A stretch of 54,302 nucleotides of DNA from a virus. Both the position numbers and the translations under genes were made by a program. The stretch covers positions 1-54,302 of the IMG/VR virus record IMGVR_UViG_3300042731_006898; one strand, written 5' to 3'. Shown in pieces: positions 1 through 54,302 of the stretch (positions are counted from its first letter, which is position 1; every line of letters begins with the position of its first letter). The notes under the pieces were generated by a model that had not been told where the DNA came from, did no database searches, and saw only the letters and a list, made by a program, of their open reading frames with translations.

Positions 1-69
1 TCCACGCCTACTATCCCCGCAAGACGATCTGCATGGGCTGCAAAGCCATCGACGACGCTTTCGACGCCG
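1..69. repeat. End redundancy, left copy
   Basis: These 69 bases are identical to the last 69 of the window. The reading frame of the tail chaperone extension continues across the join without a break. The copy is therefore the overlap left when a circular or circularly permuted genome was assembled, and the unique circle is 54,233 bp. A true 69-bp direct terminal repeat is possible but less likely, because the join lies inside a coding region. Confidence 0.95.
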
Positions 70-194
70 CCCGTGACAACGCCCCGAAAGGCGCCGAACG
101 CTCGTCTGCGCTGAATGGTGTGAAGGTCGAGTTGCAGCGAAACCCGACAATCCCCCGATTCGAGGGTATGATCCCAGGAGACCATGGCCGATAA
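1..194 (+). CDS. Tail assembly chaperone, -1 frameshift extension (C-terminal end, enters from window end)
   Basis: This is the 3' end of the frameshifted (GT-type) tail assembly chaperone. Its reading frame begins at the slippery site at 54014-54020 and crosses the circular join. The full extension has 135 residues and contains two CxxC pairs (CPRC before the join, CMGC just inside this window start), which look like a zinc ribbon. It ends with TAA at 192-194 and overlaps the tape measure ATG at 184 by 11 bases. The long product is expected to bind the tape measure protein while the tube assembles. Only the tail of the protein is readable here. See the entries at 53526 and 54020. Confidence 0.85.
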   Translation, partial: HAYYPRKTICMGCKAIDDAFDAARDNAPKGAERSSALNGVKVELQRNPTIPRFEGMIPGDHGR

Positions 195-3100
195 AACCGT
201 CGTCGTCAGACTGGTCGCTCGTGTCGGTCAACTCACCAGCGGCATGGCCCAAGCCGCAGGTTCGGTCCAAACCTTCGGCAACAGCGTAGCCGCTTCGGCA
301 ACGACGGCAGCAGCCTCAGCCAAGAAGCTCGCAGGCGCCACAGCGATGGCCGGGCAGGCCATCCTGCTGGGTATCGGAGCAGCGATGGCGGTCGGGGCCA
401 AGGCAGCCATCGACTTCGAATCCTCCATGGCTGGGGTTGCCAAGACGGTGGACGCCTCCCAGCCGGAACTGGACGCTCTCGGTGAGTCCCTCCGGGAGAT
501 GGCGCTCCGCACCCCGATCGGCGTCAACGACCTCGCCCAGATCGCAGAGATCGGCGGCCAGTTGGGTGTCCCGCTCTCCGACATGGAGGACTTCACCGAA
601 GTGGTCGCCGCCCTGGGCGTGACCACCAACCTGTCGGTCTCCGAGGCTGCTACCGGCCTCGCCCGGTTCGCTAACGTGATGGGCACCTCCTTCGACGACT
701 TCGAACGTCTCGGGTCGGTGCTCGTCGAGTTGGGCAACAGCTTTGCTGCGAACGAAGCTGAGATCCTCCGGTTCGCTACCCGCTTGGCCCCGATCGGGGC
801 GATCATCGGCGCCACCGAAGAGGAGATCCTCGGCCTGGCGGCCGGGTTCGCACAGTTGGGTGTTCCGGCCGAGCGGGGCTCCACCGCCATTCAGCGCATG
901 TTCATGCGTCTCGAAACGGCCGTCGAGGAGGGTGGGGACGCCCTCGAGGATTTCGCTGCGGTGGCCGGGACCACCATCGATGAGTTCGCTTCGGCAGGGT
1001 CGGTGGACCGGTTCATGATGTTCATCGACGGGCTCGGCCGGATCGAAGACGCTGGCGGGTCGGCTATCACCACGCTCCTCGACCTGGGCATCACCGAGCA
1101 ACGCACCATCTCAGTGCTGCTGGCGGCGGCGTCGGCCGGGGACCAATTCGCTGCAGCAATCGAAGCCGCCAACGTCGAAGGGGATCTTTCGACGGCCCTG
1201 TTCGAGGAGGCAGCAAAACGGTACGGGACGACCGCCTCGGAGATCCAATTGTTGGTGAACGCCTTCAACGACCTTCGGATCACGATCGGCAATGGGGCCA
1301 TTCCGATGATCCGGGCAGTCCTCACTTGGCTACGAGACTTCATTCAGGGCCTGAAAGACAATTGGGATAGCGTCGAAACGTTTGTGAAGATCCTTGGTGG
1401 TCTCGCCATCGTCCAGTTCTTGGGGGGGATGCTCGCCAACTTCGGGCTGAAGATGAGGGCCCTTGGTGAGGCTGCCAAGGCAGGCAGCGTGGGGCTTGGG
1501 ATCCTCCGATGGGGCCTGATTGGTGTCAATGTTGCGGTAGGCGCAGCAGCCGCAGTGTTCGGCTATCTCGCCATGAATTGGGCCAATGCTGCTCGTAGGG
1601 CCCGGGAGCTCGAGGAGGCGGCCAAACGTCTCGCTGACGCCATCGAAGAGAGCGAACCGGACGCTATCGAAGCGTGGAGGACTGAGCTCGAGAACCTTGA
1701 AGGATTCGACCTCGACGCCTTCCGGGATGCTCTCATTGAGGCTGGTGTCAGCTACGAGCGGGAGTTCCTGCCGGCCCTGGCTGCTGGGGGCGAAGAGTGG
1801 GAAACGTTCTTGGCACGATTCGACCCGACCCCGATTGAGGAGAAGGCTCGGGAAATGATCGATGCCTACGGTGAGGCAGGCGACGAGTGGGAGCAGACCC
1901 AAAGGACTTCGGCGTTCATCCATGGTCAAGGGGGCTTCATCCCCGAAAATTGGGGAGATGACGATCTTCGCAAGCTCGGAGAGCAGCGCAATGAGATTCT
2001 CAGTTGGTTGTCCCGATCTGGGATTCGGGGTCTTTCCCCGCTCGTTTCTGCCGTAGAAGAGGAGCAGGAGCGTAGAGCGGCCGAGGAGCGTATCGACTAC
2101 TTCCAGAGACTTGACGAGGTTTCGAAGGCCAGAATGAAGTCTGAGTTGGCCGCCCAAGCAGCAACGGTCAGAGCCTCGAACGTCACCACAAGAACACTCA
2201 AGGATAACCTTCTCCAGCAAATCTTCGACCTGGATGAAAACCTCGACCGTTGGGACTCATTCAACGATGAGATGGACGGCATCTTCAGCGATTACGTGGA
2301 GATGGTACAAGACACCTACGACGACATTCGCTCCACTGTCCGGGGCGCAATCAACCCGTGGGACGAATACGAGACCGAAACCATTGACAGTGTCGATGCG
2401 ATCGAGAAGAGCCTCGAAGACCAGGCCGCCGACTACCAACGCTGGGCCGACACCATCTCCACGCTCGGTGACTCGGTCTCCGAACCCACCAAAGAGTGGC
2501 TCCGCAACCTGCCGTTCGAACAGCAGGCCGCTCTCGGCAAACTGGCCGAAGACGCCCCAGCCGAGTTCGACCGGCTCATGGGTGTGTTCGAAACCTACTA
2601 CGGGGAGGGCGGCCTCCTCGAGAACGTCGCTCGCACCCTCTTCGAGGAGCGCCTCCCTGGTGTCGTCCAAGAAGGCATGGCAACCGTGTTTGCTGACGCC
2701 TACACAGCCGCTGAGGAGCTCACCGAAGGCACCGACACGAACCCAGCCGATGCGATGGTGATCGGGATCGTCGAACGTCTCAGCACTGTCCCGGAAGACC
2801 TTCAGGGCCCCACCACCGCCGCCGTTGCTGGGGGCTTCTCCCACGAGCAGGTGCTGCTGGGCGCCGACATGGCAGGCGCCAACGTCGTCGAAGCGTTCGC
2901 TGACCGGATCAAGCTGGACGCCTGGAAGGCCCGGGAGGCCGGCAAGATCGCCGCCGAGGCCGCCAATGACGGGTTCGACGACATCTGGGAGTTCGGTTCC
3001 CCCTCGAAGCGTGCTCTCCGTCTCGGCCGGGACGTAATGCGAGGCTTCGCCATGGGTCTCGAGGACGGGGTGAAGATGTTCGGGATCCCCGACCAGTTGA

Positions 3101-3258
3101 TGGCGGTGCAGCCCCGCACCGACCACGCCATCATGTCCGACCGCGTAGTTGACCGGTCCAGGCGATTCGAAGTGAACATCAACAACCCGCAGACGAACGA
3201 CCTTCGACGGGACACCCAGACGGCCCTGATCCTGTCGTCGCTGGCAGCGGAGGTATGA
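184..3258 (+). CDS. Tail tape measure protein
   Basis: The 1,024-residue protein starts at an ATG behind AGGAG. Its N-terminal third has the Ala/Gly-rich helical pattern and a DFESSMAGVAKTVDAS-type segment (about residues 79-94) typical of the tape measure core that scaffolds tail tube polymerisation. Hydrophobic segments lie near residues 405-420 and 440-465, as expected for a protein later passed into the cell envelope. At about 0.15 nm per residue it predicts a tail near 150 nm. It follows the frameshifted chaperone directly and precedes the Dit-like gene, the classic siphovirus order. No lytic transglycosylase or peptidase motif was recognised inside it. Confidence 0.95.
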   Translation: MADKTVVVRLVARVGQLTSGMAQAAGSVQTFGNSVAASATTAAASAKKLAGATAMAGQAILLGIGAAMAVGAKAAIDFESSMAGVAKTVDASQPELDALGESLREMALRTPIGVNDLAQIAEIGGQLGVPLSDMEDFTEVVAALGVTTNLSVSEAATGLARFANVMGTSFDDFERLGSVLVELGNSFAANEAEILRFATRLAPIGAIIGATEEEILGLAAGFAQLGVPAERGSTAIQRMFMRLETAVEEGGDALEDFAAVAGTTIDEFASAGSVDRFMMFIDGLGRIEDAGGSAITTLLDLGITEQRTISVLLAAASAGDQFAAAIEAANVEGDLSTALFEEAAKRYGTTASEIQLLVNAFNDLRITIGNGAIPMIRAVLTWLRDFIQGLKDNWDSVETFVKILGGLAIVQFLGGMLANFGLKMRALGEAAKAGSVGLGILRWGLIGVNVAVGAAAAVFGYLAMNWANAARRARELEEAAKRLADAIEESEPDAIEAWRTELENLEGFDLDAFRDALIEAGVSYEREFLPALAAGGEEWETFLARFDPTPIEEKAREMIDAYGEAGDEWEQTQRTSAFIHGQGGFIPENWGDDDLRKLGEQRNEILSWLSRSGIRGLSPLVSAVEEEQERRAAEERIDYFQRLDEVSKARMKSELAAQAATVRASNVTTRTLKDNLLQQIFDLDENLDRWDSFNDEMDGIFSDYVEMVQDTYDDIRSTVRGAINPWDEYETETIDSVDAIEKSLEDQAADYQRWADTISTLGDSVSEPTKEWLRNLPFEQQAALGKLAEDAPAEFDRLMGVFETYYGEGGLLENVARTLFEERLPGVVQEGMATVFADAYTAAEELTEGTDTNPADAMVIGIVERLSTVPEDLQGPTTAAVAGGFSHEQVLLGADMAGANVVEAFADRIKLDAWKAREAGKIAAEAANDGFDDIWEFGSPSKRALRLGRDVMRGFAMGLEDGVKMFGIPDQLMAVQPRTDHAIMSDRVVDRSRRFEVNINNPQTNDLRRDTQTALILSSLAAEV

Positions 3259-3259
3259 C

Positions 3260-4072
3260 ATGGGCTGGGACTACAACTACCTCGCTGACGGCACAGCCCT
3301 CGACACCTACTGCGAGTCGGTGCGGATCCTCGACGAGGTTGGGGCATCGAAGCGGGGCTCCAACATCGTCGTGCCTTACCTGCACGGCGAATGGTCCGAG
3401 TACAAGAAGTGGTTCAATGCGGTCCCGTTCGGGCTCGAGTGTGTGCTCCGCTACACCAACGCTTCGGGTGCTGTCACCCACACGGATGGGGCGCCCGGGC
3501 ACGTGTACGAGAACCTGGCGGCTCTGAAGCAGATTTTCGGCAAACGGAACACGACCGTCACTCTCACTCGGGACACTCCCCATCAGGGCACCAACCGCGC
3601 TGATGTGGAGGTGCTCGAGGAGATCCACTCGGTCGGCCCACGCCACAAGTACCTCATCATCTGCCGCATGGTGAACGCCTTCTGGCGGGAAACCCCGGCC
3701 GAGCAGGATGTCGAGACCGGGATCGCCACTTCCCGTTCCTACACGATCGACACGGGCGGCAACGCCCCGATCGGGGACATGGTCATCACGTTCGACATCA
3801 ACGCCAACACGACCGGACCCCGCCTCGCCCTCGTCGCCGGCAACGACTTCGTCAAGTACGTAGGCGACCTGGTCAACACCGATCAGGTGGTGTTCGATGT
3901 GGGGGCCCGCACTGTCACCAAGAACGGGTCGAACGCTGCCGCCAACCTGCAGATCGGCACCGCCTGGTGGATGGAGTTCCCGTCAGACACGACCGGCCTC
4001 CAGTTGTCGGCTACCGCTACGGCCGGCACTGATTGGGATGTCACGATCGACTGGAACAACAAATGGCACTGA
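3260..4072 (+). CDS. Distal tail (Dit-like) protein
   Basis: The 270-residue protein sits directly after the tape measure gene (TGACATG junction), which is the usual place for the distal tail hub. The fold looks all-beta: an N-terminal half rich in short strands with a conserved-looking WxEYKKWFN region, then a C-terminal half (from about residue 155) resembling a galectin-like or tail-fibre-platform domain. It would form the ring joining the tail tube to the fibre protein downstream. The call rests on position, size and fold impression and not on a diagnostic motif. Confidence 0.7.
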   Translation: MGWDYNYLADGTALDTYCESVRILDEVGASKRGSNIVVPYLHGEWSEYKKWFNAVPFGLECVLRYTNASGAVTHTDGAPGHVYENLAALKQIFGKRNTTVTLTRDTPHQGTNRADVEVLEEIHSVGPRHKYLIICRMVNAFWRETPAEQDVETGIATSRSYTIDTGGNAPIGDMVITFDINANTTGPRLALVAGNDFVKYVGDLVNTDQVVFDVGARTVTKNGSNAAANLQIGTAWWMEFPSDTTGLQLSATATAGTDWDVTIDWNNKWH

Positions 4073-7000
4073 AAGGCTGGTGGGTCGAAGCCTGGAACGT
4101 CCGCAACACGGCAGCGATCGCTGTCGGCCTGCCCGTCTCATCCGGCCAGTTCACGAAGATCCTCAACGATGTCGGTTCGGGCCGCATCACCCTGCCCGCC
4201 AACTTCGACCTGTCCAGCATCATCGACCCCGAGAACGATGTCACCTCCCTCCTCAAGTTCTACGTGGACGGCACCTACCAGTACGCCATCCACGCCGACC
4301 AGGTCACCATCCCTTACGCCGAGGAAGGCAACGCCGTCAACGACATCTTCGGGCGGGGTCTCGAGGCGGCCCTCGAATGGGGGGTCGTCTACCCCAGGGA
4401 CTATCCGGCCAACCCGACCGTCAGCCCCCTCTGGCTGTACGGGTCCAACGAGAACTACCTGACGAACGGGGACTTCGACGAAGGCTCCAACGAGCTCGGG
4501 AACGGAGGCGCCGAAGAAGGCTCCTCCGAGGAAGGCAACCCGGTCGATTGGTCGTCCCGTGGCGAGCCCACCACCTTCACGACCGTCGAGAACGCCACCA
4601 ACGCCCGCACAGGCGACTTCTACTTCCGCCTGGTCCCCTCAGCCGTCCATGACGGGTTCGAGCAGACGATCGACATCGTCCCCCTCAAGCAGTACACGTT
4701 CCATGCGTGGGTGAAAGAGTCCACTGCTGCCGGGATGCGGATCACGGGCGGCTGCTCCGTCGAGGACGGGTACACGATTGTCGGCACCAACGACTTCTTC
4801 TACAACGACGAGGTGCTCACCGAACTCGACGACGTAGCCCAGAATCCTCTAGCGAACGGCTGCCCGGGCGGCTCCTCAGACGGCACCTGGCAGGAGCTCA
4901 CTGTCACGTTCACGGCCGGCACCGAACAGGAATCCACCACCGTCTTCATCCAGGCCGACCATCACAGCGGCTGTTCCGGGGGCCCCAACATCGAGTTCTG
5001 GGCGGACGACATCACCTTCACCGGGTGGGGGATCGGCATGGACCCGTGGGAGGCGTTCTCGGTCGCCAACCACAATTCCGGTTCGTTCCAGGTGGCGACG
5101 ATGGCCGGGCCCGGCACCCAGACGAAAGCGGCCACGATCGACGCTTCCGCACAGTTCGCCGGGATCCAGCAGACCGTCGAGGTGGTGCCGTCCACGAAGT
5201 ACCGGGCGAAAGCCTACGTGAAGATGTCGTCCCCGGCCGTGGACGACACGGTTCGGATCTCGATCCTCGACGAGACGGGTGTGGTGCTCGCCTATTCGGA
5301 TGCGGTCCCGACGGACGGGGTGTGGACCCTGTACGAGACCGAATACGAGGTGTCTGCCTCCACCGACAAGCTGATCTTCCGTGTCCTGTATGTCGGGCCG
5401 AACGACCCACCCACCTTCTATGTGACCGGCTGCCGGCTCCTCGCAGGTGAGGACGCTTCGACACCCGGCGAGATCCTCAACGACCTCCTGTCCCCGATCC
5501 AGACTCGAGGCACCCTCTCGTGGCTTACCACCACCTTCACCGACTCCCTCGATTCCAATTCGAACGCCTGGTCCGACACGCTCGCCCTCACCGTCCAGCA
5601 GGGCGATTCGCTGCTGGATGTCCTCAACCAGTTGGTGGGGCTCGGCTACGAATGGGAGCTCGTCCCCGCTTCGGGCGGTGACACCGGCTATGAACTGTCG
5701 GTGTACAACTCGCAGGCGGACGGTTCGGGGGTCGGCACCGACTACAGCGTGTCGGGTACCCCTCCGACGATCGTTCCGGGCCTCGCCACGGTGGCCGGGG
5801 CGATCACGAAGCAAACCTCAGCGAAGAACGTGGTGCTGGCCGAGGGGGCCGAAGGCATCTTGGCCACATCCTCAGCCCCGGCCGGTGACCTGACCGCTTT
5901 CGAACGGCGAGAGGACTACTTCTCCAACAATCTGGGGGTCGATGCCGACATCATGTCGATGCTGGCCGACTCTCGCCTCACCGAGGAGCAGTTGAAGCAG
6001 ATCGGCCTGAAGATCGACCTGCAATGGATCGAGGACTTCCGCCCGTTCGTCGATTTCGTGGTGGGCGACAACATCAAGGTCAACCTGCCGCCCTACGACG
6101 ACAGCAACTTCAGGCGTGTTCGGGCCATCACCGCCAACCTCGAGTCCGAAGTCAACGTCAACTATCAGATCGACATGAACCGGGTGCAGGTGGACCGTCA
6201 GGCGGCGATGGCTGCTGCCTTGCGGCGCCTCCTCGAGAAGCTCGGCTCCGAGAACCTGGGGCTCGGGACCGGCACGGTCGCCGGGGGCCGGGATGATGTG
6301 GTCGGGGCGGTCGCCACTCACACCCACAAGCTGGCTGAGCTTCTGGGGCGTGGGGTCGGCGGCGACCTGTCCGGTACTCTTCCCAACCCGAGGGTGGTTC
6401 GTATCCAGGGCCGAGCGGTCGCCTCGGACGCTCCTGACAACGGCCAGGTGCTCACCTGGTCGGATGCTCTGAACCGGTGGCAGCCTCAGAACAACTCGAT
6501 GGTGCCCACCTTCGTGGTTGCTGCCTCGGATGCTCGTCAAGAGATTCAGGACTCGGCCGACTACACCTGCGACGGTACCGACGACCACCTCGACATCAAC
6601 GACGCCATCGACGACATCATCACACTCGGCAAGGGCCGCATCCAACTGTCCGAAGGCACCTTCTATCTGGGTGGGTCGGTCACCACGAGCGGCGCAACCG
6701 GAGCAGTCAACCTCTCAATCGTCGGTGCCGGGGTTGGGGTTACCACGATCGTTATTGACTCGTCCGAAACAACCGTCTTCGACTACTTCGACTTCGAACC
6801 CTCGTCGGGCACGGCCTCATTCTTCGAGGTCGCCCACATGCGGATCACCGATGTTCAGCAAACCACTTCAGGTACTGCTTACTTCATCAATGGGGCAAGT
6901 TGCGAACGGGGCTGGTTCCATCACCTCGAGTTCGACTCGGTGAAAACCACCTACCAAGGCGACTACACCTACGGCATCTATTGGGGTGGTGGATACGGCA

Positions 7001-8232
7001 ACTTCTCCGACATCCGTTTCGGCTATGCCAACGATGCCCCCGACATCGCCACAGCATTCATCTACCTTGGCGACGAGATCAACTTCATCACCAACTGCCA
7101 CTTCTACCATTCGGCAACTTCGTATGCCATCCAACTCGGCAACAGTGCCCATTTGACCCAGATCAGCAACTGCCTGTTCTGGAACACCCCATCTGCCGCA
7201 ATCTACGGCTACCCCGGTCCCGTCGTCACCGGCTGCGAGTTCTACCAATGTGCCAGGGCCAGGGTTGGCACCGAGGTGTTCTACGCCTACGACTCTGAAT
7301 GTAGTTTCGTAGGGAACCATGCCTACTCGTCTGATACGGCAGCCAATCAAGCCTTCCTCGATGGTGGTTTCCGCCAGATTGCCAGCAACACTATTCACGG
7401 TGGTTCGGGCTATGGGGTTAGGCTTCGAGGGCTTACTTCAGACGCTGGGCGAGTTGTGGTGGCCAACAACCAAATCCGGGACTGCGCCCAACATGGTGTC
7501 TATGTCACCCCCTATACAGGGAACCGTCTCGAGAGTTCGGTCCTCATCGAAGGCAACCAGTTCGAGGATGTCGGCACCGGCACCGGCACCTACGCCGCCG
7601 TCTACTTCACGGGCGGTTCGGGCGGCTCGGACCCGGGTGGCCTCTACATCCTCAACAACACCGTCAAGGACACCAGCGAAGGCACCTATCCGCTCGACTA
7701 CGCCTTCTACATCGGGGACTACTGCCAGCGGGCATACATCTTCGGGAACGTCACCCACCTGTCTGCTGCTGCCGACCTGTTCGTCTCGAGCACCGGCAAC
7801 ACGGATGTCCGCACCGACTTCTGGCAGGAGTTCACACCCGCTCTCACTGCCGAAACCACCTCCCCAACCGTCGTCAACAGCCACGGTGCCTACCGCTGCA
7901 AAGACCCGCACACGGTCGAAGTGGTCGCAGAGTTCGAGGACTTCTCGGCGGCCGGTTCGGGCGTCTACTATCTGTCCTCTTTGCCCTACGACCTCGTGTC
8001 CTATCCGGGCACCTGGCAGGCTGAGTCCCGGATCCCGGTCGGCAAAGGCATCGCCTACGACTCGTCTGCCACCCAATACGACCATCTGATGGCCGTCCGT
8101 CACTCAGCCACTCAGATCAAGTTCGTGGGGGAGGGTGCTACCGGTTTCATTGCAGATTCCGTACCGTGGTCGTGGGGCACAGACGACAGCCTCCACGCTC
8201 GGGTTGAGTACGACATCGGCCAGCAAGCATAG
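4063..8232 (+). CDS. Large tail fibre / minor tail protein with beta-helix (pectate-lyase-like) domain
   Basis: The ATG at 4063 overlaps the preceding stop by 10 bases and begins a 1,389-residue protein. The first ~130 residues look like a baseplate or tail-hub module. Two carbohydrate-binding-like jelly rolls follow (about 135-330 and 330-465). A linker region with GGDLSGTLPNPRV (near 770) is typical of fibres. Residues ~825-1250 carry a right-handed parallel beta-helix with repeated NxxF, SNCLFW and ANNQIRD-type rungs, as in pectate-lyase-like depolymerases. The last ~135 residues form a separate tip domain. It likely binds and perhaps cleaves a surface polysaccharide. No catalytic residues can be assigned with confidence. 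Confidence 0.85.
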   Translation: MALKGWWVEAWNVRNTAAIAVGLPVSSGQFTKILNDVGSGRITLPANFDLSSIIDPENDVTSLLKFYVDGTYQYAIHADQVTIPYAEEGNAVNDIFGRGLEAALEWGVVYPRDYPANPTVSPLWLYGSNENYLTNGDFDEGSNELGNGGAEEGSSEEGNPVDWSSRGEPTTFTTVENATNARTGDFYFRLVPSAVHDGFEQTIDIVPLKQYTFHAWVKESTAAGMRITGGCSVEDGYTIVGTNDFFYNDEVLTELDDVAQNPLANGCPGGSSDGTWQELTVTFTAGTEQESTTVFIQADHHSGCSGGPNIEFWADDITFTGWGIGMDPWEAFSVANHNSGSFQVATMAGPGTQTKAATIDASAQFAGIQQTVEVVPSTKYRAKAYVKMSSPAVDDTVRISILDETGVVLAYSDAVPTDGVWTLYETEYEVSASTDKLIFRVLYVGPNDPPTFYVTGCRLLAGEDASTPGEILNDLLSPIQTRGTLSWLTTTFTDSLDSNSNAWSDTLALTVQQGDSLLDVLNQLVGLGYEWELVPASGGDTGYELSVYNSQADGSGVGTDYSVSGTPPTIVPGLATVAGAITKQTSAKNVVLAEGAEGILATSSAPAGDLTAFERREDYFSNNLGVDADIMSMLADSRLTEEQLKQIGLKIDLQWIEDFRPFVDFVVGDNIKVNLPPYDDSNFRRVRAITANLESEVNVNYQIDMNRVQVDRQAAMAAALRRLLEKLGSENLGLGTGTVAGGRDDVVGAVATHTHKLAELLGRGVGGDLSGTLPNPRVVRIQGRAVASDAPDNGQVLTWSDALNRWQPQNNSMVPTFVVAASDARQEIQDSADYTCDGTDDHLDINDAIDDIITLGKGRIQLSEGTFYLGGSVTTSGATGAVNLSIVGAGVGVTTIVIDSSETTVFDYFDFEPSSGTASFFEVAHMRITDVQQTTSGTAYFINGASCERGWFHHLEFDSVKTTYQGDYTYGIYWGGGYGNFSDIRFGYANDAPDIATAFIYLGDEINFITNCHFYHSATSYAIQLGNSAHLTQISNCLFWNTPSAAIYGYPGPVVTGCEFYQCARARVGTEVFYAYDSECSFVGNHAYSSDTAANQAFLDGGFRQIASNTIHGGSGYGVRLRGLTSDAGRVVVANNQIRDCAQHGVYVTPYTGNRLESSVLIEGNQFEDVGTGTGTYAAVYFTGGSGGSDPGGLYILNNTVKDTSEGTYPLDYAFYIGDYCQRAYIFGNVTHLSAAADLFVSSTGNTDVRTDFWQEFTPALTAETTSPTVVNSHGAYRCKDPHTVEVVAEFEDFSAAGSGVYYLSSLPYDLVSYPGTWQAESRIPVGKGIAYDSSATQYDHLMAVRHSATQIKFVGEGATGFIADSVPWSWGTDDSLHARVEYDIGQQA

Positions 8233-8240
8233 GAGTCGGG

Positions 8241-8564
8241 ATGGTAGAGGCGACCCGATGGTTCGTGATCCTGTTCGGGATCACCTGGGCCGCATGGTTC
8301 GGTCTGATGGCCTATGTGGTGAACCGGGCCCGGAACGGGGACATGACTCGAGTGCCGATCCTCATGGCGCTCTCCTGGATGGGGTTCACGGTCGCAGTAG
8401 CCCGAATCGTTGTCCCCCACATGGCCCCCGACATCCACAACATGGTGAACCGCATGTTCGTGATCGTCGCCATGTTCCCACTCGGGGCGATCGTCACTCA
8501 CACGATGCGCCGCTACCTCCCCCTCATGGCCGCCACACTGAGGGGGTGGCTGGGTCGTGGATAG
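8241..8564 (+). CDS. Small protein with three predicted membrane helices
   Basis: The 107-residue product is mostly hydrophobic with three likely transmembrane segments: about residues 6-27, 40-60 and 71-90. It ends in a basic Arg/Trp tail. It sits at the end of the late operon, right after the fibre gene, and its stop overlaps the next GTG start by 8 bases. A role in lysis (second holin or antiholin) or in membrane penetration is plausible. The recognisable r1t-like holin, however, is on the other strand at 9036. Family unknown. Confidence 0.75.
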   Translation: MVEATRWFVILFGITWAAWFGLMAYVVNRARNGDMTRVPILMALSWMGFTVAVARIVVPHMAPDIHNMVNRMFVIVAMFPLGAIVTHTMRRYLPLMAATLRGWLGRG

Positions 8565-8931
8565 TCTCGTTGATGCTCTCGCCGTTGTCGGCAGTCTCGG
8601 CTCCCTGACTGCCCTCGTGTCCCTCTATCTGCTGCGCCGGCAACGTCGGGCCGAGATCACTGTGGCCGAGCACACGGCCGCTGAGGTTGTGCGGGACGAC
8701 CAGTTCGAGTGGTACACACGCTGGCAGGAATGTGTGGAGAAGCGGGAGGAGATGGAGAAGCATCTCACTGAGGAGATCCGCAACGAGAAGGAGCGCCGGG
8801 CCGCCTCGGAGCGGCGCCTGCAGGACGCTCTGGCTCGTGAAGCGCTGGAACGGCAGCGGCTCGCCTCCCGGGTGGCGTCCCTCGAAGCTCAGCTACGAGG
8901 CGCCGGCCTCGACCCCGTCAACGGCGGTTGA
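8557..8931 (+). CDS. Membrane-anchored coiled-coil protein (spanin-like architecture)
   Basis: This starts with GTG inside the end of the preceding gene. The 124-residue product has one N-terminal transmembrane helix (about 9-27), followed by a long charged heptad region (about 50-115) rich in Glu, Arg and Ala. A single N-terminal membrane anchor plus a coiled coil at the end of the late operon resembles an inner-membrane spanin. It also resembles small actinophage membrane proteins next to holins. No lipobox partner was found, so the spanin idea is only architectural. Confidence 0.75.
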   Translation: MDSLVDALAVVGSLGSLTALVSLYLLRRQRRAEITVAEHTAAEVVRDDQFEWYTRWQECVEKREEMEKHLTEEIRNEKERRAASERRLQDALAREALERQRLASRVASLEAQLRGAGLDPVNGG

Positions 8932-9004
8932 TCTGCTACACTGAGAGGGCCATACCACCGCAGTCGCACCCTGCGGTACCCTTCGGTTCCAACGCCGAGC
9001 ACCC

Positions 9005-9034
9005 AGAAAGGGGGCCCTCCGGGGCCTCCTTTCT
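9005..9034. terminator. Bidirectional terminator between late and early blocks
   Basis: AGAAAGG-G-GGCCC pairs with GGGCC-T-CCTTTCT around a short loop, with one internal mismatch. The A/T-rich outer ends give a T-run on either strand. It lies between the last rightward late gene and the last leftward gene (the holin), which is where a two-sided terminator is expected. Confidence 0.7.
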
Positions 9035-9035
9035 T

Positions 9036-9230
9036 CTACGCTTCGAGCCGCTGACGGGCGACGTTCTTGATGAGTGACAGCACCGCAGCGATCCCTGCCA
9101 TCAGCCCGGACAGCAGGAACGCCAGCCAGCCGGCCCAATCGGTACCGAACCCGGCCACCGGCAGGGTCGCCAGGAACGCCTGAACGAACGTCCACAGTGC
9201 CCTCTCGGCAATGTCTGACCAGTCGTACAT
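9036..9230 (-). CDS. Holin, r1t-like
   Basis: The small protein (64 residues from ATG at 9230; 68 if the GTG at 9242 is used) has a DIAERALWTFVQAFLAT first helix, a short GTDWAGW turn, a second hydrophobic helix and a basic tail. This is the layout of the r1t holin family, which forms lesions in the cytoplasmic membrane to release endolysin. The ATG is preferred because GTGAGGAGAGGC provides a ribosome site just upstream. It follows the endolysin gene on the same strand and is the last gene of the leftward block. Confidence 0.8.
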   Translation of the reverse strand: MYDWSDIAERALWTFVQAFLATLPVAGFGTDWAGWLAFLLSGLMAGIAAVLSLIKNVARQRLEA

Positions 9231-9238
9231 GCCTCTCC

Positions 9239-10159
9239 TCACATCGAGTCGCTGATGAGGGTAGCGAGGAGCTCCCGGGTTTTCGGCCCAACCATTCCGT
9301 CAGCAACGAGCCCGTGGTCGGCTTGGAGCTTCTTCACCTGGTTGACCATCCCGCCCGTGTAGCGCCTGCTCAGCAGATACCGCCATCCGGCATAGCCCAG
9401 CCGGTACAGGTCGGCTCTCAGCACCCGCACGATCGGATCGGTGTCGCCCTTCTCGATCAAACCTGGCCACGGGAGCGGGGCAGGAATGTCGGGGAACATA
9501 TGGCGGTCGATCGCTTCGACCAGTCGGGTTCGATCGACGGGCCCGATGTCCCAATGGTCATTCCCTGGTACCGATTGGTGGGATGTGAGGCCCCCGAAGT
9601 TCTGCCATTCATCCCAGGTCATCCTGGATGGGGCGTCGAATCCGGCCCCTTCGGCCCAACCGACGAAGGGTGGCCCCTCATGCCAGTCGATGGTGATGTC
9701 GATTGTCCCCAGAGCCCGCATCACATCCGCCACGTGTTCGGCCACGAAGTCAATGAACTCGTCAGTCCATACCGCCCCATACCTAGCAGCGGTTATGATC
9801 TCGGTCTGAACGCAAACTTCGCCCATGTGGTTGGTTTCGTCGTCGCCGGGTCGGTGCAGCAGCGCATACGAGGTCATGTCAAGTTCGCAGTGCTGCAACT
9901 TCACCTTGTCCCCAGTCTCGAATGTGACGGGCACGGTCGAACCCTGACCGTCGGGCTTCCAGTACCTACCGGGCTCGAGGCTGTATGGATCGCCTACTAG
10001 GGCGATAGAGAAAGCCGGGGGATAGGGGTAATCGTACAGCCGCAAACCCTCGGTGGTGTGCAGCACCATTCTTGCGGGATACTGGCCTTTGCGTGGTTTC
10101 TCGCCGGTCCTTCCACTGTTGACCGGGTTCCACTCGTAACCGGGAACTCTGAGACTCAT
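9239..10159 (-). CDS. Endolysin: N-acetylmuramoyl-L-alanine amidase with peptidoglycan-binding domain
   Basis: The 306-residue lysin starts at the ATG at 10159, behind GAGGG. The N-terminal amidase_2/PGRP-like domain shows the zinc-ligand pattern: His in MVLHTTEG (about residue 33) and the C-terminal HWDIGP motif (about 206), with DWHEG between. The last ~75 residues form a peptidoglycan-binding domain ending in the typical DGxVGPKTRELL pattern. It would cleave the glycan-peptide amide bond after holin action. Its start overlaps the stop of the small upstream gene (ATGA), and its stop overlaps the holin GTG. Confidence 0.9.
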   Translation of the reverse strand: MSLRVPGYEWNPVNSGRTGEKPRKGQYPARMVLHTTEGLRLYDYPYPPAFSIALVGDPYSLEPGRYWKPDGQGSTVPVTFETGDKVKLQHCELDMTSYALLHRPGDDETNHMGEVCVQTEIITAARYGAVWTDEFIDFVAEHVADVMRALGTIDITIDWHEGPPFVGWAEGAGFDAPSRMTWDEWQNFGGLTSHQSVPGNDHWDIGPVDRTRLVEAIDRHMFPDIPAPLPWPGLIEKGDTDPIVRVLRADLYRLGYAGWRYLLSRRYTGGMVNQVKKLQADHGLVADGMVGPKTRELLATLISDSM

Positions 10160-10293
10160 TTCTTCCCTCGCTTCTTGCGGCTCTGTGCGGCCAGGTACCC
10201 ACGGTAGGCCCGCACCGCCTTCTCCTTCGTATCGTAGATGCACGGGCCGTTCCCGATACGCCATTTCCCGTTCGCACACTTCCTGGGGGGCAT
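10156..10293 (-). CDS. Small basic protein, function unknown
   Basis: A 45-residue frame runs from ATG at 10293 to a TGA overlapping the endolysin ATG (ATGA). A clear GGAGGAGAGG ribosome site precedes it, inside the end of the glycosylase gene. The product is strongly basic, begins MPPRKCANGKWRIGNG, has two cysteines (residues 6 and 18) and ends RKKRGKK. Small Lys/Arg-rich proteins of this kind are common in actinophages but have no known role. Coupling on both sides argues that it is real. Confidence 0.7.
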   Translation of the reverse strand: MPPRKCANGKWRIGNGPCIYDTKEKAVRAYRGYLAAQSRKKRGKK

Positions 10294-11198
10294 CAGATCA
10301 CCTCTCCTCCCACATGAACTTTCAGGGCATGGAACGCCTGGAGGGTGGTGCGGTCGGGACTACCTTGCCCGAGCATGCGGAGCTTCAGCAGTTCCGCCAC
10401 CGTGTAGGTGGGGAGTTCCGCCACCGCTGCTGGGGGTGTGACGCTCTTGTCTCGCAGCACGAGGATCTTGTCTTCCAGCACCTTCGAATACAGGAACACC
10501 CAGCCTTGCTTCTCGAGGGCCTTGCCGATGTCCCCGTCATGCCCTTTGATCGTCTTCACGGACCCTACCGGGATCCGCTCGTAGCCGTCCAGGATCCGAG
10601 CGGCGACTGTCAGGTCGGCCACCAGTTCGGACACCTTGTCCCAGTTCCGCAGATACCAGGCCGGATGCTTCACCGGCAGCCACACTCGGTCGTCCCGCCA
10701 GATCGGCTTGCCCCGGAAGCTCGAGATCCCGTACTCGCGCAGAGCGGCCCACAGGGCGGCGTTCCCAGCCACGATCACCAGCCAGGCACCCGTCTCGGCC
10801 AACTGCTTCTCGAAGAACGGCCGGCAGGTGGCGATCTCGTCGTTGTCGGGCTGCCGGTTCCCGGGCGGACGGCAGCACACCGTGTTGAGGATCGCCAACC
10901 GGTCTCGGTCCAGGCCGGCCTGGGTGAGAGACTCGTTGAGGAGTTTCCCTGCCGGCCCGACGAACGGCACCCCGTTCCTGTCTTCGTTCGCTCCGGGTGC
11001 CTCACCGACCAGGGCGATCTGCGCCTGCAGAGGTCCGATCCACGGCACCGCCTGCCGTCTTGTGCGATGCAGCGGACAGGCAGTGCAGGCTCGGATCTCG
11101 TCCCGGAGCTTCTCCTGACGCCACAGCATCATGTAGCGGCGCCGATGGTTGGGGCTCTTGGCGTGCCGGGCCGCCTTCAGGTAGAGCTCGGTTCTCAC
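10293..11198 (-). CDS. Uracil-DNA glycosylase, family 4/5 type (Fe-S)
   Basis: The GTG start at 11198 overlaps the upstream stop (GTGA). The 301-residue protein has CxxCPL (C38, C41), the active-site motif GEAPG (65-69) followed by NGxPFVGPAGKLLN, two further cysteines (C108/C109 and C125) that complete a 4Fe-4S set, and KHPAWYLR (H178). These are hallmarks of family 4 glycosylases, which remove uracil from DNA. About 95 residues beyond the usual domain form an extension of unknown role. It may protect phage DNA or act during repair. Confidence 0.9.
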   Translation of the reverse strand: MRTELYLKAARHAKSPNHRRRYMMLWRQEKLRDEIRACTACPLHRTRRQAVPWIGPLQAQIALVGEAPGANEDRNGVPFVGPAGKLLNESLTQAGLDRDRLAILNTVCCRPPGNRQPDNDEIATCRPFFEKQLAETGAWLVIVAGNAALWAALREYGISSFRGKPIWRDDRVWLPVKHPAWYLRNWDKVSELVADLTVAARILDGYERIPVGSVKTIKGHDGDIGKALEKQGWVFLYSKVLEDKILVLRDKSVTPPAAVAELPTYTVAELLKLRMLGQGSPDRTTLQAFHALKVHVGGEVI

Positions 11199-11410
11199 AA
11201 CAGCCCCTCTGCGAGCACCTCGGAACGGGCCCGCTCGAGATCGGGGGCGTCGATCACGACCCCTTCGACAGTCTTCGAGGCTCGCACCACAGCCCGACGG
11301 GCCCAATCGGGTGTGGCCATCTCGTACCGGCCACAGTGCTCACATTCGTTGCGCTTCTCCTTCCAGGAGAAGTACAGGTCTTTGGCTGCTGAAGTGAACT
11401 GCTTACTCAT
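11195..11410 (-). CDS. Small zinc-ribbon-like protein
   Basis: The 71-residue product starts at the ATG at 11410, overlapping the upstream stop by 8 bases, with an AAGGAGACC-type ribosome site. It contains one CEHC pair near the middle and a basic WARRAVVRASKTVEG stretch. The position directly before the glycosylase suggests a DNA-metabolism accessory, but no family was recognised. Confidence 0.7.
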   Translation of the reverse strand: MSKQFTSAAKDLYFSWKEKRNECEHCGRYEMATPDWARRAVVRASKTVEGVVIDAPDLERARSEVLAEGLL

Positions 11411-11675
11411 CGGTCTCCTTCCCACAAAGGTATTCGACCACGGCCTTGGCGTAATGGGCGCCCGTCCACACCTCCACATCGTTGAAGGTGTAGGGGGCGA
11501 CGAGGTTGGCGATCTCGTTCTGGCGTTTGCGGATGAAGTTGATGGTGTGGTCAAGGATATGGTTGGTCGCCAACTCCACAGCCGCGCCCCTCGAGATTCT
11601 GCCTTCGAGGGTTCGCTGGATCGCTAGATCGACTTCGTAGTCGATGTCGCCGGCAATGTCGTCACGAAGGGTCAT
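11403..11675 (-). CDS. Hypothetical protein
   Basis: A 90-residue acidic, mostly helical product. It starts at 11675, overlapping the preceding gene end by 14 bases, and its own stop overlaps the next start. The C-terminus reads CGKETDE, part of the repeated coupling sequence seen at several junctions here. No domain recognised. Confidence 0.7.
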   Translation of the reverse strand: MTLRDDIAGDIDYEVDLAIQRTLEGRISRGAAVELATNHILDHTINFIRKRQNEIANLVAPYTFNDVEVWTGAHYAKAVVEYLCGKETDE

Positions 11676-11976
11676 CGGTGTCTTCTATCTTCTCGTAGGT
11701 AGCCTCAAAGATGTCGGGCTTGCACGGGTAGAACTCGCCCTGCACGCCTTTGATAATCCAATCTCCGAACGAGGCGACCATTACCCCTTCTAGGGTCGGG
11801 ATGCGGAGTTCGTAGGGCCACCCACCCGACACATCTCCCTCCGTGAGTTCCACCCACGACCCACCCAGGCTGCCATAGACAGAGCCGCCGCACCACTTGG
11901 CAAGTCCGAGATGGTCGCGATTGGTGAACTGTCGCGCCTCTACTACGACAGGCCGTTTGCGGTACAGGTCACTCAT
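11662..11976 (-). CDS. Conserved phage protein with RPVVVEA...GEFYPCKPDIFEATYE signature
   Basis: The 104-residue protein starts at the ATG at 11976 (MSDLYRKRPVVVEA). The layout is an N-terminal KRPVVVEARQF segment, a central GDWIIKGVQG loop and a C-terminal YPCKPDIFEATYE. I recall it as a very widespread, usually unannotated small phage family (sometimes given the PGDYG name). Function unknown. It overlaps the upstream gene by 8 bases through the shared GACACCGATGAGTGAC-type junction. Confidence 0.8.
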   Translation of the reverse strand: MSDLYRKRPVVVEARQFTNRDHLGLAKWCGGSVYGSLGGSWVELTEGDVSGGWPYELRIPTLEGVMVASFGDWIIKGVQGEFYPCKPDIFEATYEKIEDTDDPS

Positions 11977-12307
11977 CGGTGTCCTCCACGAACAGCACTT
12001 CCCGATCGTGGTAATACTCATCAGCCCCCTCCACGATCACGAAAGTTTCCAGTGATGGCCGCAGCACCCGCTTCACATCCTCGACGCTCATCTCCATGCG
12101 GCATGTCCAGCGTACAGTCGGCTCGTCGTCCAGGTCGTAGCAAAGGTCGAACCCGTCAAGTACAGCGATAACGATCTTGTCTTTCGGCACCAGCAGCACC
12201 TCAACGAAGGAGCAGTCCCCGTCAATGGTGGCAAGGACACAGCGATCGTAGGCGTAGAAGGGTGCGTCGTGGGTGCGGCACCATTGAACGGTCGGGCAGT
12301 CACTCAT
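11969..12307 (-). CDS. Hypothetical protein, possible relative of the 12300 gene
   Basis: A 112-residue protein starting MSDCPTVQ. It contains LLVPKDKIVI and ends VEDTDE. The gene at 12300 shares the MSDxP start, LLVPKDK core and VEDTDE end, so the two may be diverged duplicates, although part of the end similarity is forced by the coupling sequence. Five cysteines and acidic patches are visible. Function unknown. Confidence 0.7.
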   Translation of the reverse strand: MSDCPTVQWCRTHDAPFYAYDRCVLATIDGDCSFVEVLLVPKDKIVIAVLDGFDLCYDLDDEPTVRWTCRMEMSVEDVKRVLRPSLETFVIVEGADEYYHDREVLFVEDTDE

Positions 12308-12644
12308 CAGTATCCTCCACGATCAGGTAGCGTCGCCCGGCTTTGAGTTTCCCGCCCAGGCAGATCGGGCACGGCTCCGCTTCCGACGGGTGGTCCCAGG
12401 TTGCGGGACGGTAGGTGGCAGGGTCCATCCCCGATCCGTCACAGAAGGAGCAGGTACCGGCTGGCATGAACTCGTCCACCACCTTGTCTTTCGGCACCAG
12501 CAGATACTCGCCGTCGGGAGGGTCGAAGCCGCGCAATCGTGCCCATTCGCCCAAGCAGAGAGCGATATAGGCATCGGCTTCATCCAGATCGCGGGTCAGC
12601 GGTCCCTTAGCACGTGCAACATTCACGATCGGGTAGTCACTCAT
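12300..12644 (-). CDS. Hypothetical protein with DnaJ-like CxxCxG zinc motifs
   Basis: The 114-residue product from ATG at 12644 (MSDYPIVN) has LLVPKDKVVD followed by CSFCDGSG and, about 25 residues on, CPICLGG. The spacing resembles one DnaJ-type zinc finger. Such fingers bind zinc and often mediate protein contact. Start and stop are both coupled to neighbours. Likely a small zinc-binding accessory protein. Confidence 0.7.
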   Translation of the reverse strand: MSDYPIVNVARAKGPLTRDLDEADAYIALCLGEWARLRGFDPPDGEYLLVPKDKVVDEFMPAGTCSFCDGSGMDPATYRPATWDHPSEAEPCPICLGGKLKAGRRYLIVEDTDE

Positions 12645-12798
12645 CGTCGTCCACCCTTCGATCCCAGCATTCCCACGAGCACGCCCACCCGTCAATCGTC
12701 TCACACGAATCCTTCGCCCACGGCCACACCATCCGCCCACACGACACGCATCGTGCCGGCCACAACGGACACCACCATTCAGTCCAATGTCTCCTCAT
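12637..12798 (-). CDS. Very small Trp/Cys-rich protein
   Basis: A 53-residue frame, short and easily missed, runs from ATG at 12798 to a TGA at 12637-12639, overlapping both neighbours (20 and 8 bases). It has seven tryptophans and five cysteines, with a CVSC pair and later CETIDGWAC, so it could hold one zinc. A ribosome site is not obvious, so translation may depend on the overlapping upstream gene. The cysteine spacing and the seamless tiling support it. Confidence 0.6.
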   Translation of the reverse strand: MRRHWTEWWCPLWPARCVSCGRMVWPWAKDSCETIDGWACSWECWDRRVDDDE

Positions 12799-12997
12799 CG
12801 CACCACATCCTTATCTCGACCCGGCACCCCTGATATGCGAGCGGCCTGTCCACGTACTTCCCGAGCCCCAGGTGTCTCAGGATTCTCGCTGTCGCCCGTC
12901 CCCACGATCCTTCCTTCTCCCCCAGCCTGATCTCTGCAGCCACGATCGACTCGATCGCCCCTTCCAGCATCTCCGGTGTCGTCTGCCACTCAATCAC
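12779..12997 (-). CDS. Hypothetical protein
   Basis: A 72-residue protein from GTG at 12997, chosen because GGGAGG lies 7 bases upstream and the GTG overlaps the upstream stop (GTGA). It is helical with a basic middle (RATARILRHLGLGKYVDRP). No domain was recognised. It follows the XPF-type nuclease and may belong to the same module. Confidence 0.7.
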   Translation of the reverse strand: MIEWQTTPEMLEGAIESIVAAEIRLGEKEGSWGRATARILRHLGLGKYVDRPLAYQGCRVEIRMWCDEETLD

Positions 12998-13644
12998 TGC
13001 AACGCCTCCCACAGTTGCTGCGCTTTCACCTTCCCGATCCCCTCAATCTCCATCAACTCTTTCGGCCCGCTCACCTCCCACCGCAACGGCACCCCCTTGT
13101 ACTTCTCCCAGATCCGCTCGGCCTGTTTCGGCCCGATCCCCGGGAACGACTGCAGCAGGTGCAGGCCCCAAGCCTTGCTGGTCCGCTGCCCCCACTTGTC
13201 CTTCTTGGGTCCGGGCCGCTGCACGAGGCTGCGGTGCTCGTCCTTCTTCGTCCAGGCTTCCAGGGATCGGACGGCGGTGGCCGTCTCGGTGATGTCTTTC
13301 ACCCGGATGGCGGTCACTCCGAACTCGGTGGCGAATGAGGCGATCAGCCCGAACAGGGCCTGCTTCGAGAACGGCTGCTCGAGCAGCAGATCCCCGACCG
13401 TCCACATGCCGTACCCTTCGATCAGCAGCCAGCGGCCGTCGAGGGCTTGCATCTGGCCGAGCTCCCTCTCGAGTCGGCCGTCGTGGAGGGAGGCGATGAA
13501 GTCGTCGGGGAACCGTTTCCGCTGCACCCCGAACTTGAGTCGCCTGGCGAACCACAGCACATCCACCCCGTACCGTTCCGGCTTCGACGAGATGGTGCCG
13601 AGATCCCGGATCGGGTTGGGTTCAGTCGGAGAGATCAGCAGCAT
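12994..13644 (-). CDS. ERCC4/XPF-type nuclease with helix-hairpin-helix domain
   Basis: The 216-residue protein has an ERCC4-like nuclease domain in its first ~150 residues. The signature V-x-R-K-x3-D appears as GVQRKRFPDD (about 39-48), with Gln where cellular XPF has Glu. The C-terminal ~65 residues carry two helix-hairpin-helix elements (FPGIGPKQAE and IEGIGKVKAQ) that grip DNA backbone. Cellular relatives cut branched or flap DNA. Here it probably trims recombination or replication intermediates, next to the Sak4-like and RecB-like genes. I recall the Gln form from other actinophages, so it need not mean inactivity. Confidence 0.85.
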   Translation of the reverse strand: MLLISPTEPNPIRDLGTISSKPERYGVDVLWFARRLKFGVQRKRFPDDFIASLHDGRLERELGQMQALDGRWLLIEGYGMWTVGDLLLEQPFSKQALFGLIASFATEFGVTAIRVKDITETATAVRSLEAWTKKDEHRSLVQRPGPKKDKWGQRTSKAWGLHLLQSFPGIGPKQAERIWEKYKGVPLRWEVSGPKELMEIEGIGKVKAQQLWEALQ

Positions 13645-14335
13645 CGAGCACCTCGGCAGTTTCGAGCACCCTGGGATCCCTGAGCACCGGAACCATCCGA
13701 TAGAAGCCCGCAGAGGGCTGTGAGGGCCCCGAGAACTGGAAGTTGGCGGCCGACCAACCCAGAGGGGCGTCTTCGTCGTCCACGGGCTGTATGGCCATCT
13801 CCTGGGCTCTGACGATCTCGGCGGCTGCAGCGATGATGACCTGGATCTTCTCCACCACTTCGGGTGTGGCGGCGATCTGCCAGCCGTCGTTCTCCTTCGG
13901 CAGCGCCTGAGCCAACTGCGACAGGTCGATACCTTCGCCGCTCAGCTTCGGGATCACATCATCGGCACCGAACCCGACCCCCTTCTCGAGCGGCCCACCA
14001 TCCCACTCGTGCCAGTTGACCTTGCGGGGCGACAGGCTGTACCGCTCCCAATGCTCGTCGGACACGACCACACCCCACACATCAACCAGCCCGCACCACA
14101 TGCACTTGAGGCTCACATCGCAACGATGGTTGTGGCGGTGCGACCACTTCTCAGGCTGCCCCTCGTAGGAGTGCAGCAGCCAGTAGCGGGACTGCCACTC
14201 ACGCTTGCCGCACAGGCAGCGGTACGGGGCCTGTCGCCGCCACGGCGCCCACCACACCCGCCTGAGGCGCATCGTCGGCAGCGCCCCCTTCTCGAACGTC
14301 CAGTAGCGGCTGCTTCTGCTGAGAATCTTGCTCAC
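13622..14335 (-). CDS. Hypothetical protein with Cys pairs in recombination module
   Basis: From GTG at 14335 (GGAG 6 bases upstream, GTGA overlap with the previous stop) the product has 237 residues; an ATG at 14347 would add four. The basic N-terminal half contains CLC and CMWC pairs plus HRHNHRC, which looks like a zinc-binding DNA-contact region. The C-terminal half is acidic and helical (KIQVIIAAAAEIVRAQE). It sits between the Sak4-like ATPase and the XPF-like nuclease, suggesting a recombination accessory. No family recognised. Confidence 0.7.
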   Translation of the reverse strand: MSKILSRSSRYWTFEKGALPTMRLRRVWWAPWRRQAPYRCLCGKREWQSRYWLLHSYEGQPEKWSHRHNHRCDVSLKCMWCGLVDVWGVVVSDEHWERYSLSPRKVNWHEWDGGPLEKGVGFGADDVIPKLSGEGIDLSQLAQALPKENDGWQIAATPEVVEKIQVIIAAAAEIVRAQEMAIQPVDDEDAPLGWSAANFQFSGPSQPSAGFYRMVPVLRDPRVLETAEVLDAADLSD

Positions 14336-15159
14336 TTGAGGCTCCATCCCGCAACGTCCATCAGGTACTTCTTCACGAACTGACCCTCGGTGGGCCCCAT
14401 CAGCACCCCGTTCACGTACTCCCGTTCCCGGTCCTTGCCGGTTCGCATCCGCCAGGTGTTGTTGGACACCTGCTGCATGAACAGGACGGTGTGCAGGCTG
14501 TGGGACATCCGCTTCTCCCCTTCGGGCCGAGCCCCGATGTGGGCGAAAGTCTCCACGATGTCCTTCGGGTCACCGGCCATCCCGGACCCACCCCGATTGA
14601 GGGCCTGAGCACCGGCACAGACGAGCACGTTGCCCCGGTGCTTCAGGAAGGTGAGGTTGGAGAGGGAGGTGTACTGCGCCTTGATGACCGGCCAGTCCAG
14701 CCACCCCTCGAACGGCTGGAAGTTCTTGGACTTCTTGCCGGCCGCTTCCTCCATGTCCTGCCGCTTCGCCAGATAGAACGACGCCTTGTCCTGGCCGTAC
14801 ACCTTCTCCACGTAGGCGTCCTGGGCCATCTCCCAGAACTTCGACACCATGTCCACGATCAGCCAGTCACCCGGCCTGATGACCGCCACGAACTTCTCGA
14901 GCGCCGTCTTGGCCTCGTCGTAGTCGGTGACCACCTCGACCTCGACGTTGCCCCATTCGAGCAGCTTCGGGTAGCCCCGCCACATCATGGTCGTGGCAGC
15001 CTCGTCGGTGTCCACCACATAGAAGTGGGCCTCGCTCTTCGTCTTGCGGGCCATGTCGGCAATCGACAACCATCCTTTGGTCTTGCCCGACCCGGATGTG
15101 CCCATCAGGCAGATTCGTTCCCGGTCCACAATCTCCGGGTAGGGTGGGTGCAGGGCCAT
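14332..15159 (-). CDS. RecA-fold ATPase, Sak4-like single-strand annealing protein
   Basis: The ATG at 15159 has an AAGGA ribosome site and lies 2 bases after the previous stop. The 275-residue protein has Walker A GTSGSGKT (20-27), Walker B LIVD (100-103) and the compact, single-domain length of phage Sak4/AAA_24 proteins. Such proteins are Rad51/RecA-like and anneal or exchange single strands, usually paired with an exonuclease. That partner is the gene immediately upstream at 15162. Confidence 0.8.
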   Translation of the reverse strand: MALHPPYPEIVDRERICLMGTSGSGKTKGWLSIADMARKTKSEAHFYVVDTDEAATTMMWRGYPKLLEWGNVEVEVVTDYDEAKTALEKFVAVIRPGDWLIVDMVSKFWEMAQDAYVEKVYGQDKASFYLAKRQDMEEAAGKKSKNFQPFEGWLDWPVIKAQYTSLSNLTFLKHRGNVLVCAGAQALNRGGSGMAGDPKDIVETFAHIGARPEGEKRMSHSLHTVLFMQQVSNNTWRMRTGKDREREYVNGVLMGPTEGQFVKKYLMDVAGWSLK

Positions 15160-15161
15160 CC

Positions 15162-16109
15162 TTATCCTTTCCTCTCTCGCACTCGCCATTCCTCCCACTC
15201 GGAGGTCTTGTCGTACTTCTTGGCTTCTTCCTCACCAAGCCCCACAACTAGTGCGGCCCGGTCGGTAGACGTTCTCGACTTCGGATACACCTTGATGTGG
15301 GCGTGCTCCGTAGCGAACTCTGTCCGCCCCTTGCGGTATTTCTCCTCCATGACCCTGCGGAGTTCCTTGGCCCGATTCTTGGCCTCCTTCTCGACTTGCT
15401 TGCATTCGATGTACTCGAGCGCCAGCATGTCGAGCTCAGGGATGTCTTCGGTAGGGACATCCGCATCAACGTCGTCTTCCTCTGCTTCGTCGTGGAGGAA
15501 GAAGTAGGAGCAGAACCAGTCCTGGGCGATGTCGCAGGGGGGCATGATCCCCTGCTTGTGTGCCTGAAGTACCCGGATCGCCTTCAGCTTGATCTCCTTC
15601 ATGGAGATCGGAGGCTCTTCGAACGTCCACACATCGAGGAGGCCGTCATCTCTCCGCTTGACCCGATAATCGACCCCGACGACCTCATCCTTGAGAGCGA
15701 GCAGATACACCGAGATCTGCCATGCGTACTCTGGCCGATAGTCGAACCGCTTCTTCACCCAATCTGCGAAGGCCCGGGAGGACATGGCCTTGACCTCGAG
15801 AAGACGGCGTGTCTCCTGGACGATCCCGTCGATGTGGCCGACGACGACCAACTTCCCTGGGATCACCCATAGCTCCACTTCACGCTGATCGTCCACGACC
15901 TTCGTGTCTTCGGTCGCTTCGATGAGATCCCGCACAGCCTTCTCGTGCAGATGCCCCTCAGCGAACGCCCGTTCGATATGTTCGGAGGGGGCGGCCGACT
16001 CGATGCCGGCCAGGGCCGCCCACAGGGCCCGCACACACTTGCCGATCGCTGAGGCACGCACGGCGATGGCGCCGTCCGGTCGCACGTAGGCGATGGCCGT
16101 GTCAGTCAT
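15162..16109 (-). CDS. PD-(D/E)XK exonuclease, RecB/Cas4-like
   Basis: The 315-residue protein shows the nuclease core: HID (D94), EVK (E105, K107) and QISVY (Q131, Y135), with an upstream helix carrying EGHLHEKAV. C25 plus C192 and C200 resemble part of the Cas4/AddB iron-sulphur set, but I do not see the full four ligands. The last ~100 residues are a charged helical extension. It would resect DNA ends to give single strands for the coupled Sak4-like annealer. Confidence 0.85.
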   Translation of the reverse strand: MTDTAIAYVRPDGAIAVRASAIGKCVRALWAALAGIESAAPSEHIERAFAEGHLHEKAVRDLIEATEDTKVVDDQREVELWVIPGKLVVVGHIDGIVQETRRLLEVKAMSSRAFADWVKKRFDYRPEYAWQISVYLLALKDEVVGVDYRVKRRDDGLLDVWTFEEPPISMKEIKLKAIRVLQAHKQGIMPPCDIAQDWFCSYFFLHDEAEEDDVDADVPTEDIPELDMLALEYIECKQVEKEAKNRAKELRRVMEEKYRKGRTEFATEHAHIKVYPKSRTSTDRAALVVGLGEEEAKKYDKTSEWEEWRVRERKG

Positions 16110-16530
16110 AATCCTGAACCATCCTCTTCTTGTAGGCTGCTACGCATTCGGGTCGAGCCCATCCCGACGGCCACCAAGTTCCTCCGGGGCCATCGACGAT
16201 GCACTCACATTCGACGCTCATGTCGTGTAAGAAGGGAGGGTCAGCGGTGCTGCATGCTGCCCCACCAGCACACTCAATTTTGCCGTCCCAATGTTCGATC
16301 TCCCAGAAAGAGCACACAGTACCCGGCCCGAAACCATCAACCCGATCCCAGAGGGTGTAGATTTTGCCCTCTTTCCAGGAGTAGAAATAGCCAAGCCACC
16401 GAACACGGTTGCCTGGATGCTCGGGTTCGTAATAACCCATCAAGATAGCGCAGAAGTCAGGAACCGGTTCGCCAGTCGGTACTCGCTTGAAAGCCTGCAG
16501 GATCTCCTTGTGTCCGTTGTTCTCGGTCAT
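16102..16530 (-). CDS. Hypothetical protein with Cys-rich C-terminal half
   Basis: The 142-residue product starts at the ATG at 16530 (ATGA overlap with the preceding stop). The C-terminal half carries several cysteines (IECAGGAAC, ECEC), suggesting metal binding. Tryptophan-rich elsewhere. No known domain; placed between unknown genes and the exonuclease. Confidence 0.7.
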   Translation of the reverse strand: MTENNGHKEILQAFKRVPTGEPVPDFCAILMGYYEPEHPGNRVRWLGYFYSWKEGKIYTLWDRVDGFGPGTVCSFWEIEHWDGKIECAGGAACSTADPPFLHDMSVECECIVDGPGGTWWPSGWARPECVAAYKKRMVQDYD

Positions 16531-17009
16531 GTTGAGCTCCAGTCGATGTCGGGGATCTTCATGCTCCACCCCATCTTCTCAAACAGGACTGACAGATGAT
16601 CCTTGTACGTCTTCGTGACAGCATCCCGATCGAACCCATGCACCCGGAAGTACATCTCCGGGTGGAGAACCAACTGGTTGGTGGTGATGTCGAAGGCATC
16701 TTTGCCTCGTTCCCAGATGCGGGTCCGACGGTCGGGTTCCTCGAACAGGAGCTCGTCGTCAACGTAGGGGCGGGCAGTGATCTGCTGCTCTTCGATCAGG
16801 ATCCGCACGTTGATCGAGTATTCCCGCCTGACGAGCAGATCGGCACCGGGTTCGCAGAGGGTGAACTCCTCCACGAAATTGTCGGGGTAGGTCTCGTGCC
16901 TGTTGGCGACTTCGACGGCCCGTTCGGCATCCTCTTTGCGTTCGTACAGAGCCAGCACCTTGTATGAGGAGTATTCCCCACTCGACAGGGACCATACGGT
17001 TCTAGTCAT
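16527..17009 (-). CDS. Hypothetical protein with VWSLSSGEYSSY-type start
   Basis: A 160-residue protein starting at 17009. The opening (VWSLSSGEYSSYKVLALYERKEDAE) resembles a small alpha/beta domain seen in many phage hypothetical proteins that respond to, or mimic, cell-state signals; I cannot name it firmly. The rest is acidic. It overlaps both neighbours by 4 bases. Confidence 0.7.
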   Translation of the reverse strand: MTRTVWSLSSGEYSSYKVLALYERKEDAERAVEVANRHETYPDNFVEEFTLCEPGADLLVRREYSINVRILIEEQQITARPYVDDELLFEEPDRRTRIWERGKDAFDITTNQLVLHPEMYFRVHGFDRDAVTKTYKDHLSVLFEKMGWSMKIPDIDWSST

Positions 17010-17464
17010 TCGGACTTCCTCAACTTACGCACTTCGAACATGCCTATAAATTGTGGGTACGTAACCATAAGTAGGCGTGCGTACCTTGAGTGGTAATTGT
17101 TATTGAGCTTGTACTCTTCCTCTTCGTCGGGTAAGCCACGAATGATCCGATTCCACCTAAGGACTTCGAACATCATTTTGATGCCTACCCGTCGGCGCCC
17201 AGCGTCATAAGCCTGTTGTGTGAGATCCGCAAGCTCACAGAAAACTTGCGGGTTTCGCTCGTGAAACTTGAGAAAGTCTTCGTCGAGGCCATCGCTGGCA
17301 GGAAAAATACCAGCACGAACCAAAGCTCTCCCTGTTGGCTCGTACCATTCTCGATACCCGTCGGAAACCTTTGCCAGCAAGCCGTCTTCCCCAACCAGCT
17401 CTCTTGTGGTCCGAGCCTCGAAGAGAGACTTCTGGGTCGAATGTCGTTTCGCTAGGTTGGCCAT
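17006..17464 (-). CDS. Hypothetical helical protein
   Basis: A 152-residue, mostly helical protein with a basic N-terminus. It contains GIKMMFEVLRWNRIIRG, reminiscent of a small DNA- or RNA-binding helical bundle. It starts at the ATG at 17464 behind GGGAG. It has slightly lower GC and more A/T-ending codons than its neighbours (for example around 17040-17110), so it may be a later arrival. Confidence 0.7.
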   Translation of the reverse strand: MANLAKRHSTQKSLFEARTTRELVGEDGLLAKVSDGYREWYEPTGRALVRAGIFPASDGLDEDFLKFHERNPQVFCELADLTQQAYDAGRRRVGIKMMFEVLRWNRIIRGLPDEEEEYKLNNNYHSRYARLLMVTYPQFIGMFEVRKLRKSE

Positions 17465-17483
17465 ACCATGCTCTCCCTTGCCC

Positions 17484-17699
17484 CTACTTCACCCTTCCGG
17501 CAAGCCGCAGCAGGAGTCGCACCCAGCGTCCCCGCCACGTGTCCGCCACACCCAACATCGTGTAGTCGAGGAGGTCCGGGCAGATCGGCACCCCCACCAG
17601 CCGCACCGAAGCACCAGTCATGGGGACCACCAAGGGAGGATCTTCTGTCCAGCCGATCATCTCCACCCTCGCATACCGTCCCGAGTCGATCTCTTCCAC
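17484..17699 (-). CDS. Hypothetical protein downstream of structured RNA region
   Basis: A 71-residue product starting with GTG at 17699, with a strong AAGGAGGAGAGAAG ribosome site. It is hydrophobic in the middle (VRLVGVPICPDLLDYTMLG) and basic at the end. It is the first gene after the highly structured stretch at 17700-17883, which may control it. Function unknown. Confidence 0.65.
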   Translation of the reverse strand: MEEIDSGRYARVEMIGWTEDPPLVVPMTGASVRLVGVPICPDLLDYTMLGVADTWRGRWVRLLLRLAGRVK

Positions 17700-17883
17700 C
17701 TTCTCTCCTCCTTCTGAGGGGACGAGGGGGGCGGTGGCAAGGGGAAAACCACCGCCCCCCTCTCGGGCGAGAGGCCGGGCCCTGCAGGGGACGGACGGTC
17801 CTGCAACCTCTCGCCTGGTGGGGTGTGGGGGGAGTTGAACCCCCTTCCCTGCCTGTCACACCCCTGCCGTCGAGTGACGGACT
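17700..17883 (-). promoter_or_regulatory. Highly structured intergenic region (stacked hairpins)
   Basis: No gene fits here. On the minus strand, downstream of the TGA of the 17884 gene, there follow in order: CCGTC-ACTC-GACGG; a tRNA-like minihelix (separate entry); GGCGAGAGG...CCTCTCGCC, which encloses TGCAGG...CCTGCA; and GGGGGGCGGTGG pairing perfectly with CCACCGCCCCCC over an 11-base loop. None has a T-run, so simple termination is doubtful. It may be a processed or regulatory RNA, or a leader for the 17484 gene. Confidence 0.6.
17816..17864 (-). ncRNA. tRNA-like acceptor/T-arm minihelix with CCA end
   Basis: Read on the minus strand, GGGGTGTG (17864-17857) pairs with CACACCCC (17827-17820). 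Inside lie 12 unpaired bases and a perfect T-arm: GGGGG, loop TTCAACT, CCCCC. The 3' side ends A-CCA (17819-17816). Acceptor (8 bp) and T-stem (5 bp) would stack as 13 bp. There is no D arm and no anticodon arm, so it is not a decoding tRNA. It could be a tRNA relic, a tRNA mimic, or a fragment matching the 3' end of a host tRNA or tmRNA gene. Confidence 0.5.
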
Positions 17884-18543
17884 TCAGTGAGCCTCTGCGA
17901 ACAGCCCATCCTCGTCGAGGACGGCCGCATACAGATCCTCATCCTCTTCGACCTCGGGGAACTCCTCGAGTGCCGCAGCGAGGAACTCGTCGTGGTCGTC
18001 GTGTTCCTTGGCCAGCTTCTTGAGCTTGGCCCGCAGCACCTTGTTCCCAGCCGACGCCTTGGGGGCAGCAGCCGCTGCGGCCGGCGCTGCCGGGGCGTCG
18101 TCGGTGGTCCCGAGGAACTTGACCGGCACGAGCACCTCGGACGATCCGAGACCGGGCCGTTCGATGTGCTTCCGCTCCATGTAGAAGCGGAGCCCCTCCC
18201 AGATCCCGGCATTGTCCGGGAATCCACGTTCCTTCAACGCTGCCTCAGCGCCACTGTCGAGAGCGGCCCTGAAGAAGGCGTAGTAGTTGGTGGATGTGCG
18301 GAACCCGTCCAGGTCGGGGTGGGTGACGGTCTTCCCGTCGTCGGTGTCCCATCCGTTTCCGATCGAGTAGAACTGCCGCACCGACTGGTCGTCGAGCGGC
18401 GACTGAGGGCTCGTACCCTCGAAGATGAAGACGAGCACCTCGCCGCCCTGATACAGAGCATCGGTGGCGAAGTACGCCTTTTCGATGGTGACCTCTGCTT
18501 TGTCGAGCAGAGCTCCACCTACGACTCCTTCCCAGCCAGCCAT
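17884..18543 (-). CDS. Phage DNA-metabolism protein, possible ssDNA-binding protein
   Basis: The ATG at 18543 is fixed by AAGGAGGAAAG just upstream, giving 219 residues. The first ~150 residues look like a beta-rich domain (KAEVTIEKAYFATD, EVLVFIFEG, VLVPVKFLG). Next comes a flexible Ala/Pro linker (about 152-170), a helical segment and a very acidic C-terminus (PEVEEDEDLY). A beta domain with a disordered linker and acidic tail is the architecture of SSB-like proteins, and it sits next to the helicase. Not proven by motif. Confidence 0.6.
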   Translation of the reverse strand: MAGWEGVVGGALLDKAEVTIEKAYFATDALYQGGEVLVFIFEGTSPQSPLDDQSVRQFYSIGNGWDTDDGKTVTHPDLDGFRTSTNYYAFFRAALDSGAEAALKERGFPDNAGIWEGLRFYMERKHIERPGLGSSEVLVPVKFLGTTDDAPAAPAAAAAAPKASAGNKVLRAKLKKLAKEHDDHDEFLAAALEEFPEVEEDEDLYAAVLDEDGLFAEAH

Positions 18544-18593
18544 CTTTCCTCCTTGATAGGCGGTAGGGGGATGGTGTGCCCCTTCTTCCACGA

Positions 18594-18606
18594 CTACAGT
18601 GTAGCC
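18594..18606 (-). promoter_or_regulatory. Possible promoter element with palindrome
   Basis: The 66-base gap between the helicase stop and the 17884 gene contains the perfect palindrome CTACA-C-TGTAG. On the minus strand this includes GGCTACACT, the same 9-mer as at the stronger promoter candidate near 31,280. TACACT fits an actinobacterial -10 box. I see no good -35, so activation by a regulator or an extended -10 would be needed. Confidence 0.35.
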
Positions 18607-18609
18607 GAT

Positions 18610-20688
18610 CTACAACACGCTCGCTGATCTTCCTCCTTGTGAGCCTTCCATCCGCACCGCCGCCTTCCACCAACCGGGCAGCATGTGGCGGTACCTCTTC
18701 CAAATCTGTTCCGTGAACTGCGTGTCGAGCAGGTAGATTTCGCAGGCGTCGTCGTCGAAGCGCATCGCCCGCCCGCACATCTGGATCAATGACCGGGCCG
18801 TCTCGAGGATGTACCAACCCTTCCCACCCGGCTGATAGAGGCGTGCGTTCACCTGCTTGTCCTTCAGGGCCGGGTAGGGGATCTTCGGGATGATGACCAC
18901 CCGGCACTCGTCGTAGGGCAAGTCGATGCCCCGTTCGAAGGACGGAGCCAGCAGTATCCCGTTCCCCGACTTCTTGAACCGAGTGAGGGCGCCGATCCTG
19001 TCCCGGGAGGTACGGTAGGTGATGATCCGCCCGTTCGCCCGCATCCTCTGCTGCAAGAACTGCGTGAAGGCATAGGACACAGTGTGGATGAGGATCGGGT
19101 CGTCCGGGTACCTCTCAACGATGTCGGCAATCTTGCGGGCCATCTTCGGCCACGATGTGTCCTTGTTCTTGTAGGTCATCGAGGCGGTCGGTTCCACGTA
19201 TATCGGTCGTCGTTCGGGCGGGAAAGAGGAAGCAACCTCAACGTATCCCCACTCGTCGTCTTCGAGATCCAGGTCGTAAGCCATCTGCTCCGCCGAACCG
19301 ATCGACGCCGACATGAGCATCCACCGCTGGCCGTGACTCCACAACTTCTCTCGAGCATGCGGCTTCTCCCGGATCGGCTTCAGGGTGACGTTCCCACGCT
19401 CGTAGTCGGTGTAGATCCAGCCGTCCAGCCGATCCTCACCCCACGACCGCCGGGTCTGTTCCCACCCACCCAGATGCTGCAGGGTGGCGACCATCGACTG
19501 GAGGCTCTTGTACTCCTTCTTCGCCTTCGGGGACAGAGACTCGAACGACCCGAACGAGGCGATCTCCTTCGACAGCCGGGGCACCGCATGGGCCCGGATC
19601 CACTCCACCCACGATTCGCGCACCGTCTTCTTCTCCGGTTGCCGCAGCCCGTACTTGGCGAGCCGGGCCTTCGAGATCGTGAACTCGACATGCCGGATCA
19701 GTTCGTTGCCGATCACATCCGCCTCGTCGATGATGACGAGCGGCTCGTTACGGAACTGGTCTTGGTAGTTGGCGAGGGTGAGGAAGTAGGGGATGTTGGC
19801 GACCGCCACCCGGCACGACAGAGCGATCCTCTTGGCGATCCGGTACGGGCATTCCGAGGTGGGGTGGCAGAGAGAGCAGTGGAGCATCTCGGTGCCGCTC
19901 AGGCTGAGGGAGCGGGTGCGCTCCATCCAAGGGACACACTCACCGCAGGCCGGGATGGTCGTCTTGTGGGCGTCACACACTTCGGCCGAGATGTAGGGGA
20001 ACCGCTGCGGAGCGTCGGCGGTCGGATAGTTCCCTCTACCCATGATGACCTTGGAGTAGGGGAAGTCGTGCAGGAACTGCTCCTGCAACTGCTTCGACGA
20101 GCAGATGTACACGGAGCGGGACGGGGACACCTTGCGGGCGACGAGCTCTCCGAGCAGGGTCTTGCCGGCCCCGGTCGGGGCATCGACGAACACGACCTTC
20201 TTGCCGGCCTCGTAGTGGGCGAGGATCTCCTGCAGACCCTGCCACTGCCCGGGACGCAGGAACTTCACCCAGGTGGGGAGGGGCGGACGTTCGGCCGTCC
20301 ATCCGGTCCCGAACTCCTTGTCGAGGGCCTTGCGGGCCTCCTCCTCGGGACTCCCAGATCCTTCCACGAATGCTGGGGTGTCTTCGCTGGGCTCGTGAAC
20401 CGTCTCGAAGTGGATCCCGTTCCCTTTGCGGGCGAGGATCACAAACAGGACATGAGAGCAGAGGCTGCGATGTTCGCCGTGCTCGTGCTCCATGCAGGAG
20501 CAGTGGTACTTCTTGGCGCCCGGGCGCAGCGACACGACGTAGCGGCCGTACTCGTCGTGGAGTTTCGGGTTGCCGTCAACGACCCAGGTCCGTTGCCCTA
20601 TCGGCCTGCCGGTTCTCTTTTTGGCCCGCTCGAGCAGCGTCTTGCGGTATTTGGCCGTGGAGTCATCCACGCCCTCCCACGAGCTCAT
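18610..20688 (-). CDS. SWIM zinc finger plus DinG/XPD-like superfamily 2 helicase
   Basis: The 692-residue protein begins with a SWIM finger (C63, C65, C77, H79). The helicase follows: Walker A DAPTGAGKT (169-177) and DEAD box (321-324). Between them is a cluster of cysteines (238, 248, 251, 271, 274, 280) where XPD/DinG enzymes hold a 4Fe-4S centre. Motif VI appears as QMCGRAMRF near residue 650. DinG/XPD enzymes unwind 5'-3' and resolve unusual DNA or R-loops. This is the main helicase of the genome, so it may act in replication. The SWIM-helicase fusion is notable. Confidence 0.85.
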   Translation of the reverse strand: MSSWEGVDDSTAKYRKTLLERAKKRTGRPIGQRTWVVDGNPKLHDEYGRYVVSLRPGAKKYHCSCMEHEHGEHRSLCSHVLFVILARKGNGIHFETVHEPSEDTPAFVEGSGSPEEEARKALDKEFGTGWTAERPPLPTWVKFLRPGQWQGLQEILAHYEAGKKVVFVDAPTGAGKTLLGELVARKVSPSRSVYICSSKQLQEQFLHDFPYSKVIMGRGNYPTADAPQRFPYISAEVCDAHKTTIPACGECVPWMERTRSLSLSGTEMLHCSLCHPTSECPYRIAKRIALSCRVAVANIPYFLTLANYQDQFRNEPLVIIDEADVIGNELIRHVEFTISKARLAKYGLRQPEKKTVRESWVEWIRAHAVPRLSKEIASFGSFESLSPKAKKEYKSLQSMVATLQHLGGWEQTRRSWGEDRLDGWIYTDYERGNVTLKPIREKPHAREKLWSHGQRWMLMSASIGSAEQMAYDLDLEDDEWGYVEVASSFPPERRPIYVEPTASMTYKNKDTSWPKMARKIADIVERYPDDPILIHTVSYAFTQFLQQRMRANGRIITYRTSRDRIGALTRFKKSGNGILLAPSFERGIDLPYDECRVVIIPKIPYPALKDKQVNARLYQPGGKGWYILETARSLIQMCGRAMRFDDDACEIYLLDTQFTEQIWKRYRHMLPGWWKAAVRMEGSQGGRSASVL

Positions 20689-20698
20689 GCCATACCCC

Positions 20699-21211
20699 TT
20701 ACCAACCGAGACTGATGTTCAGGTTCTTCACACGCCTCTCAACGTAGGCTGTGAACTCCTCTCTGAACTCCTCGTCAATCGCACTCCTACTAGTATAGAG
20801 ACCCTCGAGGTAATCACGCAACTCATTCATCCGCCCGGTATTCAAGTATGCGTTGACGTTGGATTCGATGTTGTCCATCATGTCTGAGAACATCGAACGA
20901 CGATGCTGTCTCTCGAGGGCGTCGTGGTAGATGGTGTACATGGAGACTGCTTGCTCCAGGTACCCCTCCCCGATCTCACGGTAGAGACGGTTCACGTGAT
21001 GGACGACAGCGTCCCGGATCACATCCTGGGACATCTCGTACTCGGGGATGTGTCCCGACTGGACGAGCCGGCCGATGGCGGCTGCGATCGGGATCGGGAT
21101 CGAGACCTTGATCTGTGCGTGGTGGCCGTGCTTGTCCGAAGCTCGCACGTACCGTTTGTTGGGGTCGTAGCCGCCAGGGCCGGGTGTCACAGGTTCCCAG
21201 GATGACACCAT
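20699..21211 (-). CDS. Conserved hypothetical protein, first gene of the leftward DNA module
   Basis: About 170 residues. The start is uncertain: AAGAAGGAG is followed directly by ATG-ATG-GTG (21214, 21211, 21208), and ribosome spacing favours the later ones. A short beta N-terminal region (AQIKVSIPIPIAAAIGRLV) is followed by helices with several Met/Tyr-rich turns. Partition- or RHH-like DNA binding is possible, but no motif is decisive. It lies next to the divergent control region. Confidence 0.7.
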   Translation of the reverse strand: MVSSWEPVTPGPGGYDPNKRYVRASDKHGHHAQIKVSIPIPIAAAIGRLVQSGHIPEYEMSQDVIRDAVVHHVNRLYREIGEGYLEQAVSMYTIYHDALERQHRRSMFSDMMDNIESNVNAYLNTGRMNELRDYLEGLYTSRSAIDEEFREEFTAYVERRVKNLNISLGW

Positions 21212-21214
21212 CAT

Positions 21215-21486
21215 CTCCTTCTTGGGCGAGTCCCCTCAGTGTACTTGCGGGCTCGAGAACGGTCGAGCACTGTCTCTTACTGTGAGACATGGAAGGGCTT
21301 CCCAGGTTGCCATACCTACTCCGGGTGTTCCCGCTCGCCCACTATTACCACTCTCTGTTCACTTATACCACTGATACCAGTCATGCGGAAGGCAGTTATA
21401 CTGTTCTGCAAGTACGGTATCATGGTATCAGGGAGCTCCTTGTGGGGGGCGGGTTCCCCTATCCAGTCTAGCAGGCGGTGCCAAGG
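21215..21486. promoter_or_regulatory. Divergent control region with TGATACC sites and palindromes
   Basis: The 270 bases between the leftward DNA module and the rightward regulator genes hold two compact palindromes near the leftward gene: GCTCGA-6-TCGAGC (21251-21268) and GTCTC-7-GAGAC (21272-21288). They also hold a TGATACC at 21372-21378 with two inverted copies, GGTATCA, at 21416-21422 and 21424-21430. Between these is CAGTTATACTG (21393-21403), giving a -10-like TATACT rightward and TATAAC leftward. This looks like a regulator-controlled divergent promoter. The local A/T content is the highest in this part of the genome. Confidence 0.55.
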
Positions 21487-21684
21487 ATGCGAGCCACATC
21501 GAAGGTTCTTCTCGACCCCGACTCCCAGATCTTCCATTGGACGGACGGGGCCCGGCGCCCCTGGTGCGATCGACCCGTCGAGAGCGCCCTCGTTCCTGTC
21601 GAAGAGGCCCGGGAGCTCGGCTACCTCCCCTGCAGCAACTGCCGACAAGCACTCCACCGAATCCGAATCGAGGTGCCACGATGA
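21487..21684 (+). CDS. Small zinc-binding-like protein beside control region
   Basis: A 65-residue product if the ATG at 21487 is used (a GTG at 21478 would add three). It has WTDGARRPWC and later CSNC, a possible zinc site. Its stop overlaps the ATG of the ribbon-helix-helix gene (ATGA), so the two are co-expressed. One of only two rightward genes in the early half. Confidence 0.65.
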   Translation: MRATSKVLLDPDSQIFHWTDGARRPWCDRPVESALVPVEEARELGYLPCSNCRQALHRIRIEVPR

Positions 21685-22004
21685 AAGGGATCCCAGGCTT
21701 CACCGTGAAGGACGACAGAGGCCACTTGGTCGCTCCCGACCCCGGCCAGAAACATGCCGGCCGCAGACGGTTCAACGAGGATGGCACGATCGACTCGAGC
21801 CCTCCGCCCCCGGTGCAGCCGTTCCTGGTGCGGATCCCCAAGGGTCTCCACTACGCCCTGAAGCGCAAATGCCACAAGGAGCGGGAGTCGATGAACACGA
21901 TCATCGTCGAACTGTGCCGCCAGTGGGTGCTCGGCAAGGTCGATCTCGAACTCGACATCAAACGCGAGTTGACGGCGGCCAGGGAGCGCAGAGCTCAGTC
22001 CTGA
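21681..22004 (+). CDS. Ribbon-helix-helix (Arc/CopG-type) DNA-binding protein
   Basis: The 107-residue protein from ATG at 21681 has a disordered N-terminal half. It is followed by FLVRIPKGLHYALKRKCHKE (about residues 48-67) and a helix MNTIIVELCRQWV, the strand-helix-helix pattern of Arc/MetJ regulators, whose beta strand reads DNA. Its location next to the palindrome-rich control region suggests it represses or switches the leftward DNA-module promoter and perhaps its own. The DNA target is inferred only. Confidence 0.75.
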   Translation: MKGIPGFTVKDDRGHLVAPDPGQKHAGRRRFNEDGTIDSSPPPPVQPFLVRIPKGLHYALKRKCHKERESMNTIIVELCRQWVLGKVDLELDIKRELTAARERRAQS

Positions 22005-22019
22005 CCGCCGCCAACTGCT

Positions 22020-22301
22020 CTACTTGTCGGCCGCCTTCTTGGCTGCCTTCGTGGGGGGCTCGTAGGCACCGTACACACGGTGCATGCCGTCCACCCTGCG
22101 GGTAGCGAACACGAACCCCTGATCTCCGAGGTGGGACGTATACACGGTGCGTCGGCTCGAGGCCGTGGACTCCTTCTCGAAGGCGCCCAACTCGTAGTAC
22201 ACACCGGGATCTGCCATCAGGGTCTCAACGAACCCCATGTCCACCCGCGGTCTCCTGGTCGAGGGAAGTTCCCCAACCTTGATCGGTTCCGCCATGCTCA
22301 T
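22020..22301 (-). CDS. Hypothetical protein
   Basis: A 93-residue product ending in a Lys/Ala tail (TKAAKKAADK). A strong GAGGAGGTGA ribosome site precedes two in-frame ATGs (22301, 22295). It converges on the RHH gene with only 15 bases between them. No domain recognised; the basic tail suggests nucleic acid contact. Confidence 0.7.
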   Translation of the reverse strand: MSMAEPIKVGELPSTRRPRVDMGFVETLMADPGVYYELGAFEKESTASSRRTVYTSHLGDQGFVFATRRVDGMHRVYGAYEPPTKAAKKAADK

Positions 22302-22312
22302 TCACCTCCTCT

Positions 22313-22519
22313 CTACAGCAAACGTGGCCTGTGTTCCAGGGCCCAAGCCTTGATCCGCCACCAGTACCAGTAGGGTGTGGCGTTCGAGGCTGTGCCCTTC
22401 ACATCCGGTTCTGGGAAGTTGAGGTAGGGCCGGCTTCTCCACTTCATCACCGTCTTCGGCTCAACGTCGAGAAGTTCCCCGATCCGACGCATATCGAGAA
22501 GGTCTCGATTCTCAGGCAT
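22313..22519 (-). CDS. HTH protein, MerR/excisionase-like
   Basis: From ATG at 22519 the product has 68 residues. LLDMRRIGELLDVEPKTVMKW is a helix-turn-helix followed by RSRPYLNFPEPD and a YWYWWRIKAWALEH helix, the winged layout of HTH_17/excisionase-like proteins. The start is chosen from an AGGA site 6 bases upstream; an in-frame ATG at 22549 is an alternative. With no integrase in the genome, an excisionase role is unlikely and gene regulation is more probable. Confidence 0.7.
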   Translation of the reverse strand: MPENRDLLDMRRIGELLDVEPKTVMKWRSRPYLNFPEPDVKGTASNATPYWYWWRIKAWALEHRPRLL

Positions 22520-22576
22520 CAGATGTCCTATACTGGTGTTGCACGCCATCACTCCCTTCTTCCATTAGGCGGCACA

Positions 22577-22604
22577 GCGAGGGGCCTTCCCAGGGGCCCC
22601 TCGC
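22577..22604. terminator. Strong intergenic hairpin
   Basis: GCGAGGGGCC and GGCCCCTCGC form a perfect 10-bp stem around an 8-base loop, in the gap after the 22610 gene. There is no T-run on either side, so it may attenuate transcription or protect RNA ends instead of acting as a simple terminator. Confidence 0.5.
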
Positions 22605-22609
22605 TTGCG

Positions 22610-22825
22610 TCACACCCCTACGACCTTCCGGCCGAGGTCCGGGAACTGTGCGGCGTACACCTCGAGATCCCTGCGGTGAATGTCGCAGGCTCGACCGAAG
22701 CGTCGGCCGTCGGGGGACTCGAGTTGCCAGACTGCGGTACGTTCGCAGTCCATGAGAGAGTGCTGGGGCCTGCCGGTTCGTCGTGCTATCTCGTAGGTCA
22801 CGAGTACCGGTTGTCCGCAGATCAT
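22610..22825 (-). CDS. Small Cys-containing hypothetical protein
   Basis: A 71-residue product with single cysteines at residues 3, 27 and 47 plus His, so one metal site is possible (CGQP...CERTAVW...CDIH). It overlaps the upstream gene by ATGA. The pattern resembles small 'CGxP' zinc proteins of actinophages. Function unknown. Confidence 0.7.
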   Translation of the reverse strand: MICGQPVLVTYEIARRTGRPQHSLMDCERTAVWQLESPDGRRFGRACDIHRRDLEVYAAQFPDLGRKVVGV

Positions 22826-23076
22826 TCGGCCACCACCTCATACTGTGCCAGTATAGCCTTCACACAGTCGGCACACACCCATTGCGGTTCGACATCAAGC
22901 AGCGGCCATTCTTTCTCCCAATACCGGCCGCACCGTGTCCGCCCATATTCAGACTGGCCTCGGAAGTGGGGCTTCTCAAACTCCTTGCCGACCACCATGG
23001 CCCGGCGTCGTCCCGAAGCCTCCTCGTACACGTAGGCGACCCACATGGCTGCCATCCGCTGAATCGTGTCGCTCAT
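22822..23076 (-). CDS. Small zinc-binding-like protein
   Basis: An 84-residue product with RCGRYWEK and a C-terminal WVCADCVKAIL pair. It probably binds one zinc. It overlaps both neighbours by 4 bases, so it is translated as part of a tightly coupled set. Function unknown. Confidence 0.7.
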   Translation of the reverse strand: MSDTIQRMAAMWVAYVYEEASGRRRAMVVGKEFEKPHFRGQSEYGRTRCGRYWEKEWPLLDVEPQWVCADCVKAILAQYEVVAE

Positions 23077-23282
23077 CGCTGACCCTCCGGGTAGGGGATG
23101 GACTCATGAACCACCGAGGGGTACGTTCCGCCCCACGGCCAGTACACACCCAGCGGGCCCTTCGTGTCGCATCCTCGCTGCAGGGCATCCTTCTTCGAGG
23201 TGTGCTCCCACACTCCGAGCTTGTAGTTGAACAGCACATCCACGGCGCACCGCATGCACACCGGATCGGTTCCCTTGTCCAT
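23073..23282 (-). CDS. Small Cys-pair protein
   Basis: A 69-residue product starting at the ATG at 23282, behind AAAGGGGAGAGG. It contains CMRC near the N-terminus and one later Cys, plus many aromatic residues. Likely a small metal-binding fold; role unknown. Confidence 0.65.
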   Translation of the reverse strand: MDKGTDPVCMRCAVDVLFNYKLGVWEHTSKKDALQRGCDTKGPLGVYWPWGGTYPSVVHESIPYPEGQR

Positions 23283-23293
23283 CCTCTCCCCTT

Positions 23294-23584
23294 TCACAGA
23301 TGCTCAACCGACCAGTAGAAGATGGTGGTCATGTTGGTGACCTTCCACTGGACCGTGTAGCCGGGTTCCACGGTCGTGTGTTCCACCTCGTGCTTCGGGA
23401 CAGCCACCCGCTTCTCGAGTCGGCACTGCAGCTTGTGGTGGCACACGTGTTCGGCTGGTGCTTTGTGATCCAGGCACCAGTAGAACTCGTCGAGTAGCCC
23501 CTCGGCCGGATCCTTCGGTGGCGGATACTTGCGGACCACCCGGGCGACCGGATAGGCCGCAGCCTGCTCCTCCGGTTCTCTCAT
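23294..23584 (-). CDS. Small His/Cys protein
   Basis: A 96-residue product with WCLDHKAPAEHVCHHKLQC, a compact set of possible zinc ligands, followed by a beta-rich C-terminal half (YTVQWKVTNMTTIFYW). It overlaps the upstream gene by 4 bases and is followed by an 11-base gap. No family recognised. Confidence 0.65.
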   Translation of the reverse strand: MREPEEQAAAYPVARVVRKYPPPKDPAEGLLDEFYWCLDHKAPAEHVCHHKLQCRLEKRVAVPKHEVEHTTVEPGYTVQWKVTNMTTIFYWSVEHL

Positions 23585-23814
23585 TCGATCACCTCCAGCG
23601 GGACTCCGATCGTCCGCATCTGCCCCTCTTCGGTTTCGCTCAGACCGATCAGGAACCGGCCCGACACGAGCATCATGCCGGGCTCGTCGTCTGCGGTCAT
23701 CGTGAACTGGCAGTCGAGGGCGTCACCCTGATGGAACCGGGCCACGAAATCTTCGAGGAAGGCGATCGCTTCGTCCCTCGAGAACCTTTGGGGCATCAGC
23801 ACGAACCGGGACAT
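23581..23814 (-). CDS. Hypothetical alpha/beta protein
   Basis: A 77-residue product: an N-terminal helix (RDEAIAFLEDFVARF) then alternating strands (CQFTMTADDEPGMMLVSGRFLIGLS). The shape recalls a small single-domain fold without known motif. Start and stop are both coupled to neighbours. Confidence 0.65.
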   Translation of the reverse strand: MSRFVLMPQRFSRDEAIAFLEDFVARFHQGDALDCQFTMTADDEPGMMLVSGRFLIGLSETEEGQMRTIGVPLEVIE

Positions 23815-24038
23815 CAGACCCTCTTTCTGTACAGGGCACGCCCATACGACCCTTGTTTCCGTTCGAACGTCTCCGGGAACTGGCGGTGCAACTCCCGCAT
23901 CACCCGGCCCGAGTAGTTGGCGGTGAGGCCGGTCCTGCGGGCCATCTCACGCTGATCGAACCACATGCCGGGATGGTCGATGAGGGCGGTGCGTACCTTC
24001 AACCACTGGCTGTTCTTCGTGTTCCGGAGGGCTCCCAT
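23814..24038 (-). CDS. Winged-helix HTH protein
   Basis: A 74-residue protein from ATG at 24038 (TGATG overlap). LIDHPGMWFDQREMARRTGLTANYSGRVMRELHRQFP is split into a helix, a turn and a recognition helix, and is followed by a GSYGRALYRKRV wing. It is probably a DNA-binding regulator of the accessory block; the target is unknown. Confidence 0.7.
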   Translation of the reverse strand: MGALRNTKNSQWLKVRTALIDHPGMWFDQREMARRTGLTANYSGRVMRELHRQFPETFERKQGSYGRALYRKRV

Positions 24039-24256
24039 CACCGGAACCTCCGCTGCAGTTGATCCAGCGCACCGGACAGGACACCGATGAGGCGCCGGTC
24101 GTCTGGGGTGAGCCGATAGCCGACACCGACCCACCCTTTGAAGGCTGTCATGGCTGCTGCCATCTCACCGAGAGCTTTGCGGGTCATGGTGCGGGCCTCG
24201 AGGTTGGCTTCTTCCCAGGCGGTGGCTTGCCGTTCGTCTGCCGGTTCCCAGGTCAT
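24038..24256 (-). CDS. Small helical protein
   Basis: A 72-residue acidic-then-basic helical product. It starts at the ATG at 24256 (ATGA overlap) and overlaps the HTH gene by one base. It contains RLTPDDRRLIGVLSGALDQLQRRF. It could be a partner of the HTH protein or a small helical antagonist. No motif. Confidence 0.65.
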   Translation of the reverse strand: MTWEPADERQATAWEEANLEARTMTRKALGEMAAAMTAFKGWVGVGYRLTPDDRRLIGVLSGALDQLQRRFR

Positions 24257-24489
24257 CTCAGCCCCTTCCAGTCTCCGTACCATCTGATGATCTGATCGGC
24301 CTTCCAGTAGGGGGACTGTCGGGCACCGAGCCTCTGCACCGGTTCCGGCATGGAACTCTCGAGGGTGGCGTGCTGGGTGCGGTACCACCACATCTTCGGG
24401 GTGCGTGCTCCGATCGCCCGCTTGCCTTCCAGCCGGTAGTGGTCGTTGAGGAGGCCGGCGATCTGCGACAGCCCAATCAGGTGGGTCAT
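24253..24489 (-). CDS. HTH protein (excisionase-like)
   Basis: A 78-residue product with LIGLSQIAGLLNDHYRLEG forming the first helices and a later YWKADQIIRWYGDW helix. It is a second HTH_17-like small protein, distinct from the one at 22313. AAAGGAG lies just upstream of the ATG at 24489. It may regulate the genes of this block. Confidence 0.65.
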   Translation of the reverse strand: MTHLIGLSQIAGLLNDHYRLEGKRAIGARTPKMWWYRTQHATLESSMPEPVQRLGARQSPYWKADQIIRWYGDWKGLR

Positions 24490-24507
24490 CGTGCTCCTTT
24501 CGGAGAG

Positions 24508-24578
24508 GGTGGGGAGAGGGGAGGAAGGAGGACGCTGCGGAGAGCAGTGCAGCGAGGGTGACTCACCCTCTCCCCACC
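24508..24578. promoter_or_regulatory. 13-bp inverted repeat between genes
   Basis: GGTGGGGAGAGGG (24508-24520) is the exact reverse complement of bases 24566-24578, with a 45-base loop. The loop itself includes GAGGGTGACTCACCCTC, a near-perfect smaller palindrome that competes for the right arm. It fills the only untranslated gap (24490-24588) in this stretch, upstream of the 24253 gene. It could switch between two folds in the leader. Confidence 0.5.
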
Positions 24579-24588
24579 GGGGCGGATC

Positions 24589-24954
24589 CTAGCGGTCAAG
24601 ATGCTCACCGAACAGGACGAGCACCCGGGCCAAAGACCTCTGATGGTCTTCGAGCTCCTCGATCTTGTCTTCGAGGCCACACACAGTGTCGTAGTGGCTT
24701 TCGCTGTCTTTCCGATGCCGAGCCTCAGATTGGGCGAGCAGTCGTTCGACATCGTCGATCCTCTGCTTCAGCCGGGTGATCTCATCGAGCCTGGCGCCAC
24801 TGTGCTTCATGCTCACCTTGGCAGTCTCCTCGTTGAGGACGGCCAGGCGTGCCAACCCGACGATCGTGAGTGCCCCGTTCGACACAGCCTGGGCCAGTTT
24901 CTTGGCCCGAGCCTCGAGCTCAGCCTTCTCGAGTGGTTTCATGTGTTGCGTCAT
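24589..24954 (-). CDS. Coiled-coil protein
   Basis: A 121-residue product from ATG at 24954 (ATGA overlap). After a short N-terminal helix, residues ~55-115 form a long charged coiled coil with heptads (RLKQRIDDVERLLAQSE). It follows a small membrane protein and may pair with it. Function unknown. Confidence 0.7.
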   Translation of the reverse strand: MTQHMKPLEKAELEARAKKLAQAVSNGALTIVGLARLAVLNEETAKVSMKHSGARLDEITRLKQRIDDVERLLAQSEARHRKDSESHYDTVCGLEDKIEELEDHQRSLARVLVLFGEHLDR

Positions 24955-25124
24955 TTCTCCTCCAGTAGCAGCCAGGCGAAGGCGAAAGCGAACACGGTTG
25001 CGATCAGGAAGCAGGTCGTACCTGCGGCCACCTCCCACTTCACCTGTGTCTGCCACACCATCCACCCGAAGAACATCATTGCACCGAGCGCCGTCACGAA
25101 GCAGGCGAGAACGATGGCCCTCAC
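24951..25124 (-). CDS. Small protein with two membrane helices
   Basis: From GTG at 25124 (GTGA overlap with the preceding stop) the product has 57 residues and two hydrophobic helices separated by a short WQTQVKWE turn. A longer frame starting at 25238 would overlap the upstream gene by 118 bases and is not preferred. Holin-like size, but its position in the early block argues against lysis; superinfection exclusion is a possible role. Confidence 0.6.
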   Translation of the reverse strand: MRAIVLACFVTALGAMMFFGWMVWQTQVKWEVAAGTTCFLIATVFAFAFAWLLLEEK

Positions 25125-25402
25125 CGTTGAAGCATCTTTCTCAGCCGCACCGGCCAGGGGGGGCGCGTACCCCTGTCCGAGAATGAGAGCCACGGTCCAG
25201 ACCACCGCCGGGCTAAGTAGGCGGTCTGGATGAGGCACGGTTCACAGAGGATCCGTTCCACCCACTCGTCGTAGGGGGCGCCGTACCACTGCCACACCAC
25301 CACTGCCGTGTCGTCGTCTTCCACGCAGGTTCCGCACTCGTCGCAGACGGTGCAGAGGGTATGGTGGTGTGCCATCCAGGCGGTCAGCCCTTCGCCCCAC
25401 AT
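25121..25402 (-). CDS. Small zinc-binding-like protein
   Basis: A 93-residue product with CTVCDEC and GTC near residue 20 and a later CEPC. This is enough for one zinc site. Start ambiguous between GTG 25405, ATG 25402 and ATG 25375; ATG 25402 overlaps the preceding stop by one base. Function unknown. Confidence 0.65.
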   Translation of the reverse strand: MWGEGLTAWMAHHHTLCTVCDECGTCVEDDDTAVVVWQWYGAPYDEWVERILCEPCLIQTAYLARRWSGPWLSFSDRGTRPPWPVRLRKMLQR

Positions 25403-25641
25403 CACAGAGACTCGGGCCCGATCTCGATTCGTCGCACCGGGGCACCCCGGATCACGAACGCTTCGGGCGGGTTCACGAGGATCGGTCCTTTACCCGCAGA
25501 CAGGGCCTCGAGGATGTGATGTCCGGGCCGATGGTCAGCGATGACGATCACCTCGTCTCCGCTCTCCATGTCCATGCCGGCCAGTTGGATGACCGTGTCG
25601 AGCATCCCGATCGGGGCTGCGAGCCCCACGATCTCAATCAC
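25402..25641 (-). CDS. Hypothetical protein, first gene after a promoter-like region
   Basis: A 79-residue product starting with GTG at 25641 behind AGAAGGAGGG. It is beta-rich with GDEVIVIADHRPGHHILEAL. It is the first gene downstream of the TTGCCG-17-TAGACT promoter candidate, so it likely leads a new transcript covering the block to about 22.0 kb. Confidence 0.65.
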   Translation of the reverse strand: MIEIVGLAAPIGMLDTVIQLAGMDMESGDEVIVIADHRPGHHILEALSAGKGPILVNPPEAFVIRGAPVRRIEIGPESL

Positions 25642-25847
25642 CTGCTCCCTCCTCCTTCTGTAACCACAAGTCTACGCTGTTGCGGCGGCGGCGGCAAGTC
25701 GCCTCGAGAACCTCCCAGGGCCCCCAAGGATCCCCCAAGAGTCTGTCCACCGTCTCTTCCCCCGGTCTTCCTACCACCCTTCTGCCCTCATCCGGGGCGG
25801 CCTCACCCCGGGCGAGCACCCTGCTCCCCTCGCTGCATACACCGATG
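25642..25847 (-). promoter_or_regulatory. Promoter region with repeated upstream element
   Basis: On the minus strand TTGCCG (25694-25689), 17 bases, then TAGACT (25671-25666) precede the 25402 gene. Immediately upstream (25700-25745) lies a ~46-bp sequence similar (about three quarters identical by eye) to one at 31,329-31,376 upstream of another promoter candidate. The remainder up to the end of the 25848 gene shows no frame that I trust. Confidence 0.55.
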
Positions 25848-26072
25848 TCATTCGTATCCGACCGTCACGTATGCACCTTTCTCGGCCAGGTCTCTCGCCC
25901 TGCCCATGGCGTAGTTGAGCGCCGCCTTACGGTACGTGTATGGGCCCGTTCGACGCCACACCTTCCCGGCATGCACCTCGACCACCCACCATTCCCCGAG
26001 ACGTTCCGGGGCATGCACGAGCAGCCGGAAAGATCCGGCACGGGTCGCAGGACGCACCTCGATATGGCGCAT
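25848..26072 (-). CDS. Hypothetical protein
   Basis: A 74-residue, basic beta-rich product. It begins at the ATG directly after the stop of the small gene at 26073. The C-terminal half has a YTYRKAALNYAMGRARDLAEKG helix, as in small domains that repeat 'AA..YA..RA' helices. No family recognised. It is followed by the promoter region at 25.65 kb. Confidence 0.65.
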   Translation of the reverse strand: MRHIEVRPATRAGSFRLLVHAPERLGEWWVVEVHAGKVWRRTGPYTYRKAALNYAMGRARDLAEKGAYVTVGYE

Positions 26073-26234
26073 TCAGGAGGCCCTAATGACCCAGGTTTCC
26101 CTGGCCCGGGGCCACACCCTGCGAACCTCGGTTCTTACGTCATAGACATGCTGAGAGCAGGCGTGAAAGTACCCGGCGGGGGTCAGCCATCTCTTGACGC
26201 TAGGTCTGCAGCGGCAGCGAGAGCACAATTCCAT
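26073..26234 (-). CDS. Very small Cys-rich basic protein
   Basis: A 53-residue frame, easily missed by gene callers, with a strong GGGAGGTGAATC ribosome site before the ATG at 26234 and a stop abutting the next ATG. It starts MELCSRCRCRP and has a fourth Cys at residue 26, so it could hold zinc. The rest is Arg-rich. The ribosome site and the fit between hairpin and next gene support translation. Confidence 0.65.
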   Translation of the reverse strand: MELCSRCRCRPSVKRWLTPAGYFHACSQHVYDVRTEVRRVWPRARETWVIRAS

Positions 26235-26261
26235 GATTCACCTCCCTTCAAGCATAGATGC

Positions 26262-26297
26262 AAGAGCCCAAGCAGGGCTAGATCTGCTTGGGCTCTT
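26262..26297 (-). terminator. Perfect 14-bp terminator-like hairpin
   Basis: AAGAGCCCAAGCAG pairs perfectly with CTGCTTGGGCTCTT around an 8-base loop, between the stop of the 26316 gene and the ribosome site of the 26073 gene. On the minus strand the stem ends CTCTTGCAT, a weak T-run. It probably ends or attenuates the transcript coming from 31.3 kb and leaves the small downstream gene in a structured leader. Confidence 0.65.
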
Positions 26298-26315
26298 AGG
26301 GCATGGAGTGGCGAA

Positions 26316-26939
26316 TCAGGTGAAGGCTCTTGCTACATCCTCCGGGTCGAAGTCGATGCTCTGAAGCCACCCTCGGAACGTGTCGAGATCCGCTTCTCGA
26401 ACCCACAGATCCGAGATGGTCGAGAACACGTTCGAGGATGTGGAGAACGTCCACAGGATCGGCACGGGAGGATGCACCTCACCCTTGTACAGGGCGTTGT
26501 AGAGGTTCCCGGCAACGACCTTGTAGGACACGGTCGAGTCTGGGTAGCCGGTGATCCAGCCCGTAGCGAACTTCACGAACCCGTGATCCTCAGCCTCGAA
26601 GGCAACCTCGGTGTACCCGCGCCAGGCGTCCTGCCGCACGAACCGTTCGGTCGGCTGCAGAGCCTCCCACCATTCCGGCATCTCCTCGCAGACTTCCGGG
26701 CATTGCACCCAGAACACGGTCTCGTCGTCGTCGTCTGCGTGCTCCTCAGCCTGCAGCCTCTCAGCCTCAGCCTCGGCTTCTTCCTCGGTCTCGTGGTAGG
26801 ACACCACGTACTCGTCGAGGTCGGACCACACGCCGTACCGGTCTTTGGTGAACTTGACCGCTTCGGGCTCCTCCTCCGAGAAGCGAGCCACCATTGACGG
26901 GTACTGCTCCTCCGACAGGTAGAGGTCGTATTCGATCAT
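26316..26939 (-). CDS. Acidic hypothetical protein
   Basis: The 207-residue product from ATG at 26939 (ATGA overlap) is very acidic in the middle (TEEEAEAEAERLQAEEHADDDDE). A beta-rich, aromatic C-terminal half follows. The charge pattern is compatible with a DNA-mimic or protein-binding role, but this is speculative. Last gene of the transcript before the perfect hairpin. Confidence 0.7.
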   Translation of the reverse strand: MIEYDLYLSEEQYPSMVARFSEEEPEAVKFTKDRYGVWSDLDEYVVSYHETEEEAEAEAERLQAEEHADDDDETVFWVQCPEVCEEMPEWWEALQPTERFVRQDAWRGYTEVAFEAEDHGFVKFATGWITGYPDSTVSYKVVAGNLYNALYKGEVHPPVPILWTFSTSSNVFSTISDLWVREADLDTFRGWLQSIDFDPEDVARAFT

Positions 26940-27202
26940 CGGGCGTTCCCCCTCACCTCGTCTGTGATCTCGTTGACGTAGTCCCGAATGGGCTGTGGGG
27001 CATTCGCTACTGCACGCTCGTGCATCAGAGCCCATTCCTCGGCCTGCTCCTCGGAGGGCAGGATCCCACCCGAGATATCGAAGTCGGCGCCCTGGTCGAT
27101 CACGTGCGTAACGACCGTTACATCGGACGGCCCGGTGATCTTCACCTCGGTGCCGTAGTCGGGGTGCCGGTTGATGAGCACCCACACCTTCTTCTCAGCC
27201 AT
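26936..27202 (-). CDS. Hypothetical protein
   Basis: An 88-residue product: beta strands at the N-terminus (KKVWVLINRHPDYGTEVKI) and a helical C-terminal half. It overlaps both neighbours. No domain recognised. Confidence 0.65.
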   Translation of the reverse strand: MAEKKVWVLINRHPDYGTEVKITGPSDVTVVTHVIDQGADFDISGGILPSEEQAEEWALMHERAVANAPQPIRDYVNEITDEVRGNAR

Positions 27203-27416
27203 CAGTTCTCCCCTCTGGGTAGACGGTGTCGATCACAGCCTGCATGAACGCATCGTCGTCGTCCGTCCAGGGCACACGCCCTTCAAAGTACCTGCCAGCC
27301 TTCCGTTCAACCCAGGTGAGCACATCGCTCATATCGAGTGGTGCTCGCCACGCCGGCCTGCGCCAGGCATCCTGCCGTTTGCCCAATTCGACGAGCACCT
27401 TCCGCTGTTCTTCCAT
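27195..27416 (-). CDS. Hypothetical protein
   Basis: A 73-residue product, basic at the start and acidic at the end (PWTDDDDAFMQAVIDTVYPEG). It overlaps the next gene by 8 bases and is separated from the upstream gene by 4. No known family. Confidence 0.6.
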   Translation of the reverse strand: MEEQRKVLVELGKRQDAWRRPAWRAPLDMSDVLTWVERKAGRYFEGRVPWTDDDDAFMQAVIDTVYPEGRTDG

Positions 27417-27420
27417 TCGC

Positions 27421-27651
27421 TCATCCTCCCCTCATGCTGTCCCGCACGGCCACGTAGAAGGCACTGAGAGCCACTGTGCCGCTCTCTGTGGGCTTCCCGT
27501 GCTCTACCCACACCTTGTACTCCGGTGTCCACTTCCAGGGCTTCCTGAGGGCATACAGCAGCGTCTCAGCACCGATGATGCTCAGGCTGTAGAGCACCTC
27601 CAGAAAGTCGAGGAGTTCTTCGTTGCAGCCCTGTCCGTACCATTCGCTCAT
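27421..27651 (-). CDS. Hypothetical protein
   Basis: A 76-residue helical product from ATG at 27651 behind GGAGG (5-base spacing; an in-frame GTG lies 15 bases earlier). It contains ELLDFLEVLYSLSIIGAETLLYAL and many Trp/Tyr. It is the first gene after the hairpin at 27709. Confidence 0.65.
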   Translation of the reverse strand: MSEWYGQGCNEELLDFLEVLYSLSIIGAETLLYALRKPWKWTPEYKVWVEHGKPTESGTVALSAFYVAVRDSMRGG

Positions 27652-27708
27652 GTTTGCCTCCTTCACCTCCTTGAAGGACCGCTAACCGGTGTGCTGTCAA
27701 GCACCGTC

Positions 27709-27732
27709 GGCCACACCATTGCTGATGTGGCC
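27709..27732 (-). terminator. Small hairpin after the 27741 gene
   Basis: GGCCACA pairs with TGTGGCC around a 10-base loop just downstream of the 27741 gene and before the next ribosome site. No T-run. A partial terminator or RNA-stabilising stem. Confidence 0.4.
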
Positions 27733-27740
27733 TGCGCTGC

Positions 27741-28226
27741 TCACACCACATGCACCCGCAGGATCCGGGTCAGGGGATAGTCGAACCGTTCGCCGGTCGC
27801 CTCCCCATCCTCGTCGGTCACCACACCACGCAGCCTGGGGCTGCTGCCGCCCTCCACATGCGACAGTTTCACGTTCATGGTGCGGCCGTCCCGCAGGGTC
27901 ACCTCTGCGATGTATCCACGCCAGCGGGCTGTGATCTCCCGGTCGGCCTGAACGGTGCCGAACGAGTACAGGGGCCCTCCGACACCCGAACCGATACGGT
28001 GCAGAGCCTCAGCCACACCAGTAGCAGTCTCCAGACTTGGCGACTCGAACGTGACGTTGAAGTCGGGCAGGATCTCCTCGTAGGTGTCGTCCCCGATCTG
28101 CTTCTCCATGCTCAGCCACACCCGATAGGTGATGGCGTGGTCGGAGCAGCGGACCAGCCTACGTTCGCCGTCCACGACCGTCTCGTAGCACTGGCAGCCG
28201 GGTCCGAACGGTGGTCTCGTCTCCAT
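27741..28226 (-). CDS. Hypothetical protein with CxC start
   Basis: The 161-residue product starts at the ATG at 28226 (TGATG overlap). It has GPGCQCYETV near the N-terminus and a C-terminal half made of many short strands (beta barrel-like). Single-copy, no recognised domain. It ends a tightly coupled set running from 31.2 kb. Confidence 0.65.
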   Translation of the reverse strand: METRPPFGPGCQCYETVVDGERRLVRCSDHAITYRVWLSMEKQIGDDTYEEILPDFNVTFESPSLETATGVAEALHRIGSGVGGPLYSFGTVQADREITARWRGYIAEVTLRDGRTMNVKLSHVEGGSSPRLRGVVTDEDGEATGERFDYPLTRILRVHVV

Positions 28227-28729
28227 CAGAACAGCCCTTCGTCGAAGTCCACATCCACCCTCGACCACCAGGCTTTCCGCCACTTGTCGCCGGGGCTTTC
28301 TGGGGTGCCGTGCTCGCACTTGTGGTAGGTGTAGCGGGCCCCGGTGCCTTCCCCCTCGGTGCCCCACGATTCGAGGTGGGCCGAGCTCCGAGACACATCA
28401 AGGACATGCCAACGCTGCTCGTACCCGTCTTCGGAGCATTCGTCGAGCACCTTCTCACACCGGCTGCAGATGATGACCTGATAGGGCAGCCGAATCTCGC
28501 GGCCGTCCCGGTAGTCGTCATACTTGCCGGAGAACACCTTCGCCCAGGCCAAGTCTTCGAGCCTGACCGGCACCGGCGCCGAATGCCCGTGGCAGAAACC
28601 GTCCCGGGGCTCCACCTCGAACAGCAGGTAGCCTTCCGGGATCTCGGCTGGTGGGCCGTCCAGCACCTGCAGATCGGCCAGCCTGGCCGGTGCCGCCATC
28701 GGTGACTCCAGACGCATCAGTACGAACAT
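28226..28729 (-). CDS. Hypothetical protein with Cys pairs
   Basis: A 167-residue product from ATG at 28729 behind GAGGAGGAGG. A CSRCEK pair sits mid-protein, with further Cys at CHGH and HKCEHG, so one or two zinc sites are possible. Acidic C-terminus (SRVDVDFDEGLF). It overlaps the upstream gene by 13 bases. Function unknown. Confidence 0.7.
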   Translation of the reverse strand: MFVLMRLESPMAAPARLADLQVLDGPPAEIPEGYLLFEVEPRDGFCHGHSAPVPVRLEDLAWAKVFSGKYDDYRDGREIRLPYQVIICSRCEKVLDECSEDGYEQRWHVLDVSRSSAHLESWGTEGEGTGARYTYHKCEHGTPESPGDKWRKAWWSRVDVDFDEGLF

Positions 28730-28920
28730 GCTGCCTCCTCCTCGTTCCACAGGATCCGCTGCTGGGCCATGCCGTACAGCCCGGATCCTCGCACCATGGC
28801 TGCCACCACGTGTCCGCCGTTGCAGCGGTCAACGATCCGCACGTTGAAGTATCGGGGATCGGCCCGCAGCCGGTCGGCCAGGGCCTCTGCTTCGGCCAGG
28901 GTCATCCGGTACCTACGCAT
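28717..28920 (-). CDS. Small protein with EAEALADRLRAD helix
   Basis: A 67-residue product: an N-terminal MTLAEAEALADRLRADPRYFNVRIV helix-strand unit followed by two more strands, like a small degron-tag or adaptor domain seen in actinophages. It overlaps the upstream stop by one base. Function unknown. Confidence 0.65.
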   Translation of the reverse strand: MRRYRMTLAEAEALADRLRADPRYFNVRIVDRCNGGHVVAAMVRGSGLYGMAQQRILWNEEEAACSY

Positions 28921-29276
28921 CAGTAGGACTCCCGGATCTCGTAGCCTGCCTTCTCCAGCAGCCTGGCGATCTCGTCGAGCGTGTCGGGGCTCCACTCCTG
29001 ACCGTCGAGGGCTGCGACGATCCCATCCAGCGGCAGACCGGCACGCCGGTACAGGTCTCGCAGACCGGCCTTCAGGGTCGGCAGGTGGTAGTTCCCGTAC
29101 AGCAGGTACGGAACGTGGGCGTGCTGCACGAGGTGAGTGTGGTACCACCTGCTGTCTCCGAGGCTGGTTGACCACAGCACCCACGAGTGCGTGTTGGGGT
29201 CTTCTGTGGTCGAGTCGGGCAGAATGGCGACAGCCTCCCCGCCCTGCTTCTCGATATGTTCGATGATCTCACGCAT
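28920..29276 (-). CDS. Hypothetical protein
   Basis: A 118-residue product from ATG at 29276 behind GGGGAGG. Alternating helix-strand content, no cysteines. The C-terminal portion ends SPDTLDEIARLLEKAGYEIRESY, the same general shape as the following small gene, so they may be fragments or partners. No family recognised. Confidence 0.65.
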   Translation of the reverse strand: MREIIEHIEKQGGEAVAILPDSTTEDPNTHSWVLWSTSLGDSRWYHTHLVQHAHVPYLLYGNYHLPTLKAGLRDLYRRAGLPLDGIVAALDGQEWSPDTLDEIARLLEKAGYEIRESY

Positions 29277-29682
29277 GCTGCCTCCCCATGTATTCCCCGG
29301 CGTGGTAGGAGCAGGGCTCCTTCCGGTCGTCGCATGTCGGGCACACCCACTCACCCTGCCGGATCTTCTGAGTGCCGATCAGCAGGATCGTGCCGTCGTG
29401 CTCCATGCCACGGCGCCCCAGATCGTCCCAGAAGGCCCACTCGTCGAGGCTCACCCGGCAGTCCATGCCGGAACGCAGCAGCCCGGGTTCGCTCACCTTG
29501 CCGGTGGCTGTGTTGAGCACCGCAGACCACACCCGATACTCAGTCCACGTGTCATCGACCCAGCGGTCGAGCCCATCCTCACACAGCCCGCACATCAGGT
29601 CGGCCCCGCCCGGGGTGCCGACCGGTGTGCCATGCACACAGTGCCGACCGTAGATCACCTGTTCCCACAGTTCTTCGCTCAT
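29269..29682 (-). CDS. Hypothetical zinc-binding-like protein
   Basis: A 137-residue product from ATG at 29682 (ATGA overlap). N-terminal HCVHGTPVG...CGLCEDG and C-terminal CPTCDDRKEPCSYH give two clusters of likely zinc ligands around a beta-rich centre. The C-terminal cluster resembles the CPTCx(n)CxxH motifs common in actinobacteria. Confidence 0.7.
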   Translation of the reverse strand: MSEELWEQVIYGRHCVHGTPVGTPGGADLMCGLCEDGLDRWVDDTWTEYRVWSAVLNTATGKVSEPGLLRSGMDCRVSLDEWAFWDDLGRRGMEHDGTILLIGTQKIRQGEWVCPTCDDRKEPCSYHAGEYMGRQHA

Positions 29683-29876
29683 TGCCACTCCTTCAGCGAC
29701 TCCAGCAGCCCCTCCGACTGCTCGTAGCCGAATCGGATCACCGCCCGCAGCGCGTCCGCCGAACCGAACCCGCACTTGCGGCGCAGCAGATCGGCTACCG
29801 CCAGGTATTCGGCTTTGATCTCCTCGTCCTGCAGCAGCCACAGCACCTTGTCGTCGAACTTCTGAATCTTGCCCAT
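29679..29876 (-). CDS. Small helical protein
   Basis: A 65-residue all-helical product (VLWLLQDEEIKAEYLAVADLLRRK). Weak resemblance to small ribbon-helix or tetratricopeptide-like helices; no firm call. Coupled to the downstream gene by ATGA and separated from the upstream gene by 8 bases. Confidence 0.6.
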   Translation of the reverse strand: MGKIQKFDDKVLWLLQDEEIKAEYLAVADLLRRKCGFGSADALRAVIRFGYEQSEGLLESLKEWQ

Positions 29877-29884
29877 CGCTCCCC

Positions 29885-30139
29885 CTACCAGCCCCAGCCC
29901 ATCTCGGGCGGCTGGCTGTCGTCTTCGTCCGGTTCTTCAAACACAGCGTCTTGGCACTGCTGGCAAAGCCCGGAGATCCGGTACTCCTGCCTGCTGAGCC
30001 TGTCCCGAAAGTCGGTCGCCGGGCCACCACATCCGATCGGTGGCTGCACGCACCGATCCCCTTTGATTGCGGTTGTGCGGCCTGCCATCTGTTCGAGGAG
30101 CCCTTCGATTGCGGGCGCCTTGCGGGTCGGTTCTGCCAT
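29885..30139 (-). CDS. Conserved Cys-rich protein (PPIGCGGP...CQxCQD type)
   Basis: The 84-residue product from ATG at 30139 contains RTTAIKGDRCVQPPIGCGGP, FRDRLSRQEYRISGLCQQCQDAVFE. Two Cys pairs form a zinc site. I recall this pattern as a small conserved protein in actinobacteria and their phages, annotated only as hypothetical. It overlaps the preceding stop by one base. Confidence 0.75.
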   Translation of the reverse strand: MAEPTRKAPAIEGLLEQMAGRTTAIKGDRCVQPPIGCGGPATDFRDRLSRQEYRISGLCQQCQDAVFEEPDEDDSQPPEMGWGW

Positions 30140-30387
30140 CAGCCCATCCTCCTGTAGCCTTCGAACCATTCGGGCCACTCCTCGTTCTGAGTGTTGATCC
30201 ACTCGCGCACCTGGGCCTTGACTGCCTCCTCGGTGTTGGCGATCTGGGGCTTGCCGGTCTCGTAGTCCCACACGTTGATGACTTCGACCGGCCGGTAGGC
30301 GTAGGTGTTGAAGGACAGTTCAATGTAGGGCCCACCCTCGTAGTCGGCCCTGATGATTCTTCCTCTGTCCTGTACGGTGATGGTCAT
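30139..30387 (-). CDS. Hypothetical protein
   Basis: An 82-residue product, beta N-terminus (TITVQDRGRIIRADYEGG) then acidic helices with several Trp. It overlaps both neighbours by one base. No domain recognised. Confidence 0.6.
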   Translation of the reverse strand: MTITVQDRGRIIRADYEGGPYIELSFNTYAYRPVEVINVWDYETGKPQIANTEEAVKAQVREWINTQNEEWPEWFEGYRRMG

Positions 30388-30782
30388 CAGAGCCTCCCTA
30401 CTTCGTTGTCTTCTATGTGCTGAGTCTCCATGGTGCGGAGGGCTCGCAGCAGGTACTGCAGGGCTCCGGTGGCGTCTCCGGTGAGGAGGATCCCCTCAGC
30501 TTCGAACACGAGCGCCCGGGCTTTGGCCTTGGGATCCTGTGTCCGGTTCTCCTCGCGCTGCTGTTCGAGGTCGCTGTTGGCGTCGTCCAGTTCGTCGAGA
30601 GCATGCAGGTAGGCAGTGCGGAGGTTCTCGAAGCCGTCGTAGGCCAGGTCGTAGGCTTTGCGAGCCTCGTCGGCACGGTCCTTCGGGATCTCGCCGTCGT
30701 CGAAGTCGGACTCCAGGTAGGTGAGGTGGGCTCCGACCTTGTCGAGGTGCTCCCTCATCTGTCGAATGCTGTGACTGTCCAT
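30387..30782 (-). CDS. Coiled-coil hypothetical protein
   Basis: A 131-residue protein from ATG at 30782, behind GGAAGGGGAGACG. It is helical with long heptads (ALDELDDANSDLEQQREEN). A second possible start at ATG 30899 overlaps the upstream stop by ATGA and would add 39 Ser/Arg-rich residues. The near-palindrome CCCTAAGTAGGG in that stretch could instead be a control site. Likely oligomeric; function unknown. Confidence 0.65.
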   Translation of the reverse strand: MDSHSIRQMREHLDKVGAHLTYLESDFDDGEIPKDRADEARKAYDLAYDGFENLRTAYLHALDELDDANSDLEQQREENRTQDPKAKARALVFEAEGILLTGDATGALQYLLRALRTMETQHIEDNEVGRL

Positions 30783-30895
30783 CGTCTCCCCTTCCGGCGC
30801 GTACCCTTCTCCGCACACGCGATCGTTTTCCGAAACCACCGGCGCCCTAAGTAGGGCCCCAGAGTGGCGGCGGACGTAAGTAGAGGAGGACCGGC

Positions 30896-31234
30896 TCATT
30901 GCCAGTCCTCCTCCTCGTTCTGCCAGATGCCCCATCCGCCACCCTCGTTCAGGTAGCCGAACCACAGCCCTTCGGGCAGGTGCTCGTTGATGTGGTCGCA
31001 GAGTTCTTCGTACAGGCTGTGCCCGATCTCCTCGGTGCCTTCCTTCCAGTGCCAGATCCCGCTGTGGGAGCACTGCACGATGTAGTGCTCAACGATGTTG
31101 TGGGCTTCGGGGTCGGCTTCCCAGCCGGTCTCGCAGGCCCATTCGAAGATGTTCAGGGTCACCTCGGGGAGGGTCCGCACACCCTCGTCGAAGTAGAGCC
31201 CGGGCTCCAGTTCGAGCACCTTGCTGTCGGTCAT
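30896..31234 (-). CDS. Acidic hypothetical protein, first gene of the small-gene block
   Basis: A 112-residue product. ATG 31234 is chosen over ATG 31240 because AGGAGG lies 7 bases before it. It is acidic and Trp-rich with a NEEEDWQ end. It is the first gene downstream of the TTGCAA-16-TACACT promoter candidate and probably heads the long overlapping transcript down to 26.3 kb. Confidence 0.7.
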   Translation of the reverse strand: MTDSKVLELEPGLYFDEGVRTLPEVTLNIFEWACETGWEADPEAHNIVEHYIVQCSHSGIWHWKEGTEEIGHSLYEELCDHINEHLPEGLWFGYLNEGGGWGIWQNEEEDWQ

Positions 31235-31277
31235 TGCCATACCTCCTGTCGGTTGTGGATCGCACTCCACCCTCGGG

Positions 31278-31305
31278 AGTGTAGCCACTCGGTTACAGAT
31301 TGCAA
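31278..31305 (-). promoter_or_regulatory. Promoter candidate for the small-gene block
   Basis: On the minus strand TTGCAA (31305-31300), 16 bases, then TACACT (31283-31278) lie about 45 bases before the ATG at 31234. The extended -10 GGCTACACT also occurs at 18,598-18,606. About 25 bases upstream of the -35 is the sequence shared with the 25.7-kb promoter region. Confidence 0.55.
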
Positions 31306-32011
31306 GTCGATCGTGCGGCGCCACGCGCGGGCCGCCCTCGAAAACTCCCCAAGGCCCCCAGGTTCGCCCATGAAAGTCTGTCGGCATCTGCCTCATCCTT
31401 TGGTCCGTAGGCCCCGACCATTTGTTCCGACACTCTGTCGGAAAACCCTCCAGGGCCCCTATAGGGTGCCCTGGCAGGATATTCCAGGGCCCGGAATAGG
31501 GCAGCAGGCAGCCAGGGCAGGCAGCAGACACAGCCAGCCCAGCAGCCTCCTCTATATGGCAGCGAACAGGCAGCAGGATCCTCCTCCAGCAGCGAGGGCA
31601 CAGCAGGAGGGCTCTGCAGTCAGGGCAGGCAGCCAGCAGCCCAGAGGCAGCCAGCCAGGAGCCCTCCAGGCAGCCCGGAGCCAGCCCTGCCCAGCAGGCA
31701 GCAGGCAGCAGCGAGCAGCCCAGACAGCCCAGAGGGCAGCCAGCGAGGGCAGCGAGGGCAGGAGCCCTCCAGGGCAGAGCCTGCCGACAGCGACAGAGCC
31801 AGCCCAGCAGAGGAGCCCAGAGCCCTCCAGGCAGCAGCCAGCAGCCAGCAGCAGAGGCTGCCAGCAGCCAGGAGCCCAGCAGAGCCCTCCAGGAGCCCAG
31901 CAGCAGCCTGCTGGCACGACAGCCACAGCAGGAGCCAGGGCAGGAGCCCTCCAGACACAGCAGAGCCCAGAGCCCTCCAGGAGGGCTCCGGGCTCTAGCC
32001 TCTAAAGGCGC
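31306..32011. repeat. Untranslated, low-complexity stretch with iterated GAGCCCTCCAG
   Basis: About 700 bases without a gene I trust. 31,329-31,376 repeats the 25.7-kb upstream element. 31,450-31,474 is a near-perfect palindrome (CCAGGGC, CCCTATAGGG, GCCCTGG) and 31,480-31,498 has TATTCC-7-GGAATA. From 31,500 onward the sequence is almost entirely CAG, AGC, GCC and CTC words, with six exact GAGCCCTCCAG copies between about 31,655 and 31,980. Long open frames exist on both strands only because TA is nearly absent. It could be a replication origin, an RNA gene or decayed coding DNA. Confidence 0.5.
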
Positions 32012-32056
32012 GACAGAGCCCGGGCTCTGGGCACAGCCCAGAGCCCGGGCTCTGTC
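32012..32056 (-). terminator. 21-bp perfect hairpin with 3-base loop
   Basis: Two 21-base arms, each containing the 16-bp palindrome CAGAGCCCGGGCTCTG, pair perfectly around loop ACA. It begins 9 bases after the stop of the 32065 gene and ends near a TTT. As RNA it is far stronger than needed for termination. As DNA it could extrude as a cruciform, and each half is itself palindromic. Confidence 0.7.
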
Positions 32057-32064
32057 TGCCTGCG

Positions 32065-32712
32065 TTAGTCAGCCCTCCCGCGTACTGATATCCAGAGGGC
32101 AGCAGCATGCTGGGCAGGCTCCTGCCTCAGAGCACGAGCACGCGCTATCCAGACAGCCTCTAACAGTCTGTAGAGACCATGTGGCCCTGCTCTGTCTGCC
32201 CTATCCAGTGCGTGCCTATCGGCATCGCTGGGCTGCCTGCCCAGCAGGATGCCGAAGTTCCATGTGTCTATCGGCACGACAGCCCAGAGCCCTGCTAGAG
32301 CCAGTCCGAAGCGCGTAACTTTCGGGGCCCTGGTGCCGACAGCCTGCAGAAAGTTCCCAGACTGCCACAGCCTCTGCACTGCTGCCCTCTGGGCTGCAGT
32401 GCCGACAGCAGCAGCAGGGCCCTGCCGGAAGACAGCCCGGGCTCTGGCTCTGTTCTGCTGCCATCCAGTGCGCGCACTGTGTATAGCCACAGTGCCCAGA
32501 GCCACAGCAGGAGGCAGCCCAGCAGCCTCCTGCATGATGCTGCTGGCTGCCTCTGGATACCATGCTCTGCCCTGCTGCCAGTGCTCCGGGCTGACTGCCT
32601 CCTCTGCTGCCAGTAGGTTACGCAGAGCCCTCCTCTGGAGCCCTGCCACAGCCTGCCCTGACATTGTGCGAGGATAGACAGCCTCCAGACTGATACTCTG
32701 GGCTGTCGTCAT
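32065..32712 (-). CDS. Phage hypothetical protein of a 'WYPxA...IDTW...WxxVRG' type (island)
   Basis: The 215-residue product from ATG at 32712 (ATGA overlap) reads AWYPEAASSIMQEAAG, SARTGWQQN, then VPIDTW and a C-terminal AALWISVRGRAD. This order matches a widespread small phage family with SPRTxW, a CVDxW or IDRH motif and a terminal WVxVRG, of unknown function. The homology shows that the gene is genuine, even though its codons strongly avoid CpG and favour CAG, CTG and AGG. It is the last gene of the island. Confidence 0.75.
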   Translation of the reverse strand: MTTAQSISLEAVYPRTMSGQAVAGLQRRALRNLLAAEEAVSPEHWQQGRAWYPEAASSIMQEAAGLPPAVALGTVAIHSARTGWQQNRARARAVFRQGPAAAVGTAAQRAAVQRLWQSGNFLQAVGTRAPKVTRFGLALAGLWAVVPIDTWNFGILLGRQPSDADRHALDRADRAGPHGLYRLLEAVWIARARALRQEPAQHAAALWISVRGRAD

Positions 32713-33050
32713 TCTGCAGCCTCCTGCACGACAGCCCAGACAGCAGAGCCCGGGCTCCATGCTGTGCCGATGTAGGCTGCTGCTGTTCGCTCAGCAGTCA
32801 CTAGGATGCTGTGCTCTCCCAGAGCCCGGGCTGCCTCCTGCACTGCCACCACGACAGCAGCAGCATGCTCTGGAGGGCAGACAGCCTCCAGAACAGCAGC
32901 AGGCTCCTGGCACAGTGTGCCCTCCTCATCCAGCCACCATCCTGCTGCCAGGATGATGCTGCAGCCTCCAGCCAGAGCAGACACAGCCTCTGCTGCTGCC
33001 TCTGCTGCTGCTGGCACTGTGTAGATTCTCACTCGCTCGTGCTCCTGCAT
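32709..33050 (-). CDS. Hypothetical protein (island)
   Basis: A 113-residue Ala-rich product from ATG at 33050. The beta-alpha pattern (RVRIYTVPAAAEAAAEAVSAL, CSIILAAGWWLDEEG, AVLEAVCPP, SILVTAERTAAAYIG) resembles a small conserved actinophage protein in which a strand-helix-strand unit recurs. Codon choice is typical of the island. Coupled on both sides. Confidence 0.7.
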   Translation of the reverse strand: MQEHERVRIYTVPAAAEAAAEAVSALAGGCSIILAAGWWLDEEGTLCQEPAAVLEAVCPPEHAAAVVVAVQEAARALGEHSILVTAERTAAAYIGTAWSPGSAVWAVVQEAAE

Positions 33051-33052
33051 GG

Positions 33053-33403
33053 TCACAGCCTCCAGCCCTCTACTGCCTCCAGCCCTAGTGTCTGGATGCT
33101 CTGCTCTGTCAGCCCTCGCTGCTGCAGGGCAGCCAGGATCCTGCTCCTGATAGCCTCCAGCCCTCCGCGCTCCTCCCAGCATCGGCGGCAGAGCACGAAA
33201 GCAGAGGAGGGCTCCTCTGTTGTCACCAGAGCAGCCCTCCTCCAGTCGAGTACCGTCTCACAGCCTCTGCAGAACAGAGCCCTGCCGACAGCCCAGCGCA
33301 GAAGATTACGCTGCAGGATCCTCTGCGCGTAATCTTGCAATTCGGCGGCAGCCTCCTCTGCCAGGATGGCAGCAGGCTCCTGCTGCTGCTGTTCGCTCTC
33401 CAT
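33053..33403 (-). CDS. Zinc-binding-like protein (island)
   Basis: A 116-residue product from ATG at 33403 behind AGGAGG. It starts MESEQQQQEPAAIL and has CRGCE and CRRC pairs about 30 residues apart, a likely zinc ribbon, followed by a helical C-terminal region. Codons avoid CGN for Arg in favour of AGG/AGA in most places. Function unknown. Confidence 0.7.
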   Translation of the reverse strand: MESEQQQQEPAAILAEEAAAELQDYAQRILQRNLLRWAVGRALFCRGCETVLDWRRAALVTTEEPSSAFVLCRRCWEERGGLEAIRSRILAALQQRGLTEQSIQTLGLEAVEGWRL

Positions 33404-33483
33404 GGTGCGGCCTCCTCTGCTCGCTGGCACCATGCAGCCTCCAGAGCCCTAGAGCCCTGGAGGCTGCCTGCTGACAGCAGGCT

Positions 33484-33720
33484 CTAATCTTCTGCCTCTG
33501 TCACATCCAGACAGAGCCCTCCGGGCTGATAGATACGCTCGGCGCCGTCCTCCGGGCTGCTAATCCAGCCCAGAGCCAGCAGCCTCGAGGCTGTGTCAGG
33601 GCTGACAGAGCCAGGGCAGCCAGCCTCCTCGAGGGCTGTCGGCACTGCCAGCAGCAGTGAGAGCAGCAGCCCAGCGAGCAGCCCTGCCAGCATGGAGAGA
33701 GCGAGGGCCCTGCCTACCAT
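33484..33720 (-). CDS. Small single-pass membrane protein (island)
   Basis: A 78-residue product with one N-terminal hydrophobic helix (about 5-28), then a soluble SPDTASRLLALGWISSPEDGAERIYQPGG segment resembling a small winged or SpoVT-like fold. The ribosome site GGAGGAGG lies upstream of ATG 33720. It is separated from the next gene by 80 bases that I cannot assign. Confidence 0.65.
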   Translation of the reverse strand: MVGRALALSMLAGLLAGLLLSLLLAVPTALEEAGCPGSVSPDTASRLLALGWISSPEDGAERIYQPGGLCLDVTEAED

Positions 33721-34007
33721 GATGCAGCCTCCTCCAGCCTGCCAGCATCATGCTGCCGCACTGTGGCAGCCTCTACTGCTGCCTCTATCCTCTGCAGGCT
33801 GTCCCAAGTCAGCGAGCAGCCTGCAGGCTCCATGCTGGGATCCTGGCTGCCCTCCTGCCCTGGCAGCATGCTCCAGAGTGTGACTGCTGCCTCTGCCTGC
33901 TCTGTCTGCGCGTAGCAGACTGCCACGTGCCCTCCCGGCAGCCTGACAGACTGCAGCCCTGGAGCCTGCCTGCAGTGCTCCTCCAGCGTGCTCCTGCTGA
34001 TAGTCAT
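33714..34007 (-). CDS. Hypothetical protein (island)
   Basis: A 97-residue product from ATG at 34007 (ATGA overlap): an N-terminal helix, then SVRLPGGHVAVCYAQTEQAEAAVTLW, an alpha/beta segment. It overlaps the membrane protein gene by 7 bases. Composition as for the rest of the island. No domain recognised. Confidence 0.65.
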   Translation of the reverse strand: MTISRSTLEEHCRQAPGLQSVRLPGGHVAVCYAQTEQAEAAVTLWSMLPGQEGSQDPSMEPAGCSLTWDSLQRIEAAVEAATVRQHDAGRLEEAASW

Positions 34008-34996
34008 ACTCCAGCCTCCTCCTCTGTCTGTAGATACTGCTCCGGCATCCAGGCTGCACACTGCTCGCAGAGCCTGCCGATATAGCGGCAGGGCACAGTG
34101 CCGATACGCTGGCAGCGAGCACCATCCTCCTGCCCTGCTGTGCAGGCTCTGCAGAGGCTGTTCTCACAGCCACAGAGCCCAGAGGGCTCCTCTGCCTGCT
34201 CCTGGAGGCTGTCTGCCTGTTCTGCCAGTGCGCGAGCAGCAGCGAGGGCAGCAGCCTCTGCCCTCCTCTGCTCTGCTGCCTCTGCTAGTTCGGCCCTGGC
34301 TGCTGCCAGGGCTGCAGCCTGCCTCTGCTGCTCCTGCCTCTGCAGGGCTCGCAGTCTGTAATGGCAGGCAGGGCAGTCCTCATCCTCTGCGAGAATCCTG
34401 AGCCTGTCTGCCTCCTCTGGGCAGTAGTGGCTCTCCATCCTCTGCTGCCTCTGCTCCTCTGCCTGCTGCACATCATCCAGGGCTGCAGCCAGGATGCTGG
34501 CTGGCACTGCTGTGGGGAATGCAGCCAACAGAGGATCCTCTGTGGTGGCATCCTGCCCGGGCAGTCTGGGCAGGATGTGCACTGCTGCTCCATGCTCTGC
34601 CGATGGTGGCACAACAGCCAGGAGCCCTCCCCCTGGCAGTGCGTGCACTGCCCTGCCTGCTGCCTCCATCCTCTGCAGTGCCACACTGCGACGCAGTGCC
34701 CTCTGCTCTGTTGTGACAACAGGCTCTGTCCACATAGCAGAGCCAGCAGGCTGCTCTGCCTGCTGGCTGCTGCCGGGCTCCTCCTGGCTGCTGGGCTCTG
34801 CGAGTCTCCAGTGTGCCCTGCCGACACACTGCACGAGCCCTCTGCGTTCCAGGCTCTGCATGATCCTGACTGTCTGAGACTGGCTGCCATATTCCCAGGG
34901 CACTCCTGGGCGCCAGTCTTTGGTGGCTCTGCTCTGCATCATCCTGAGAGCAGCCCTTTGGGCTGTTCCCAGAGGCTGCTGTGTCGTGCTCTCCAT
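34004..34996 (-). CDS. Large protein with winged-helix N-terminus and Cys-rich C-terminus (island)
   Basis: The 330-residue product from ATG at 34996 (GGAGGAGG upstream) has three parts. Residues ~10-65 look like a winged helix with a W-x-PG...TVRIMQSLERRGLVQ pattern. A middle region (to ~210) is Ala/Gln/Glu-rich with heptads. The C-terminal ~120 residues carry CPAC, CGCENSLCRAC and CRYIGRLCEQC. It could be a DNA-binding regulator with zinc domains. It is the first and largest gene of the island and the most extreme in codon bias. Confidence 0.65.
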   Translation of the reverse strand: MESTTQQPLGTAQRAALRMMQSRATKDWRPGVPWEYGSQSQTVRIMQSLERRGLVQCVGRAHWRLAEPSSQEEPGSSQQAEQPAGSAMWTEPVVTTEQRALRRSVALQRMEAAGRAVHALPGGGLLAVVPPSAEHGAAVHILPRLPGQDATTEDPLLAAFPTAVPASILAAALDDVQQAEEQRQQRMESHYCPEEADRLRILAEDEDCPACHYRLRALQRQEQQRQAAALAAARAELAEAAEQRRAEAAALAAARALAEQADSLQEQAEEPSGLCGCENSLCRACTAGQEDGARCQRIGTVPCRYIGRLCEQCAAWMPEQYLQTEEEAGV

Positions 34997-35097
34997 GCTG
35001 GCTCCTCCTCCTGCCCTGCTGTCTGCTGGGCTCCTGCCGCCGATGCTAGCGAATATGCAGAGGCTGTCCAACACTGCACGACAGCAGCAGCCTCCAT
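34939..35097 (-). CDS. Doubtful short frame next to palindrome
   Basis: A 52-residue frame begins at ATG 35097, immediately below the perfect 7-1-7 palindrome at 35,100-35,114, and overlaps the 34004 gene by 58 bases. No ribosome site is visible and the sequence is low-complexity, so translation is doubtful. I list it only because of its position. Confidence 0.25.
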   Translation of the reverse strand: MEAAAVVQCWTASAYSLASAAGAQQTAGQEEEPAWRARHSSLWEQPKGLLSG

Positions 35098-35099
35098 GG

Positions 35100-35114
35100 T
35101 GAGAATGATTCTCA
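35100..35114. promoter_or_regulatory. Perfect 7-1-7 palindrome, Fur-family-like box
   Basis: TGAGAAT-G-ATTCTCA is an exact inverted repeat with one central base, the 7-1-7 form of a Fur/Zur-type operator. It lies upstream of the first island gene. No metal regulator is encoded in the phage, so any binding would involve a host protein. A chance hairpin cannot be excluded, though its A/T-rich content contrasts sharply with the island around it. Confidence 0.45.
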
Positions 35115-35693
35115 GCAGAGGAGCAGCAGAGGAGCCCGGGCTGCCGATATCAGAGCAGTGCAGCAGTGTGGCTCCTCCAGCCCTGCCATCCTCTGCATTC
35201 AGTCTGTCGGCGGCCTCTGTAGGCACTGTGCCCTACTGCTGCACACTGCTGCTGTTCGGGCCCTGACTGCCACGAGCACGAGCACGACAGCGAGCAGAGC
35301 AGGGCTCCTCCTCCTCTGCCTGCTGCTGTGCCCTCTGGGCTGTGCCCTCTGGCTGTGCCCTCTGTCTGCTGGCTGACTGCTGGCAGGCTGCACGAGCAGC
35401 AGAGGAGCCTGCCTGCTGCTGCTCAATACAACAGCAGAAACAGCAGCGAATTATGCTCTATGTTCTAGCATGCTGACACAATAAAACAGCAGCAGACAGG
35501 GCACCATATAGGGGAGCACGTTGGCAGAGGTTACCAGCCCGGCCCAGCCCCCCCGCCCCACCCTGCCCCCCACCCAGCGTGAAGCACCTCGCGCAATTCT
35601 GGCCCAAAATCACAGCCATCGAACGTATGTTCGGAACGGGAAAACCTTCCCTACCAGGCCACACCCCGCTACCTTCCCCCCTGGAGGTAGGGA
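35115..35693. other. Untranslated divergent region between island and late block
   Basis: About 580 bases without a convincing gene. 35,425-35,490 is an A/T-rich patch (for example CATAAT on the minus strand), the best place for promoters of the leftward island. 35,540-35,580 is a C-rich run. CGAAC-GTAT-GTTCG at 35,620-35,633 shares TCGAACGTA with a site at 41,181. No clear -35/-10 pair was found for the rightward late block. Confidence 0.5.
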
Positions 35694-35694
35694 A
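35647..35694 (+). promoter_or_regulatory. Hairpin that would cover the first late ribosome-binding site
   Basis: TTCCCTACC (35647-35655) is the exact complement of GGTAGGGAA (35686-35694), which includes part of the GGAGG ribosome site and the A of the ATG at 35694. A second, shorter CTACCT...AGGTAG pairing fits inside. Folding would block translation of the first late gene, and opening would permit it. Confidence 0.55.
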
Positions 35695-35924
35695 TGACCC
35701 TCGACCAATGGGCAGACGACCACGGCCACACGCCCGGCCAACCGTCCATCGGCCAATGGCTCGACGAGCGGCCAGAACTCCGAGACGAGATCATCGACGG
35801 ATGGAAACGTGGCTACTCCGCCCGCACCCTCACCGACTACCTCCAGCAACGGCACGAATGCCCGTACACGATGCCCTCCATACGAGGGTGGCTGGTGGTG
35901 ATCGCAGGTGGCAGAGGAACATGA
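35694..35924 (+). CDS. Small HTH-like protein, first gene of the late block
   Basis: A 76-residue product behind GGAGG. Residues ~18-68 (PSIGQWLDERPELRDEIIDGW, ARTLTDYLQQRHECPY) form helices with the spacing of a small DNA-binding or terminase-adaptor fold. Its stop overlaps the phosphoesterase GTG start. Possibly a packaging or regulatory accessory. Confidence 0.6.
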   Translation: MTLDQWADDHGHTPGQPSIGQWLDERPELRDEIIDGWKRGYSARTLTDYLQQRHECPYTMPSIRGWLVVIAGGRGT

Positions 35925-36963
35925 ACTGAACCTCGAAGCGTTCGCCAACTTCGAGGCCCTCCGCAAAGAGCACAGGCGACTCATCCGCAAACACAACGAC
36001 TTCGTCAACTCCCGCATCGACCTCGAGAAGGTCATCGCAGACACCGCCAGAGCCTCCTTCTCGGCCCTCAAACCTCCCCGGCCGGCCCAACCGACCACCG
36101 ACCGACGCACCAAAGGGGAAGAGGTAGCCATTGTAACCTGCGCCGACTGGCAATTGGGCAGAATCACCCCCGACTACAACATCGAAATAGCCGAACAACG
36201 AATCAAGCAATACGCTGAAAAGATCCGCACAATCACCGACATACATAGGGCGGATCATCCCGTGAAAAAGGCACACGTTTGGCTGTTGGGAGATATAGTC
36301 GATGGCGAGCAAATCTTCCCGGGCCACCCCTACGAACTCGACAGCAGTCTCGTAGACCAAGTTGTAACCAACGGTTCCCGCATCCTCCGAAACTTCCTCT
36401 ACGAACTACTTTCCTACTTCCAGGAAGTCCGGGTTATCGGGGTGGTCGGAAATCATGGCCGAATAGGGCGGGTAGGCGCCTTCCATCCAGACACGAACGC
36501 CGACAGGATGCTCTACCTGGTCACCCGCGAATACTTCAAGGCGGCCGGCGAGAAACGCATCGCCTGGGAGATCCCTCGAGCCCACAAAGGCGACCGAGGC
36601 TGGTACCACGTAGACCTCGTCGGCAACTACCGGTCACTCCTCGTCCATGGGGACCAGTTCCGGGGCGGCAACAGCTATGCCGGCCTCCCGTTTTTCTCCT
36701 TCTCCAAGAAGGCACTTTTCTGGAGGGACATGGGGGTGCTCGGGGACATGGACCCGTTCCAGGACATATGGTGCGGCCACTGGCATCGGGTCGCTCGAGT
36801 CCCGGTCGGCTCCATGGTCGTGCGGGTGTGCGGCACCCCCATGTCCACCGACCCGTGGTCGATCGAAACCCTCTCCGCTTCAGCCCGCCCCGCCCAAGTT
36901 CTCGCCTACTGTGAACCCCACGACGGCCGAATCACCGCCGAATACGAAGTGAACCTGGACTGA
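35908..36963 (+). CDS. Calcineurin-like metallophosphoesterase
   Basis: The 351-residue protein (GTG start, overlapping the previous stop) carries the dimetal motifs in order: D-x-Q (D80, Q82 where most members have D-x-H), GDxxD (129-132), GNHGR (181-185), VHGD, and GHWH near residue 292. An N-terminal helical extension of ~70 residues precedes the core. Family members hydrolyse phosphodiesters or phosphomonoesters. At the start of a late operon, next to terminase, a DNA-end-processing or nuclease role is plausible. Confidence 0.8.
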   Translation: MAEEHELNLEAFANFEALRKEHRRLIRKHNDFVNSRIDLEKVIADTARASFSALKPPRPAQPTTDRRTKGEEVAIVTCADWQLGRITPDYNIEIAEQRIKQYAEKIRTITDIHRADHPVKKAHVWLLGDIVDGEQIFPGHPYELDSSLVDQVVTNGSRILRNFLYELLSYFQEVRVIGVVGNHGRIGRVGAFHPDTNADRMLYLVTREYFKAAGEKRIAWEIPRAHKGDRGWYHVDLVGNYRSLLVHGDQFRGGNSYAGLPFFSFSKKALFWRDMGVLGDMDPFQDIWCGHWHRVARVPVGSMVVRVCGTPMSTDPWSIETLSASARPAQVLAYCEPHDGRITAEYEVNLD

Positions 36964-37142
36964 TGGAGTACGTGAAAGGCACCACCATCCGCCCCGAGGT
37001 CGGCCCACTCGACCGAGGCCCCGGCCGCATCTGCGCCCAGCGGGGCTGCAAGGTCCGCCTCTCCCGCTACAACCAGCGTGACACCTGCTACGCCCACTGG
37101 AAGCTCGAATACGGTAGAGTGAGGGGCGTTACGACGAGTTGA
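36963..37142 (+). CDS. Small zinc-finger-like protein
   Basis: A 59-residue frame starting at the TGATG junction with the phosphoesterase gene. It has CAQRGCKVRLSRYNQRDTCYAH, that is, C-x4-C followed 12 residues later by C-x2-H. This is a pattern I recall from small actinobacterial/phage proteins (CxxxxCxxxLSxYN). Probably one zinc. It may be a DNA-contact accessory to the terminase cluster. Confidence 0.7.
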   Translation: MEYVKGTTIRPEVGPLDRGPGRICAQRGCKVRLSRYNQRDTCYAHWKLEYGRVRGVTTS

Positions 37143-37236
37143 GGGGCCCGAGGCGGGTGGAGGGAACTGGCTCAGCGGCTACTGCCTGGAAGAGGCTAGT
37201 GAACCGGCGAGGGAGCGTCAGGACTGTAGGGCCCCC
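37143..37236 (+). ncRNA. Structured untranslated segment closed by a 7-bp stem
   Basis: GGGGCCC (37143-37149) pairs with GGGCCCC (37229-37235), enclosing ~80 bases that contain GCCT-GGAAG-AGGC and other short stems. GTAGGG-CCC-CCCTAC at 37,226-37,240 can form an alternative, terminator-like hairpin. It sits between the rightward zinc-finger gene and a leftward small gene. An RNA gene or a two-state terminator is possible. Evidence is structural only. Confidence 0.4.
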
Positions 37237-37437
37237 CTACTCCACTTCGGTCATGTTCCCGAAGATCTTCCGCCTGGCTTTCCGCACAGTCTCCGACGGC
37301 GACCTGCCCTCCTCCACCTTCTGCAGCCACTCGCCCACATCCCGGGTGTACAGTCCCGGCCTCTTCGGGGGCTGCGGATCCTGAACCGGCCCCAACGTGT
37401 CGGTCCACAAGATCCCGTTCGAAATCCACCAGCGCAT
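37237..37437 (-). CDS. Small leftward gene inside the late block
   Basis: A 66-residue frame on the opposite strand from ATG at 37437, with GGAGG 4 bases upstream. It reads MRWWISNGILWTDTLGPVQ and continues with a basic helical region (SPSETVRKARRKIFG). It lies head-to-head with TerS and tail-to-tail with the zinc-finger gene, with no overlap, so the arrangement is tidy. It could be a small regulator. A shadow of non-coding DNA cannot be excluded. Confidence 0.5.
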   Translation of the reverse strand: MRWWISNGILWTDTLGPVQDPQPPKRPGLYTRDVGEWLQKVEEGRSPSETVRKARRKIFGNMTEVE

Positions 37438-37465
37438 ACAGCCTCCGAAGGTAGCATGAAAGCTC

Positions 37466-38227
37466 ATGGTTACTTGGGAGCCGGCACCAGCAGCCCTTTC
37501 TCGGGTCGAAGACGCCCTCGACGACCCGAATATCAACCCGTGGGAACGCCTTCCGGGCGAAACTGCCGCCGCCTACGCCGCTTTCGAAGCCTACCGCGAT
37601 ATGGGGCCCGGCCGATCCGTCCCGAAGGTCATCGACATGGGTCATTCCGGTACTTCGGCAGCCTGGTGCTCCAAGAACCTGTGGGTGGAGCGCTGTAGGC
37701 GCTGGGACCAGCACCTTTCTCGCATCCGCGAGCAGACCTACATCAACGGGATCGAGGAAATGGCCTACCGGCATGCCGAGACGGCCAAAGAAACCCTCGA
37801 GGCCCTCATGGCGCCCGTCAATGAGCTCAACCGCAGAGTCAAAGAAGACCCAGACCGGACACGTGCCGAACTTGATGGGGCTTCGATAGGTAAGATCATG
37901 GAGCTTGCCCAGGCATCCGCTCGGTCCCTACAGTCGGTGATGAACGCAGAGCGCATCTCCCGAGGTTTGCCGACCGAAATCTCCAAGAAGGACGAGGAGC
38001 ATGTCCACAGAATCGAGTACGGCGACCCCGAGCGGCTTGCGGCTACCCTCGAGACGTTTGCTCGAACAGGTGTCCTCGATGCCCTCATGGCAACGGGAGG
38101 AACTGGCCAAGTCATTGATGCCGAGGCTTACGAGTTGGATCCCGATAGCCCCCTGGCCGAAGCAGATGGCCTTCCTGATGGCTCCCCAGAAGGAGATTCT
38201 GTACGGGGGAGCGGCGGGGGGCGGTAA
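37466..38227 (+). CDS. terS: Terminase small subunit
   Basis: The 253-residue protein precedes and overlaps TerL. The N-terminal half has an HTH-like region with a GHSGTSAAWCSKNLWVERCRRWDQH segment typical of DNA-recognition subunits, then a long helical oligomerisation region (EEMAYRHAETAKETLEAL). The acidic Gly/Asp tail is encoded in sequence that is also read as the TerL N-terminus. It would recognise pac/cos DNA and load TerL. A weak ribosome site precedes the ATG. Confidence 0.8.
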   Translation: MVTWEPAPAALSRVEDALDDPNINPWERLPGETAAAYAAFEAYRDMGPGRSVPKVIDMGHSGTSAAWCSKNLWVERCRRWDQHLSRIREQTYINGIEEMAYRHAETAKETLEALMAPVNELNRRVKEDPDRTRAELDGASIGKIMELAQASARSLQSVMNAERISRGLPTEISKKDEEHVHRIEYGDPERLAATLETFARTGVLDALMATGGTGQVIDAEAYELDPDSPLAEADGLPDGSPEGDSVRGSGGGR

Positions 38228-39428
38228 GTCCGAGGCTGGTCTCGCCGCCTTCGCCCAATATGCGGACATTCCGGGCTACAAGGGTGGGGTTTTTCGTCGC
38301 ACCTACGCCGACCTCAAGAAACCGGGCTCTCTGATCTCCCGATCCAAGGAATGGTGGCAGAACACTGATGCCCGCTACTCCTCCCAGGATCACGCATGGT
38401 ATTTCCCGTCCGGTGCGGTACTCCAGTTCGGCTATCTCGAGCATGAGGACGACAAGTACCGTTACCAGTCCTCCGAATACCACTTCATCTTCTTCGACGA
38501 GCTCACCCAATTCTCCAAGACCCAATACGTCTACCTGATTGGCCGTACACGCCGTCTCACCCGCGAAACGATGCTCGAGAAGTACGGCATCGACATGGAG
38601 ATCCCGCTCCGCATCCGTTCAGCCTCCAACCCGGGCGGGATCGGCCACGCTTGGGTGAAGGAACGGTTCATCGGCACCCGCTCCAAGCCTGTTCGCCATC
38701 CGAACCGCCTGTACATCCCGGCCACTCTCGAGGACAACCCGTCCCTCGACCAAGAGTCCTACCACGAGAACCTGATGGAGCTCGACCCGATCACCCGGGC
38801 GCAACTCCGCTACGGCGATTGGGAATCCGACCTGGCTGGCAACAAGTTCCAGGAGGACTGGTTCGTCAAACACGAGTCAGTCCCGCACAACCAAAGGTTC
38901 CAGACGATCATTCGCTATTGGGACACGGCAGCTACGGAACCGCGCAAAGGCGAAGACCCCGACTTCACGGTCGGCACCCTCTACGCCCTCGACTTCAACA
39001 ACGAGTTCTGGGTGCTGGATGTCTGCCGGTTCCGGGGCACACCCGCCGAGAACGAGGAGCGGATCCTCGCCATCGCACGCCGGGACGGGGTCGGAGTCGA
39101 AGTCTGGATGGAGCAGGAACCGGGCGCCTCGGGCAAACACATGATCGACCACTATCGGCGCAACGTGCTCTACGGGTTCGCCTTCTATGGGCTCCGCACC
39201 ACCGGCCAGAAGGAGGTCCGGGCCAATCCGGTCTCCTCAGCCGCTGAAGGCCGCAACATCCATGTCGTGTTCGGGGAATGGAACGACGCCTGGTTCGACG
39301 AGCTCCGCATCTACCCGAAAGGCTCCCACGACGATCAGATCGACTCCCTCTCCGGGGCCCATTACATCCTCACCCGCAAGATGAAACGCCTCCGAGGCCG
39401 GAAAGCCCGGCAAGGGTTCGGCTACTGA
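38001..39428 (+). CDS. terL: Terminase large subunit
   Basis: The 475-residue packaging motor has Walker A GGAAGGGKS (about 69-77), Walker B FIFFDE (about 155-160) and a C-terminal RNase H-like nuclease with RYWDTA and a terminal GSHDDQIDSLS. The ATG at 38001 follows GAGGAG; ATGs at 38079 and 38118 are alternatives. With the first start it overlaps TerS out of frame by 227 bases. The TerS stop falls in the Walker A codons, so at least a ~110-base overlap is unavoidable. It cuts and translocates phage DNA into the head. Confidence 0.95.
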   Translation: MSTESSTATPSGLRLPSRRLLEQVSSMPSWQREELAKSLMPRLTSWIPIAPWPKQMAFLMAPQKEILYGGAAGGGKSEAGLAAFAQYADIPGYKGGVFRRTYADLKKPGSLISRSKEWWQNTDARYSSQDHAWYFPSGAVLQFGYLEHEDDKYRYQSSEYHFIFFDELTQFSKTQYVYLIGRTRRLTRETMLEKYGIDMEIPLRIRSASNPGGIGHAWVKERFIGTRSKPVRHPNRLYIPATLEDNPSLDQESYHENLMELDPITRAQLRYGDWESDLAGNKFQEDWFVKHESVPHNQRFQTIIRYWDTAATEPRKGEDPDFTVGTLYALDFNNEFWVLDVCRFRGTPAENEERILAIARRDGVGVEVWMEQEPGASGKHMIDHYRRNVLYGFAFYGLRTTGQKEVRANPVSSAAEGRNIHVVFGEWNDAWFDELRIYPKGSHDDQIDSLSGAHYILTRKMKRLRGRKARQGFGY

Positions 39429-39643
39429 TGTTGCGTTGGCTGTGGCGTCGTCTGAACGGCCACTTCTGGCATGGGGAAGAGATCGCCACCGCCTACATGC
39501 GGCAACCGGACGGGCAGATGGTACCTTCCGGGATGATCGTCCACATGAGATGCTTGAGATGCGGGCAGGTTGAGAAACGTCGGGTCGGTGCTCGCCCATC
39601 CTCCCCGATGCCCGTATCCTTGGGCCGAGCAGAACAGGAGTAA
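39428..39643 (+). CDS. Small Cys-pair protein between TerL and portal
   Basis: A 71-residue basic product (ATG in the TGATG junction with TerL). It starts MLRWLWRRLNGHFWHGEE and has MRCLRCGQVEKRR, a single CxxC. It probably binds zinc and nucleic acid or the portal/terminase complex. Common position for unknown small genes. Confidence 0.65.
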   Translation: MLRWLWRRLNGHFWHGEEIATAYMRQPDGQMVPSGMIVHMRCLRCGQVEKRRVGARPSSPMPVSLGRAEQE

Positions 39644-39646
39644 CCA

Positions 39647-41146
39647 GTGGCCGTTCCCCTCGAGATCCCGGAAGATGAGCGGCTGACCGAAGACGAAATC
39701 TTCGCCATCCTCTCCTACGCCTCCACCGAACTCACATCCGAACTGGAAGGCATGGAGGTCTATCGGGACTACTACGACAACGAGCAGCCCCTCAACTACA
39801 CGACCCTCGAGTTCGTGCGGGCATTCGGGGAGCAGTTCGAAGGGTTCTCGGCCAACTGGTGTGAGGTGGTGGTCGATGCGGTCGAGGAACGAATCGACCT
39901 GGACCGCATCCTGTACCGCGACGAGAACGGTGAAGTGGCCGAAGAAGCCTCCGACCAGATCTGGACGACACTCCACCTGAACCGGTTCGAAACCCTCCAG
40001 AACGAGCTCTACAACCGGGCCCTCGTCGAAGGGCGTTCGGCTGTGATCGTGTGGCCCGACCCGGTCCTCGGCGCTCGAGTGGACTTCCAGGAACCGCAGA
40101 ATGTGCTGGTCGTCTACGACTCCGACGACTCCCGCAAAGTGTCCTATGCGATCAAGCGGTGGGTCACCAATTCGGGCGAGTCACGCCTCAACCTGTACCT
40201 GCCGAACTACCTGTACAAGTTCACTTCGGGACGCCGCCTTTCCCTCGTCGGTGACACCTCCGACCGCAACTCTGAAGCGACCGGCTGGGTGCCTCGCCTG
40301 CCCGAAGAGACCGGTGATCCTTCGTGGCCGCTCCCGAACCCGTTCGGTGAAGTCCCGGTCGTCGAGTTCTTCGGCCGTAAGAACCGCTCCGAATTGACGA
40401 ACATCACGCCCCTGCAGGACATGCTCAACAAGATGATCGTCAACATGAGCGTCACCGCCGACTTTGCTGCCTACCGCCAGAAGTATGTGGTGTCATCCAA
40501 CGCAGAACCGGACGGCGGTTGGAAGTCCTCCCCCGGATATGTGTGGCATCTGATGCCGGAAGTAGATGTGGAAGGGAAGCCCCTCCCCACTCAGATCGGT
40601 TCCCTCGAAGAGTCCTCCCCCGAAGGGTACATCCAGATCATCGAAGCGATGCTGCAGATGATTACCCAGATCTCCAAGACGCCGACCTACTACTTCTTCC
40701 AGACCTCCAAGGCGGGTGGCCGAGGTGACGCCCCTTCCGGCGACTCTCTCCGTGTCACCGAAACGGGCCTCATCAAGAAGTGCGAGAAGCTGATGGAGTC
40801 CTGGTCGCCGGCCTGGGTTCAGGTCGGCCGTCTCATCTGGAAGGCGATCGGCAACTCTGAGCTCCCGGACGTAGGCGAATGCTCCTGGGCCAACCCTCAG
40901 GCCCAATTCATGACCATGCTGCTCGAAGAGGGTCGGCGCATGATCGAAGACCTTCAGCTTCCGCCCGAAATGGCTTGGCGTCATATCGGGCTGTCCGAAC
41001 GGCAGATTCAGGAGGCTCGTGCCTGGCGTGACGAGAACCAGCCTCTCGGCCAGGTGGTCACTCGGGTCAATGTCATCGAAGAGGAACCTGCCCCCGAGAA
41101 TGTGGAGCTCTCACAGTCGGCGGTACCGAATGCCGCAAAGCAGTAG
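39647..41146 (+). CDS. Portal protein
   Basis: The 499-residue protein starts at GTG behind AGGAG. Length, place after TerL and sequence features (FGEQFEGFSANWCEVVVDAVEERID near residue 65; long C-terminal helices) match SPP1 gp6-like portals, which form the dodecameric ring for DNA entry and head-tail connection. It ends in an acidic tail. It is followed by the promoter region before the scaffold. Confidence 0.9.
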   Translation: MAVPLEIPEDERLTEDEIFAILSYASTELTSELEGMEVYRDYYDNEQPLNYTTLEFVRAFGEQFEGFSANWCEVVVDAVEERIDLDRILYRDENGEVAEEASDQIWTTLHLNRFETLQNELYNRALVEGRSAVIVWPDPVLGARVDFQEPQNVLVVYDSDDSRKVSYAIKRWVTNSGESRLNLYLPNYLYKFTSGRRLSLVGDTSDRNSEATGWVPRLPEETGDPSWPLPNPFGEVPVVEFFGRKNRSELTNITPLQDMLNKMIVNMSVTADFAAYRQKYVVSSNAEPDGGWKSSPGYVWHLMPEVDVEGKPLPTQIGSLEESSPEGYIQIIEAMLQMITQISKTPTYYFFQTSKAGGRGDAPSGDSLRVTETGLIKKCEKLMESWSPAWVQVGRLIWKAIGNSELPDVGECSWANPQAQFMTMLLEEGRRMIEDLQLPPEMAWRHIGLSERQIQEARAWRDENQPLGQVVTRVNVIEEEPAPENVELSQSAVPNAAKQ

Positions 41147-41149
41147 TTC

Positions 41150-41187
41150 TTGGCGAAAGCCGTTCGACGCCTCTAGGCTATCGAACG
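41150..41187 (+). promoter_or_regulatory. Promoter candidate with flanking TTCGA inverted repeat
   Basis: TTGGCG (41150-41155), 18 bases, TAGGCT (41174-41179). CGTTCGA (41161-41167) and TCGAACG (41181-41187) flank the -10 box as a perfect inverted repeat. A further GCGTGC...GCACGC stem lies at 41,199-41,218. This would drive the scaffold-capsid genes separately from packaging genes. Confidence 0.5.
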
Positions 41188-41258
41188 TAAGTTCCCTAGC
41201 GTGCCGGGCAAAGCACGCACCGAAGCTGGCCGGATTCGCTAGCACCCGAGGAGGGACA

Positions 41259-41915
41259 ATGAGACGGTTCATCGACCTGTACGGAGCAGAGGAGGAGGAA
41301 GGAAGCAACGACGAGGCCGAGGGCGAAGAGGAATCCCTAGAGGAAACCCCCGAAACCCGCACGGTCACTGCCGAGGAGCTCGAGACGATCGCTGCTCGAG
41401 CCGCAGGTAGGGGCTCCCGAAAGGCCACCAAAGACCTGGCCAAAGAGCTCGGATTCGAATCTGTTGCAGCCATGAAGGATTTCGTGGCCGAACAGAAGAA
41501 GGCTCGAGACGAGGCCCGCTCTGAGGACGAAAAGGTCCGGGAAGCCGCAGCCCAGGCGGCGAAAGAGGCAGCCGAAGAGCGCAATCGGCTCCGCACCGAA
41601 CGGCTCCAACTGGCCATCCAGAGAGGCATCGTTGCTACCGGAATCACCGACGAACGGAAACTGAACCGGATCACAGCCCTCGTGCGAGAAGACCTGGACC
41701 CTGAACTGGACGAAGAGGAATGGTCAGAGGGAGTCAGCGAAGCGATCGGGGCCATCCGCAAGGACATGCCCGAACTCTTCACGCCCCCGAAGACGACCCC
41801 CGGATCCGGCGACGGTGGAGCCAGAGGCTCATCCACTCGGGACGAGACGAAGACGAAGGAAGAACAGTGGGAAGCGGAGTTTCGCCGCAAGGGCATGGTC
41901 CCCTTCCCGCAGTAG
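41259..41915 (+). CDS. Capsid scaffolding protein
   Basis: The 218-residue product from ATG at 41259 (GAGGAGGGACA upstream) is almost entirely charged helix (EEEEGSNDEAEGEEE at the start, a long KKARDEARSEDEKVRE coiled coil) with a C-terminal TKEEQWEAEFRRKGMVPFPQ tail. This is the standard build of phage scaffolds, which template capsid assembly and are then lost. It lies between portal and capsid genes. Confidence 0.85.
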   Translation: MRRFIDLYGAEEEEGSNDEAEGEEESLEETPETRTVTAEELETIAARAAGRGSRKATKDLAKELGFESVAAMKDFVAEQKKARDEARSEDEKVREAAAQAAKEAAEERNRLRTERLQLAIQRGIVATGITDERKLNRITALVREDLDPELDEEEWSEGVSEAIGAIRKDMPELFTPPKTTPGSGDGGARGSSTRDETKTKEEQWEAEFRRKGMVPFPQ

Positions 41916-41933
41916 ACAAAGGAAGCTACACGA

Positions 41934-42362
41934 ATGGCACGACCTGACAAGGTCTACAGCCGATTTCGTGCGGTGGTCGGAACTGCCGCTCTCACCGGAC
42001 AGTTCGGTGGCCCCTCGGCCGCCAAGGAACTGATCTGTGTCGAGACCGGGACCGACGGCAAGCTCTACGCATCCGATCAGGGTGCCGCTGAGGGCGTCGT
42101 CTGGACCCCGGAAGGCAAGGCCGACCCGACCGTCTCGAACTACAACGTGGCTCCGATCGGTTCTACCGTCACCGTCTTCACTTCCGCCGAGTTCACAGAC
42201 GACCTGGACACCCTCGTTGCGGGTGACAAGGTGTGGTCTGCGGCCTCTGGCGGGATCGTGGAGTCGGCTCCGGGCACCGGTACGGTCCAGAAGATCGGGA
42301 TGGTCGTCACCGACGACACTGGCGATGACCGACTCATCATCAACGTGCCCCTCGCTGACTAG
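41934..42362 (+). CDS. Capsid decoration-like protein
   Basis: A 142-residue beta-rich product, directly before the major capsid gene, the usual place for a head decoration or stabilisation protein. Strands alternate with Gly/Thr/Asp turns. It is preceded by AAAGGAAG. The call rests on position, size and fold. Confidence 0.7.
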   Translation: MARPDKVYSRFRAVVGTAALTGQFGGPSAAKELICVETGTDGKLYASDQGAAEGVVWTPEGKADPTVSNYNVAPIGSTVTVFTSAEFTDDLDTLVAGDKVWSAASGGIVESAPGTGTVQKIGMVVTDDTGDDRLIINVPLAD

Positions 42363-42371
42363 GAGACAGAC

Positions 42372-43547
42372 ATGAGTGAACTCATTGCTGCCTCCTTCGA
42401 GGAGGCACTCGCCCTGTTCAATGACCGCTACGGGCCTCTCTACGGGAAGGCCCCCGACCTGTACGGCGCAGACGATGCCCCTCAGGGGTTCCACGCTCGA
42501 GCCGATGTCGGTGAACGCTCCACTGTTGACGGAACGCCGCTCCCCACCATGTGGGAAGAGTTCCGTTCCCGGCTGGCCGTGTTCAACCGGCAGGCGGACG
42601 CTTTCGTGTCGAAGGTGACGTTCCCTGTGACCGTCACCACCGACCGGGTGGCGATCCCTCGGCGTGCGAAGATGGAGCCGGCGACCGAGTTCGGTCAGCC
42701 GACCCTGATCCGCACGGAGCGTGTCCCCCGGGCCTACTACCTGAAGCACTACGACTTGGGCTTTGGTTTCACCCAGGAGTTCCTGGATGACGCCACCGAC
42801 CAGGAGATCGTTGGGGTCAGGCTGTTGGCCGAGGAGGCGTACACGCGCCGGATGCGCCAGGAGATCCTCGAGATCCTGTTCGAAGCGTCGAACTTCACGG
42901 ATCCGAAGGAAGGACTGGCCATCAAGAAGCTCTACAACGCTGACGGGGAGATCCCGCCGGAATACGAGGGCTTCACCCACGATGGAACTCACACCCACTA
43001 CCTGTACACGGCCAGTACGTCCCTCGCTTCCACCGATGTGGATGCGATGGAGACGCATCTGATCCACCACGGGTATGGGGACCGCACCGCCGAGGGCGCT
43101 GGCGGCAACCTGGAACTCCACGTTCCTCGTGGCCTCATGTCCACGGTGCGGGGCTTCACCGGCTTCATTCCGGCAGCCTCCGCTTCAGTCCTCACCGAGA
43201 TGAGCAACTCGGGTGTCGTGATCGGGCGCACGCCCGGTTCGGGTGAGTCGAACATCGAGGGCTACTACGGCCGTTTCGCTGTGATCGAGAACAACTCGGT
43301 CCCGGCCGGCTACGTCATGGGTCTGGCGACCGGTGGCGAGTTTGCAATCCAGAACCCGGTGGGGATGCGGATGCACCGCAACCCGTCCGCTCGTGGGCTG
43401 CGACTCAACCCGGGCCGTCGGGACTACCCACTCCAGGACTCGTACTACGACTGCTACACGGGTGGCGGCGTCAGGCACCGCGGTGCTGCCGTCCTCATGT
43501 ACGTGGACACCGGTTCGGGTTCCGCCTGGGTCGATCCGACCTTCTAG
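42372..43547 (+). CDS. Major capsid protein (HK97 fold)
   Basis: The 391-residue protein starts 10 bases after the decoration gene (AGGAGACAGAC). Its length, its position after scaffold and decoration genes, and an N-terminal arm followed by an E-loop-like segment with VTVTTDRVAIPRRAKMEPATE and a helix-rich P-domain fit an HK97-type coat protein. The abundant Gly/Tyr C-terminal end resembles the A-domain. It forms the icosahedral head. Confidence 0.9.
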   Translation: MSELIAASFEEALALFNDRYGPLYGKAPDLYGADDAPQGFHARADVGERSTVDGTPLPTMWEEFRSRLAVFNRQADAFVSKVTFPVTVTTDRVAIPRRAKMEPATEFGQPTLIRTERVPRAYYLKHYDLGFGFTQEFLDDATDQEIVGVRLLAEEAYTRRMRQEILEILFEASNFTDPKEGLAIKKLYNADGEIPPEYEGFTHDGTHTHYLYTASTSLASTDVDAMETHLIHHGYGDRTAEGAGGNLELHVPRGLMSTVRGFTGFIPAASASVLTEMSNSGVVIGRTPGSGESNIEGYYGRFAVIENNSVPAGYVMGLATGGEFAIQNPVGMRMHRNPSARGLRLNPGRRDYPLQDSYYDCYTGGGVRHRGAAVLMYVDTGSGSAWVDPTF

Positions 43548-43561
43548 ACCCTCTAGCCTGG

Positions 43562-43588
43562 GAGGGAGGGGCCTTGTGCCCCTCCCTC
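43562..43588 (+). terminator. 11-bp hairpin after the major capsid gene
   Basis: GAGGGAGGGGC pairs perfectly with GCCCCTCCCTC around CTTGT, 15 bases after the capsid stop. No T-run follows, so it probably lowers read-through or protects the abundant capsid mRNA 3' end, not full termination. Confidence 0.6.
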
Positions 43589-43607
43589 TCCTGAAAGGAA
43601 TCGCACG

Positions 43608-43985
43608 GTGTTCAGCCCAGAACAGGAAGGGATCATCACCAAGGCTCGTATCGACTACGACCGGCGTGGTCATCCAGAATGGGTCGCTCGCCTCGAACAC
43701 CAGTTGAGGTCGGGTGTGCCATTCGAGGATCTCAACTGGCCCGACCAGGAGCCCCCACCGAACATTTCGGCCCGCAAGCCGATCCGCCCCGAAACGGGTG
43801 TGGACATCGACCTTCTTCGCATTCCGCCCCGATACGGCAAAGGCTCCTCGACCGACAATTGGCGGGAGTTCGCCAAGCTCGTTCTCGATATGGAGCACGA
43901 CCTGATCGACGACCTCGGCCGTGACGACCTCATCAACCTGATCGAAGACCGGGACGTTATTGATCCTCCCCCGTTCGATGATTGA
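43608..43985 (+). CDS. Hypothetical head protein
   Basis: A 125-residue acidic product starting with GTG behind AAAGGAA. It is helical with a Pro-rich middle (PDQEPPPNISARKPIRPE) and an acidic end (DPPPFDD). It lies between the capsid gene and a regulated-looking promoter. Function unknown; possibly a head-completion or maturation factor. Confidence 0.65.
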   Translation: MFSPEQEGIITKARIDYDRRGHPEWVARLEHQLRSGVPFEDLNWPDQEPPPNISARKPIRPETGVDIDLLRIPPRYGKGSSTDNWREFAKLVLDMEHDLIDDLGRDDLINLIEDRDVIDPPPFDD

Positions 43986-44020
43986 CCGGGTACCCTGATT
44001 CGAAGTACAGTCAACTTCGA
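43982..44020 (+). promoter_or_regulatory. Promoter candidate with overlapping TCGAA inverted repeat
   Basis: TTGACC (43982-43987), 18 bases, TACAGT (44006-44011), a good match to -35/-10 boxes. The perfect repeat TCGAAGT-7-ACTTCGA (44000-44020) overlaps the -10. It resembles the TTCGA repeat at 41.17 kb, suggesting a shared regulator or shared RNA-level role. Confidence 0.55.
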
Positions 44021-44036
44021 TCAGTGAGGAGATAAG

Positions 44037-44474
44037 GTGGCGCAGGAACGCATCATCAGGGCCGGTGCTGCCGGCACTTACGATGATTCGACTCGTGCAG
44101 TGGAGCGATCCGTTGCCGAGCGTGCGGAGGCTCTCCGTGACGGCGAAAGGCTCGTGATCGAACGCATCTTCAAGGTCGGGGTGGCGAACAGCCGCTCCGG
44201 TACTCCGGTAGCCATGCCGGCAAAGGAGCGTCTTGTTTTCGTGCCGAAAGTCGAAGACTGTGAGGAGATCCCCGCTACCGAAATCGAGCGAGGCAACCGC
44301 CTTATCACGGTCCCCGAAAGGGACTCGAAGATGGGCACTCATGTCATCGTTCAGGATGTCGAGATCCAACGGATCGACGGCAGACCCATCAACGTGACTG
44401 TTCTCGCAAGGGCTCAGGCGGGTATCGAAGTACGAATGCAACTTGAACCCGGAACCCTTGTGAGGAGGTTCTGA
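44037..44474 (+). CDS. Hypothetical virion protein
   Basis: A 145-residue beta-rich basic product with GTG start behind GAGGAGATAAG. It is the first gene after the regulated-looking promoter. It ends PGTLVRRF and overlaps the next ATG by one base. No known family; small beta protein in the head region. Confidence 0.65.
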   Translation: MAQERIIRAGAAGTYDDSTRAVERSVAERAEALRDGERLVIERIFKVGVANSRSGTPVAMPAKERLVFVPKVEDCEEIPATEIERGNRLITVPERDSKMGTHVIVQDVEIQRIDGRPINVTVLARAQAGIEVRMQLEPGTLVRRF

Positions 44475-44908
44475 TGGCCGACTTCGTATACAACATCGCT
44501 CTCGGACGCCGAGGCGACGACTGGAGCACCGCTACGATCCGTGCGCTGCTCCTGACTGTCAAGGAAGCGGACGACACGCTCCGTGACTACGACAATGTGG
44601 GGGCGATCCTTGGTGGGTCGAACACCGAAACGACCGCCACCGGCTACAGCCGGATCACCGACATCAGCCCGTCCGCTCCTTCGGTGGACGACACCAACAA
44701 CCGCACCGACTTCGATGCGGCCGACCTGTCGTTCGGAGCTCTCGGGAACGGCACCAACCAGTCGATCGTCGGAGTGGAAACCTACAAGTTCGTCACCGAC
44801 GACGCAGGCTCCACCCCGATCTCCCACCATGACCTGTCCTTCACCACGGATGGCTCTTCGGTGACCATCCAGTGGGCCACCGCAGGGGTGTGGCGAGCGG
44901 CCGGCTAA
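44474..44908 (+). CDS. Hypothetical virion protein, head-fibre/decoration-like
   Basis: A 144-residue product, Thr/Ser/Asp-rich and beta-patterned, with a TDISPSAPSVDDTNNRTDFDAADLSF stretch typical of secreted or virion surface domains. TGATG coupling to the upstream gene. It may sit on the head surface near the repeat protein. Confidence 0.65.
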   Translation: MADFVYNIALGRRGDDWSTATIRALLLTVKEADDTLRDYDNVGAILGGSNTETTATGYSRITDISPSAPSVDDTNNRTDFDAADLSFGALGNGTNQSIVGVETYKFVTDDAGSTPISHHDLSFTTDGSSVTIQWATAGVWRAAG

Positions 44909-44929
44909 CCCACCCTCGAGAAGACAGCA

Positions 44930-44959
44930 GGAGGGTGGCTGCTTTGGTGGCCACCCTCC
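44930..44959 (+). terminator. 10-bp hairpin before the methyltransferase-like gene
   Basis: GGAGGGTGGC and GCCACCCTCC form a perfect stem around 10 bases, in the 69-base gap after the 44474 gene. No T-run; probably an attenuator or mRNA processing/stability stem. Confidence 0.5.
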
Positions 44960-44977
44960 ACTCTCTAGGAGAAGAAG

Positions 44978-45658
44978 ATGGCCGACACGGTGTGGGATCA
45001 GGCGGCGTTCGACGAGGCGTACAAGCGGTACGACTATGCCACGAACGCGATGGTCCCCTCGTACCGTCGGGACTACATGCGTGACTCGGAACAGTGGCGC
45101 ACCGAACTGCTCCAGTTGGGTCTGCAACTTCCCGGCTTCACTCCCGGCAAGTACGTTCTCATCGTCGGATGCGGGTTCGGGTGGAGCATCGAGTACGCCA
45201 TTGACGAATGGGGACACGACCGCATCTGGGGTACCGACATCTCGGCCTTCATCCAGGGCAACAAGAACGCCGGGGGAAGTCTCGGCACAGCCCAATCCCG
45301 GCCCGATGTCGCCCCGCTGATCCTCGACATCAATATCACCGACCCGAACGCCGCCAATCTCTTCAAGGCTGCCGGGGCTGGTCAGAACAGCAAGTTCGAT
45401 TGGGTCATCACCGAAGAGGTGGTGGAGGGGATCGACCCGGCGAACCTGTCGGGGTTCCTCGACGCCTGCGAGGCGCTGCTGCGCCCGAACGGGAATGTGG
45501 GGCACATCGTCACGACCGAGCAGACACCCGAAGGGCCGGGTGACATCCACGACCGTACCCTCGGTATCCGCTGGCGCAGCCTGGCCGATTGGGTGGCCGA
45601 ACGGCCTTCCCACTACTGGCTTGATGTGTGGAGTTGGACGCTCGGAGGCGGTGCCTAA
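44978..45658 (+). CDS. SAM-dependent methyltransferase-like protein in the structural cluster
   Basis: A 226-residue protein with AGGAG at its start. KYVLIVGCGFGWSIEYAIDEWG (split around residues 58-80) followed by GTDISA matches motif I and the acidic end of strand 2 of class I methyltransferases. FDWVITEEVVEGI near residue 145 fits motif IV. It is placed amid head genes, unlike DNA methylases, so a virion protein or glycan substrate is possible. A remodelled Rossmann fold with no activity is also possible. Confidence 0.65.
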   Translation: MADTVWDQAAFDEAYKRYDYATNAMVPSYRRDYMRDSEQWRTELLQLGLQLPGFTPGKYVLIVGCGFGWSIEYAIDEWGHDRIWGTDISAFIQGNKNAGGSLGTAQSRPDVAPLILDINITDPNAANLFKAAGAGQNSKFDWVITEEVVEGIDPANLSGFLDACEALLRPNGNVGHIVTTEQTPEGPGDIHDRTLGIRWRSLADWVAERPSHYWLDVWSWTLGGGA

Positions 45659-48600
45659 TGGCTCTGCCTGGCACCATATTCGGCGCTAGCAACACCGGAA
45701 TCGCCAGGGGCAACGCTCCGCCCCTGATGGCCTCCGACGGTGACCTGTGGTACTTCCGTTTCGACGGCACAGCCGGAGATGTAATCGCCTACACCTCAAC
45801 TGACGGTGGACAGACCTGGAGTAGTGGCAACACCTGGTCATACGGTGGCGGCACATTCACTGCCCAAGCCTTCCAGACGATCTCTTGGGTGCAGGATGGA
45901 GACACCGCTCATGTCGTTTGGTACAACACCTCAAACACTGCCATCGAGGTTCGGTACAACACCATCAACCTGTCCACCGGGTCGTGGGGAACCGAACAGG
46001 TCATCGAGAACTCAACGGGCGGCGAATCGCTGTCGAAGGCGCTCCACAAACTTGCGGTCGTCGTTCGCTCCGACGGTGATGTGGTGGTCATCTACGGCAC
46101 CCAGGCCGAGAAGGTCAAAGGTTCGATCGTGTCCAGAATGGCCGCTGCCGTTGACACCGGATCAGGGTTCGGTACTCCAGTCGTCCTGGGTACCGGAGTG
46201 CAGGACGACTTCAACTTCATCGGCGGCACGCTCCTCATGTCGGACGACGACATCGGGGTCATCACCGACTACGCCACCTCGAATCGGCTGACCGAGTTCC
46301 AGGTGTCAGGCTCGTGGACAGGAAGTTACACGAGCGCAGCCAGCACCATCGCTGGTGCAGCACCTATGGGTGTCGGGATGGACGGTCCAGGCACCTACCC
46401 GGCCAGGGTGGGTCTCAAAGTTGGGACGTTCATTCCCGGGTCCATGGAGGAGACCTCTGCACCGTATGACGATGACGGCATCGACACGGTAGCCACCTAC
46501 TCAACCAACGAGTTCCTTTGCGTCGCAGCCGACACCGTAGACGACTACTGGTACGGCGCTTTCCTGTGGCCCTCCAACCAAGACCTCTACTGGACCGTTG
46601 ACACAGGCTCAGGTTGGGGCACGCCTACTCAATGGAAGACAGGAACCTACGGCGGTACCTGGCCTCCGTACTGCAATGTGTTCACTCATTCGTCTGGGAA
46701 CGGTGGAGCTCGGGTCCTCGGAATCGTCTACTACGAGTCCGGCACCGGGATGGTCTACGACGAGGTTGTGATCGCTGCGGGTCCTATTCCGGTCACCCAA
46801 CCTTCGGAAGCCGACTCTTCTCAACCAGCCACCACGCTCAAGACTTACGCCGTCGGGCAGGCTCTGGAAACAGACACCGCCCAGCCTGCCGATGGAGTCA
46901 GGAACTACGCAGCCGGTCAAGCCCTGGAAACAGACTCAGCCCAACCGGCTCAGTCGGGCACTTTCCTTCGGGTATCTGAGGCCACTATTGCGGTTGCTGC
47001 TAATGGTGACGACGGCTATGTGATGAACGACGCCACCTTTGTCTCGGGCGGGTCAGGCATCTATGCGGGGAATGTTGCCAGCAACATCAACGATATGTGG
47101 CTCCGGTTCCCAGGCGCACCCGGCGTGTCGTTCCTTACTGCGTTTCTCAACCTCTACAGCGTTGGCACGGGTGGGGCTGCCCTTCTGAGGGTCTTTGGCA
47201 TTGACGAATCGGACCACAACGCTCCCACAGACCTTTCTTCGTGGGCTGCCGATCATGCCCTTCATACTGCGGCCTCAGTCGATTGGGATGTCGATTGGTC
47301 TTCTTCCGGTTGGTTTGCCTCTCCTGACCTTTCGGACATTCTCAACGAGATACCACTTGCGGTGGGGAATGCCCTTGGCCTTCACGTTGATGATGATGGC
47401 TCATCTTCCCCCGGCGAATACGCTGGTGTCTACTCTTACGAGAACGGTTCCCTCTACCCGACCCTCGACCTCACCTGGATTCTCACCGAACAGGACACGG
47501 CCCAAGAGGCCACTCCGGTCAAGACCTACGCGGTCGGTCAAGCGGTAGAAACAGACTCGGCGCAGGCTGTCTCGGTTGCGAAAACCTTCGGGGTCTACCA
47601 GGCATACGAGATTGATGCCCCTTGGTGGCCCGAGTTTCCTCGCCACATGCCAGTCGAGGCTTCCCTCGATGATGCCGTCACCTGGGGCACGGTATCTAGC
47701 AGACAGAAGATCGCTACTCGGTTCTACATGGACAGTCCCCTTGGGGCTGGTGAGAGTCTTGCGGGTATCAGGGTCCGCCTGGCGAAAGTCGGGACACCAA
47801 CGGATGGCGTGAATGTCTCAATCAGGGCATCCCGTGACGGGGCGAAGTTGGCCGAGGCTACCATCGACGCTGCCGACATTCCCACCTATTCGACCTTCGA
47901 TTACTTCTATGTCGAGTTCGACACAGCCTGGTCTGGGCCTTATTCGCAAGGCTATCTCTACGTTCAGTTTGAGCGTTCAGGGTCGCTGAGTGACTCCAAC
48001 TACTTCGTCTGTTTGAGAACTTCAGGCCAGAAGTTCGATGGGGCGTCGGGTGGACCGAACCCCTACGCCCAGGCTTGGAGTTACTACGGTGTCTGGCAGG
48101 AAGACACGCCAACCTCCCCACTCGCATGGCGTGCCTTTGAGGCTGTTGGTCTGTCCAGCATGGAGAATGCCACGGCAGTTCTCGTTGGTGGGGGAACGGT
48201 TGCCGGGCAGGCTCTGGAGGCAGAATCGGCAAACGCCGCAACAGCCTCCAAGACCTACACGGTCGGCCAAGCCACCGAAACCGACTCTGCTTTCACCGCA
48301 TCGTCGGTCGCCATCGTCCCTGCCAGCCAGTCGGTTGAGACAGACACAGCCCAACCGGCCGCCGCAGCCAAGACCTACTCGGTAGGCCAGGCCACCGAAA
48401 CGGACACAGCCTTCGGCCCCGATCTCGCCATCGGTGTTGGGCAGGCTGTCGAAACCGACACAGCGTTCTCCCCCGACCTGGCCTTCGGGGTCGGGCAGGC
48501 GTTGGAGTCGGACACCGCCTTCTCGCCCGACCTGGCTATCCAACTGGCCTTCTCCCTGGAAACCGACAGCGCCAACGCTGCCACCTCGGCCAAGGTCTAC

Positions 48601-50268
48601 ACGGTCAACCAGGCAGTCGAAACAGACTCGGCGTTCGCTGCTGCAGCAGCCTTCGTCAAGGATGTCGGACAGTCCCTCGAAACGGACTCGGCGTTCGCCC
48701 CCACCGCCGCCAAGACGTACACCGCAGGCCAGGCCCTCGAGACCGACGCCGCCTTCGGGCCCGACCTGGCATTCCAGATCGCCCAAGCCTTCGAAACGGA
48801 TAGTGCCCAGCCGGCCTCGGTGTCTTCGGCCACCATCGCCAACCAGGCCCTCGAATCCGACTCGGCTCTCGCCTCTTCGGCGTTGAAGGTCTACACCGTC
48901 GGCCAGGCTCTCGAGTCCGATGCCAGTTTCCCGGCCACCACCCTCGAAGCCCACTCTGTTGCCCAAGCTCTCGAATCCGACTCGGCTCTCGCCAAGTCGG
49001 GGATGGTGTACGGGCCCACACTGGCCCTCGAAACTGACTTCTCGCTGCAGGTTGGCGTACAGGATGTCGAAACAGCCACTCAGGCTCTCGAATCGGACTT
49101 GTCCCAGCCGGCGAGCTCTTCGAAGGTCTACCAGGTCGCTCAAGCCCTCGAATCCGATTCCGCCCAGACGGCCACTCCCGTCAAGATCGGCCTGCCCGGC
49201 CAGGCCCTCGAGTCCGATTCGGCTTTCTCCCCGGATCTCGCTTTCCAGATCGGTCAGGCCCTCGAGACCGATTCTGCGTTCGCTGCGTCGTCCGCTTCGG
49301 GGATCGTTGCCGGCCAGTCGGTCGAAACCGACTCTGCTCAGCCGTCTGTCGCTTCGAAGGTGTTCACTGTCGCTCAGGCCGTCGAATCTGACTCGGCTCA
49401 GCCTGCCACCACCCTCGAAACCTACACAGCCGCTCAGAGCCTCGAGACGGACACCTCGCAGCCTGCTACGACCCAGAAGGCTTACACCGCCTCCCAGGCC
49501 CTAGAAACGGATTCTGCGGCCTCTCCTGGGGCCCTGAAGACCTACCCGGTCGGCCAGGCCGTCGAGACGGACACTTCGAACCCGGTCTCGGTCTCTGCAG
49601 CCACCACGGCCGGTCTCGCCACAGAAACTGACGCGGCCTTCACTGCCACCCTCGTCGGTGGCACCCAAGTCAACCTCGCTTCCGAAACCGACACCGCCAA
49701 CCAGGTCGCCGTTTCCTTCACCCACATCATCGCCCAGGCGCTCGAGACAGACAGCGCCCTGGTCGCCACACCCGTCGAACTGCGCCAGGTCTCCCAGGCC
49801 GTCGAAACCGACAGCGCATTCTCGGCAGACATCGCTTTCGGCACCGCCCAGGCTCTCGAAGCCGACATCTCCTTCCCAGCCTCCACCGCCAAGACCTACA
49901 CGGTCACTCAACCGTCCAGTGGGGAATCGGCGCAGCCGGCAGAGGGTGTGGAGAATAGGGATGTGGGGTTGGCGAGCGAGGTGAGCTCGGCGTTTGCGGT
50001 GACGGTGGCGAAGGTGTTTGTGGCCGGGTTGGCGCAAGAAACCAACCTGGCACTGAACTTCACGATCGAAGCGTTGGTTGGGCTTGCGGTTGAGACCGAC
50101 ACGGCCTTGGCAGCGATGCTGGAGCCGCTGATTACGATCATTCTCGGCAGGAGGTTCCCGGGCAGACCTGTGCGAGTGGTCGGGCGGCCGTCCAGAAGGG
50201 TGGGGGTGGGGACATTCTCCTCGAATGGTGACGGGATCCCCTACAATGAGTTCTCGGAGGATCACTGA
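45658..50268 (+). CDS. Very large virion protein with BNR/Asp-box start and ~33 tandem [LV]E[TS]D[ST]A repeats
   Basis: The 1,536-residue protein (ATG at 45658, TAATG overlap) has four parts. Residues ~1-370 look like a beta-propeller-type domain with an Asp-box (STDGGQTW, 47-54). Short repeat copies lie at ~382-430 and ~613-650 around a DNRLRE/jelly-roll-like domain (~430-610). Another beta domain fills ~650-850. Residues ~853-1490 are about 33 tandem units of 18 or 20 residues with consensus VGQALETDSA(F/Q)xPxxAKTY. A short basic end follows. Encoded between head and connector genes, it may be a long head fibre or whisker. Confidence 0.75.
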   Translation: MALPGTIFGASNTGIARGNAPPLMASDGDLWYFRFDGTAGDVIAYTSTDGGQTWSSGNTWSYGGGTFTAQAFQTISWVQDGDTAHVVWYNTSNTAIEVRYNTINLSTGSWGTEQVIENSTGGESLSKALHKLAVVVRSDGDVVVIYGTQAEKVKGSIVSRMAAAVDTGSGFGTPVVLGTGVQDDFNFIGGTLLMSDDDIGVITDYATSNRLTEFQVSGSWTGSYTSAASTIAGAAPMGVGMDGPGTYPARVGLKVGTFIPGSMEETSAPYDDDGIDTVATYSTNEFLCVAADTVDDYWYGAFLWPSNQDLYWTVDTGSGWGTPTQWKTGTYGGTWPPYCNVFTHSSGNGGARVLGIVYYESGTGMVYDEVVIAAGPIPVTQPSEADSSQPATTLKTYAVGQALETDTAQPADGVRNYAAGQALETDSAQPAQSGTFLRVSEATIAVAANGDDGYVMNDATFVSGGSGIYAGNVASNINDMWLRFPGAPGVSFLTAFLNLYSVGTGGAALLRVFGIDESDHNAPTDLSSWAADHALHTAASVDWDVDWSSSGWFASPDLSDILNEIPLAVGNALGLHVDDDGSSSPGEYAGVYSYENGSLYPTLDLTWILTEQDTAQEATPVKTYAVGQAVETDSAQAVSVAKTFGVYQAYEIDAPWWPEFPRHMPVEASLDDAVTWGTVSSRQKIATRFYMDSPLGAGESLAGIRVRLAKVGTPTDGVNVSIRASRDGAKLAEATIDAADIPTYSTFDYFYVEFDTAWSGPYSQGYLYVQFERSGSLSDSNYFVCLRTSGQKFDGASGGPNPYAQAWSYYGVWQEDTPTSPLAWRAFEAVGLSSMENATAVLVGGGTVAGQALEAESANAATASKTYTVGQATETDSAFTASSVAIVPASQSVETDTAQPAAAAKTYSVGQATETDTAFGPDLAIGVGQAVETDTAFSPDLAFGVGQALESDTAFSPDLAIQLAFSLETDSANAATSAKVYTVNQAVETDSAFAAAAAFVKDVGQSLETDSAFAPTAAKTYTAGQALETDAAFGPDLAFQIAQAFETDSAQPASVSSATIANQALESDSALASSALKVYTVGQALESDASFPATTLEAHSVAQALESDSALAKSGMVYGPTLALETDFSLQVGVQDVETATQALESDLSQPASSSKVYQVAQALESDSAQTATPVKIGLPGQALESDSAFSPDLAFQIGQALETDSAFAASSASGIVAGQSVETDSAQPSVASKVFTVAQAVESDSAQPATTLETYTAAQSLETDTSQPATTQKAYTASQALETDSAASPGALKTYPVGQAVETDTSNPVSVSAATTAGLATETDAAFTATLVGGTQVNLASETDTANQVAVSFTHIIAQALETDSALVATPVELRQVSQAVETDSAFSADIAFGTAQALEADISFPASTAKTYTVTQPSSGESAQPAEGVENRDVGLASEVSSAFAVTVAKVFVAGLAQETNLALNFTIEALVGLAVETDTALAAMLEPLITIILGRRFPGRPVRVVGRPSRRVGVGTFSSNGDGIPYNEFSEDH
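48214..50130 (+). repeat. Tandem 54/60-bp coding repeats
   Basis: About 33 units code for the 18- or 20-residue repeat. The strongest constant core is [LVT]E[TS]D[ST]A. 18-residue units contain FxPDLAF and lack two residues of the 20-residue AKTYTVGQA type. DNA identity between units is much lower than protein similarity, so the array is old and under selection. Codon choice changes sharply near 49,915. Confidence 0.8.
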
Positions 50269-50648
50269 TGGCTTTGAGCGCCGACATCATCAGCCTCATT
50301 CGTGACGAGATCGGAGACGACACCGATTTCGTGGACAACGACGCCGACATCGTTGCCGGCACGATCGACTCCCTCGAATCCATCTATACGGACACCTCCC
50401 GAGGCAACTATTCGGTCCTGAATGTGGCTGCGATCGTGTGGCGTCGGCGTCTCGCCAATTATCAGAACCACGCCTTCGATGCTGCCCAGGAAGGCAACTG
50501 GCTGGCACGTTCCCAGAAGGCTCGGTTCCTGCGGTACATGGTGGAGCGGTACGAACGTCTCGCCAATCAGAAGGCACCGCACCGCAACACGAGGATCCAG
50601 TCCGAGGCCGAAGCGCAGGGTCTCGACACGACGCTCGCTTCGGGATGA
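50268..50648 (+). CDS. Head-tail connector-like protein
   Basis: A 126-residue helical protein directly after the repeat protein (TGATG overlap). The DIISLIRDEIGDDTDFVDNDADIVAG start and long helices fit the gp15/gp6-type adaptor placed between head and tail genes in siphoviruses. Position and fold support the call. Confidence 0.7.
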   Translation: MALSADIISLIRDEIGDDTDFVDNDADIVAGTIDSLESIYTDTSRGNYSVLNVAAIVWRRRLANYQNHAFDAAQEGNWLARSQKARFLRYMVERYERLANQKAPHRNTRIQSEAEAQGLDTTLASG

Positions 50649-51049
50649 CCCCGGCAGAAGCCATCGAGTTCGCCTACCCGCAACTTCTCGCCCACTTCGT
50701 CTCAGCCCTCCCCAACGAGGCGGTCGGTTTCATCCTCGAGGACGGCCAGACGATCCGGCTCATCAACCAGGCCCGCTCCCCACACCGTTTCTGGATCAGC
50801 GGCGACCAGGTGGCCGAACGCCTCTACCCGCGCACCCCCGACCATGTCGTCGTCGTCTACCACACCCACCCGGAACGTCCCGCTCGCCCGTCCGGTGAGG
50901 ACCGACGTTTCATGCGGGAACTGTTCGGGGTGTGGCCGCACGTGCTGCATCTCATCCTGTCCAGGACCGACTCGGCCGTCTACGCTGTGCTCAACAGCCG
51001 CATCGAGGAACTCCAATGGCATCGTTCCCACTCACTGCCGACGAGCTAG
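50645..51049 (+). CDS. JAMM/MPN (Mov34) metallopeptidase-like protein
   Basis: A 134-residue product from ATG at 50645 (ATGA overlap). It contains the complete JAMM set: Glu25 in NEAVGF, HTHPERPARPSGED giving His73, His75, Ser83 and Asp86 in the H-x-H-x7-S-x2-D order. Phages usually carry this domain in the tail-tip K protein. Here it lies among connectors. It could trim a virion protein or cleave an isopeptide/ubiquitin-like conjugate. Confidence 0.85.
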   Translation: MTPAEAIEFAYPQLLAHFVSALPNEAVGFILEDGQTIRLINQARSPHRFWISGDQVAERLYPRTPDHVVVVYHTHPERPARPSGEDRRFMRELFGVWPHVLHLILSRTDSAVYAVLNSRIEELQWHRSHSLPTS

Positions 51050-51423
51050 CCGCCTTCCAGGAGGACAACGAGACGCTGCTGCCCGACACGTGCCGCATCT
51101 ATCGGGACGCTCCCACCGAGCTCCGACCTGGCGACACGTGGACCGGCGACACCGAAACCGACCTGTGGACCGGGCCCTGCTCCCTGAAGGTCATTCCGAC
51201 CCGACGGGACCGCTACGACACGTTCGGTGAGGCGCTCGTCTTCCAAGTCCAGTACCGGCTGATCCTCCCCGCAGACGCTGACGGGTTCATCATCACCGAC
51301 AAGGTGCAGATGCTCACCTGCTCCGACACGGACGCTCTCACACGAACCTACGAGATCCGGGACATTCACCGCGGGTCGCAACTCTCCCAACGTCGGGTCA
51401 CCCTCCACGACCTGGGGCGGTAG
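51016..51423 (+). CDS. Head-tail joining protein (DUF6093-like)
   Basis: A 135-residue product from ATG at 51016, overlapping the JAMM gene by 34 bases. It contains DTCRIYRD, TDLWTGPCSLKV and YRLILPADADGFIITDKV, the pattern of actinophage DUF6093 connector proteins that close the head-tail interface. Confidence 0.75.
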   Translation: MASFPLTADELAAFQEDNETLLPDTCRIYRDAPTELRPGDTWTGDTETDLWTGPCSLKVIPTRRDRYDTFGEALVFQVQYRLILPADADGFIITDKVQMLTCSDTDALTRTYEIRDIHRGSQLSQRRVTLHDLGR

Positions 51424-52335
51424 ATGCCCACCCTGATCTCCCCCGGGTCGGCCGGTGCGGCGGACGTAACGGTCGCAGCTTCGAGGCTGCGGCGCCGGCA
51501 TCTCGGTTCCCGCTCCGCTCTCACCTCCGGGCATGTGCAGGTGTTCCGGCCTCTCGGCACTTCGGTCGGGTTCGACATCCAGATCATCGGCATCAACGTC
51601 GTGCGGGAACACTTCCTGGCAGTGGCAGAAGCCACCATCGACCTGTCCGCCCAGGCCGTCAACACGTTCGGTGGGCTCGTCACCACCTACGCCCGTGACC
51701 ACGCCCCATTCCAAGACCAAACGGGTGACACCCGGGCATCCATCCACCACACCATGATTACGTCACGTGACGATATTGGGGTGGATGTGGGCCCCACCAC
51801 CTTCTACTCGCCGTTCCTCGAGTACGGCACCTCGAAGATGCACCCCTACCCGTTCATGATTCCCGCCCTCGATGCGATGACTGGCCCGTTCACCGACACG
51901 ATGTATCAGATCGCCCGGATAGCCGACCAGTGGCTCACCTTCTCCGGGCCGGCCGGCTCTGCCCTGAACGCTGCCATCCAGGACTGGCGCCGCTACCTGT
52001 ACTCCACCCAGAAGGCCCTGGGCGACATCCAGCAATTCGGTGGGTTCCCGGGCGTGGCCGGCACCCGGTCGCTGCTCCTGTCCACAGCCCGAGCTCTCGG
52101 TGACGTTCAGGCCGTGGTGGGCGGCACCGTCAGTCTCCGTGCCTCGAGGCGTGTGCGGGGTCGGGCCACAGGGCGTCTGATCGGTGTCGGGGCCCGCACC
52201 GTTTCGGTCGATAAGACCTACTCGGGGTTCGCTGGGGGCACGGCCGGGCACCGCATCTACAACCGAATCGCCGGCCGAGTCGTCAGTGGTGGCGTATATT
52301 CAGGGATCAACCGGAAGATTGGGACCATATCATGA
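51424..52335 (+). CDS. HK97 gp10-like tail completion protein with C-terminal extension
   Basis: The first ~190 residues have the gp10-like pattern (YARDHAPFQDQTGDTRASI, GPTTFYSPFLEYGTSKMHPYPFMIPA). Gp10-like proteins join tail to head. A further ~110 residues, rich in Gly/Arg/Val and beta-like, are unusual for the family. The gene follows DUF6093-like and is ATGA-coupled to the tail terminator. Confidence 0.8.
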   Translation: MPTLISPGSAGAADVTVAASRLRRRHLGSRSALTSGHVQVFRPLGTSVGFDIQIIGINVVREHFLAVAEATIDLSAQAVNTFGGLVTTYARDHAPFQDQTGDTRASIHHTMITSRDDIGVDVGPTTFYSPFLEYGTSKMHPYPFMIPALDAMTGPFTDTMYQIARIADQWLTFSGPAGSALNAAIQDWRRYLYSTQKALGDIQQFGGFPGVAGTRSLLLSTARALGDVQAVVGGTVSLRASRRVRGRATGRLIGVGARTVSVDKTYSGFAGGTAGHRIYNRIAGRVVSGGVYSGINRKIGTIS

Positions 52336-52757
52336 GAACCGAGGTCTACGGATACGACCACTTTGTAGGGGTTCTTACCGCCCTCTCCTCCATCACCCAA
52401 TTCGACATAGGTGAAGGCGAGGCACCGAAGAACACGGACGGCACGATTGTCGATCCACCCTATGCTGTGCTCTACCTGCTGGCGGGTGGGGACATGGACG
52501 GCCCCATTTCTGACTCACAGGCTGATGTGGTGATGAGATTCCAGATCACTGCCGTCGGAAAATCCGAAAAGGAAGCCTTGGCCGTCCAGGACTACTGCAC
52601 CAAGCGAATGCAAAAGGCATATGTCACGGTTTCCGGCCGCAAGGTCCGCAATCTCACCAAGGTTCTTGCCTCAAACGGCGTAATCCGTGATGATGACGTA
52701 GCCACGCCCGTTTTCTACTGCTTCCAGCAGTGGGATCTCAACACAACCCCGTCATAA
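52332..52757 (+). CDS. Tail terminator protein
   Basis: A 141-residue product in the position of lambda gpU-type terminators, after the gp10-like gene and before the tail tube. It has an alpha/beta fold with a central RFQITAVGKSEKEALAVQDYCTKRM region like DUF3168-type/gp17 terminators. It caps the tail tube for head attachment. Confidence 0.75.
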   Translation: MRTEVYGYDHFVGVLTALSSITQFDIGEGEAPKNTDGTIVDPPYAVLYLLAGGDMDGPISDSQADVVMRFQITAVGKSEKEALAVQDYCTKRMQKAYVTVSGRKVRNLTKVLASNGVIRDDDVATPVFYCFQQWDLNTTPS

Positions 52758-52767
52758 GGAGCCCCAG

Positions 52768-52968
52768 ATGGCCGAGTTCATCCGCATGTACCACCCCGTC
52801 CTGGACGCAATCGCTACCGCCCCGAAGAAGGCGTTCGAATCCGTCTACAAGGAGAAGGGGTGGCAGGAGCTCACCGAAGACGGCAACGTCGTACCCGAAC
52901 ATTCGGAACCAGTCCTTGACGATCTCATGGGCCCGGAGGAAGATGCTGCTCAGTCCATCGAGGAGTAG
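52768..52968 (+). CDS. Small conserved protein before the tail tube gene
   Basis: A 66-residue product (AAGGAG upstream) starting MAEFIRMYHPVLDAIATAPKKAFESVYKEKGW with an acidic end. This small family often sits between head-tail joining and tail tube genes in actinophages. Function unknown. Confidence 0.7.
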   Translation: MAEFIRMYHPVLDAIATAPKKAFESVYKEKGWQELTEDGNVVPEHSEPVLDDLMGPEEDAAQSIEE

Positions 52969-52971
52969 CAC

Positions 52972-53439
52972 ATGGCCAGAGTCATCGCTGACGGTGAGGT
53001 GAAGATCAATTGGGTGACCACGATCGCAAACACCTCGGCCCCAACCACCACTGAGATCGGTGCCGGCACCGAACTCACCCCCTGGCTTTCGTCTCTGAGC
53101 ACCCCGCTCGAAGGCGATGCCGTCGATGCAAGCGACCTGTCTTCGGCGTTCAACAAGAGCGTCGCAGGCACCTACGGGGGCGGCGCAACCGCCACCCTCT
53201 ACCGCGACGACACCTCAGACGATGCCTACGACCTGTTCCCCCGCAACACGACCGGCTATTTGGTGATTCGCCGGTTCGGTGGGTCGGATGTGGCGTGGGC
53301 TTCGGCGGACGAGGTTGAGGTCTGGAACCTGCGGGTCATCACCCGTTCCCCCGTCGATATGGACCGGAACAACGTCCAGATGTTCACGGTCGATTTCGCC
53401 ACCCTGGACGAGCCCGTTCTCGACGCTACGGTGGCCTAA
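52972..53439 (+). CDS. Major tail tube protein
   Basis: A 155-residue beta-rich protein directly upstream of the frameshifted tail chaperone, the standard place of the tube protein. Strands KINWVTTIANTSAPT, GYLVIRRFG, VEVWNLRVITRSPVDM and MFTVDFATLDEPV fit the tube fold. It polymerises around the tape measure. Confidence 0.85.
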   Translation: MARVIADGEVKINWVTTIANTSAPTTTEIGAGTELTPWLSSLSTPLEGDAVDASDLSSAFNKSVAGTYGGGATATLYRDDTSDDAYDLFPRNTTGYLVIRRFGGSDVAWASADEVEVWNLRVITRSPVDMDRNNVQMFTVDFATLDEPVLDATVA

Positions 53440-53442
53440 CAA

Positions 53443-53498
53443 GAGGTGGTGTGGGATGCGGCTTGGTGGCCACCACCTTGCTCCTAGCCGCATCCCAC
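53443..53498 (+). promoter_or_regulatory. Two competing hairpins before the tail chaperone gene
   Basis: GTGGGATGCGGC (53451-53462) pairs perfectly with GCCGCATCCCAC (53487-53498). Alternatively AGGTGGTG (53444-53451) pairs with CACCACCT (53471-53478). The pairings share base 53451 and overlap in space, so they exclude each other. They lie in the 86-base gap after the tail tube gene and probably tune tube versus chaperone expression. Confidence 0.55.
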
Positions 53499-53525
53499 CC
53501 ACTATCATGCTGAAAGGAGCACAGC

Positions 53526-54152
53526 ATGTCACAGAAGTTCGCATCAGACCGTCCAACCATCGAAGAGATTCGCCGCCTCAAGCGGCCCAACGAGCGTTCC
53601 GTCTCGCTCGTCTTGGACCCGGAAGTCTCCCGTCAGATCAAGGAGCTCGAGCGTTCCTATCTGCGTGAGAAGCGGATCGACGACCGCGAGAACCGCAATC
53701 CGAAGGCCCCGGCAATCGCCAAAGCCATCGAACAACTGAAGGACTCGGCCGAGGAGATCACCTTCACGTTCCGGGACATCGGGCGGAAGCGTTTCGACGC
53801 AATGATCGACGAACATCCGCCCACCAAGGACGAAAAGGAGCAGAACTTCCAGTTCCACCCGGACACGTTCGCTCCTGCCCTCCTGGCGGCAACAGCAGTC
53901 GAACCTTCCATGACGCCGGCCGAAGCTCAGGCGATCTACGACGAGTGGGGACAGGGTGAAGTGAACGCCCTGTTCATGACCGCCATAGCCGCCTGTACGG
54001 AGCGGGCGTCGATCCCTTTTTCCAGGAGCGGTACAGACGAGATCCTCGATTCGCTCTCGAGCTCGATTACACCGCAAGCCGTGGAATCCCTCATGGATGG
54101 TTCCTTGGCGGGGCCAACGAGTGGGGCGACGACGATCGAGCAAAGGCTCTAG
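53526..54152 (+). CDS. Tail assembly chaperone, short (G-type) product
   Basis: The 208-residue zero-frame protein starts at ATG behind AAAGGAG. It is helical and charged (RPNERSVSLVLDPEVSRQIKELERSYLREKR), like other tail chaperones between tube and tape measure genes. A canonical slippery site at codons 164-165 lets a fraction of ribosomes shift to -1 and make the ~300-residue long form. Zero-frame translation ends at 54152. Confidence 0.85.
   Translation: MSQKFASDRPTIEEIRRLKRPNERSVSLVLDPEVSRQIKELERSYLREKRIDDRENRNPKAPAIAKAIEQLKDSAEEITFTFRDIGRKRFDAMIDEHPPTKDEKEQNFQFHPDTFAPALLAATAVEPSMTPAEAQAIYDEWGQGEVNALFMTAIAACTERASIPFSRSGTDEILDSLSSSITPQAVESLMDGSLAGPTSGATTIEQRL
54014..54020 (+). promoter_or_regulatory. 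-1 ribosomal frameshift site CCCTTTT
   Basis: In the zero frame the bases read C-CCT-TTT, the X-XXY-YYZ pattern. After slipping, CCC and TTT pair and reading continues TTC-CAG-GAG. The -1 frame is open from here to base 194 of the circle and encodes a zinc-ribbon-like extension. Frame position was checked from the ATG at 53526. Confidence 0.85.
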
Positions 54153-54302
54153 CCTGGGAGATCGAACAGCGGCTCCGCTGTCCACGCTGCCACACACGCT
54201 CTGAGGAATGGGATCCGGTGCGGGGTGGGCACCTCCACGCCTACTATCCCCGCAAGACGATCTGCATGGGCTGCAAAGCCATCGACGACGCTTTCGACGC
54301 CG
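54020..54302 (+). CDS. Tail assembly chaperone, -1 frameshift extension (start; continues at base 1)
   Basis: Reading in the -1 frame gives FQERYRRDPRFALELDY, then IPHGWFLGGANEWGDDDRAK, which resembles the conserved GT-chaperone core, followed by RLRCPRCHTRSEEW and, near the end, ICMGC. The frame stays open through the window end and resumes at base 1, finishing at 194. Total length with the zero-frame part is about 300 residues. Confidence 0.85.
54234..54302. repeat. End redundancy, right copy
   Basis: Identical to bases 1-69. See the entry at 1. The duplication lets the chaperone extension be read without a gap. Confidence 0.95.

Follow-up and report, generated by a model that had tools for sequence, protein, structure and literature searches.

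The question raised by this locus is what could have saturated about 4 kb of a phage genome with one kind of short word, and at what level such a pressure would act. The window, by which we mean the whole stretch analysed (54,302 bases), is the single metagenomic IMG/VR record IMGVR_UViG_3300042731_006898. It belongs to a tailed phage: a terminase large subunit gene (38,001-39,428, plus strand), whose closest relatives are found in Gordonia and Methanobacterium phages at about 45% identity, lies in the packaging module adjoining the island, and an SPP1-type portal is found at 39,647-41,146. Packaging and structural genes run rightward from about 35.7 kb onward, while helicase and YqaJ-type exonuclease genes run leftward at 15-21 kb. 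The following features were distinguished in and around the island:

26,000-30,040, minus strand: adjoining early arm, mildly tilted towards CAGC and CTGC (word statistics)
31,471-35,499, no strand assigned: island of the key word GCAG/CTGC (maximal-scoring CAG/CTG segment)
31,471-32,064, minus strand: non-coding trailer, where saturation is highest (145 CTG per kb on the minus strand)
32,065-32,712, minus strand: island gene 6, 215 aa, last gene, DUF7178 (PF23802, PHROG 3842; profile match)
32,709-33,050, minus strand: island gene 5, 113 aa (weak PHROG 3543 match, E 0.005)
33,053-33,403, minus strand: island gene 4, 116 aa, with a CxxC pair (FCRGC...LCRRC) (open reading frame)
33,484-33,720, minus strand: island gene 3, 78 aa, with a hydrophobic N-terminus (open reading frame)
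33,714-34,007, minus strand: island gene 2, 97 aa, overlapping gene 1 by ATGA (open reading frame)
34,004-34,996, minus strand: island gene 1, 330 aa, with a Cys-rich C-terminal part (no family above threshold)
34,997-35,499, minus strand: non-coding leader of the leftward operon (CAG 83/kb, CTG 56/kb, CpG observed/expected 0.32)
35,450-35,479, minus strand: putative sigma-70-like promoter of the leftward operon at the right border, GTGTCA-18-CATAAT (consensus match only)
35,500-35,693, no strand assigned: spacer rich in C-runs that separates the leftward operon from the rightward packaging genes (L003, a sister contig, is homologous from 35,579)

The first-pass annotation had described a CpG-poor, CAG/CTG-saturated island of about 4 kb, and in 500-bp windows the island proved sharper than claimed: CAG plus CTG averages 69.9 per window (minimum 60) against 18.6 ± 4.8 outside (maximum 32, n=100), and the CpG observed/expected ratio is 0.31 (maximum 0.51) against 1.01 ± 0.11 (minimum 0.78). 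Its counts on single lines (11 and 7 CAG/CTG, and 6 CG at 36,001-36,060) were also right, while the near absence of TA and stop codons that it reported turned out to be a mild drop only: the six frames hold 111 stop triplets where stretches of the same size hold 152-175, and TA occurs 64 times against 66-88. The loss of CpG is one among many word shifts: ACC/GGT, AAG/CTT and CAA/TTG are down 5-10 fold, GGCC occurs at 9 of 49, and AGCT is missing (0 against about 57 expected). The island holds 1,490 distinct 6-mers, compared to 2,577-2,868 in equal stretches, and its 4-mer divergence (KL) is 0.91 bits against 0.04-0.06 in controls, with G+C nearly unchanged. Both borders are sharp.

The island carries a real leftward phage operon, as had been proposed, with six genes that start with ATG, are preceded by GGAGG-type ribosome sites and have no internal stops, several of them overlapping as ATGA. 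A search of the island proteins, suggested in the first-pass annotation, succeeded in part: the expected member of a widespread phage family is gene 6, which matched DUF7178 over residues 27-213 (59 bits, cut-off 27, Pfam E 7.7e-16), while no close relatives of the island proteins, gene 1 included, were found among IMG/VR proteins.

The island sits between divergent early and packaging modules and next to a C-run, which by position hints at a genome end. Because of this gene order, the C-run spacer and the comparison with the Rhodococcus phages Shagrat and Jflix2 discussed below, the island would represent the right end of the virion DNA and the spacer a candidate cos or virion-end region; the order of the record suggests a permuted or joined genome. 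The island operon is probably transcribed early and read first in infection, and this end is probably early to enter the cell.

As to the level at which the bias arises, it had been placed at synonymous codons, which does not agree with several observations. In the non-coding leader and trailer the bias is as strong as in the genes, or stronger, and CAG/CTG is present in all three codon phases of the island genes, which rules out codon bias as the cause. Amino-acid use itself is bent in the island proteins, with Lys at 2 of 949 residues (0.2% against 3.2%), Ala at 18% and Gln at 8%. On the sense strand of the operon the bias of each word matches that of its reverse complement (r=0.92; for example ACC 0.13 and GGT 0.10), a symmetry that rules out selection at the RNA level. 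Since non-coding ends, all codon phases and complementary words are affected alike, the effect acts on double-stranded DNA and not on codons or RNA.

A stepwise fit, in which 4-mer weights were added on top of the genome's own statistics, attributed more of this effect to one word than to any other, and the island is saturated with this word and with variants close to it. Enriched GCAG/CTGC alone removes 44% of the deviation in the window island and four words remove 67%, as against 8% for the first single depleted word. The two halves of the island, and its coding part as well, each return GCAG/CTGC first, and control stretches deviate about 14-23 times less than the island. Similarly, in the island of a second phage (L142, see below) enriched CGAG/CTCG removes 48% and the first depleted word 4%. 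A depletion-only model that seemed to reproduce CAG levels was set aside as nearly circular, and in its stepwise version enrichment explains far more. Outside the island, the 26-30 kb part of the early arm leans faintly to CAGC/CTGC, and this tilt speaks for a pressure in place. Across the compared islands no common word, no shared DNA stability and no helical phasing of words were found. Neither was a shared bendability, which reaches z +7.8 in the window and +2.3 in L142 and is negative in most others, as calculated with the table of Brukner et al.

Related phages have the same place written in another dialect. Starting at 35,579, the sister contig L003 is about 77-82% identical to the window DNA. 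The neighbouring 860 bp of L003, the only part of its island that it covers, do not align with the window island. The vocabulary there consists of GGCC, CCAA, AAGG and ATTG words, with 41 GGCC sites in 860 bp, and CAG is 5-fold depleted (6 against 33). A second pair is formed by the contig L132/L142, whose DUF7178 gene lies in a CpG-rich coding island densely filled with CTCGAG, GAGCTC and AGCT, and its relatives L144/L146, which are 81-83% identical to it up to the island, where homology ends. CGAG occurs 325 times in the L142 island against 76 expected, and on the L144/L146 side at 1 of 40 and 0 of 36. The word profiles of sister islands are uncorrelated (r about 0) rather than opposite, so that the idea of "mirror-image" dialects was ruled out. 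L142 and L144, whose islands cannot be aligned, both lack ACGT, GTAC and TTAA. Because sisters are wholly different at this locus and 82% identical next door, sequence comparison indicates that it is exchanged or rewritten as a unit, and with unrelated phages, too, having DNA there that is as odd but worded in other ways, something at this spot seems to rewrite the DNA text in phage after phage.

DUF7178 loci were also investigated in other phages. Sufficient flanking DNA was present at 27 loci, and in 13 of these the gene deviates more than every leave-out control stretch (mean rank p over the 27 loci 0.20); many loci are ordinary in composition, such as that of Streptomyces phage TinaBelcher and several metagenomic ones; a scan of the genome collection led to one DUF7178 locus. 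In Rhodococcus phages Shagrat and Jflix2 odd DNA at the right end encloses the gene, which is on the minus strand, and the right end of phage LeBron is an island of the repeat type. Direct 15-mer pairs in the terminal arrays number 155 in Shagrat, 600 in Jflix2 and 162 in LeBron, against about 1 expected. Because long repeats dominate these three ends, we distinguish two forms: ends driven by repeats, as in Shagrat, Jflix2 and LeBron, and islands of short words that lack a large surplus of long repeats, to which L132/L142, L003 and, for the most part, the window island belong. AT-rich word arrays near the terminases of the distant relatives L077, L078 and L054 look like ordinary non-coding arrays and were discarded. 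Palindromes were considered separately. The words wholly absent from the islands of the window, L142, L144 and Jflix2 although at least 4 were expected comprise eight four-base palindromes and one other word, and 6-base palindromes are enriched in the Shagrat (1.59) and Jflix2 (1.25) islands against 0.6 outside; a general avoidance of palindromes was tested across the compared islands and not found.

The DUF7178 protein has been annotated as a DNA glycosylase in Shagrat and other phages. Its confident structural model (pLDDT 90) has Pa-AGOG, an archaeal 8-oxoguanine glycosylase, as top fold match in the PDB, albeit a weak one (probability 0.75, E 0.76), with OGG1 and EndoIII among the next matches, and AGOG also came first, again weakly (E 0.1), in a profile search. 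Lys131 and Asp149 are invariant across 30 DUF7178 sequences, as in bifunctional glycosylases, and may have a catalytic role. DUF7178 would be a putative 8-oxoguanine-glycosylase-like protein and a candidate member of the HhH-GPD superfamily.

The reading we prefer, although tentatively, is that a local pressure, particular to each phage, acts on short words at the early end, that this DNA passes between phages as a module, and that most likely the density of the words is read by a DNA-acting factor. Such a factor, encoded by phage or host and with a specificity of 3-5 bp, would read the incoming end, and word density itself would be what counts. Selection would saturate the operon with words that the factor accepts and purge words acted on by it or by resident nucleases, and when the factor or the host changes, a module written in a different dialect would come in. 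A "functional need for these DNA words" was among the causes listed by the first-pass annotation and may, with the same reserve, have been the right one. Our preference rests on the misfit of import, codon bias and a CpG-directed defence, and on the fact that purging and copying explain only parts of the picture. The main rival, in our estimate somewhat improbable, is neutral copying: the end of the linear genome would undergo repeated resection, with repair through short-homology copying or slippage; short words would spread on both strands, and lineages would drift to their own words. Self-similarity, strand symmetry, the arbitrary dialects and the more extreme non-coding DNA would all follow, long repeats do dominate the Shagrat, Jflix2 and LeBron ends, and the 12-mer repeats of the window island (316 against 132 ± 26 under an order-4 Markov model) hint at such copying. 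However, long repeats do not clearly exceed the order-4 model in L142 and L003, the window island stops abruptly and not gradually at its distal border, and AGCT is missing although a single transition separates it from the commonest words.

If the first-entering DNA were purged of sites for restriction, CRISPR (PAM) or other defences, a small vocabulary would be left, as is found in the window island, and the missing words are mostly four-base palindromes, with gaps shared by L142 and L144. Still, depletion-only models explain the composition poorly, the Shagrat and Jflix2 islands are rich in 6-base palindromes, L132/L142 is full of CTCGAG and AGCT, and part of the L142 palindrome gap reaches into its other early genes. 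We thus regard purging as unlikely, and simple restriction avoidance was rejected as a general cause, as depletion of palindromes is not the main signal. The suggested selection against a CpG-targeting defence does not fit either, since added GCAG/CTGC explains the composition far better than depletions and the L132/L142 island is rich in CpG. Recent import of the block from a donor whose whole genome has this dialect would account for the sharp borders and for the lack of nucleotide homology between the island and the sister contig, but seems quite unlikely: 50,697 phage records yielded no donor or relative of the island DNA, other DUF7178 phages hold local dialects of their own in ordinary genomes, and the adjacent early DNA is tilted towards these words too. 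The same observations count against the import from a CpG-pressured genome that had been put forward. The window is known from one metagenomic record, as an assembly chimera or artefact might be, yet its six intact, tightly packed open reading frames with ribosome sites and a DUF7178 match, together with the odd composition of the same locus in the independent contig L003, make this highly improbable. As a cause of the wider phenomenon a chimeric join also appears unlikely, because the L132/L142 island was recovered again, as L133, in a second IMG/VR record at 99.86% identity. It is conceivable, if doubtful, that phages mark the first-entering end with a dense, lineage-specific four-base word read as DNA, and that sisters swap modules in different dialects; if true, such words would be a self-label, or a loading or protection code, for the incoming end.

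Terminal regions that are "self-similar yet genome-different" have been described in mycobacteriophages by Siranosian et al. 2015 (PMC4841201), including the last 5 kb of cluster E phage 244 and terminal k-mer blocks in cluster L1 as well as F1, H and O. The end of phage 244 shows odd tetranucleotide use beyond GC, without long repeats and without a found donor; transfer or repeats were proposed, and no mechanism was tested (PMC4841201). The window island resembles these regions in its deviating tetranucleotides and its presumed terminal location, and its k-mer use is likewise self-similar and genome-different beyond base composition. Unlike those regions as described, it is coding, has one dominant four-base word, contains DUF7178 and has a sister in another dialect, whereas LeBron (cluster L1), checked here, is of the repeat-driven form. 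Shagrat and Jflix2 share with the window the right end (inferred in the window), leftward genes, an internal DUF7178 and odd words, but their bias is driven by long repeated motifs and palindromes and their vocabulary is not reduced. The right ends of cluster A mycobacteriophages (Pleft region) produce abundant toxic non-coding RNA and have leftward early transcription (PMC5712189). Leftward early transcription at the right end would be common to these phages and the window; the DUF7178-bearing cluster A members examined have odd non-coding terminal DNA of about 500 bp, but their DUF7178 gene itself is ordinary or mildly odd. With the avoidance of restriction sites by phages the window island has in common that some four-base palindromes are strongly absent, but its main signal is saturation by a word and not depletion.

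The window is thus an extreme, coding, single-word variant of terminal odd-word regions, and the sister comparisons and the link with DUF7178 are new within the literature and databases searched. Odd-word ends of mycobacteriophages were noticed earlier and left unexplained, and the present case leaves fewer options: the effect acts at the level of DNA, it is local, it centres on one four-base word, it bends proteins, and sisters differ in it while the place stays. Phages of Rhodococcus equi and cluster E and L phages of Mycobacterium offer cultivable entry points to what acts on the incoming DNA end.

Several 6-base palindromes (GTCGAC, CAGCTG, AGGCCT, CGTACG, GACGTC and GTGCAC) have no occurrence in the window outside its island, against 16-34 expected, a pattern that resembles restriction avoidance. 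In the relatives, 4-base palindromes are wholly missing outside the respective islands as well: ACGT in the sister contig L003, CATG in L142, a contig with a CTCGAG/AGCT-rich DUF7178 island, and AGCT in its relative L144, versus 109 AGCT sites in the island of the sister.

Within the window's island, the 13-base word CAGAGCCCGGGCT, built around the palindrome AGCCCGGGCT, occurs seven times, on both strands, between 32,000 and 35,200, and is repeated despite the depletion of CpG elsewhere in the island. This word is a possible operator.

In L144 (~3,400-7,100), and likewise in L146, another relative of L142, near-identical copies of a ~96-bp leader lie 5' of every leftward early gene, each carrying a hairpin that resembles a tRNA T-arm (CCGGGGGTTCGATTCCCCCGG) together with a ribosome site; the sister L132/L142 has no homology to this region of L144.

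Word arrays are also present in two distant relatives (L077 and L078), and dense palindromes in phage Yvonnetastic (L093):

L077, ~6,250-7,000, upstream of terminase: AT-rich non-coding array of ATAGAT/ATCTA and CTATATAG words
L078, ~7,750-8,500, upstream of terminase: AT-rich non-coding array of the same words
L093, 47,250-48,137, right end: dense palindromes GGTACGCGCGTACC and GGGTACCCC
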